Shown here: positions 1 through 34,848 of the stretch, piece by piece
Position numbering within the stretch: the stretch's first letter is position 1
Layout: every line of letters starts with the position of its first letter
DNA from: Methanolobus vulcani
GTDB taxonomy: Archaea > Halobacteriota > Methanosarcinia > Methanosarcinales > Methanosarcinaceae
Assembly: GCF_900100715.1 (NCBI RefSeq)
Contig: NZ_FNCA01000014.1
Location: 1-34,848 of the forward strand
Length of the DNA stretch: 34,848 nucleotides
Direction: 5' to 3'
Made by a program: the position numbers and the translations under genes
Notes under the pieces: model-generated
What the model was told of the DNA's origin: nothing
Databases searched by the model: none
What the model saw: only the letters and a program-made list of their open reading frames with translations

Positions 1-1358
<1,358 letters not shown>

Positions 1359-1474
1359 CTAAGCTTTTTTCCAATCAATTCCTAAAATCCCAGATATTCG
1401 AGTATCCAATTGTGGTTTTTGTTGGTGAGATGCATTGATTCACTTCCTTTAGGATCGCGTATTTGCTATTATCA

Positions 1475-1488
1475 ATAATTTAAAAAGG
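1475..1488 (-). promoter_or_regulatory. Possible pylS TATA box
   Basis: The minus strand reads CTTTTTAAATTATT, an A/T-rich TATA-like block about 135 bp before the pylS start. This would give a leader of roughly 110 nt. It is a weak match to the archaeal consensus, with no independent support, and pylS could instead be read from mtbA. Confidence 0.25.
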
Positions 1489-1498
1489 AGTTAGGTTC

Positions 1499-1554
1499 GT
1501 AGAATTTCAAACTCTCTTGCCTAGGGCAAAGGAGTTGTGGAGGTGAAATTCTAC
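1499..1554. other. Long stem-loop in the 400-bp mtbA-pylS gap
   Basis: An 11-bp perfect inverted repeat (1499-1509 with 1544-1554) encloses a 5-bp stem (1510-1514 with 1532-1536) and an inner pairing around TTGCC/GGCAA, so nearly the whole 56 nt folds into one hairpin. It lies after the mtbA stop and before pylS in the direction of transcription, so it may be an mRNA 3'-end or processing structure, or a small RNA. A second, wider inverted repeat (GTTAGGTTCG at 1490-1499 with its complement at 1660-1669) surrounds it. No gene was found in 1341-1741, and no tRNA-Pyl was recognised there. Confidence 0.55.
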
Positions 1555-1741
1555 AGGTGTTGTTTGCTTCATCAAGATGGATGTAGACCCTTTACATCAA
1601 AGGGAGGAAATCTTTTTTGCTGATTTCTGACTTAGCAATATTGAAGGAGGTATACCATTCGAACCTAACATTGTGTAGATATAATTCTCCAGGCAAAAAT
1701 TTCACTACCCATATGAAGGATTCAACCTGGAGGAATTACCA

Positions 1742-2761
1742 TTAATACGTGTGGTTTTTTGCCATCTCTATCATTGCCTGCAAGTTTTCAGTTGGGGTCT
1801 TGCTGACAGTACCACATCCTGGTGCAAGGAGACCTATTCCTGCATCAAGAATCTTCTTTGACTCTTCCTTGATAGCCTCAGGTGTCTTATTCCAAAGCAT
1901 ATTTACAGGATCAAGGTTTCCTACAATGACAGCCTTCTCAACTTTTGAAACTGCAGCAGCAGCATCAACATTTTGGTCAACACTAATAGCATCGACACCA
2001 CATGTTTCCATGAGTGAAAGTCCCTTGGTGGTATCACCGCATACATGCAACACTACTGGAACGTCCATTTCATGCATTGCATCAACAATTCTTCTGTGGA
2101 ATGGGACCACGAACTTCTCGTAAAATTCTGCACCTATCAACTGGTAACTTGCTGTAGGGTCAATGATGACCATTGTGTCAGCACCATTTTCGACCATCTT
2201 CTGTGCATATGCAACATTGAAATCTGTAACAAAGTCCATAAGAGCAAGGCCAAATTTCTCATTTGTCATGATAGCCATGAACCAATCATCACCATTGATA
2301 TGCTGTGCAAGTGAGAATGGACCAATCATACTGCCCATGATAGGTAGATCACTGGCGTATTTATCCGCAAGCAGTTTTATTGCATCACACACTACGTTTA
2401 TTCTGCCTTCGCTCATGTCGTAGTCTTTGAGTTTTTCGATGTCTTCAATGGTTTTTACTACATGTCCAACAACGGATGGCTGCTGTTCTTTTGTACCTTC
2501 TTTTATCTCACAGCCAAAAAACTCAGCTTCGGCAGTGATGTCAAAAGGTACACGTACAGCCTCAAATCCAACTACGGTGTGACCTGCTTCGGCTAGTGCA
2601 GCCATTTTTTCTGCATCACTGTTAGCCTCTGGCCAGAAAGCACCACAAGCTTCCATCTGCTCTACAGTGCCTGTTTGAGTTACACAAATAGCAGGCATCC
2701 GGTCTACAGGTTGACCTGTTAATGCACGAGCCAATCTTTCTTTAGGATTATATTCTGTCAT
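1742..2761 (-). CDS. mtbA: Methylcobalamin:coenzyme M methyltransferase, methylamine-specific (MtbA)
   Basis: Cytoplasmic zinc enzyme that moves the methyl group from methylated corrinoid protein (MtbC, MtmC, MttC) to coenzyme M, forming methyl-CoM, the entry point of methanogenesis from methylamines. The 339-residue length and uroporphyrinogen-decarboxylase-like fold family fit. The zinc ligands of the family are visible as H239-V-C241 in LHVCGDTT and C316 in APGCGT. MtbA rather than the methanol-specific MtaA is inferred from the surrounding mtbBC and pylS genes and overall resemblance. An AAAGGA lies about 10 nt before the ATG. It has its own promoter (block at 2801-2862) and is followed by pylS on the same strand after 400 bp. 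Confidence 0.9.
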
Positions 2762-2800
2762 GTATGATTTTCCTTTATTTTAATCGTAACTATTTTATGC

Positions 2801-2862
2801 AAATCGCAGCCCAGCAAGCTACAATTTATCGAAGTATCTAATAGTATAAAGGAAAAAGGATA
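2801..2862 (-). promoter_or_regulatory. mtbA promoter, copy 1 of shared methylamine promoter block
   Basis: The minus strand carries a BRE-like TTTTTCC followed by TTTATAC (2844-2850) and a conserved downstream stretch with AGCTTGCTGG. The transcription start is expected near 2820, giving a leader of about 60 nt. It aligns with the blocks at 3146-3210, 5289-5352 and 9738-9797. Confidence 0.7.
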
Positions 2863-2952
2863 ATCACAATGAATAGAGAATATGCTTGTTTACATCTTAA
2901 AAGCAGGTACATATTACTTACATGATTATATGTCATCCATACGGTTGCAGAC

Positions 2953-2968
2953 GATTCATCCTTTTACA
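2953..2968 (-). promoter_or_regulatory. Upstream element of the mtbA promoter (copy 1)
   Basis: Minus strand TGTAAAAGGATGAATC, about 110 bp upstream of the mtbA TATA box. The same element occurs at 3301-3316, 5426-5441 and, less exactly, 9873-9889, each a similar distance upstream of a TATA box. It is a candidate activator-binding site; the binding protein is unknown from the sequence. Confidence 0.5.
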
Positions 2969-2991
2969 GTAGGTCAATGCTAACTAAAAAT

Positions 2992-3069
2992 CTAAATTTT
3001 TGTTGTTGTCTGATGAATGGCTTCGATACCTTCGCCATCAAAAAGTTCGAATTTAAATCTATTTGACAT
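2992..3069 (-). pseudogene. N-terminal remnant of an MttB-family (trimethylamine methyltransferase-like) gene
   Basis: An ATG with a strong GGAGG ribosome binding site and a full promoter block upstream opens only 25 codons before TAG, then TAG and TGA soon after. The peptide contains FELFDGEGIEAIHQTTTKI, which resembles the start of MttB-superfamily proteins (pattern L-F-x(3)-E-x-x-A-I-H-x-x-T, the beginning of the TIM-barrel family). Normal proteins of this family are about 480-500 residues, so this looks like the stub left after deletion of the gene body; the upstream element of the mtbA promoter begins 23 bp past the stop. Alternatives are a leader peptide or a real short gene. Even if the first TAG were read as pyrrolysine, the frame would end within about five codons. 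Confidence 0.5.
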
Positions 3070-3106
3070 TTTTTTTACCTCCACAATTACAAAAATACAT
3101 AGTTAA

Positions 3107-3134
3107 CACTATACGGAAAATCAATGGTATAGTG
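3107..3134 (-). promoter_or_regulatory. Leader hairpin before the mttB-like stub
   Basis: CACTATAC (3107-3114) pairs with GTATAGTG (3127-3134), 8 bp with a 12-nt loop, within the 5' leader between the promoter block and the start codon. A degraded version is visible at the equivalent place in the 5240-5280 leader. It may affect mRNA stability or translation. Confidence 0.4.
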
Positions 3135-3145
3135 CCACGTAATTG

Positions 3146-3210
3146 TACGAAACGCATTCTTGTAAGCTACTAATTAAACGAGATACCTAATGGTATATAG
3201 GAAAAAGGAT
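3146..3210 (-). promoter_or_regulatory. Shared methylamine promoter block, copy 2 (mttB-like stub)
   Basis: Minus strand TTTTTCC then TATATACC (about 3192-3199), then AGCTTACAAGAATGCG. It is nearly the same as copy 3 at 5289-5352 across more than 60 bp. The promoter appears intact although the gene behind it is truncated. Confidence 0.7.
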
Positions 3211-3300
3211 TGTTAAAAAAACAGAAGATGACTTTGTTAATGAATATATTCATGATTTAGACTATATACGTAATTTCATGTTGTAACTTCTACTACATCA

Positions 3301-3316
3301 GATTCATGCTTTTACA
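3301..3316 (-). promoter_or_regulatory. Upstream element, copy 2
   Basis: Minus strand TGTAAAAGCATGAATC, about 110 bp upstream of the TATA box of promoter copy 2. It is identical to copy 3 at 5426-5441. The remaining sequence from 3317 to 3574 shows no gene. Confidence 0.5.
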
Positions 3317-3574
3317 TATGGTCTGTGCTGCTTAGAATAAATATAATACAAAAGTTACTGACTTTGTGTTGAAAAATATGCTAAGTTGCTTTGGAATATG
3401 AATCAGAAATCTAGTTATAGTAAAATGAAAGGAAGTTAATAATGTAAAGACATGATTTAAGATTTAATAAAAGTAGCGAATATGAAAATTTGATTAAAAC
3501 ATCAAACCAAAATTGACAAGTTATGTATCTTTCCTGATAACCATCTTTCCAGTTTTAGATACTTATATCAAATA

Positions 3575-3594
3575 TGGGGTGTTTTTACACCCCA
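3575..3594 (-). terminator. Stem-loop terminator after the second permease
   Basis: TGGGGTGT (3575-3582) pairs with ACACCCCA (3587-3594) around a 4-nt loop, 45 nt past the stop of the permease gene at 3639. It is a compact, stable hairpin in an A/T-rich region, consistent with transcription termination or 3'-end formation. Confidence 0.5.
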
Positions 3595-3638
3595 CAAAAA
3601 ATCTAGTACTTTTGCTTTTAATTATTGTCTCTATATTT

Positions 3639-4742
3639 TTAATCGTGCTTCAGTTCATTGAGAGCAGGTTTGCAGTCACGAGTACACTCTAAAAGAGAAT
3701 CTCCACTTTCCCAATACATTACAAAGGTACCAAGAACTGCAATCATCGCACCAAGAACAAGCCACCATGCAATTGGCGCTCCCATAAAGACATAAAGGCT
3801 CACCATGGCAAATGGAACATAGAGAGTTGAGACACTCAATCCACGACCTACTCCTATCAGAGGAAAGGACTTGTACAGTGCAATATAGCATAGTCCCAGT
3901 GACAAACCGGTAATTACAATCCAAATAAGGAAAGATGGACTGGATAATGTTGCTACTATGACCGTGGCCATTGTATCTATTCCAAAGACAAGCATTGAGA
4001 TCGGCCAGAGTACAAAGATCCATAGGAGTGCTTCGGAGATAAAACGAACAACTAAACCGGTATCTGCATCTGTAATATCAAGTGCACGAGCTGCAACAGC
4101 TCCTTCCATACCCCATCCAATAGCTGACATTACTCCACCTACATAACCTATCCAAATGCCATCAGGAGCTGCTGGATTCATTATTTCAGCTAGCATCTGG
4201 GATGGGTTCCATATGAATATACCTCCAATAATAATCATACAGATTCCAGCCCATGCTCTTCTGGTAATATTTTCACCATACCACAATTTAGCTACTATTG
4301 CGCCTACCACACTGCAAAGAAGAGCAGCCGATGCAGCGAATGCAGCACCGATATATCCTACTGCTATAGTTGAACCAAATATTGCGATAGGTCCACCAAA
4401 AGCAGCAGCAAGCGCATACCATTTTGACACCTTAAAGAATAAAATAGTTCTTGGGAGGTCCGCAAGTTTACTTTGTCCACCTACCCATACAAATGTTAAT
4501 ACTACTGAGAATGTTATGGCCGTACAAGCCGTCATTATGATAGTTGCTACAAGATAACCTGAAGCTCCTTCTGGAAATATCATCCAGTCTCCAAATGGTG
4601 GAACTATCCATAACATTGAGAGAGACACATATCCAAGACCCCAGAGAACGGCACAGGTAAATGCCCATATAAAGCCCCATCTTACACGGCTTTTATTCTC
4701 ATTTCTCATAACTTTTTCTAAGTCATCAACCATACCAACCAT
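3639..4742 (-). CDS. DMT-superfamily permease, MttP/MtbP-like (copy A)
   Basis: Integral membrane protein of 367 residues with about ten hydrophobic segments and two similar halves, as in drug/metabolite (EamA-type) transporters. The family includes the methylamine permease candidates encoded in Methanosarcina methylamine operons (MttP); substrate uptake of a methylamine is inferred from context, not shown. Signature stretches shared with copy B at 6373-7437 include VGYIGAAFAASAALL, WYGENIT, NPAAPDG and PLIGVGRG; the two proteins are clearly diverged, by eye roughly 55-65% alike. The ATG at 4742 has GAAGGAGAT before it. It is the last gene of a unit starting from the promoter at 5289-5352, after the frameshifted winged-helix gene and the 39-aa peptide. 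Confidence 0.75.
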   Translation of the reverse strand: MVGMVDDLEKVMRNENKSRVRWGFIWAFTCAVLWGLGYVSLSMLWIVPPFGDWMIFPEGASGYLVATIIMTACTAITFSVVLTFVWVGGQSKLADLPRTILFFKVSKWYALAAAFGGPIAIFGSTIAVGYIGAAFAASAALLCSVVGAIVAKLWYGENITRRAWAGICMIIIGGIFIWNPSQMLAEIMNPAAPDGIWIGYVGGVMSAIGWGMEGAVAARALDITDADTGLVVRFISEALLWIFVLWPISMLVFGIDTMATVIVATLSSPSFLIWIVITGLSLGLCYIALYKSFPLIGVGRGLSVSTLYVPFAMVSLYVFMGAPIAWWLVLGAMIAVLGTFVMYWESGDSLLECTRDCKPALNELKHD

Positions 4743-4797
4743 AATTTCTATCTCCTTCGATTAATAACGGATGACTAATTTAATCATCCAGATTTAC

Positions 4798-4917
4798 TCA
4801 TATTTTTCTGGTAAAAGTCCGTCCTATGTAGAGTGCCAGCAGATCAAGTAACAAGACCAAAGCAAGATACACATAGTCTGCACCTGCAAATGCCCATACA
4901 CCATCTATATGAAACAT
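4798..4917 (-). CDS. 39-aa single-TM peptide (copy A)
   Basis: A short gene encoding 39 residues, starting MFHIDGVWAFAGAD and ending GRTFTRKI, with one hydrophobic segment (YLALVLLLDLLALYI). Its ATG lies one nucleotide after the stop position of the upstream winged-helix frame (TAATATG), indicating translational coupling. The protein is identical to copy B at 5938-6057, and the only DNA difference within the gene is synonymous (GTG versus GTA for valine), which argues that it is a real gene. Function is unknown; a small subunit or partner of the adjacent permease is a reasonable inference. Confidence 0.65.
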   Translation of the reverse strand: MFHIDGVWAFAGADYVYLALVLLLDLLALYIGRTFTRKI

Positions 4918-4918
4918 A

Positions 4919-5214
4919 TTAGGCCCCCAGAAGTTCATTGACACGTGCCTGTCCAAAATCAGTCAGACTGTACCTGTACAAAACTTTTCCTTTTCCGGTG
5001 TGTCAAAACGTTTCCCATCATCAGCAGCAACATCCACAATACTGAATATGCCACCACATGAGAGCTCTGCCATCCAGAAACGAGCCATCCATTTCCAGTA
5101 ATCGCCGGATTTCCCATATTCTGCAAGAAGCTTTGTGATTAGTTCATAATCCCAGGCTTCCTTTTGTTCTGAAAGAATCTGAACAAGTCTTGATTTCATA
5201 GGTAATTTTGCCAT
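4919..5214 (-). pseudogene. Small winged-helix-like protein, frameshifted (copy A)
   Basis: Near-identical duplicate of the 95-residue protein at 6059-6346. The start ATG at 5214 has a GGAGG before it, and the first ~70 residues match. Near 4990-5000 the copies differ by an 8-nt length difference; here the frame continues RFDTPEKEKFCTGTV and stops at 4963. Adding one base in the GGAAAAGGAAAAG run would restore a frame running through the conserved YRYSLTDFGQARVNELLGA to the TAA at 4919-4921. The intact 3' half implies a recent single-base loss or a sequencing error. It is the first gene of the second permease unit. The truncated 83-residue product may still fold. Confidence 0.7.
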
Positions 5215-5288
5215 GCTCTGCCTCCATGCCTACAAAAACAAATTATTAACACTACACGGAAATTGAGGGTATAATGCTACTTTATTCT

Positions 5289-5352
5289 ACAAATCGCATT
5301 CTTGTAAGCTACTAATTTAACGAGATACCTAATAGTATATAGGAAAAAGGAT
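5289..5352 (-). promoter_or_regulatory. Shared methylamine promoter block, copy 3
   Basis: Minus strand TTTTTCC then TATATACT (about 5333-5340), followed by AGCTTACAAGAATGCG, nearly identical to copy 2. It drives the winged-helix/39-aa peptide/permease A unit with a leader of about 100 nt. Confidence 0.7.
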
Positions 5353-5425
5353 TGCTAAAAATGATTTTGTTAATGCATATGGTAGACCATGTCTGTACTT
5401 GCAGTTTATTCCTTCAAATACAATT

Positions 5426-5441
5426 GATTCATGCTTTTACA
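5426..5441 (-). promoter_or_regulatory. Upstream element, copy 3
   Basis: Minus strand TGTAAAAGCATGAATC, identical to copy 2 and about 95 bp upstream of the TATA box. The rest of the gap from 5442 to 5800 is A/T-rich and shows no gene. Confidence 0.5.
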
Positions 5442-5801
5442 AGTAATATCTGCTGTCAAAAAATAAATATGAATAACAAAAAGCTGTTTTTATTATGAAA
5501 ATTGGTTAAAACATTTATAGCAGGTTTTCTTGAAGCTTTAATAATATTTAAGCAATGCTGTGATGCTATGAAATTAAAGGAATATTTTCAAAATTATGAT
5601 TTCAAAAATCAGAGTAAATATTTCAAAAAATAAGGAATTTCAACTTGAAAAGTAAAATTTCTGCTGTTTTTCAGTATATGTACACTTTACCATTCACATC
5701 TCTGTATAAAGTTCCTTAGTTTGGATCTTGATTACAATTTAACTTCCAAATATAAGCAGCTCTGCCCAGTATCAGGAATATTATAATCTTATTTGTTAAA
5801 A

Positions 5802-5827
5802 GTGGAGTGTGTTTTGTCAGACTCCAC
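5802..5827 (-). terminator. Terminator of the mtbC operon
   Basis: On the minus strand GTGGAGT pairs with ACTCCAC across a 12-nt loop and is followed by TTTTAAC. It lies about 110 nt past the stop of the last operon gene (39-aa peptide copy B) and before the next promoter's upstream region. Confidence 0.5.
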
Positions 5828-5937
5828 GATAACTCTCGTCCTTAATCGCAAATCAAGTATATTTCCTGCGAATCTATTTTTGCATTTGAATTATCATAAA
5901 TAATAGAGGATGAGCCAACTTCATCCTCCAACTCCAT

Positions 5938-6057
5938 TCATATTTTTCTGGTAAAAGTCCGTCCTATGTAGAGTGCCAGCAGATCAAGTAACAAGACCAA
6001 AGCAAGATATACATAGTCTGCACCTGCAAATGCCCATACACCATCTATATGAAACAT
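5938..6057 (-). CDS. 39-aa single-TM peptide (copy B)
   Basis: Same 39-residue protein as at 4798-4917: a short polar N-terminus, one membrane span (YLALVLLLDLLALYI) and a basic tail (GRTFTRKI). The ATG follows the winged-helix stop in the arrangement TAATATG, so it is probably translated by coupling. It is the last gene of the mtbC-mtbB-permease operon, ahead of the terminator at 5802-5827. The peptide has no cysteine or catalytic motif. Its role is unknown, but preservation next to both permease genes suggests a transport or membrane-associated function. Confidence 0.65.
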   Translation of the reverse strand: MFHIDGVWAFAGADYVYLALVLLLDLLALYIGRTFTRKI

Positions 6058-6058
6058 A

Positions 6059-6346
6059 TTAAGCCCCCAGAAGTTCATTGACACGTGCCTGTCCAAAATC
6101 AGTCAGACTGTACCTGTACAAAACTTTTCCTTTTGCAAAACGTTTCCCATCATCAGCAGCAACATCTACAATACTGAATATGCCACCACATGAGAGCTCT
6201 GCCATCCAGAAACGAGCCATCCATTTCCAGTAATCACCGGATTTACCATATTCTGCAAGAAGCTTTGTGATTAGTTCATAATCCCATGCTTCCTTTTGTT
6301 CGGATAGAATCTGTACAAGTCTTGATTTCATAGGTAATTTTGTCAT
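6059..6346 (-). CDS. Small winged-helix-like protein of the dimethylamine operon (copy B)
   Basis: Intact 95-residue protein. The residue pattern (SRLVQILSEQKEAWDYELIT, then a hydrophobic helix, then a beta-hairpin ending VLYRYSLTDFGQARVNEL) looks like an archaeal winged helix, where a final YSLTDxG stretch is common; no named family is assigned. The start is the ATG at 6346, with AGAGGTGA 7 nt before it; an upstream in-frame TTG overlapping the permease stop would add 10 residues but lacks support. It lies 26 nt after the permease and 1 nt before the 39-aa peptide. A regulatory or permease-accessory role is inference. Confidence 0.65.
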   Translation of the reverse strand: MTKLPMKSRLVQILSEQKEAWDYELITKLLAEYGKSGDYWKWMARFWMAELSCGGIFSIVDVAADDGKRFAKGKVLYRYSLTDFGQARVNELLGA

Positions 6347-6372
6347 TTTGTTGTCACCTCTTAGAGTACATT

Positions 6373-7437
6373 TCAATCTGAACGGGTAGATTCCAGTAGT
6401 GAATCACCGCTGTCCCAATACATGACAAAAATCCCTGCAACTGCAATAACAGCACCAAGAATAACCCACCATGCAGTTGGAATTCCCATAAACACATACA
6501 GAGCAATTATTGCAAAGAGTACATAAAGTGTAGAAACACTCATTCCACGACCGACACCTATCAGTGGATAACTCTTCCACATGAATACATATGAGAAATT
6601 ACCTGAAAGAACTGCAAGTGACGTCCATATAAGGAACGAAGGGCTCGCAAGAGCAGCACTCAGAGCTGTATATACAGCACCAGGTCCTATAAGAAGAATA
6701 TAAACAGGCCAGATAATTACCAACCAGATTCCAAGTTCTGCTAAGAAACGTGTCTGTAGACCTGTGTCTGAGTCAGTCAGATCGATAACACGTCCTGCTA
6801 TAGCACCTTCAATCCCCCATCCTATAAATGATGCAATTGCGCCGAGATATCCCAGCCAAAGACCATCGGGAGCAGCAGGGTTTGTTATTTCTGCAATCGT
6901 TTGTGGTGGGTTTAATATAAAGACACCACCGACAACCATGATAGCAATGCCTGTCCATGCTCTTTTAGTAATATTCTCGCCATACCAGAACTTAGCTGCA
7001 AAAGCACCTATTACTGAACTGAGAAGTGCAGCTGATGCTGCAAATGCTGCTCCAATATATCCAATTGCCAGAGTTGTACCATAGATTGCAATCGGGCCAC
7101 CAAGGACTGCTGCAAAAGCATACCATTTAGATATCTTAAATGCAGAAGCTGTTCTTGGGAAATCTGCAAATTTTCCCGTTCCACCCAGATAAAAGATACT
7201 CAAAATAATAACTGTAAGGGCTATTTGGAATGTCAGAATTGTAGCCGTTGCCACCAGCATACCCATTGCACCTTCAGGGAAGGCAGACATGTCACCGAAA
7301 GGAGGAACAATCCACTGCATTGTGAATGCTACATATGCAATTCCCCATAATACTGAACAGAGGAATGCAATGATGAAACCCCATGTGATTCTATTTTTAT
7401 TTTCTTTTTTGATGATTGCTTCCAAATTTGAATCCAT
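6373..7437 (-). CDS. DMT-superfamily permease in the mtb operon (copy B, MtbP/MttP-like)
   Basis: A 354-residue integral membrane protein with about ten membrane spans arranged in two related halves (EamA/DMT type). It lies directly downstream of mtbCB on the same strand, so dimethylamine or another methylamine is the likely substrate; this is inference from operon position and from the similar MttP position in Methanosarcina. Conserved features shared with copy A are WIVPPFGD, IGYIGAAFAASAALL, WYGENIT, NPAAPDG, YPLIGVGRGMSVSTLY and the C-terminal MYWDSGDSLLES. The start has AGGTAGGTGA upstream. A large hairpin separates it from mtbB, suggesting differential expression. Confidence 0.8.
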   Translation of the reverse strand: MDSNLEAIIKKENKNRITWGFIIAFLCSVLWGIAYVAFTMQWIVPPFGDMSAFPEGAMGMLVATATILTFQIALTVIILSIFYLGGTGKFADFPRTASAFKISKWYAFAAVLGGPIAIYGTTLAIGYIGAAFAASAALLSSVIGAFAAKFWYGENITKRAWTGIAIMVVGGVFILNPPQTIAEITNPAAPDGLWLGYLGAIASFIGWGIEGAIAGRVIDLTDSDTGLQTRFLAELGIWLVIIWPVYILLIGPGAVYTALSAALASPSFLIWTSLAVLSGNFSYVFMWKSYPLIGVGRGMSVSTLYVLFAIIALYVFMGIPTAWWVILGAVIAVAGIFVMYWDSGDSLLESTRSD

Positions 7438-7466
7438 TCTTTCACCTACCTTAAATATTATTCAAA

Positions 7467-7558
7467 TGTGATCTTCAGGAAGTGTATGCATTCAGACCTA
7501 AGGAGGTAGGTGTGTTAGGGAAGTGTGGTAAAGAAGTAACACACCTCCTTAGATCACA
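7467..7558 (-). promoter_or_regulatory. Nested intercistronic stem-loop between mtbB and the permease
   Basis: TGTGATCT (7467-7474) pairs with AGATCACA (7551-7558), and the arm at 7498-7517 pairs with 7537-7552 over 16 bp with a 4-nt bulge. It begins some 35 nt after the mtbB stop. Such structures between cistrons commonly act as partial terminators or as RNA-processing and stability elements, so that mtbCB can be made in larger amounts than the permease. Confidence 0.6.
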
Positions 7559-7593
7559 TCATTAATTTTCTACTCAAAAGATACTGCCTATGC

Positions 7594-8982
7594 TTACCTC
7601 ATCAAGTCTACACAAGGAATCTTGATGTCAAGCAGCTCAGCGATCTTTGCCTTTGCCTTCAGACCTTTGGGTTGACCAGGAACAGCATTGATAGTTCCAA
7701 TACCCAATTCTTCCCTGATCTCTTTCATTGCATATTCATCAGAGAGCGTGTATACGTCAGTTCCCAGCTTCTTGGCAACATATTCCTTTGCTTCGTTCAG
7801 TCTCATCTTCTTGGAGATCTGCATTCTCAATACAAGATCACCAGCAGTTCTTATTCCGTGCATGCCAACAGACATTTCATTGCTTATGAGGAACCCAACG
7901 GGATCCCCAAGTCCGCACTAAAAACCATCGACACGGCCAACTTCTACTAGAGCCTTTGCTGCTCTTGAAACCGCGTCGATAGGAGGAATCTCCGCCATAG
8001 GTGCTCCACATACACCCATACCAAGGTTGGGATGTATAGGAAGATTTGACTGTTTACCACATTCTTTCATAACTGCTGCCGCTTTTGCAACGTTCCATGC
8101 TACAGATTTCTTGGTGTTGGTGTTGACTACAGGACCGTAGACGGATGCCCCGGATTCTTCGACAACCTTTGCCTGATCATGTGGCATCATTCCGGCAAGT
8201 CTCTTACCATTATATTCTACCTCTCCATGCATACCCATGACGAAATGGTTTGACATGTTGATCAGGACAGGAAGACCAAGTTCTTTTGTAATCTTTTCAG
8301 TAGCTTCAAGTACAGCCTGGAATTCTGCATCTCCAGCGGCGGCGGCAGTATCAAGGTTTATACAGTCTGCACCGATACTGGTTACCATCTCAGAGATGTA
8401 CATTGCATCCTTTACGATAGATGGAACAATAGCTTCGTAGGTCTCTTGGCCTTCCTTGATCTTACCGGCAGCCATGAGATCTCCACAGTTATCGAAAGGA
8501 CCATCAGGTTTGAAGTAAGCTCCCATGTTTGGCATGGTGGTGTATATTATAGGAGCAATTGTGTTCATAGCAAGAGCTTCAATATCCTGCCTTACCTGCA
8601 TAATAGAAACACTTGTGCCTTTGAGGTTTCCGCCTCTGAAAGCATTCTGAACACAGTCTGAACCACATACTCTCTCAGCGATCATTTGTGCAGTGACAGT
8701 ATCAGTAGGAACTCCCACACCACCATATTCACTGTAGTTCATGAAGATAGTATCAGGTGCTACATCTGTACTCATGACGACAAGATCTTCCGGATTTACG
8801 CTGACAAACCTTTCAGGTGTGGTAAAAATATCCACAAGATGATCAAGTTCATCATCCGTAAGACTTGGGACTTTACCTTTAGTTGCAGCGTTGTTGTTAC
8901 CGTCTTCAATCTCAGCTTTTATTTCTTCACGTGTCATTTCAACACGTCTTCCATCACCCATACGGGTGTGAATCTTTGACAT
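7594..8982 (-). CDS. mtbB: Dimethylamine:corrinoid methyltransferase MtbB, with in-frame amber (pyrrolysine) codon
   Basis: Transfers a methyl group from dimethylamine to the Co(I) corrinoid of MtbC. The gene reads 354 codons, then TAG at 7918-7920, then continues in the same frame for 107 codons to TAA at 7594-7596, a 462-residue protein with pyrrolysine at position 355. The context GRVDG-(Pyl)-CGLGDPVGF and the following EMSVGMHGIRTAGDLVLRMQ are characteristic of MtbB around its active-site pyrrolysine (position 356 in Methanosarcina). The protein has no frame disruption on either side. AAGGAGG precedes the start, 19 nt after mtbC. The nearby pylS supports amber decoding. A conventional annotation would split it into two ORFs. 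Confidence 0.97.
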
Positions 8983-9001
8983 TAAAATCCTCCTTCTGAC
9001 T

Positions 9002-9649
9002 TTAGTTGGTTAGTGCTTCACGGACTTTCTGAACAGCGTCACTGGCATTTGATGCATAAACATCAGCACCAATCTTCTCTCTCCAGTGTTCGGTACAAGG
9101 TGCCCCACCGACCATGGTCTTTACCCTGTCACGGATACCAGCTTCTTTAAGCATATTTTCGATGTCAGCTTGGAATGCCATTGTACCTGTCATCAATGCA
9201 GAAGATGCAACTACATCTGCATCAACTTCCTTGGCTTTCTCAATGAATGAGGTAAGAGGAGCGTCTCTACCCAGATCAAAGACTTCATAACCATTTGCCT
9301 GAAGAAGCACTTTTACGATATTCTTTCCAATATCGTGTACATCTCCCTCCACTGTACCAAGAACAATTTTTCCATTACTTGCAGCTTTTTCTCCTGCAGG
9401 GATATGCTCTTGCACCTTTGCCACAAGCTTAGTCATCAAAGCTGCTGCCATCATTACCTGTGGAAGGAAAATTTCACCATCTTCAAAACGGTTTCCAACC
9501 TCCAACATTCCTGCGGACAGACCCTTCTCAATGATTTCAACAGGATTTACACCATCTGCTATTGCCCGTCCTATTAAATCAGCACCTGTGTCTTCATCAT
9601 TCTCGACGACACATTCAGCTAATTTTTCAAACACATCTTCATTTGACAT
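9002..9649 (-). CDS. mtbC: Dimethylamine corrinoid protein MtbC
   Basis: A 215-residue cobalamin-binding methyl carrier that accepts the methyl group from MtbB and passes it to MtbA. The N-terminal half (residues 1-90) is the helical cap with LSAGMLEVGNRFEDGEIFLP, and the C-terminal half is the B12-binding Rossmann domain with GDVHDIGKN, where H105 is the lower axial cobalt ligand, plus the nucleotide-loop ASSALMTGT and VGGAP motifs. GGAGG precedes the ATG. It is the first gene of the operon mtbC-mtbB-permease-winged helix-peptide, transcribed from the promoter block at 9738-9797 with a leader of about 110 nt. MtbC rather than MtmC/MttC is inferred from the adjacent mtbB. Confidence 0.92.
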   Translation of the reverse strand: MSNEDVFEKLAECVVENDEDTGADLIGRAIADGVNPVEIIEKGLSAGMLEVGNRFEDGEIFLPQVMMAAALMTKLVAKVQEHIPAGEKAASNGKIVLGTVEGDVHDIGKNIVKVLLQANGYEVFDLGRDAPLTSFIEKAKEVDADVVASSALMTGTMAFQADIENMLKEAGIRDRVKTMVGGAPCTEHWREKIGADVYASNASDAVQKVREALTN

Positions 9650-9737
9650 TTTTTAACCTCCATACTTACAGAATTACATAGCTACCACTATTCGATAAAC
9701 TAAGACACTACAAAATTACTGAAAATTTGCAGTCGTT

Positions 9738-9797
9738 GCAAATCGCATTCTATAAGCTTGTAATTAAACGAATTAGCTTATTGTATATAGGAAAATG
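9738..9797 (-). promoter_or_regulatory. mtbC promoter, copy 4 of the shared block
   Basis: Minus strand TTTTCC then TATATAC (about 9783-9789), then AGCTTATAGAATGCGATT. It is the most diverged of the four blocks but keeps the BRE/TATA and the AATGCG stretch. Confidence 0.7.
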
Positions 9798-9872
9798 GAC
9801 TATGCTCTTGTCAATAACCTACGGATATCGACTTCAGATAGTAATAGTTTCATACTTTCCTCCGAATACATG

Positions 9873-9889
9873 GAATACATACTTTTGCA
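9873..9889 (-). promoter_or_regulatory. Upstream element, copy 4 (degenerate)
   Basis: Minus strand TGCAAAAGTATGTATTC, similar to TGTAAAAGCATGAATC with one extra base, about 95 bp upstream of the mtbC TATA box. The rest of the 677-bp gap to the divergent msr gene is A/T-rich with no convincing gene. Confidence 0.4.
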
Positions 9890-10218
9890 TGTGGTTCGTG
9901 CCTTATACATCAAGCGAATTTATAACTGAAATAATGAAGAGAAAAGTCCTATCTTGAAAAAAGTTCACTAAGTATATTGATATGTGGATTGAAAATATAT
10001 TAACAAATATGCTCACTCCGTCTTATACATGAATTATGATAAGTTCAATTTGGGCCATAATGTTTATATAACTATTTTCTATAATATTAACATTTCTGTA
10101 ACTAAAACGTTTCTTTTTCAATTTGAGCTATTATTTCAATTGATAAATCTGAGATAACAATATACAACAGTTACTCCAGAAAATCTGATACAAAAACAAA
10201 GGAAATTATATAATAGAA

Positions 10219-10243
10219 ACACTTATATAGCACATACATGTGC
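10219..10243 (+). promoter_or_regulatory. msr promoter with overlapping palindrome
   Basis: A TATA-like CTTATATA (about 10222-10229) is followed immediately by the palindrome GCACATACATGTGC (10230-10243), a 6-bp inverted repeat with a 2-bp spacer. The palindrome lies between the TATA box and the expected start site (about 10250), a typical repressor/operator position, so autoregulation is possible. The resulting leader would be about 75 nt. Confidence 0.5.
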
Positions 10244-10326
10244 ACTATTAAATGTAGAACACTCCGACAATACAATGAAACTTGGAATGTTAAATCACTA
10301 CATAACAAAAGGATTATTCGATTAAA

Positions 10327-11112
10327 ATGCAATCTTCGGAAATCAACTATATATGGCTCTCAGAAAAGAGATTGAATCTATTACATTATTTGCAAGATGG
10401 ATCAAAAGACATCGACCAAATTAAGTCACATTTTAATATCAACTCCAGATTGATAGTCCCGGAGATAAAGAAACTAATTAAAGCTGGCATAATAATTGAA
10501 GCCGACGGTTTGTACAAATTATCTGGTATAGGGGAATTAAATCTTGAAAACCTGCAATCTTTTATTGACACTGCCGAATTAATTGAAATTGATCCTGATT
10601 ATTGGGAAAATAATGATCTGACCCAAATTCCTGATAAATTATATCGCAGGATTGGTGAACTTAAAAACAGTGAATTACATGTTTATGACCTTGATGACAT
10701 CTTTGATTGCCCTGATCCACTCAGGAAAACTATTTCAACTGCAAAAGAATTCTTCATATACATGCCTTTTTTACCACCGACATTACCGAGCAATTTTTTA
10801 GAGCCAATAAAAAATGGAAAAAAAGTATGTATGATATTAACGAGATCAATCTTGGAAAAAATGGAAAAGGAATTTCCTCATGAATATGAATTACATTTGA
10901 ACTCACCAAATTGCCAGTTATTCGTTTGCGAAGATGGCATTCTGAGACCAATGATAGTGGCACAAGATAACTTTTTGTTGCTGGGATTTTTTAAAAATGA
11001 TGGAATATATGGTAATAAAGAATTGATGAGTAATGATAAAAAAGCCATAGAATGGGGTCAAGAACTATGCCGATGTTACATGAACATTGCAGAGCCTGTT
11101 ACCAAAAATTAA
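10327..11112 (+). CDS. Msr-family (methyltransferase-specific) regulator 1
   Basis: A 261-residue archaeal transcription regulator with an N-terminal winged helix (about residues 8-75: EKRLNLLHYL, then a recognition-type helix and wing DGLYKLSGIGE) and a C-terminal DUF1724-type domain ending GFFKNDGIYGNKELMSNDKKAIEWGQEL. This architecture is that of the Msr proteins, which control methanol and methylated-compound methyltransferase genes in Methanosarcina acetivorans. Placement divergent from mtbC suggests control of the dimethylamine genes here; that is inference. An AAAAGGA lies 13 nt before the ATG. Seventeen nucleotides separate it from its paralogue. Confidence 0.82.
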   Translation: MQSSEINYIWLSEKRLNLLHYLQDGSKDIDQIKSHFNINSRLIVPEIKKLIKAGIIIEADGLYKLSGIGELNLENLQSFIDTAELIEIDPDYWENNDLTQIPDKLYRRIGELKNSELHVYDLDDIFDCPDPLRKTISTAKEFFIYMPFLPPTLPSNFLEPIKNGKKVCMILTRSILEKMEKEFPHEYELHLNSPNCQLFVCEDGILRPMIVAQDNFLLLGFFKNDGIYGNKELMSNDKKAIEWGQELCRCYMNIAEPVTKN

Positions 11113-11129
11113 AATAATGGAATAAAAAA

Positions 11130-11915
11130 ATGAGATCATCCATCATTGATACTATAATGTTATCCGAAAAAAGAAGAGATCTTATGCTTTATCTATCCAA
11201 AGGTTCAAAAACCCGTGAGGAAATTGTTGAAGCTCTTGAAGCAAACTGGAACTTATTGAAGCAACCTGTGAAAGAGCTAAAAGATGCTGGATTGATTTTT
11301 CAAAAAGATAATGATTATCGATTATCAAATAACGGGCAGCTAATGATAACTTCTCTAATGCCTCTATTGAAAATGGTGAATACTTTTTCGTCTGAAAGTG
11401 ACTACTGGGTAACCCGGAATTTACAGGCCGTACCTCATCATCTGGCAAAAAGGATGGGCGAGCTTGAAAATTCAAGTGTTCTTACCCTTTCACTTGATTC
11501 CATGTTTGAACCTCTTAAGCATTTTCTTGAAAATACTGCCGTGAAAAGACGTTTAAAAATTGTTATTTCATTGTTTGATCCGGAAGCTCCCAGAATCCTC
11601 AAAGATTTTGCCGAGAAAAATATTGAGATATTACTGATTTTTGAAAAACACACTTATGAGAAGATGAACGAGAGTTTCGGAGATGAACTTAAAAGTCTAA
11701 ATGATTATGAAAATGTTAATTTTTTCATGATAGAAGAAGAAATAAATCCTCCAGAAATTGTTCTCGGTGATGAAGAGATGACAATTATTTTCTTCAATCT
11801 AAATGGAAAATACGATTATAGGGAATTACTAAGTTCTGATAACGCCTCTTTAGATTGGGGAAACGAACTTTTTGATTATTACAAAGGAATCTCAAAACCT
11901 TTAGTTGAGAAATAG
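11130..11915 (+). CDS. Msr-family regulator 2
   Basis: A tandem paralogue of the preceding gene, also 261 residues: an N-terminal winged helix (MLSEKRRDLMLYLSKGSKTR, wing NDYRLSNNGQ) and a C-terminal DUF1724-type domain with IIFFNLNGKYDYRELLSSDN and LDWGNELFDYYKG. It is probably co-transcribed with regulator 1. The ribosome binding site is weak. The gene ends in TAG, and two codons later a TAA follows, so pyrrolysine readthrough would add only three residues. Msr proteins are known to act in pairs in Methanosarcina, and the tandem arrangement fits this. Confidence 0.82.
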   Translation: MRSSIIDTIMLSEKRRDLMLYLSKGSKTREEIVEALEANWNLLKQPVKELKDAGLIFQKDNDYRLSNNGQLMITSLMPLLKMVNTFSSESDYWVTRNLQAVPHHLAKRMGELENSSVLTLSLDSMFEPLKHFLENTAVKRRLKIVISLFDPEAPRILKDFAEKNIEILLIFEKHTYEKMNESFGDELKSLNDYENVNFFMIEEEINPPEIVLGDEEMTIIFFNLNGKYDYRELLSSDNASLDWGNELFDYYKGISKPLVEK

Positions 11916-11965
11916 CTTATTTAAAATGATACTAGTTAGGCTTTGTAGAACTCCTCATTTTGACA

Positions 11966-12016
11966 AACAGAGAACATCATTTCAACCAGATTTCTGTTAT
12001 GATACAATTCTCTGTT
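11966..12016 (+). other. Inverted repeat downstream of the msr pair
   Basis: AACAGAGAA (11966-11974) pairs with TTCTCTGTT (12008-12016) across a 33-nt spacer, 50 nt after the second msr stop. It is a possible 3'-end structure. Nothing else is supported in the gap 11916-12465; an 82-codon frame here has no ribosome binding site and an unlikely composition. Confidence 0.35.
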
Positions 12017-12378
12017 AAATTCACATTCCATTTTTCTACGTTACTCTCATTTGATCTTTTTCCTCTTTCTTTGTCTCAAAGTTATTTCATTTTATTATCA
12101 ACAGAGATACATGTTTTCATGAAAGATCTTTGTTTCATTTCATCCATTAATCCTACGATTTCAACCATACCCGATAATCTTCATCAAGATAGTCTTTCAG
12201 CAAAATAATTATCAAGAGCTGATGTTGGATATATTTTCGAGAATATTTACAGCTATATATCTATTATGAATTCGAATCTGCTACTACAAAGAATAGCCTT
12301 TTATATCTAAATGTTTGATATGAAAATAGTCAGTAGATAATCTGGCACATTTCAATAAAATTAAGATCAGAAACATTC

Positions 12379-12390
12379 GGTATATACCGG
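12379..12390 (+). promoter_or_regulatory. Palindromic TATA region before the zinc-ribbon gene
   Basis: CGGTATATACCG is a perfect 12-bp palindrome containing TATATA, about 75 bp upstream of the 12466 start. It could be the TATA box, and because of its symmetry it could serve in either direction or be a regulator site. Confidence 0.35.
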
Positions 12391-12465
12391 TAATTCTCTG
12401 ATAAACGTTGTGGATGCGATTTAAAGTATCGAAAATGATTTATTTCAACATTCTGATTTTTAATT

Positions 12466-12672
12466 ATGGGTTCAGAAGACAGTTATTTTCGGGAATGTAT
12501 AAACTGTGGATATCAGCGTGGTTTCCATGTATTTTTTAAGGAAATAAAAGATGGAAAAGCAAGACTTGGACTGATATGCCCAAGTTGCGGGCAGAGTTAC
12601 GATATTGGATGGCTTACAGCCGATATCGCAGAGTTTGAGCCGAAAAAAGAAAAAGTATATGAGGACCATTAG
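12466..12672 (+). CDS. Small zinc-ribbon protein
   Basis: A 68-residue protein with two CxxC knuckles: C11-I-N-C14 and C38-P-S-C41, spaced 23 residues apart, as in zinc ribbons. Composition is otherwise soluble, with an acidic/basic C-terminal tail. No specific family is recognised; such proteins act in transcription, translation or as adaptors. There is no clear ribosome binding site. It ends in TAG, and its last four nucleotides overlap the end of the convergent gene at 12669-13679. If TAG were read as pyrrolysine the frame would extend about 48 codons into the antisense of the neighbour, which has low-complexity composition and is unlikely to be protein. Confidence 0.65.
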   Translation: MGSEDSYFRECINCGYQRGFHVFFKEIKDGKARLGLICPSCGQSYDIGWLTADIAEFEPKKEKVYEDH

Positions 12673-13679
12673 GTCTTTTTAATCTTCTCAAGTTCTTTTT
12701 TTATTTTTGATGCACTTTCACTGTGCTTTTTTTCAAGTTTATCAAACTCTTTCTGGCTGAGTTTATTGTTTTTTCTGTCCTTTTTTATTCTCTCAAGAAC
12801 TGCCATCTCTGCTTCATAGAGATCTTCCAGTTCATTGATGTCTTTTGAATTTGCAGAACTATTTTTCCTCATGTAATAATATCCGGCTACTACTACAATC
12901 AAAATGATAATTACTAAAGGGATTACCAGGTTATTGCCAGATGTTGCGGTATTCTGTACAAGGTCTTTTTCATTACGGATAATTGTAAATTCATTGAACT
13001 CAGGTTTGCTCCAGACGTATGAACTATAATTTGCCTCCAGTACGGTATCATCCGCTGTAAGTAACGCTCCATTTTCAGAACTGAGGCTAATACCTGTGTT
13101 CTCATCATGGTACACAGTAAGGATCAGTCTGGATATTGGTTGTTCAAGTTCTCCCTTTTTGTAAATGACCTTTCGGAGTACTTCATCTCCTGTATCCGGG
13201 AGTACATATCTTATGCCGTAAAGAAGCGGCATACCACTGGAACTCTCATTCTTTTCGGAATAGAAATACAGGTAATTTCCATCTCTTGTAAAGTTTACCG
13301 GCATAACAGAGTTACTACCTGCCATATCAGTTGTCTGGAATTGCATGATTTGGGAATTTTCAGGTATCCAGAACATTATTTGACTTTGATTGGAGTGTTG
13401 TTTGTTAGTAGGGTCTATGAGATACACCATTGATTCACTAACGACAACATATCCTGAATTCAGAAGACTTACTTCTATCAGGTGGTTGTATTCAGAAACA
13501 TTTCCCTGTCCAGATGTCATAGATTCGGGAGACAATGTCACATTGTCTGGAGAAAGAGCCAGGGCAGGTGTTATCATTAACATTGTGCAGAGTGCCAATG
13601 CAAGACAAACAAGATATGAGGGTTTGAATTCACTGATAGATGAACTATAAGAGAAATAAGGGGATGAGGTTTGTTTCAT
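12669..13679 (-). CDS. Secreted protein with C-terminal TM and cytoplasmic coiled coil
   Basis: A 336-residue protein. Residues about 20-42 (YLVCLALALCTMLMITPALA) form a signal peptide, although the N-terminus is unusually long. Residues 43-245 are an extracellular, N-glycosylation-rich beta-type region (several NxS/T). LVIPLVIIILIVVVAGYYYM (about 250-269) is a membrane span, and the last 65 residues are Lys/Glu-rich with strong coiled-coil character (ELEDLYEAEMAVLERIKK, then ELEKIKKT), probably cytoplasmic. AGGAGATA precedes the ATG. Family not recognised. It is convergent with the zinc-ribbon gene and divergent from the mrp operon. Confidence 0.7.
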   Translation of the reverse strand: MKQTSSPYFSYSSSISEFKPSYLVCLALALCTMLMITPALALSPDNVTLSPESMTSGQGNVSEYNHLIEVSLLNSGYVVVSESMVYLIDPTNKQHSNQSQIMFWIPENSQIMQFQTTDMAGSNSVMPVNFTRDGNYLYFYSEKNESSSGMPLLYGIRYVLPDTGDEVLRKVIYKKGELEQPISRLILTVYHDENTGISLSSENGALLTADDTVLEANYSSYVWSKPEFNEFTIIRNEKDLVQNTATSGNNLVIPLVIIILIVVVAGYYYMRKNSSANSKDINELEDLYEAEMAVLERIKKDRKNNKLSQKEFDKLEKKHSESASKIKKELEKIKKT

Positions 13680-13785
13680 AGTATCTCCTGAATAATTGAA
13701 TGAAGAATAATTAAAAGCATTATATTTCTCTATTGTCCTGATATTTTAACTGTATTTATTTGCATTAATATGGCTCGCATTTTTT

Positions 13786-13902
13786 CTTATATATAAATAT
13801 TATGTCGTAATAATTACTTCTACTTTTTTATAATTATAATGCTATTGCTATCATCAATAATCCTTCATAAATAATAATTCACATTAAAAAACATTATATA
13901 TA
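13786..13902 (+). promoter_or_regulatory. mrp operon promoter region (two TATA boxes)
   Basis: Two candidates are visible. TTATATATAG at 13894-13903 would start transcription close to the ATG at 13924, giving an almost leaderless mRNA. TTTTTCTTATATATAAAT at 13782-13799 is a stronger BRE/TATA match and would give a leader of about 100 nt that includes the AAGGTG ribosome binding site. Both may be used. Confidence 0.5.
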
Positions 13903-13923
13903 GGGACTTAAATGTAAGGTGTC

Positions 13924-16293
13924 ATGGATTCGTTTACAGCAATTACTATAGCGGTTTTTTTGCCATTTATTTTGGCCGGTATATTGCCTACCGTTGAAAA
14001 ACTTCTAAAGGATAAAGTAGGATGGTACGCTTCCGCAGTCGCATTTCTGAGTTTAATAATGGTTGCTCAGGTTGCGCCGGAGATCATACACGGGGAGACT
14101 ATTCAGGGAACTATCGAATGGCTTCCTTCAATGGGAATTAATCTTTCTTTCTATGCCGATGGTCTGAGTATCATGTTCGGCTTCATTGTATCCGGTATTG
14201 GTGTCATTATCATGTCATACTCCAACGGGTACATGTCAAAGAAAGAGGATCTCCCAAGATATTACCAGCAGCTCCTTTTCTTCATGGGATCAATGCTCGG
14301 TATGGTGTTCTCTGCTAATACTATTCAACTTTTCATATTCTGGGAACTTACCAGCATAACTTCGTTCATGCTTATCGGTTACTGGCGCAACAGGCCAATG
14401 TCAGTTTACGGAGCAACAAAATCATTGATCATCACTGCTTCAGGCGGTTTATTCATGCTTGCAGGATTTTTGGTGTTACATGCTATAACCGGAACTTTTG
14501 ACATTCCTACTATATTACATAATGAATCCATAAGGGAAGCTCTGCACAGTCATAACCTCTTCATCTATGCACTTATTCTCATATTCATCGGTGCTGCATC
14601 AAAATCAGCACAGGGTCCTTTCTACATATGGCTTCCAAATGCAATGGAAGCACCAACCCCGGTCAGTGCATTCCTTCACTCAGCCACAATGGTAAAGGCC
14701 GGTATCTATCTTATAGCAAGGGTACACCCAATATTCTCAGGTACGGAAGCCTGGTTCATTCTGGTAAGCGGAGTAGGAATATTTACAATGCTCCTTGCAG
14801 GTTTCCTTGCATTCAGGCAGACCGATATCAAAGGAATCCTGGCATATTCAACAATCAGTCAACTTGCTTATCTTATGACAATGTACGGTTACACTACCCA
14901 TCACGAACCTGGAATTGGTGTGGCTGCTGCAACATTCCATCTTCTCAACCACGCAACGTTCAAAGCATGTCTTTTCCTTGTGGCAGGTATAGTGGCACAT
15001 GAAGCTGCTACCAGGGATATCACAAAAATGGGTGGTTTGCGTAAAGAAATGCCAATAACGTTCATAGTGGCCACCATTGGAGCATTATCCATGGCGGGAA
15101 TTCCACCTCTTAACGGATTCCTTAGTAAGGAGATGTTCTACGAATCATCTGTTGAGATGGGTCACCTCCTTGGTGGACCATACACAATACTCATCCCTGC
15201 ACTTGCGGTGCTGGGTGGTGTTTTCACATTTGCTTATTCAATTAAATTCATAGACGGTATTTTCCTCGGCAAAAGACCATCGAAGGGACTTCCTGAACAC
15301 ATACATGACCCTTCAATGGTAATGCTTGCACCGGCAATTTTCCTCGCAGGTCTTATTATACTGTTCGGGCTTGTACCTTCAATTCCTGTACATAATTTCA
15401 TTGAGCCAACAGTTTCAGGAATTCTTCTTGAACCAACAACTCTCCATGTAAAATTATGGCATGGATTTACAACCTCGCTGATGATGACCATAGCAACATT
15501 CATTCTGGGTATCCTAATCTACACTCAGTATGACAGGATCGCAGAATGGCAGAATAGGTTCAATGCAATGTTCCCATGGTTCAGTGTCAATTATTACTAT
15601 GACGGTGCAGTGAATAATGCAAAAGATGTTACGTTCAAATTCTCAAGCAGGATGCAGCCTGGTCCTGTAAAGAACTATGTGATCGCTGTTCTGCTCCTGA
15701 CACTTGCAATGTTTGCAATTCCTGCAACGATGCTTGCTACAAACTTCATACCGCAGAACCTTAATTTCGATGTTCCACTTTACGAAGGCCTGATATTCCT
15801 GTTCATGATAATTGCAGCTCTTGGTGCAGCATTACTACCAAAGTACTTGCCTGCTATCATATCTCTTTCAGGTCTTGGATATCTGGTTGCTCTGCTGTTC
15901 ATATATCTGCAGGCACCTGACCTGGCACTCACACAGGTTCTGGTAGAAACACTTTCAACTATAATTTTCCTGCTGGCACTTGTGAAGATCCCGCAGAAAT
16001 TCAAGGAACATATTCCAACAACAACACTTGCCAGGGATCTTATAATATCTGTTGCAGTATCTGCAATGATCTTCATACTGCTGATAAATGCAACACAGGG
16101 AATAGTTCCACCATTTGAAACCCTTTCATATTATTTCATCGAAAAGAGTCTTGCACTTGCAGGCGGTCACAATATTGTGAACGTTATTATCGTTGATTTC
16201 AGAGGATATGATACGCTCGGTGAAATATCTGTGCTCTGTCTTGCAGCACTTGGTGTCTATAATCTTATACACAGCAGGGGTGAGGACGAATGA
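13924..16293 (+). CDS. mrpA: Mrp Na+/H+ antiporter subunit A
   Basis: The largest subunit of the seven-subunit Mrp antiporter, related to complex I NuoL. It is 789 residues with about 20 membrane spans. The antiporter core (about residues 60-480) shows FWELTSITSFMLIGYW, then QGPFYIWLPNAMEAPTPVSA and FLHSATMVKAGIYL, with the conserved Glu, His and Lys of the ion path. The C-terminal third (about 600-789) is the extra MrpA/MrpB-like domain (LQAPDLALTQVLVETL). AAGGTG precedes the ATG. In methanogens living on methylamines or acetate, Mrp exchanges Na+ for H+ to balance the ion gradients made by Na+-pumping Mtr and H+-pumping respiratory steps; this is known for Methanosarcina acetivorans. First of seven overlapping genes. 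Confidence 0.95.
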   Translation: MDSFTAITIAVFLPFILAGILPTVEKLLKDKVGWYASAVAFLSLIMVAQVAPEIIHGETIQGTIEWLPSMGINLSFYADGLSIMFGFIVSGIGVIIMSYSNGYMSKKEDLPRYYQQLLFFMGSMLGMVFSANTIQLFIFWELTSITSFMLIGYWRNRPMSVYGATKSLIITASGGLFMLAGFLVLHAITGTFDIPTILHNESIREALHSHNLFIYALILIFIGAASKSAQGPFYIWLPNAMEAPTPVSAFLHSATMVKAGIYLIARVHPIFSGTEAWFILVSGVGIFTMLLAGFLAFRQTDIKGILAYSTISQLAYLMTMYGYTTHHEPGIGVAAATFHLLNHATFKACLFLVAGIVAHEAATRDITKMGGLRKEMPITFIVATIGALSMAGIPPLNGFLSKEMFYESSVEMGHLLGGPYTILIPALAVLGGVFTFAYSIKFIDGIFLGKRPSKGLPEHIHDPSMVMLAPAIFLAGLIILFGLVPSIPVHNFIEPTVSGILLEPTTLHVKLWHGFTTSLMMTIATFILGILIYTQYDRIAEWQNRFNAMFPWFSVNYYYDGAVNNAKDVTFKFSSRMQPGPVKNYVIAVLLLTLAMFAIPATMLATNFIPQNLNFDVPLYEGLIFLFMIIAALGAALLPKYLPAIISLSGLGYLVALLFIYLQAPDLALTQVLVETLSTIIFLLALVKIPQKFKEHIPTTTLARDLIISVAVSAMIFILLINATQGIVPPFETLSYYFIEKSLALAGGHNIVNVIIVDFRGYDTLGEISVLCLAALGVYNLIHSRGEDE

Positions 16294-16706
16294 CAACCCT
16301 GATTACAAAAACAATAACAAAAATATGTTTGCCTTTGGTTATCCTCTTCTCAATATCCCTCTTACTTGCGGGACACAATAATCCCGGGGGTGGATTCATT
16401 GGCGGTGTCATGTTCGCTTCAGTTATCGCACTGACATACGTGGCATTCGGTCTTAATTACATAAAATCATTCTTTAACCCGGACTGGGGTAACTGGTTTG
16501 GATTCGGTCTATTGCTGGCTGCACTTACAGCTTTCTCAGCAATTGCCTTCTCACACAACTTCTTCAGAAGTGCTGTGGAATTTATCCACCTGCCATTCTT
16601 TGGAGAAATCGAGCTGGTATCAGCCGGCCTTTTTGATATAGGAGTTTATTTCGTGGTAATCGGAGGATTGCTTTCCATTTTCAAAAACGTAGGTGATGAC
16701 GAATGA
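16290..16706 (+). CDS. mrpB: Mrp antiporter subunit B
   Basis: A 138-residue membrane protein with four hydrophobic segments and the signature HNNPGGGFIGGVMFA, typical of MrpB. The start ATG overlaps the mrpA stop in ATGA. It is the small subunit that packs with the C-terminal part of MrpA in the Mrp complex. Confidence 0.93.
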   Translation: MTTLITKTITKICLPLVILFSISLLLAGHNNPGGGFIGGVMFASVIALTYVAFGLNYIKSFFNPDWGNWFGFGLLLAALTAFSAIAFSHNFFRSAVEFIHLPFFGEIELVSAGLFDIGVYFVVIGGLLSIFKNVGDDE

Positions 16707-17131
16707 ACAATACATTGCTCTCTCTTACAATAGCAATTCTGTTCGGTATCGGCACTTTCCTTATACTGCGCCGCGATATTGTCAGGGTTATTATCGGACT
16801 GGGAGTACTTTCACATGCAGTGAACCTTCTGATAGTATCAGCAGGAGTCTTCTCCGGAACTAAGGTACCTATCATAACCGATGATGGCGGACACGGAGCT
16901 GCAGAAGCAACGGGAAGTATCTTTACAGATTCTCTTTCCCAGGGAATACTTGCACCTATAATAGAAGCAGGTCACCATGTGGATTATGTTGACCCTCTTG
17001 TGCAGGCACTTGTGCTTACAGCCATTGTTATCAGTCTGGCTACAACAGCTTTCATCCTGATCCTTGCATACCGCATTTACGAGGAATATGGAACAACTGA
17101 CATTAGGGAACTCAGGAGGCTCTGGGGATGA
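16703..17131 (+). CDS. mrpC: Mrp antiporter subunit C
   Basis: A 142-residue NuoK-like subunit with three membrane spans. The N-terminal span carries GIGTFLILRRDIVRVIIGLGVLSHAVNLL with the family's VIIGxxxLSHAxNL pattern, and the last has DPLVQALVLTAIVISLATTAF. It is longer than the roughly 113-residue bacterial version because of a polar loop (about 45-90: TDDGGHGAAEATGSIFTDSL). ATGA overlap with mrpB. Confidence 0.93.
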   Translation: MNNTLLSLTIAILFGIGTFLILRRDIVRVIIGLGVLSHAVNLLIVSAGVFSGTKVPIITDDGGHGAAEATGSIFTDSLSQGILAPIIEAGHHVDYVDPLVQALVLTAIVISLATTAFILILAYRIYEEYGTTDIRELRRLWG

Positions 17132-18666
17132 ACCTGTCAACTCATATCCCTATTATACTGATAGCTACTCCGATACTTGTGGCTGCACTTATGATACTTC
17201 TCAGGAAACAACCTGGTATACAGAAAGTGTTGAGCGTTGCTGTCTCATTTGCAATGCTGATCTTGAGTATAATCCTGCTTTCACAGGTATGGTCTGGCGG
17301 AATTCAGGCTTATGAGGTAGGAGAATGGGGAAAATACGGAATCATACTGGTGGCCGATCTCCTGAGTTCAGGAATGGTTGTGCTAACATCATTCGTATCA
17401 TTCCTTGCACTGATATATTCACTTGATTACATTGAGAAAAAGTCACTGAGTGCATCCTACTATCCGCTCTTCAGTCTGCTTGTAGCAGGACTTAACGGTT
17501 CATTCCTCACAGGTGATATCTTCAACCTTTTCGTATTCTTTGAGTTACTTCTTCTCTCATCATGCGGACTTGTGATTGCAAATGAGCAGGGCGGTGTCAC
17601 AAAGAGCTCCGATAAGATGGAAGCTACGTTCAAGTACCTCGTACTCAATATGTTAAGCTCGATTGTGATGCTTATTGCAGTATCTTCACTTTACGCAACA
17701 ACAGGAACACTGAACATGGCAGATATCTCAGTCAAGCTCAGTGCAATGAGTGCAGCAGGAACACTTCCATGGTATGTTTTCGCCATTGCTCTGATGTTCG
17801 TTGTGGTCTTTGGTAACAAAGCTGCAATTTTCCCGCTTCACTACTGGCTTCCGGATGTTCACCCCACAGCACCATCACCCATAAGCGCAATGCTTAGTGG
17901 TGTGCTTATCAAGGTAGGAGCATACGGAATGCTCAGGGTATTCTTCCTGATCTTCATTGACACTCTTGATATTTTCAAGCCTGTTATCATGTATCTTGCA
18001 CTGGCAACCATTGTTGTCGGAGCAATTTCAGCAGTAGCACAGACAGACGTAAAACGCCTGCTGGCCTATTCCAGTGTAAGCCAGATCGGTTATGTTTTCC
18101 TTGGAATCAGCTTTGGAAGTATCTACGGAATAACTGCAGCTCTTGTCTATCTTGTGAATCACGCAGTTGCAAAGTCGATGCTTTTCCTGACCTCAGGTGG
18201 GATAATTCACCATGCAGGGACCAGGGACATGCGAAAGATGGGAGGCATGGTTGATAGTGCACCGCTGATGTCACTTATGTTCCTTGTAGGTGCAATGTCA
18301 ATTGCAGGAATGCCACCGCTTGGAGGTTTCATTGCAAAGCTCAGTCTTTTTGATGCAGGTATTGGTGAACAGTATTATTTTGCAATAGGAATTGCACTCT
18401 TCTTTGCAATATTCACTCTCTTCTATATGTTCAGGGCAATGTTGCTCATGTTCTGGGGAGAGAAAAGGGATGTTGAAAAATATGGAGAATACTCCCATCA
18501 CGGAACCTCAGTTCTGATGGCAGTGCCAATCGTTGTGCTTGCACTGACAGTCGTTGCATTCGGTATTTATGCAGAGCCACTAATAACACTTGCAAATGCA
18601 ACAGCCCATCAGATACTTGATCCGCAACCATATATCGATGCTGTGTTGGTGAGGGTGGTAAGATGA
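17128..18666 (+). CDS. mrpD: Mrp antiporter subunit D
   Basis: A 512-residue antiporter-like subunit related to NuoM/NuoN with about 14 membrane spans. Characteristic stretches are LFVFFELLLLSSCGLV, FPLHYWLPDVHPTAPSPISA, MLSGVLIKVGAYGMLR (conserved Lys), AYSSVSQIGYVFLG and the broken-helix region GGFIAKLSLF. It overlaps mrpC by ATGA and mrpE by ATGA. Confidence 0.95.
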   Translation: MNLSTHIPIILIATPILVAALMILLRKQPGIQKVLSVAVSFAMLILSIILLSQVWSGGIQAYEVGEWGKYGIILVADLLSSGMVVLTSFVSFLALIYSLDYIEKKSLSASYYPLFSLLVAGLNGSFLTGDIFNLFVFFELLLLSSCGLVIANEQGGVTKSSDKMEATFKYLVLNMLSSIVMLIAVSSLYATTGTLNMADISVKLSAMSAAGTLPWYVFAIALMFVVVFGNKAAIFPLHYWLPDVHPTAPSPISAMLSGVLIKVGAYGMLRVFFLIFIDTLDIFKPVIMYLALATIVVGAISAVAQTDVKRLLAYSSVSQIGYVFLGISFGSIYGITAALVYLVNHAVAKSMLFLTSGGIIHHAGTRDMRKMGGMVDSAPLMSLMFLVGAMSIAGMPPLGGFIAKLSLFDAGIGEQYYFAIGIALFFAIFTLFYMFRAMLLMFWGEKRDVEKYGEYSHHGTSVLMAVPIVVLALTVVAFGIYAEPLITLANATAHQILDPQPYIDAVLVRVVR

Positions 18667-19157
18667 AAAGGTACATTGCCTATTCAGCTATACTGGCTCT
18701 GGTATGGTGTTTTGTCCATGGGACTGTAAACATTAACAATTTCATACTGGGACTTATTATCGCGCCATTTGTGATAAGGCCATTTAAGACATTGTTCAAT
18801 TTTGACAAGGAGTTCTCATTCAGCAATGCACTAAGCAAGATACCTGCTCAGATTAAGTATCTTTATGTGCTTATTGTGGAGATCATAAAGGCAAACATTA
18901 TGGTTGCAAAGATCGTCCTTCAGCCTAAGATCGATATCAAACCGGGAATCATTGCAGTTCCTATAGATACCAAAACAGATCTTGGAATCACTGCTATTGC
19001 AAATACTATTACCCTTACTCCGGGAACACTGACAATTGATATGTCCGATGACAGATGTCTCCTCTATGTGCATGCAATCGATGCAACTGACCCCGAGGGT
19101 GTGGCACAATCCATAAAGGATGATCTGGAAAAATATGTATTGGAGGCTTTCGAATGA
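18663..19157 (+). CDS. mrpE: Mrp antiporter subunit E
   Basis: A 164-residue protein with two or three N-terminal membrane spans followed by a soluble domain. The family pattern is visible in the LIVEIIKANIMVAKIVL stretch, TITLTPGTLTIDMSDDR and the C-terminal LYVHAID. MrpE is required for full complex function. ATGA overlaps on both sides. Confidence 0.93.
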   Translation: MKRYIAYSAILALVWCFVHGTVNINNFILGLIIAPFVIRPFKTLFNFDKEFSFSNALSKIPAQIKYLYVLIVEIIKANIMVAKIVLQPKIDIKPGIIAVPIDTKTDLGITAIANTITLTPGTLTIDMSDDRCLLYVHAIDATDPEGVAQSIKDDLEKYVLEAFE

Positions 19158-19420
19158 GTTTTATGTTACTCGAATATTCATTGATCTTCATGGTAATTTC
19201 TTTCATACCATGTATATACCGGGTCATCAAGGGCCCAACAATACCAGACAGGGTAGTGGCACTGGATGCCATGACCACAATAATAGTTGTAATGCTGGGT
19301 ATCTATTCATATGTCCAGGGATCCGTATTCTTCATGGATGTGGCACTTGTACTTGCTATTATCTCCTTTGTAGGAACTGTAACAGTTGCCAAGTATCTTG
19401 ATGATGGGGTGGTATTTTGA
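19154..19420 (+). CDS. mrpF: Mrp antiporter subunit F
   Basis: An 88-residue protein with three membrane spans. The pattern RVIKGPTIPDRVVALDAMTT and the C-terminal ALVLAIISFVGTVTVAKYL are typical of MrpF. ATGA overlap with mrpE, TTGA with mrpG. Confidence 0.93.
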   Translation: MSFMLLEYSLIFMVISFIPCIYRVIKGPTIPDRVVALDAMTTIIVVMLGIYSYVQGSVFFMDVALVLAIISFVGTVTVAKYLDDGVVF

Positions 19421-19788
19421 GCACAGTTTCAATGATCCTGAATATCTTCAGCAACATGATCCTTGTAATAGGTCTGTTTTTTGTCTTTTTGGCAATGCTC
19501 GGACTTGCAAGGCTTCCTGATGTTTATAACAGGTTGCATGCAACCACAAAGATAGGAACTCTTGGTGCTTTTGGTGTAATGCTCAGCATACTGCTTAAAG
19601 TAGGCTTTTCACCAATGGGTGTCAAGGCCATGACAGTAGCACTTTTCATTCTGGTCACATCTCCGGTTGCAGCTCATATGATAAGCCGTGCAGCCCACAG
19701 GCACGGTGTTGGTCTGTGTAAAGAGTCAGTGATCGATGAGTATGGAAAGGCATGCAATGCAGCCTGTCCTGAACCAGAAGAAGACTAA
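19417..19788 (+). CDS. mrpG: Mrp antiporter subunit G
   Basis: A 123-residue protein with three membrane spans, carrying LGLARLPDVYNRLHATTKIGTLG and SPVAAHMISRAAHRHG as in MrpG. It starts with TTG overlapping the mrpF stop (TTGA). A Cys-containing acidic C-terminal tail follows. Last gene of the operon. Confidence 0.93.
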   Translation: MSTVSMILNIFSNMILVIGLFFVFLAMLGLARLPDVYNRLHATTKIGTLGAFGVMLSILLKVGFSPMGVKAMTVALFILVTSPVAAHMISRAAHRHGVGLCKESVIDEYGKACNAACPEPEED

Positions 19789-19798
19789 ATTCAATGAT

Positions 19799-19834
19799 GA
19801 AGCAGCAGGTGCATTAATTTTGCACTGAAGCTTC
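19799..19834 (+). terminator. Terminator of the mrp operon
   Basis: GAAGC (19799-19803) pairs with GCTTC (19830-19834), with an inner GTGCA/TGCAC stem, and the hairpin is followed by a T-rich run (TTTCTTACTCTTTTATTTTC). It begins about 10 nt after the mrpG stop. Confidence 0.6.
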
Positions 19835-20027
19835 TTTCTTACTCTTTTATTTTCTATTTTTCAGACCATCTGATAATTGTTTTTGTGGTAATTCTTAGTT
19901 TTGTTTGAAATCATAAATACAAATGTTTATTTTCATTTTAAAGCCAACATCAGGATACCATCTGTATATACGAAAATTAGCATCTTAATTAAAATGTAGC
20001 AGTGTGAAATAAACTCCCGTTTTATCT

Positions 20028-20087
20028 GTGAGCGGGTTGGGGAGTGGGGGTTAGTGTGGGAGTGGGGTTAAAAACAGACCCGCTCAC
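20028..20087 (+). other. Stem-loop with G-quadruplex motif in the loop
   Basis: A 10-bp perfect stem, GTGAGCGGGT (20028-20037) with ACCCGCTCAC (20078-20087), encloses a loop containing four G-tracts (20039-20042, 20046-20050, 20058-20060, 20064-20067) separated by 3, 7 and 3 nt, which satisfies the usual G-quadruplex rule. It is the most G-rich stretch in a roughly 38-40% GC window and lies in a gene-free gap (19789-20326). Function is unknown: candidates are a regulatory RNA, a 3' structure, or a protein-binding site. Further on, only TATA-like stretches and a small TTATGCC/GGCATAA inverted repeat (20149-20189) are seen. Confidence 0.6.
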
Positions 20088-20326
20088 TGTGTGACTAGAT
20101 GAAATAATCCTATATAAGTGTTGCCTCTAGACTATATACAAAATAGATTTATGCCTAAAAAGGATAATATTAACACAACAATGGCATAAATGTCTCTCTA
20201 ATTTTGTAGACTACTTTATACAGATGAACAAAAACCTTATGAGCATTATGGTTCAATAAGCTTCATTCCTTTGCATGTCGACTTATAATATGCTTCTTAA
20301 AAAATAAACCTGTGTGTTCACTGAGA

Positions 20327-21382
20327 ATGACAAAAGAAACTAAGATCTTCTACGTAAGTGATAAACTTGAATCTGCACCTCTGAATGAAGCAGCAAAAAT
20401 ACTGTCACATGGTGGAACTGTTGCTTTTCCCACAGAGACAGTATACGGACTTGGAGCGGATGCTCTGGACGAAAAAGCTGTTATTAAGATATTTGAAGCT
20501 AAAGGCAGACCCGCTGACAATCCACTCATAGTTCATGTTTCTTCCAGAGAAGAATGCAAATCACTAGTAAGTAAAATTCCTGAAAAAGCATCTTTATTAA
20601 TGGATAGGTTCTGGCCTGGTCCTCTTACAATTATTATGGAAAGAACCGATATAGTTCCCGATGTCACTACCGGTGGACTTGATACGGTTGCAATAAGAGT
20701 GCCTGAAAATAAAATCGCAATTGAACTGATCAAAAGGTCAGGAAGACCCTTGGCAGCTCCCAGTGCAAATCTTTCAGGAAAACCAAGTCCAACATCAGCA
20801 GAACATGTTATTGCAGACCTTTCCGGGAGAATAGATGCTGTTGTTGATGGTGGTGATGTAATAATAGGGCTAGAATCAACTGTTATAGATGTAACTTCCG
20901 AGGTACCTGCGATTCTCAGGCCAGGGAAAATTAGTAGGGAGGAACTTGAGGATTGCATTGGGGAAGTGAAGATAGCCTATGACGACAAAGTCCATCCTGA
21001 AAGCGAAACAGTTCGTTCACCAGGAATGAAATATACGCATTATTCCCCCAAAGCCGGTGTAATTCTGGTGGAGGGTGATAGCAACGCAGTTGTTGGTAGA
21101 ATAAAGGAACTACTTGAAGATCTCAGCATGAGGGATGCAAAGATAGGACTAATGCTTACGGAAGATTCAGAGAAACATTTCTCTGGAGTAGAATCGTTCT
21201 CTATTGGCTGCAAAAACAAACCAGAACAGGCTGCAAAATCTCTCTTTTATGGTCTTCGTTTTCTTGATCTTAAGAATGTAGATATTATTATAGTAGATGG
21301 TTCATTTGATTCCAGGGGAATCGGTGCGGCAGTATTTAACAGAGTTCGCAAGGCAGCAGATATGATAATCAAGGTCCAGTGA
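20327..21382 (+). CDS. L-threonylcarbamoyladenylate synthase (Sua5/YrdC family)
   Basis: Makes threonylcarbamoyl-AMP from threonine, bicarbonate and ATP, the first step of the universal t6A37 tRNA modification; cytoplasmic. The protein is 351 residues from the ATG. The N-terminal YrdC domain (1-200) shows GGTVAFPTETVYGLGADA, KGRPADNPLIVHV, FWPGPLTII, VAIRVPEN, APSANLSGKPSPT and ILRPG, and the C-terminal half (about 225-350) is the Sua5-specific domain preceded by the linker SPGMKYTHYSP. The ATG at 20327 is preferred over GTG at 20312 because TTATAATAT at 20283-20291 predicts transcription starting near 20313; the leader is short and no ribosome binding site is clear. Confidence 0.93.
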   Translation: MTKETKIFYVSDKLESAPLNEAAKILSHGGTVAFPTETVYGLGADALDEKAVIKIFEAKGRPADNPLIVHVSSREECKSLVSKIPEKASLLMDRFWPGPLTIIMERTDIVPDVTTGGLDTVAIRVPENKIAIELIKRSGRPLAAPSANLSGKPSPTSAEHVIADLSGRIDAVVDGGDVIIGLESTVIDVTSEVPAILRPGKISREELEDCIGEVKIAYDDKVHPESETVRSPGMKYTHYSPKAGVILVEGDSNAVVGRIKELLEDLSMRDAKIGLMLTEDSEKHFSGVESFSIGCKNKPEQAAKSLFYGLRFLDLKNVDIIIVDGSFDSRGIGAAVFNRVRKAADMIIKVQ

Positions 21383-21386
21383 TCAT

Positions 21387-21620
21387 ATGAATAAAGAAAG
21401 GAAAGTTCAAATTCAAGATAAACAAAAGAACATTGCTATTCTTAAAAGGAATAAGGGCTTGCTCAAAGCAAATATACTGATTCTCAGTGCAGGTCTCTCT
21501 TTAAGCTATCTTGGTAAGGGAAACATAGGAGACCCTCTTATCTGGCTTGGAGTTATTATATTTGCGTACACTATGTTCACAGGAATAGTGGCCAGACAAC
21601 AATTAAAAGCCCGAAAGTAG
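21387..21620 (+). CDS. Small two-TM membrane protein
   Basis: A 77-residue protein with a basic N-terminus (NKERKVQIQDKQKN) followed by two hydrophobic segments (ANILILSAGLSLSYLG and LIWLGVIIFAYTMFTGIV) and a basic tail. It begins 4 nt after the Sua5 gene, with the short GTGATC spacer, and is probably co-transcribed. Family not recognised. It ends with TAG, followed by TAA after twelve more codons. Confidence 0.55.
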   Translation: MNKERKVQIQDKQKNIAILKRNKGLLKANILILSAGLSLSYLGKGNIGDPLIWLGVIIFAYTMFTGIVARQQLKARK

Positions 21621-21828
21621 TTCATTATTTTGAAAATGTGCATTTTTTACTAACATCAGGTACTAAACAATCTTCCTCATAATAGTTTCTTCAACCTTTA
21701 TTAAATCTGAAAACTATGGAAGAAATGGTGGTCGAAATTTGTCTCCGTCATCCCCAACTTTTTAGGGGACATAATCCTTAGTACCACTATACTATCAGGT
21801 ACCACCAACAAGCAAGCAAAGAGAAATG

Positions 21829-21867
21829 AATAGGCAGATTGGATGTAGTCTTCCGATACTGCCTATT
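21829..21867 (+). terminator. Strong hairpin with T-run after the Sua5 unit
   Basis: AATAGGCAG (21829-21837) pairs with CTGCCTATT (21859-21867), with additional TTGGA/TTCCGA pairing inside, and is followed by a GGCTTTTTTGG and later T-runs. It is about 210 nt after the preceding stop, so it could be a terminator or the end of a small RNA; a TCCCC/GGGGA hairpin lies at about 21751-21769. Confidence 0.45.
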
Positions 21868-22171
21868 TCTAAGGCTTTTTTGGCATTTTATTCTTAATCT
21901 TTTTTTTCATTAGTTCAGACAACTAATGTTTTTAATTTAGATATGTTTCCTTTGTTTGCTCCCACTTACAATGATTTTTTTGTTATTTTTATATTATTTT
22001 CTGGTTACTATGCTTTTCTACTTAACAATACTACAAAATATAGTTTCTTCATGATTTATTTCTTGTAAACACAAAACTAGTATCTGGAAACAATCTTGTC
22101 TCCATAGATTTAAAAGAGTGCCTTATTAAGGAATACCACCAGCGTACCCCCAACGTACCACCAAAAAATTA

Positions 22172-22205
22172 GAGATATAACTGACTTAAAGGTTAGTTAT
22201 ATCTC
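22172..22205 (+). terminator. Second hairpin with T-run in the gap before the cohesin genes
   Basis: GAGATATAACT (22172-22182) pairs with AGTTATATCTC (22195-22205) over 11 bp, followed by TATTCTTTTTTG. No gene is seen from 21621 to 22352, yet the gap has two such hairpins and repeated GTACCACC-like words (21780-21812 and 22132-22164). A small RNA ending at each hairpin is possible. Confidence 0.4.
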
Positions 22206-22263
22206 ACTACTATTCTTTTTTGTTTCTTATTATTATATTTTCGAGTATAGTAATTAAATCGGA

Positions 22264-22273
22264 ACTTATATAT
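22264..22273 (+). promoter_or_regulatory. Promoter of the cohesin-anchor gene
   Basis: CTTATATATT about 80 bp before the start at 22353 is a good archaeal TATA box; transcription would begin near 22296. The leader contains two small hairpins (TAGGC/GCCTA and GTAAC/GTTAC) just before the G-rich ribosome binding site. Confidence 0.5.
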
Positions 22274-22352
22274 TCTCACAGGTAAAACCCGAATAATAAT
22301 TACTGAACAACTAGGCCATAGCGCCTAAGAAACTGTAACTGGGGGTTACGTA

Positions 22353-23888
22353 ATGTGGAGTATAAACAATCTTTTTAGGTATTCAGCTCTGGCTCTTTTG
22401 GTTTTTGTGGCAGCTACTGTAAATGCATCGGCTGCAGCGTCAGTTTTCATTTCTCCTGAATCGAGTACGGTTTCACCGGGTGAAACTTTTACTGTTGATG
22501 TTAATGTAAATTCAGGTATCGATGATCTTAGAGCATTAAGCGTTAAGATAGATTATGACCCTGCGGTACTGGAAGTATTAAGTATAACAGAGGAGGATCT
22601 TATTGTAGATGGTTCACTTATTGAACCGGAAAGTGGTGATGATGGGGACGGAACTATAATCTATGGATTTGCAACACTAACGGATGAAAATTCTTATGCT
22701 CCCGGAAGTGGAACATTCATATCTATCGAATTTCAGGTGAAAGATACTGTAGAAGATGATGTTTATCATATCAATTTTGAGAACGTCCGGCTTAAGGATA
22801 AGAACAATGATGAAATTCAAGGAACAGCCACAGGAAGTTCCGTAATTGTCGGTAATGTTGCCGCTGGTTCAGTGTCCTCTCCGGAAATCATAGATTTCGG
22901 AAGTCCTGCAGAAAGTGGATCAACTGGAAGTTCCTCTGGTTCTATAACTACGATGGGAAGCAGTATTGACACGGGACAGCAATTGTCGTATGAATATATA
23001 TTCGGGTCCCATCCAGATGATTATCGTAAGCTGGTATCAAAAGGAATCGTACCCAGTGAAGAAGAATGGGATCAGAATCTCCCAATACTTGAGAGTAATA
23101 TTAAAAATGAACTGGAAGACAGGGGATATTTATTCTCAAGAGGAAAGATCATATCTGTGGGTGCTAACTCCGGCGGTTATCTCGTAATCGTATTTTATGA
23201 GCCATTAATGGTTGAAGGAGAGGAGGTTGATGCTACCTACGAAGTAATCCGCCAAAAAGCGATGGAAATGAACGTTACCAATGTTCCGGTGGAGTTTGGT
23301 GAAGGCACTGTTCCAGAGGCAAGCGCAAGATTGCAGAACTTGCTTCAAAAAGCTCAGGCAATGAATGCTATGAAACTTGAGAGCCTTATGGACAATGAAA
23401 GTTCCCTTTACGATCCGGAAATAATAGCTGTTGCCGGTGAGGTTCCTCTGATAAATACTGAAAAAGAGTGCTGGCAATGGTACTATCAGGATTCATATGC
23501 CATTTCTCTTAATATGAGTGATCCCATAGCTGAATATTTGCAAAATGGTATCCTACTGAATACAGGTCTCTCAACTTACGGTTATTTCGAAGTTAAGATC
23601 AATCAGGAAGCAGATATAAATAGAAAGTCACTGATCACTGATGTTTATGGGATTATAAATACGGCAGCTATGAAAGTAGGAGTTAACAATGTTCCTGTAG
23701 TTTTTAAGGTCGTTAATCCGGATGTTGCGGAAGATGTTCTAGCCTCAACCAATGATGAAGTTCCAGAGGAAAATCCGACCTCTGAAACTGAAGCACAACA
23801 GTCTCCCGGTTTTGGTTTCCTTATAAGTCTTTTATCTCTGTCTTTAGTGTATTGTATGGCAGTCTTATCCGGGAAACGAAAACCCTGA
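22353..23888 (+). CDS. Cohesin-domain surface protein with PGF-CTERM-like anchor
   Basis: A 511-residue secreted protein. Residues 1-28 are a signal peptide. Residues about 29-168 are a cohesin-like domain: VFISPESSTVSPGETFTVDV, DPAVLEVLSIT, GDDGDGTIIYGFATL and FISIEFQVK are the repeating features seen again in the 28184 protein. After a Ser/Gly linker, two related alpha/beta segments follow (about 210-330 and 370-460), each ending in a GVNNVPVVF / NVTNVPVEF motif. The C-terminus, PGFGFLISLLSLSLVYCM then GKRKP, fits the PGF-CTERM signal processed by archaeosortase, which attaches proteins to archaeol lipid. It would display one cohesin on the cell surface. Cohesin assignment is from sequence pattern only. 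Confidence 0.8.
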   Translation: MWSINNLFRYSALALLVFVAATVNASAAASVFISPESSTVSPGETFTVDVNVNSGIDDLRALSVKIDYDPAVLEVLSITEEDLIVDGSLIEPESGDDGDGTIIYGFATLTDENSYAPGSGTFISIEFQVKDTVEDDVYHINFENVRLKDKNNDEIQGTATGSSVIVGNVAAGSVSSPEIIDFGSPAESGSTGSSSGSITTMGSSIDTGQQLSYEYIFGSHPDDYRKLVSKGIVPSEEEWDQNLPILESNIKNELEDRGYLFSRGKIISVGANSGGYLVIVFYEPLMVEGEEVDATYEVIRQKAMEMNVTNVPVEFGEGTVPEASARLQNLLQKAQAMNAMKLESLMDNESSLYDPEIIAVAGEVPLINTEKECWQWYYQDSYAISLNMSDPIAEYLQNGILLNTGLSTYGYFEVKINQEADINRKSLITDVYGIINTAAMKVGVNNVPVVFKVVNPDVAEDVLASTNDEVPEENPTSETEAQQSPGFGFLISLLSLSLVYCMAVLSGKRKP

Positions 23889-23912
23889 ATTCTATTGTAG
23901 AAGGAATAATTT

Positions 23913-24323
23913 ATGAACGTGATAAGAATGATACCTTTTCTGAAAAGGTTTTTTCTTTATCTTACTCTTTTATTCATTTTATGGGTTCCAATAGGTGGAA
24001 GATATTTTGCTGCTTCAGTAGTTATTGTAGATTTTAAGAATTTCTTTTTGTTCTATCTACCTTTGAATTTCATACCTTTTATAGCTCTTGTACTTGCTAC
24101 AAAGCTTGAAAAGAGAAAAACCGTGAAGATTCTGATGATAGGTCTTGTATTGACTATTTTCTTCAATTTATTTATTGTATTTTTGCAGATACTTTTCATT
24201 TCTTACCAGGAACAATTACTCTACATATATGCTATTGGCAGGATAGCATTCCCATTTCTTTTATGGCTTGTTTTTACTTATGATATTGTCCTTGCTCCAT
24301 TGCAGGAAACATCCAATGAGTAA
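23913..24323 (+). CDS. Four-TM membrane protein of unknown function
   Basis: A 136-residue integral membrane protein with four hydrophobic segments (FFLYLTLLFILWVPIGG; FFLFYLPLNFIPFIALVLA; ILMIGLVLTIFFNLFIVFLQ; AFPFLLWLVFTYDIVL). It begins 24 nt after the cohesin-anchor gene with GAAGGAA before the ATG, so it is probably co-transcribed. It lacks the conserved Cys of exosortase/archaeosortase enzymes, so it is not a processing peptidase by this evidence. A membrane partner for surface-protein export is speculation. Confidence 0.6.
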   Translation: MNVIRMIPFLKRFFLYLTLLFILWVPIGGRYFAASVVIVDFKNFFLFYLPLNFIPFIALVLATKLEKRKTVKILMIGLVLTIFFNLFIVFLQILFISYQEQLLYIYAIGRIAFPFLLWLVFTYDIVLAPLQETSNE

Positions 24324-24481
24324 GCATTTTTTAAATCTCTATCTGAAAATTTATATTTAGTTGTTAGACGTGGCCACTTAATCTTCTTCACTCTTTAGTA
24401 TCAATGTTCAGTATCATTGTTATGTATCATTATTCAGGAACAGTATTTGTGAACAGTCTTCTGAATATCTATTTCTTATCG

Positions 24482-24633
24482 GTTTATAAAATCTGACCTC
24501 ATATCAATATTCGGGGTTGTCGGTGGGATTATCCAGGGCAACTTCACTTGGATATCATTGAACCGTTGGAGACGGAGTCATGTTCTGTGATATCGAAGAG
24601 TCGGTATGACTTAAGAAAGGAGGATAGTTAATA
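24482..24633 (+). promoter_or_regulatory. Promoter and structured leader of the dockerin protein
   Basis: GGTTTATAAAA (24481-24491) is a good TATA box; transcription would begin near 24512, giving a leader of about 120 nt. The leader contains an inverted repeat GATATCA/TGATATC (about 24551-24557 and 24579-24585) and ends with AAAGGAGGAT close to the ATG, an unusually strong ribosome binding site for an abundant protein. The gap 24324-24480 shows nothing else. Confidence 0.5.
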
Positions 24634-27600
24634 ATGAAAGTGAAGTTCCAGCACAGGTTTTTAGTTGTTGCTATTGCACTCGTTACTATATTTTCAATAG
24701 CAATGACAGCAAGTGCTCAAGATGACGCAAATTCATTGCGGATCTACGGTGAAAATGGATATGGTGCCGCATTTCCATACACTGATCCCGAAGCACCATT
24801 CGATCCGATGAATGAACAAGCACCAATGAAAGATTTCGTAACATTCAATCCAGCCATGCTGGAAGATAGTATTGTTGTGAACAATATTGATTCCAAGCAG
24901 AAGGTTTTTGCCAGACAATGGTTCGTACCTGAATACGTAGAACCAACTGGTATGGTATGGCTTGATGATTTCAGGTGTGTCGTACAAAACGGCAACGATA
25001 CATCAACAGCGCTCATAACTGAGGATGAAAGTGAAAGATTAATAGACCCCTCTGTTTTGAGTTGTGAATGGATTCCTAATCACAATGAATATACCTGGGA
25101 AGACGTAGTGACAGATTATACTTACATGTTTGTTGACAAGCACTACCAGCCCAGAGAGGCAACTGCAAAGAGCCCAACAAGATCCTATTGGACAACATTC
25201 TGGTTCCCTATTGCAGACAATGACGATGAACAGATCGGTCTTGATGGTTATGATATGAATTATGACGGTGAAGACGATATGGTCGTTCTTAAGAAGGTTG
25301 GGGACTTTAACTTTGATGGTTACAAGGATGTGCAGATCAGCTCTGAGATGATGGCAGTCAATGTCGGTGACAAGGTCCAGTTCCTTGACCACATAGTAGA
25401 AGTAGAAGGTGTCTACTATGATGGCGAGGGTGAGATTGACAGAGTTGCTGTTAAGATATTCTACACAGGTAACGATGAACCTGAACAAATAGGAGAACTC
25501 TGGTCAGTCAATGTAGGTGAAAAGAATTACCTTAGTTCAGGCCGTCACACAGTATCAATGAACAGACCACAGTTCTATGAACCATGGTACCTTGAGATCG
25601 ATGCTACAAGTGTCGGATCAGAAAAGGTTCTGATGACCGTAGGACGTCAGCTCTATACCAGAGAGACTTTCTTCGTAGATGGTGCAGAATATGATGTTGC
25701 CATGATCTATGGTTCAGCCTATGATTCTGTAAAATACATTACAATCAGAAACCCGGTTCCAGAACACAAGAATGTTGAAATAAACGACCTTTCAATCGTC
25801 AAGGAAATGGTTGACAACGAAGAATCTCTTCCATTGCTCCCACCATACAACAAAGTGCACACAATGGTAGACGACATTAACATTCCACATACAGAAACCT
25901 GCTGTGAATACACAGGATATGTAGGTTCAACTCTTAACTCAGCTGCATCTGATGGTGAATGGTATGAGGATGACTGCATACTTGCAAACTACGATACAAT
26001 AGAAGAACGTAAAATATACAACGTCGATCCATTGAATATCTACTTCATCGACAAGACAAATGAGCCAAGGTTCCACACGGACCTGCTTGAAATACTCGAT
26101 GAGGGTGCAGAACTCAGTAATATAGAAGATACTGAAGCATGGAAGTGGCTGCACATCCGTACAATGCCTGAATTCTATAAGGACTTTGTCTATCCAGAGC
26201 TTCCTGATATAGATGATGGCACAGGTGACTTCCTGTTCACAAGTTCCTTTGTAGCAGAGAATTCCATGAAGTGCGAAGACTTTGCTGAATATATCTGTGA
26301 TCCTAACAACTTTGTATGGCCACAGAGAATTATGTTCACTTATGATCAGGAGACAGGAGCAGAAGATATCTATGTTAACGAAATAGACACTGAAACCAAC
26401 GGACTCAGAGTCTATGGTGAAGACAATATGGATGCTGCATTCCCATATACTGATCCTGAGGCACCATTTGATCCATTGAATGCTGAAGCACCTCAGAAGG
26501 ACTTTGTAACGCTCAATCCAGCCAAGATAAAGGCAGGAATTGTAGTTGACAACAAGGACTCACACGAGAAGGTATTCTTCAGACAGTGGTTCGTACCAGA
26601 ATATGATGAGCCAACAGGTCGTGTATGGCTTGATAAGCCTAACAAGTACATCTGGGAAGATGTCGTGAATGAATACACCTACATGTTCATTGACAAGCAC
26701 TATCAGCCAACAGCTGGTACAGCAACACCGCAAGGCAACCCAAGTAACCCATGGGATGTCACAATGCAGGAAGATTCTTTCTGGACTTACTTCTGGTTCC
26801 CTGCAGCTGACAATGATGCAAGTCAGGTAGGTCTTGACAGCTTTGACATCAACTATGACGGTAAGGATGATAAGACATACCTAATGGCAGCCGCAGACTT
26901 CAACAGTGATGGCAGAAAGGATATTGCACTTGGTTCAGAGCTATTCGCACTTGCAGTAGGTGACAAGATACAGTTCCTTGACCACATTGTTGAGATAGAA
27001 GGAATCTACTACGATGGCGAGGGTGAGATTGACAGAGTTGCAGTAAAGGTATTCTACAACGGTAACAATGAACAGAACCCAACCTATCCAGGTCCAGAAC
27101 AGATCGGTGGACTATATTCAGTCAATGTCGAACAGGGCGTACTCAGCGCAGGACGTCACACTGTAAGCATGAACCTGCCGGACTTCTATGAACCATGGGC
27201 AATGCAGATTCTGGGTACCAGCTCAGACAGTAGCAAGGTACTGATCCGTGTAGGACGTCTGCTCCACACAGGAGAATCATTCTTCGTTGATGGTGCAGAA
27301 TATGCAGTTCCAATGATATATGGTCCTGAAGAGAACAGTGTCAAGTACATTACAATCAGGAACCCAATACCAGAACACCAGGATGTCAAGCTGAACGATC
27401 TGTCAGTTACCAAGGAAATGGTCGATGACAATGAGATCATGCCAGTGCTCCCACCATTCAACAGGGAACACATAATGATCGATGATATCGATGTTCCACA
27501 TTCAGTACCTGATGAGAGTATGACCTGCTACTATGGACAGTGGTATGACTCTAGTGCAGGAAATGAGGATCTGCTGTGGTATCACGACATGTACATCAAC

Positions 27601-28161
27601 AGTGTCTATGACACAATCTCAAAGCGCATGTTCACAGTACCTGCAACTGAGATCTACTTCACAGGCAAGGACTATGAGGACAGATTCCACACCAACCTGC
27701 TTGAACTCCTCAGAGAGTGCCAGGCAGATGAAACCTGGAAGTGGCTACACATCTACACAATGCCAGACTTCTACAAGGAGTTTGTCTATCCGGATGTACC
27801 AAATGCAGGCGGAAGTGGTGACTATCTCCTGACCAGTTCATTCACAGCACCTAACACAGTGCTCTGTGAGAGTGTCGAGATTCCACCAGTCTATCCAAGG
27901 ATGATGTTCACATACGATCCAACAGATGGAACAGGTCTGTATATGAACGGTGGTGCTCCAGCTGTAGAACCACCAGTTGATGAGATTAAGGGTGACTACG
28001 ACGGTAATGAGATTGTCAACTTCGACGACTTTGTTGAATTTGCAGCATGCTACAACTCAGTAATGGGCGACAGCAACTACAATGCAATCTTCGACTTTGA
28101 TGACGATGGTGACGTAGACTTCGATGACTTCGTAGAGTTCGCAGGAGTGTATCAGTCTTAA
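24634..28161 (+). CDS. Giant secreted surface protein: two large repeats plus C-terminal dockerin
   Basis: A 1175-residue secreted protein. Residues 1-28 are a signal peptide (VVAIALVTIFSIAMTASA). Residues about 33-588 and 589-1100 are two copies of one large unknown domain; shared stretches are AAFPYTDPEAPFDP, RQWFVPEY, EYTYMFVDKHYQP, KVQFLDHIVEVEG, YYDGEGEIDRVAVK, FYEPW, FFVDGAEY and KYITIRNP. Each copy has a DxNxDGxxD calcium-type loop. Residues 1118-1175 are a type I dockerin: two EF-hand-like loops, DYDGNEIVNFDDFVEFA and DFDDDGDVDFDDFVEFA, separated by a short linker. Codon use looks like that of a highly expressed gene. The dockerin should bind a cohesin, and a three-cohesin protein is encoded 22 nt downstream. 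The catalytic or structural role of the repeats is unknown. Confidence 0.85.
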   Translation: MKVKFQHRFLVVAIALVTIFSIAMTASAQDDANSLRIYGENGYGAAFPYTDPEAPFDPMNEQAPMKDFVTFNPAMLEDSIVVNNIDSKQKVFARQWFVPEYVEPTGMVWLDDFRCVVQNGNDTSTALITEDESERLIDPSVLSCEWIPNHNEYTWEDVVTDYTYMFVDKHYQPREATAKSPTRSYWTTFWFPIADNDDEQIGLDGYDMNYDGEDDMVVLKKVGDFNFDGYKDVQISSEMMAVNVGDKVQFLDHIVEVEGVYYDGEGEIDRVAVKIFYTGNDEPEQIGELWSVNVGEKNYLSSGRHTVSMNRPQFYEPWYLEIDATSVGSEKVLMTVGRQLYTRETFFVDGAEYDVAMIYGSAYDSVKYITIRNPVPEHKNVEINDLSIVKEMVDNEESLPLLPPYNKVHTMVDDINIPHTETCCEYTGYVGSTLNSAASDGEWYEDDCILANYDTIEERKIYNVDPLNIYFIDKTNEPRFHTDLLEILDEGAELSNIEDTEAWKWLHIRTMPEFYKDFVYPELPDIDDGTGDFLFTSSFVAENSMKCEDFAEYICDPNNFVWPQRIMFTYDQETGAEDIYVNEIDTETNGLRVYGEDNMDAAFPYTDPEAPFDPLNAEAPQKDFVTLNPAKIKAGIVVDNKDSHEKVFFRQWFVPEYDEPTGRVWLDKPNKYIWEDVVNEYTYMFIDKHYQPTAGTATPQGNPSNPWDVTMQEDSFWTYFWFPAADNDASQVGLDSFDINYDGKDDKTYLMAAADFNSDGRKDIALGSELFALAVGDKIQFLDHIVEIEGIYYDGEGEIDRVAVKVFYNGNNEQNPTYPGPEQIGGLYSVNVEQGVLSAGRHTVSMNLPDFYEPWAMQILGTSSDSSKVLIRVGRLLHTGESFFVDGAEYAVPMIYGPEENSVKYITIRNPIPEHQDVKLNDLSVTKEMVDDNEIMPVLPPFNREHIMIDDIDVPHSVPDESMTCYYGQWYDSSAGNEDLLWYHDMYINSVYDTISKRMFTVPATEIYFTGKDYEDRFHTNLLELLRECQADETWKWLHIYTMPDFYKEFVYPDVPNAGGSGDYLLTSSFTAPNTVLCESVEIPPVYPRMMFTYDPTDGTGLYMNGGAPAVEPPVDEIKGDYDGNEIVNFDDFVEFAACYNSVMGDSNYNAIFDFDDDGDVDFDDFVEFAGVYQS

Positions 28162-28183
28162 GCCTGATGCGTGAGGTGAAATC

Positions 28184-30430
28184 ATGACAAAAGTAACATG
28201 GAAGGGAATGGCAGGATCTGCTGCCATCCTTTTAATATTTTGTGCATGTTTCATGGTAGGCGTAGGACTTGCAGCGGCTGCACCTTCAGTGTCAGTAAAT
28301 CCGCAAATGAATGAGTACGATGCAGGTGATACGTTCCAGGTTACTGTATATGTTGATTCAGATGCAGAGAACCTGCGTGCTGTGAACTTGCAGCTGGACT
28401 ATGATCCGGCCGTACTTATGGTGAATGACATAACCGATGAGAACCTGCTTGGTGCAGGAGCACTTGTAGCGCCTGGAAGCGGTGATGACGGAGCAGGTAC
28501 CATAACCTATGGTATAGCTTCAATCGCCGGCACCTATGCACCAGAAGCCGGTACAATGCTTACCATTGAGTTCGAAGTGAAGGCAGGCGCAGCAAATGGC
28601 ACCTATAACCTTGACCTGAACAATGTGGTTCTCAAGGATGAGACCAATACGGCTATTGCCGGAGTTGTAGTAACAGACGGAACATTAAACGTTGGAGAGG
28701 TTATTGTACCACCAACATCTGGTAATCCGGAAGTTATGATCTCTCCAGCAGCAAGTGGTCCGGTCAGCCCGGGTGACACATTCCAGATAGAGGTTGAAGT
28801 TGATTCAGCCGATGAAAATCTCCGTGCTGTGAACCTGCAGTTGAACTATGACTCTGCAGTGCTTATGGTGAACAGTATTACCAATGAGAACCTGATTTCA
28901 GGTGCACTCGTTGCGCCTGGAAGTGGTGATGATGGTGCAGGTACTATAACGTATGGTCTTGCAGCCACAGGTGGAACCTATACACCAGAAGCCGGTACAA
29001 TGCTTACCATTGAGTTCGAAGTAAAAGCTGGTGCTGTGGATGGAGTCTACAACCTTGATCTGAGCAATGTAGTTCTCAAGGATGAAACAAGCGCAGCTAT
29101 TGCAGGAGTTGATGTCACAGATGGTACCGTACAGGTGACCGATGGTGCAGTTCCTGAAGTGCCGGAGGTAATGATCTCTCCTGAATCAAGTGGACCGGTT
29201 GATATCGGAGACATATTCCAGATAGAGGTAATGGTCGATTCCGATGACCAGAATCTCCGTGCTGTAAGCCTGCAGCTGGACTATGATCCTGCAATACTGA
29301 TGGTTAACAGTATTACCAATGAGGATCTGCTTGGAGCAAGTTCACTCGTTGCACCTGGAAGTGGTGATGATGGTGCAGGTACTATAACATATGGTCTTGC
29401 AGCCACAGGTGGAACCTATACACCAGAAGCCGGTACAATGCTTACCATTGAGTTCGAAGTAAAAGCTGGTGCCGTGGATGGTATCTACGATCTTGACCTG
29501 AACAATGTAGTCCTCAAGGACGAAACAAGCACAGCTATCGCCGGAGTTATGGTAACAGATGGTACAGTTGAAGTCTCTACAGTACCTAATGTAGTACCAG
29601 AACCAGTGATCATCTCTCCAGAAGATGGTGATGTTGTTTCCAAGACACAGATTGTTGAAGTCATCGACAATTCCAGCCAGGATGATATAAAGTCCGCAAC
29701 ATTTGAAATATTCGCAGATATCAACGGTAACTGTGAAGCTGACGATGTCGGACAGACCTGGACAGTGTTCGCAATGGACAACGACGGATCAGATGGCTGG
29801 AAAGGTGTACTGGACACTACCACTGTACCGGACGGTAAGTACCTGATCAAGGCAACTCTTGATGACGGAAGAGACACAGCATTCTATATTGTCTGTGTAG
29901 AAGTATACAACCCAGAAGGAATAATGCTTCTCCCAGGCTGGAACCTGATCTCATTCCCGGAGACACTGGATAACGCATCCGTAGAGTATGTACTTCAGGA
30001 CTTCGATGATACACAGGTTGATGCTGTATTCTACGACAATGGTTCTGCAATGGTTGCACAAACCACTTTTGAGCCATTGAAGGCATATTGGGTACACAAC
30101 AACATGAGTGAAGAGGTCATAATAGACGAAGTATATCTTACAGCAAAGGTGCCATCAACGCCTCCATCAATAAGGCTCATACCCGGATGGAATGCTATCG
30201 GTCATACATCTAAGGTAGAGCTGTCTGCAGAGGTAAGTCTTGCAAGCATCGATGATTGCTATGTTAAGATCATGGGACCATGGGTAACATCCTCACAGGA
30301 GTTTGCATATGTAGGCTACAATGGGGTCGAAGGTGTCATCAACAGTAATCAGGTAGGTACTGATGTCTTTACCATGAATATGTACGAAGGATACTATGTA
30401 TTTGTGGATAAAGAGTGTGTATTAGCCTGA
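28184..30430 (+). CDS. Three-cohesin scaffoldin-like secreted protein
   Basis: A 748-residue secreted protein with a signal peptide (about 1-33), then three cohesin-like domains at about 34-180, 182-325 and 326-468, each with ISPxxSGPV..GDxFQIEV, LQLDYDPAVLMVNxIT, GSGDDGAGTITYG and GTMLTIEFEVKAG. An Ig-like domain (about 470-580, ISPEDGDVVSKTQ..) follows, and then two copies of a short domain beginning LLPGWNLISFP (about 583) and LIPGWNAIGH (about 667). There is no membrane segment or PGF-CTERM signal at the C-terminus, so the protein must be held by another surface component. AGGTGA precedes the ATG, 22 nt after the dockerin gene: an operon. It resembles a small cellulosome scaffoldin without a carbohydrate-binding module. 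Confidence 0.85.
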   Translation: MTKVTWKGMAGSAAILLIFCACFMVGVGLAAAAPSVSVNPQMNEYDAGDTFQVTVYVDSDAENLRAVNLQLDYDPAVLMVNDITDENLLGAGALVAPGSGDDGAGTITYGIASIAGTYAPEAGTMLTIEFEVKAGAANGTYNLDLNNVVLKDETNTAIAGVVVTDGTLNVGEVIVPPTSGNPEVMISPAASGPVSPGDTFQIEVEVDSADENLRAVNLQLNYDSAVLMVNSITNENLISGALVAPGSGDDGAGTITYGLAATGGTYTPEAGTMLTIEFEVKAGAVDGVYNLDLSNVVLKDETSAAIAGVDVTDGTVQVTDGAVPEVPEVMISPESSGPVDIGDIFQIEVMVDSDDQNLRAVSLQLDYDPAILMVNSITNEDLLGASSLVAPGSGDDGAGTITYGLAATGGTYTPEAGTMLTIEFEVKAGAVDGIYDLDLNNVVLKDETSTAIAGVMVTDGTVEVSTVPNVVPEPVIISPEDGDVVSKTQIVEVIDNSSQDDIKSATFEIFADINGNCEADDVGQTWTVFAMDNDGSDGWKGVLDTTTVPDGKYLIKATLDDGRDTAFYIVCVEVYNPEGIMLLPGWNLISFPETLDNASVEYVLQDFDDTQVDAVFYDNGSAMVAQTTFEPLKAYWVHNNMSEEVIIDEVYLTAKVPSTPPSIRLIPGWNAIGHTSKVELSAEVSLASIDDCYVKIMGPWVTSSQEFAYVGYNGVEGVINSNQVGTDVFTMNMYEGYYVFVDKECVLA
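28916..29481 (+). repeat. Near-identical DNA repeat in cohesins 2 and 3
   Basis: About 128 bp at 28916-29043 recur almost unchanged at 29354-29481, an offset of 438 nt or 146 codons, which is the cohesin period. The flanking parts of the same domains are more diverged, so this looks like recent duplication or gene conversion. Confidence 0.7.
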
Positions 30431-30511
30431 GGTGTTTAAAAGAAACATGAAACGAAGTTTTTGCAGTGGGACATTCTCACTGCATTTTTGATTTATAATA
30501 AGGTGGGACGT

Positions 30512-31162
30512 ATGATAAGTGGAAAAAGACAAGGTGCATTATTAACGATATTTGTAATCTTACTGACATTCATAGTTATACCTGCTGCAGCTGTTGCACC
30601 TCCTATAATACTGGAAGGAAATCTACAGATAGACGGACAACCTGCAGCTGTAGGAACTGAAGTCACGTTAGTTGTAGACGGAAACGTTGTCGGTGGAACA
30701 ACTGTGACTACTGAAGGTCTTATAGGTGACGAGCGTAGTAACAGACTGGGTTTATCTTCAGACTATGATGTAGTTATGATCTATGTGAACGGGGTGGAAG
30801 CTCAGACATTGGATCTTAAAAATTATCAAGAAGAAGTAGTATCTCTGGACATTAGTGCAGCCAGCTCTGTACAGGAAACACCTGTAGAATATGAAAAATC
30901 AACTTCTGGTGGTGGAGGAGGTTTTGGCACTTCCACTGAAAATGCCGAAGTAGAGGCCAGTAGTGTATCAGAATCTGCATCATCCGAAACAGAGGAAACA
31001 ATACTCGAGAGTACAACTGAAGAACCTGCTGCAGAAGTAGCAGATGAACAAGTTTCAGAACCAGGAACTTCTTCCAGTAGTAGTAGTGGTACTATTGCAA
31101 TAGTAGTTCTTGCTCTTGTAGGAATTGTTATTGTTTCTTATGGATACAGGTCCAGAAAGTAA
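30512..31162 (+). CDS. Secreted, C-terminally anchored protein
   Basis: A 216-residue protein. Residues 1-27 are a signal peptide, about 28-115 a small beta-rich domain (LEGNLQIDGQPAAVGTEVTL, VVMIYVNG) whose pattern recalls bacterial/archaeal Ig-like surface domains, then a poly-Gly patch (STSGGGGGFG), a Ser/Glu-rich spacer, and a terminal TM (TIAIVVLALVGIVIVSYG) with a basic tail. The ATG at 30512 has AAGGTGGG upstream; an in-frame TTG at 30461 would put 17 polar residues before the signal and is unlikely. The last surface gene of the cohesin-dockerin group, 81 nt after the scaffoldin. It has no PGF motif. Family not recognised. Confidence 0.65.
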   Translation: MISGKRQGALLTIFVILLTFIVIPAAAVAPPIILEGNLQIDGQPAAVGTEVTLVVDGNVVGGTTVTTEGLIGDERSNRLGLSSDYDVVMIYVNGVEAQTLDLKNYQEEVVSLDISAASSVQETPVEYEKSTSGGGGGFGTSTENAEVEASSVSESASSETEETILESTTEEPAAEVADEQVSEPGTSSSSSSGTIAIVVLALVGIVIVSYGYRSRK

Positions 31163-31240
31163 TTTGGATCTGCCTGTTGGAGAAAATAGTTTCTTCCAAC
31201 TTTTATCCATATAAGTAATGATACCTGTGATCGGGAATGA

Positions 31241-31492
31241 ATGACTGTAACTAATGGGTGTGGTTATATTAGAAGAAGCAGAACTGCCATTAGCGTGGAA
31301 ATATTAAAAGCTGCATTGGAGGGTGCAAAAAAAACACATATAGTTTACAGTGCAAACCTGAACTTTGATATGGTTAACAGGTATCTTGAAATGTTAGAAG
31401 AAAAAGGTATGATTGAACGTAAAGGAAACCTGTATATAACAACTGAAAAAGGAAAAGAGTTTCAGGAAATTGCAAAGGAATTGGGTCTTTAA
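31241..31492 (+). CDS. Archaeal winged-helix regulator (HTH_45-like)
   Basis: An 83-residue protein with the pattern RSRTAISVEILKAALEGAKKTHIVYSANLNFDMVNRYLEMLEEKGMI in pieces, followed by a wing (ERKGNLYITTEKGKEF), typical of small archaeal winged-helix proteins of the HTH_45 type. It probably binds DNA as a dimer. Position at the end of the cohesin-dockerin cluster suggests, but does not prove, that it regulates those genes. The start ATG at 31241 follows a GGGAATGA stretch that could act as a weak ribosome binding site. Confidence 0.7.
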   Translation: MTVTNGCGYIRRSRTAISVEILKAALEGAKKTHIVYSANLNFDMVNRYLEMLEEKGMIERKGNLYITTEKGKEFQEIAKELGL

Positions 31493-31572
31493 TTTCATGG
31501 AAATTGAGTTTCATTCTACATTTGCTAAAAAATTTAAAGATCCATACTTGTTTTTCTGAATCACTTGTACAT

Positions 31573-31731
31573 AAAATACAGACTATTTGTACAGTATCAG
31601 TCTTAATTTTTTATTACCATGTGCACGTTATTTATATTATGACAAGTTTTATGGTCATAAATGGCTATATTTGAGTCATGATATTTATACAAATGACCAA
31701 ACTATCCATAGACTTGAAAATACAGACTATT
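31573..31731 (+). repeat. 15-bp direct repeat and inverted repeat upstream of the DUF116-like gene
   Basis: AAAATACAGACTATT occurs at 31573-31587 and again at 31717-31731. Between them TTATGAC (31637-31643) faces GTCATAA (31654-31660). TTGTACA also appears twice near 31564-31593. These lie in the gap 31493-31795 and may be regulator sites for the next gene; no convincing gene is seen in the gap. Confidence 0.35.
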
Positions 31732-31795
31732 GGGTTCAATCAGTTTCCGAACAACTGCAAGGAAGTATAGCCCAACAAGTTAATGGAGGAAAAAC

Positions 31796-32527
31796 ATGTT
31801 GACCCGTGAACTAATATATGGATTGATGCCTTATTCAATTCATCAAAAAATTGTGCGCTGGAAATGCAAATTTAAAAAACAGGATGATCTTTTGGTAAAT
31901 AATCACCTGGCACTTTATCCTCATTCTTTTGACCTAAATAAAGTTGTGAAAGAAGAGCTGGATAAATGTGTAGCCTTTTTACCCTACTGTGCCAAGCCTA
32001 TGGGCGAACATGAATGCCCGGCATCTGATAAGATCAACAAGAGAAAGAACCAGAAATGTATCAAGGTGTCCGGTGGAAAATGTAACGTACCATGCTCTCT
32101 TGGTGAGATGGTTGATGTTCTTGTAAAACATGGTTTTAAAAAGGAGCAGATCTTCATAATTGATCGTGATTCAAATCTATTCCCCTGGTTAAAACAAAAA
32201 AGAGAAGAAGGATATGAGTATTTCATGCCGGGAACAGGATGTAAATATGGTGTATCCTATGCAATAGATTATGTGGGAAAAAAACTTGGTTATAAAGGAT
32301 GTATTGCCTTTGTAGATGATTTTTGCCCAGGAGACAAAGATAATGGTGTATGTAAATGCATGAACGATTATCTGGGAATGGAAGGTGTCGATAAAGGAAA
32401 AATGACCAAGATACATAAAGAAACAATTATTCTCATGGATTGCATTCTCTCAGGCGAGTATCATAATATGAATGAAGAAGTAACTCATAAATCCCCTCAA
32501 ACAAATGAGTCCCCCTCAAGCATTTGA
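31796..32527 (+). CDS. Cysteine-rich DUF116-like protein 1
   Basis: A 243-residue soluble protein with many cysteines (C58, C65, C74, C88, C96, C100, C149, C169, C177, C186, C188, C216). The order FLPYCxKPxG then ECPA, then CIKVSGGKCNVPCSLGEM and a Rossmann-like IFIIDRDSNLFPW resembles the DUF116 family, whose function is not established; metal or Fe-S binding is likely from the Cys pattern. GGAGGA lies 5 nt before the ATG. It is a tandem paralogue of 32754-33428, with nine of the cysteines kept in both. The Ser/Pro-rich tail (HKSPQTNESPSSI) is lacking in the second copy. Confidence 0.65.
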   Translation: MLTRELIYGLMPYSIHQKIVRWKCKFKKQDDLLVNNHLALYPHSFDLNKVVKEELDKCVAFLPYCAKPMGEHECPASDKINKRKNQKCIKVSGGKCNVPCSLGEMVDVLVKHGFKKEQIFIIDRDSNLFPWLKQKREEGYEYFMPGTGCKYGVSYAIDYVGKKLGYKGCIAFVDDFCPGDKDNGVCKCMNDYLGMEGVDKGKMTKIHKETIILMDCILSGEYHNMNEEVTHKSPQTNESPSSI

Positions 32528-32753
32528 TCCGATCAATTTATAGTTTTTACCTAAGTCACTTTGTATTCATCCATATTACACTTTTTTGTTTCATTTTTCG
32601 GTTTTTTATTTGTATATTTTTTTGTATACCCAAAAAAAGACGCATAATGTCCTATTTTGTTTCAACGCTAAGATTTTAAAACTATTACCCAGGTATAGTT
32701 GATTGTGGGAGAGTATGTTCCAGACAGATTTGCATACTCCAGGGGTTCTGTAA

Positions 32754-33428
32754 ATGAAAATATCAGTTCTAGAGAGAATACACTCTTTTCTTCCATATTC
32801 GGTAAACAAAAAACTGATTGAAAAGAGACTTGGTTCTATATGTGCTAATAACAGTCTGATGACTTATAATGTAGCTATCTCCTCACCTTACATTAATTTA
32901 AAGGATATTGTTGAGAATGAACTGGATAAGTGCATAGCTTTTCTCCCCTACTGTTCCAAGCCTTTGGGTAATTCGACATGTCCTCTTTCGGTAAATTGTT
33001 CATCAAGAAAAACCCGGATATGCTTGAAGTTAGAAGGTAAAAGTTGCAATGTTCCATGTTCTCTGGGAGAGATGATCGATGTTCTTAAAAAGTATGATTT
33101 TACACAAGACCGTATATTCATAATAGACAGTGATTCCAATCTTTTCCCTTGGCTTGAAAGAAAAAAAAATGAAGGATATAAATATTTTCTTCCAGGTATA
33201 GGCTGTCATTACGGAGTTGCTTATGCACTAAAATATGTTCAGAAGAAAATTGGTCTTGAAGGCTGTATTATATTCCTGCAGGATCAGGATCCTATGGATA
33301 AAGATCATGGTGTATGTAAAAGTTTTTTTGATTATAACAATATGGAAAAAACTGACAAGGGAAAAAGAACAATGATAAGTAACGAGTCCATAAAAATCAT
33401 TGAAAATATACTTTCAGGAAAAACATAA
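32754..33428 (+). CDS. Cysteine-rich DUF116-like protein 2
   Basis: A 224-residue paralogue of the preceding gene, keeping C60, C67, C76, C90, C98, C102, C151, C171 and C188, the motif FLPYCSKPLG and the segment KSCNVPCSLGEMIDVLKKY. It is separated by a 226-bp A/T-rich gap, so it may have its own promoter. An inverted repeat GAGTATG/CATACTC (32711-32717 and 32733-32739) sits immediately before the weak ribosome binding site (AGGGG) and could hide it. Function unknown. Confidence 0.65.
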   Translation: MKISVLERIHSFLPYSVNKKLIEKRLGSICANNSLMTYNVAISSPYINLKDIVENELDKCIAFLPYCSKPLGNSTCPLSVNCSSRKTRICLKLEGKSCNVPCSLGEMIDVLKKYDFTQDRIFIIDSDSNLFPWLERKKNEGYKYFLPGIGCHYGVAYALKYVQKKIGLEGCIIFLQDQDPMDKDHGVCKSFFDYNNMEKTDKGKRTMISNESIKIIENILSGKT

Positions 33429-33614
33429 TTTTGAAACTTGAAAGAAAAAGTTACTTTTAAGGCCTTTATTCTTCATCTTCTTTACTCAATAATCCTCCTC
33501 AACTATATTTCATAACATTTCTACTGATTTATGTTTGCTGTTATAATAAATACTGATATTAACAAATTATTTCTTGAAAAATATACCTCTTTTAGCTAAG
33601 GGTGGGGGAAATGC

Positions 33615-34848
33615 ATGATAAAATGTAATATAGTTTTATTAATAGCGTTGGTGTTAATTACGATATCAGGTACATCTGCAGCAGCTTTTAATGTAGATGG
33701 AGTCAATAGTACAGATGAATGGGATCAAAATTGGAATTTCGGTCAGATAAACGGTACTGGCTATGATCCCAGCGGTCCTTTTGGAGATAAAATGGTTGTA
33801 TACCAGGATGGGAATTGGTACGACAACGATCCTGCAGCCGATGCAGGTAGTAATTATAATGAAAATCTAAGCGTTGAAGGTTCTTATCCAAGTGGGTATG
33901 ATATAAAAGGTATTTACGCTCATTATGATATCCTGAATGATACTCTGTATGGTATGGCAACTGTCTACGGTCTGCCAGGTGATCTTGATGGTGATGGAAA
34001 CATAGTAGGTCTCGCGGAAAATGGTGATATACTCGGAAATGTCACCGGCAAACCTATAACAGGTATTGGTCCCGGAGAGCAGTGGAGTATTGTCCTTTTG
34101 CAAAATGAAAGAATGATAATGATCACCATTACGAATAATGACTGGAATGCCAATACAATCGGTATTTCAGGATTTGATATAAATGATGTTCACGCTGCAA
34201 ACAGTAATGCCGGAGGACCTGACAACTGTACAAACTGTGTTTATGAAATATCAATAAGTAATCTTTCGGATTATTTCGATATGCTTCCCGGTGAACAATT
34301 CAGTGTCGCCTCAAGTGCCGGTGGAAATCTGGATATTGTCGGAGAAGATATAGCTGCGGTTTTCTTTGAAATTCCAAATCCTTCAATAGATATTGAGAAG
34401 TCAACTAATGGTGAGGATGCCGATAGTGCTCCGGGTCCGGGTATACCTAAGGGTAATGAAGTGCTGTGGACATATATAGTGAACAACACAGGTAATGTGC
34501 CACTTGTAAATGTTACTGTTATTGATGATCAACTAGGTCCGGTTACTAACATAATATACAAAGGTGATGGTGATGATGTACTGGCTATTGGTGAGAACTG
34601 GATATATGTTGCAAACGGCACTGCAGAATGTGGTCAGTATGAGAACAATGCTACCGCAGTTGGTTTCTTTGATGTAATAGGTGTATTTGATACTGATCCA
34701 AGTCACTACTTCGGAGAATGTCCTGACATTGACATTGAGAAGGCTACTAACGGTGAAGATGCTGATACTGCACCTGGACCTGGAGTAATGGAAGGAGATG
34801 CTGTTACCTGGACTTATGTTGTTACAAACACAGGTAATGTTAATCTTA
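33615..34848 (+). CDS. Large secreted surface protein with DUF11/DUF7507-type repeats (3' cut by window edge)
   Basis: The reading frame from ATG 33615 stays open to the window end (411 codons). A signal peptide (KCNIVLLIALVLITISGTSAAA) precedes an N-terminal domain with aromatic, Asp- and Gly-rich sequence (DQNWNFGQINGTGYDPSGPF; DGDGNIVGLAENG) that may bind calcium. From about residue 255, repeats begin: DIEKSTNGEDADSAPGPG..WTYIVNNTGNVPL and a second starting at 34723, DIEKATNGEDADTAPGPG..WTYVVTNTGNV. These are the DUF11/DUF7507 repeats of archaeal adhesin-like proteins, spaced about 115 residues. The ATG at 33611 is in another frame and stops after six codons; GGGGGAAATGC lies before 33615. 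More repeats and an anchor are expected beyond the window. Confidence 0.85.
   Translation, partial: MIKCNIVLLIALVLITISGTSAAAFNVDGVNSTDEWDQNWNFGQINGTGYDPSGPFGDKMVVYQDGNWYDNDPAADAGSNYNENLSVEGSYPSGYDIKGIYAHYDILNDTLYGMATVYGLPGDLDGDGNIVGLAENGDILGNVTGKPITGIGPGEQWSIVLLQNERMIMITITNNDWNANTIGISGFDINDVHAANSNAGGPDNCTNCVYEISISNLSDYFDMLPGEQFSVASSAGGNLDIVGEDIAAVFFEIPNPSIDIEKSTNGEDADSAPGPGIPKGNEVLWTYIVNNTGNVPLVNVTVIDDQLGPVTNIIYKGDGDDVLAIGENWIYVANGTAECGQYENNATAVGFFDVIGVFDTDPSHYFGECPDIDIEKATNGEDADTAPGPGVMEGDAVTWTYVVTNTGNVNL

Follow-up and report, generated by a model that had tools for sequence, protein, structure and literature searches.

A probable plug-and-socket surface assembly in Methanolobus vulcani, with a docking code shared across the genome and apparently exchanged as one DNA block

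Non-cellulosomal cohesins and dockerins have long been catalogued, with no known role as far as the accounts in PMC5244752 and PMC9012536 extend. A cellulosomal dockerin owes its specificity to positions 10-11 in each of its repeats; where the repeats are symmetric, two binding orientations are possible (PMC8063739). Archaea have such modules as well. Archaeoglobus fulgidus and Methanococcus maripaludis carry non-cellulosomal cohesins, and the A. fulgidus modules are cited as binding, according to the relevant passages of PMC9012536 and PMC11452385. The ANME archaea, according to PMC9012536 (Chadwick et al. 2022), have scaffoldin-like proteins that combine a dockerin with up to five cohesins, and whose cargo is ABC binding proteins. 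Earlier work cited there is said to have found other archaea to lack scaffoldins.

Here, the point of comparison is a locus from Methanolobus vulcani. The window, meaning the whole stretch of 34,848 nucleotides that was analysed, is a complete contig (C4 of its assembly), and its methylamine methyltransferase and Mrp genes are consistent with a methylotrophic methanogen. In named genomes, the relatives of the giant protein at the center of this analysis belong to Methanolobus or Methanosarcinaceae. An earlier sequence-only reading of the window had placed its open reading frames correctly; all were found at those positions (Table 1). The reading preferred here, and considered probable, is that these genes specify a plug-and-socket system by which secreted proteins are assembled at the cell surface. 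The dockerin would be the plug and the cohesins the sockets, and their docking code would be shared across the genome and exchanged as one DNA block.

Table 1. Features of the locus, in window coordinates
Feature	Coordinates	Strand	Remarks
One-cohesin protein (anchor)	22353..23888	+	Signal peptide, middle domain, C-terminal PGF-TM-basic tail; membrane/S-layer anchor type
Anchor cohesin, residues 30-165	22440..22847	+	
136-aa protein	23913..24323	+	Four predicted TM segments; travels with anchor gene
Giant protein, 1175 aa	24634..28161	+	Signal peptide, two ~550-aa units, C-terminal dockerin
Giant protein unit 1	24736..26403	+	
Giant protein unit 2	26404..27963	+	
Dockerin, symmetric, type I-like, residues 1119-1175	27988..28158	+	Profile matches, orthologues, symmetry
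Dockerin repeat 1, specificity positions 10-11 = F-D	28021..28026	+	Role of positions as in PMC8063739
Dockerin repeat 2, specificity positions 10-11 = F-D	28120..28125	+	Same as repeat 1
Scaffoldin	28184..30430	+	Signal peptide, three cohesins, then an Ig-like stretch, then a C-terminal domain with two GWN motifs
Scaffoldin cohesin 1	28286..28693	+	
Scaffoldin cohesin 2	28730..29137	+	
Scaffoldin cohesin 3	29165..29575	+	
Exchange block: dockerin end of giant gene and cohesin part of scaffoldin gene (apparent)	27988..29575	+	Conserved flanks
Scaffoldin GWN C-terminal domain	29936..30427	+	
Hairpin then T-run, between scaffoldin and tm233	30462..30484	+	
tm233	30512..31162	+	Signal peptide, small beta domain, low-complexity stalk, C-terminal TM

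The cohesins are recognized directly by their Pfam profile. PF00963 finds one copy in the anchor (E 8e-16, over the Pfam cut-off) and three copies in the scaffoldin (E 7e-44, over the gathering score), which are the four segments that had been proposed. The scaffoldin gene starts 22 nt 3' of the giant gene, and the claim of a three-cohesin scaffoldin at exactly this spacing therefore holds. In profile searches of the PDB, the window cohesins match 4ums (3e-10) and 1g1k (2e-8). The AlphaFold model of the scaffoldin, which is reliable in the cohesins only and not in the C-terminal 280 residues, is matched by Foldseek to the cohesin dyad 3l8q (2e-14) and to 1g1k (TMt 0.77). Orthologous scaffoldins have mostly two or three cohesins, and in two of them a fasciclin adhesion domain sits between cohesins 1 and 2 (PF02469, 1e-32 and 2e-34).

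The dockerin is recognized through its family. PF00404 gives no match to the giant protein of the window at E up to 1, and a scan of the window's own genome with that profile finds only a 1140-aa ORF (C8). The C-terminal segment of the giant protein is a twin Ca-loop module, built from two duplicated EF-hand-like loops with matched recognition residues. When a profile is made from 14 sequences of the dockerin family, its best PDB matches are cellulosomal dockerins (2y3n at 7e-12, then 4wi0, 4u3s and 2b59), which score far above calmodulin. Orthologues of the giant protein exceed the PF00404 cut-off (G044, 7e-8; G071, 1e-6; G078, 1e-10; G006, 1e-6), and a G123 protein with the same dockerin type matches at 8e-6. 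Because the family profile finds cellulosomal dockerins first, and because orthologues exceed the cut-off, the label is justified. Thus, the expected PF00404 match failed for the window protein itself, which falls below the cut-off, and was obtained by way of its orthologues and the family profile. Profile searches place all of the modules inside the cohesin and dockerin families, as the sequence-only reading had held.

That reading had also described the cargo as a duplicated domain of no recognized kind. It is indeed a true duplication, two repeats of ~550 aa that are 60% identical to each other and have no recognized family. A known family was sought for the unit and set aside, with no Pfam match above cut-off and a best PDB sequence match at E 0.87; weak FG-GAP-like matches occur in 8 of 24 members of the giant-unit family. 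Its AlphaFold model is poor (mean pLDDT 38.5), and Foldseek finds nothing in the PDB below 0.001; a BFVD row at 9.7e-4 has a TM of 0.07 and is not meaningful. For the central beta region, taken from a low-confidence model, the top structural row is the Methanosarcina S-layer protein MA0829 (DUF1608, PF07752), at Z 7.8 and rmsd 4.8 over 118 aligned residues. DUF1608 gives no Pfam match to the unit and an hhalign probability under 1%, and kinship with that S-layer family is a structural lead only, without profile support. The window genome holds separate, conventional PF07752 S-layer proteins.

How widely is this arrangement found? The giant protein or its dockerin is matched in 26 of the 186 genomes of the order (Methanosarcinales), and the ~550-aa unit in 24 of the 238 genomes of the class. 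Wherever both genes are readable (21 of 21 loci, from several families of the order), the giant and scaffoldin genes are adjacent, and across these syntenic loci the identity of the giant protein drops to ~23%. Such adjacency is more than chance. There are variations. In G006, the neighbour of the giant gene is scaffoldin-like, with no cohesin detectable by profile; in G111, the scaffoldin adjoins a different dockerin protein, unrelated to the giant one. Within the genus, the dockerin type is present in 16 of 27 genomes, and none of the 11 that lack it has the giant protein. Ten genus members without the cassette have sua5 followed by a wHTH gene and/or the next conserved gene block, so that genomes differ by the presence or absence of the cassette at one constant position. 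The wHTH gene (31241-31492) was considered as a member of the cassette and rejected, since it also adjoins sua5 in most of the cassette-less genomes read.

These comparisons bear on the anchor, cargo and scaffold of a cellulosome, a layout that the sequence-only reading had seen in the window. A dockerin was looked for on the scaffoldin and its orthologues, and none was found; the scaffoldin therefore cannot plug into the cohesin of the anchor, and the link on which that layout depends is missing. Further, four orthologous loci (G117, G134, G135 and G136) lack both the anchor and the membrane protein of 136 aa, which are for this reason an addition rather than part of the core. The anchor gene is a clade-specific addition to the cassette. 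Its tail, with PGF, a transmembrane segment and basic residues, is conserved among relatives as a motif only, with no NCBIfam PGF-CTERM match.

The scaffoldin may have other means of attachment. The GWN domain, which in its own genome occurs only on this scaffoldin, would serve to attach it to the surface, and tm233, whose gene comes after that of the scaffoldin in the majority of loci with a long enough contig, is a possible anchor for it. The 233-aa ORF has a TTG start at 30461 that falls on a conserved hairpin, and its gene therefore likely starts at the ATG at 30512. In all 15 loci examined, the gap between the scaffoldin and tm233 contains a hairpin with a T-rich tail, and the stem sequences differ from locus to locus. 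No Rfam family matches this element, which may be a terminator or an attenuator.

Whether the dockerin recognizes the scaffoldin next door is, of course, a question about specificity. At positions 10-11, the dockerin of the window has F-D; elsewhere, the pairs are F-I, F-F, F-Y, I-L and L-D, and further F-T, I-I, L-K, F-G and S-A. Methanolobus bombayensis is of the F-D type as well, and the SBSPR1A genome of the F-I type. These positions are identical between both halves in 31 of 40 dockerins. Among 17 orthologues of the giant protein, the half-to-half match at recognition positions is 0.82, against 0.37 when the halves are shuffled. At control loop positions in the same 17, it is 0.26, against 0.22 shuffled.

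The code extends beyond the locus. Two more dockerins of the same type are encoded in the window genome. A NosD-like beta-helix protein (C8) bears one and a CAP-domain protein (C18) the other, and both are F-D, like that of the giant protein. Among unrelated, unlinked cargo (18 proteins from 10 genomes), the match at positions 10-11 is 0.76 within a genome and 0.36 between genomes, a result reached in 0 of 3000 label permutations (P<1/3000). Permutation P values are optimistic throughout, since the genomes compared include relatives. When all FD genomes but one are left out, the sharing has a P of 0.006, and the control a P of 0.37. The control positions of the cargo dockerins (linker and other loop) match at 0.331 within a genome and 0.322 between. 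In the FI genome G127, the code is common to three unrelated proteins, whose silent codons differ. Gene conversion was weighed as the source of the common code; since silent sites differ, recent conversion among the dockerins is unlikely. Off-code exceptions are the CAP protein of G119 and, in G116 and G133, the second CAP paralogues. No genome other than these last two was found to have a second multi-cohesin GWN scaffoldin, which is suggestive (n=2).

The cargo is also where one would look for a true enzyme complex, cellulosome- or amylosome-like, whose scaffoldin gathers hydrolases for extracellular polymers. Same-code cargo does include enzyme-like domains: the NosD/beta-helix proteins, with weak pectinesterase similarity, the CAP proteins, a G127 protein that resembles a protease (weak Peptidase_C3 match), and a G128 protein of 470 aa that resembles an enzyme. 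However, neither a glycoside hydrolase nor a carbohydrate-binding module was found in the locus or among the same-type dockerin proteins of the genus, which upholds what had been said of their absence. The universal cargo is a giant repeat protein that is not enzyme-like, and the cargo lists are short, with 1-4 same-type dockerin proteins per genome. An enzyme complex is therefore unlikely.

If plug and sockets evolve together, this might be visible between genomes. The recognition residues of the dockerin vary with the scaffoldin cohesins (Mantel r 0.94, p 0.0003, 14 genomes). The partial r is 0.94 given Sua5, 0.91 given the body of the giant protein, and 0.93 given IF2 (12 genomes); the recognition residues themselves do not vary with these two housekeeping genes, IF2 and Sua5 (r about -0.03). 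A second candidate is the anchor. Its cohesin, in the same cassette, might be the real partner of the dockerin, forming a simple membrane tether and leaving the scaffoldin to do something else, and it does correlate with the recognition residues, weakly (r 0.53, p 0.026, n 10). But this is much weaker than the correlation of the scaffoldin, which removes a further support from the anchor's role in the layout proposed earlier, and four orthologous loci keep the dockerin and scaffoldin without the anchor. In G132, moreover, the anchor cohesin is still of the other type, while the dockerin and scaffoldin cohesins have changed. The anchor as the true partner is thus quite improbable.

The two genes are neighbours, of course, and the co-variation must therefore come partly from linkage. 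It might be argued that linkage and fast drift are all there is, at a surface locus whose products do not interact and whose dockerin is only a Ca2+-stabilised C-terminal cap. The genes are adjacent, surface genes are frequently exchanged, and the control positions of the dockerin correlate with the scaffoldin cohesins too, more weakly (0.59 given the giant body). Yet unlinked cargo match at the recognition residues and not at the control residues, the half symmetry is concentrated at the recognition positions, and the borders of the changed segment, described next, are domain borders. Linkage and drift alone are accordingly very unlikely.

Identity profiles along both genes show where the joint change lies, and so explain the high correlation. 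Just 5' of the dockerin, G134 and G135 are 96-100% identical. Identity is 44-46% in the dockerin and 28-50% across the scaffoldin N-terminus and both cohesins; directly past the last cohesin, it is back to 82-92%. The giant proteins of these two exceed 80% identity wherever they lie outside the block. When G132 and G137 are set against the window, identity is about 71-85% over the giant body and 70-71% over the GWN end, but it falls to 56% for the dockerin and to 40-44% for the cohesins. The borders fall on the domain borders of the dockerin and the last cohesin.

Trees tell of the same segment. That of the block joins G132, G134 and G137 (support 100), whereas that of the giant body places G134 with G135, G136 and G117, and G132 and G137 with the window group. 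Each data set rejects the topology of the other (AU 2e-8 and 9e-54, rough p values from 5000 RELL replicates). The tree of the scaffoldin C-terminus, otherwise weakly resolved, again places G134 with G135, G136 and G117. Fast divergence alone is insufficient here, as it would not yield an incongruent grouping. From the identity profiles and the incongruent trees together, the dockerin and cohesins behave as one exchange block, altered as a single stretch in three genomes; to judge from these sequence comparisons, related species appear to have swapped plug and sockets as one DNA block.

Thus, the half symmetry, the code shared by unlinked cargo, and the co-variation with block exchange make a real pairing of dockerin and scaffoldin probable. 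They are strong, if indirect, evidence that the dockerin pairs with the cohesins encoded next door, and they give substance to a pairing that the sequence-only reading had offered as inference. That reading had passed over the same-code cargo at other sites of the genome, the symmetry within the dockerin, the exchange block, the hairpin ahead of tm233, and the variable presence of the cassette at its constant position.

In the plug-and-socket assembly preferred here, the symmetric dockerin of the giant protein would plug into the sockets of the neighbouring scaffoldin, probably in a Ca2+-dependent manner, and in either of two orientations. The same sockets would take other secreted proteins having the same code, here the NosD-like and CAP proteins; less certainly, the anchored one-cohesin protein may receive same-code cargo as well. 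With its three sockets, one scaffoldin could bind as many as three cargo molecules, and would itself presumably be held at the surface by the GWN domain and/or tm233. Partial termination at the hairpin might then cause scaffold and cargo to outnumber the membrane protein. The weakest step is the last, where the assembly might form an adhesive or matrix-like coat, a role suggested by the setting, by the lack of any recognized polysaccharide enzyme, and by the fasciclin domain that two scaffoldins carry. The code varies by species, and appears to have been swapped between lineages as a block that spans the gene boundary.

Why should plug and sockets be kept side by side? Perhaps, although this is doubtful, the block is a private surface code at the level of species or strain, a self/non-self or public-good safeguard made from cellulosome parts. 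If true, adjacency would let a lineage change its docking specificity by one recombination event, and only its own secreted proteins would assemble on its own surface in mixed aggregates. Such a block, with plug and sockets side by side, also offers naturally occurring orthogonal pairs for protein assembly. Methanolobus bombayensis and M. psychrotolerans are members of the genus that are in culture. With a pair that can be named, a code that can be read, cargo that can be predicted, and exchanges in nature that act as controls, the role of an archaeal cohesin-dockerin system becomes testable with a few recombinant modules.

Set beside the known systems, the locus works like a cellulosome scaffold, yet is not a cellulosome. 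Like the clostridial cellulosome (CipA, type I cohesin-dockerin), it has a multi-cohesin scaffoldin, a C-terminal dockerin on the cargo, specificity positions 10-11 in each repeat, and a code common to the cargo of one genome. The symmetric dockerin, with an internal symmetry that permits a dual binding mode, resembles DocCel48 of Bacteroides cellulosolvens (PMC8063739). Unlike the clostridial cellulosome, it lacks glycoside hydrolases, a CBM, a scaffoldin-borne dockerin, and a cohesin-dockerin link to its anchor. Here, the universal cargo is a giant repeat protein, the sockets number 2-3, and plug and sockets are adjacent and exchanged, it appears, as one block.

There are likenesses to archaeal systems too. 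The ANME dockerin and cohesin proteins, as presented in PMC9012536 and PMC5244752, share the archaeal order and are likewise non-cellulolytic, multi-cohesin, and at the cell exterior, with adhesion proposed. Here, the hosts are methanogens, and the giant-protein/scaffoldin pair, the code and the block exchange do not figure in the text of PMC9012536 that was consulted. The cohesins of A. fulgidus and M. maripaludis are, similarly, archaeal and outside cellulosomes, but are single, with no such scaffoldin-cargo gene pair described in the passages that cite them. With Methanosarcina MA0829, the likeness is one of structure in the central beta region of the unit, without sequence support. An earlier description of block exchange was not found in the literature searched, and may exist elsewhere. 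The present analysis adds, for a genus of methanogens with members in culture, a probable cognate pair, together with a docking code that spans the genome and an apparent exchange of plug and sockets as one block.

The cassette that pairs the giant dockerin protein with the three-cohesin scaffoldin is absent from the sua5 site in ten genus members (L132 to L141). Thus, the cassette is a presence/absence island that occupies a fixed chromosomal position.

In two scaffoldins of relatives, a fasciclin domain (PF02469) lies between cohesins 1 and 2. In the genome G111, the scaffoldin cassette is kept, and the giant protein is replaced by a wholly different dockerin cargo of 733 amino acids. Second scaffoldins with the GWN domain and three cohesins of another type are found only in G116 and G133, which are also the two genomes with an extra CAP-domain dockerin protein whose recognition residues (positions 10-11 of each repeat) differ from those of the genome's other dockerins.

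A hairpin of ten pairs, followed by a T-run, separates the scaffoldin gene from tm233, which encodes a small transmembrane protein. In each of the 15 orthologous loci examined, this gap holds a hairpin followed by a T-rich tail, and the stem sequences differ. The element is probably a terminator or attenuator.

Further along the window, a Cys-rich paralogue pair is followed by a surface protein with DUF11/DUF7507 repeats. In the relative's locus L043, the next gene encodes archaeosortase B (TIGR04144, 3e-55), a position past the window's end. Elsewhere in the window are two related EamA-type transporters, with a dimethylamine methyltransferase and the cognate corrinoid protein nearby.

Coordinates of features in the window and in other loci
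Feature	Sequence	Positions
EamA-type transporters	window	3639-4742, 6373-7437
Hairpin	window	30462-30484
Cys-rich pair	window	31796-32527, 32754-33428
DUF11/DUF7507 protein	window	33615-34847
Archaeosortase B	L043	18613-19371
Fasciclin scaffoldins	L040	11567-12658
	L043	11579-13930
Cassette with 733-aa cargo	L062 (G111)	6559-8760, 4695-6542
Second GWN scaffoldins	L177 (G116)	1756-5127
	L178 (G133)	183-4424
Second system	L179	637-6501
Ig/PKD protein	L064 (C8)	9898-13308

The window's own genome encodes, on contig C8, an Ig/PKD protein of 1136 amino acids that bears a single cohesin together with a dockerin (PF00404) of different recognition residues. A second, distinct cohesin/dockerin system is seen in L179, L180, L181, L182 and L183 (G132, G133, G128), and also in L185 (G116). 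Here, large proteins carry a C-terminal cohesin and a dockerin-like tail (MDMNGDGSVTSIDARQIL), and they adjoin a membrane-anchored single cohesin of about 180 amino acids.
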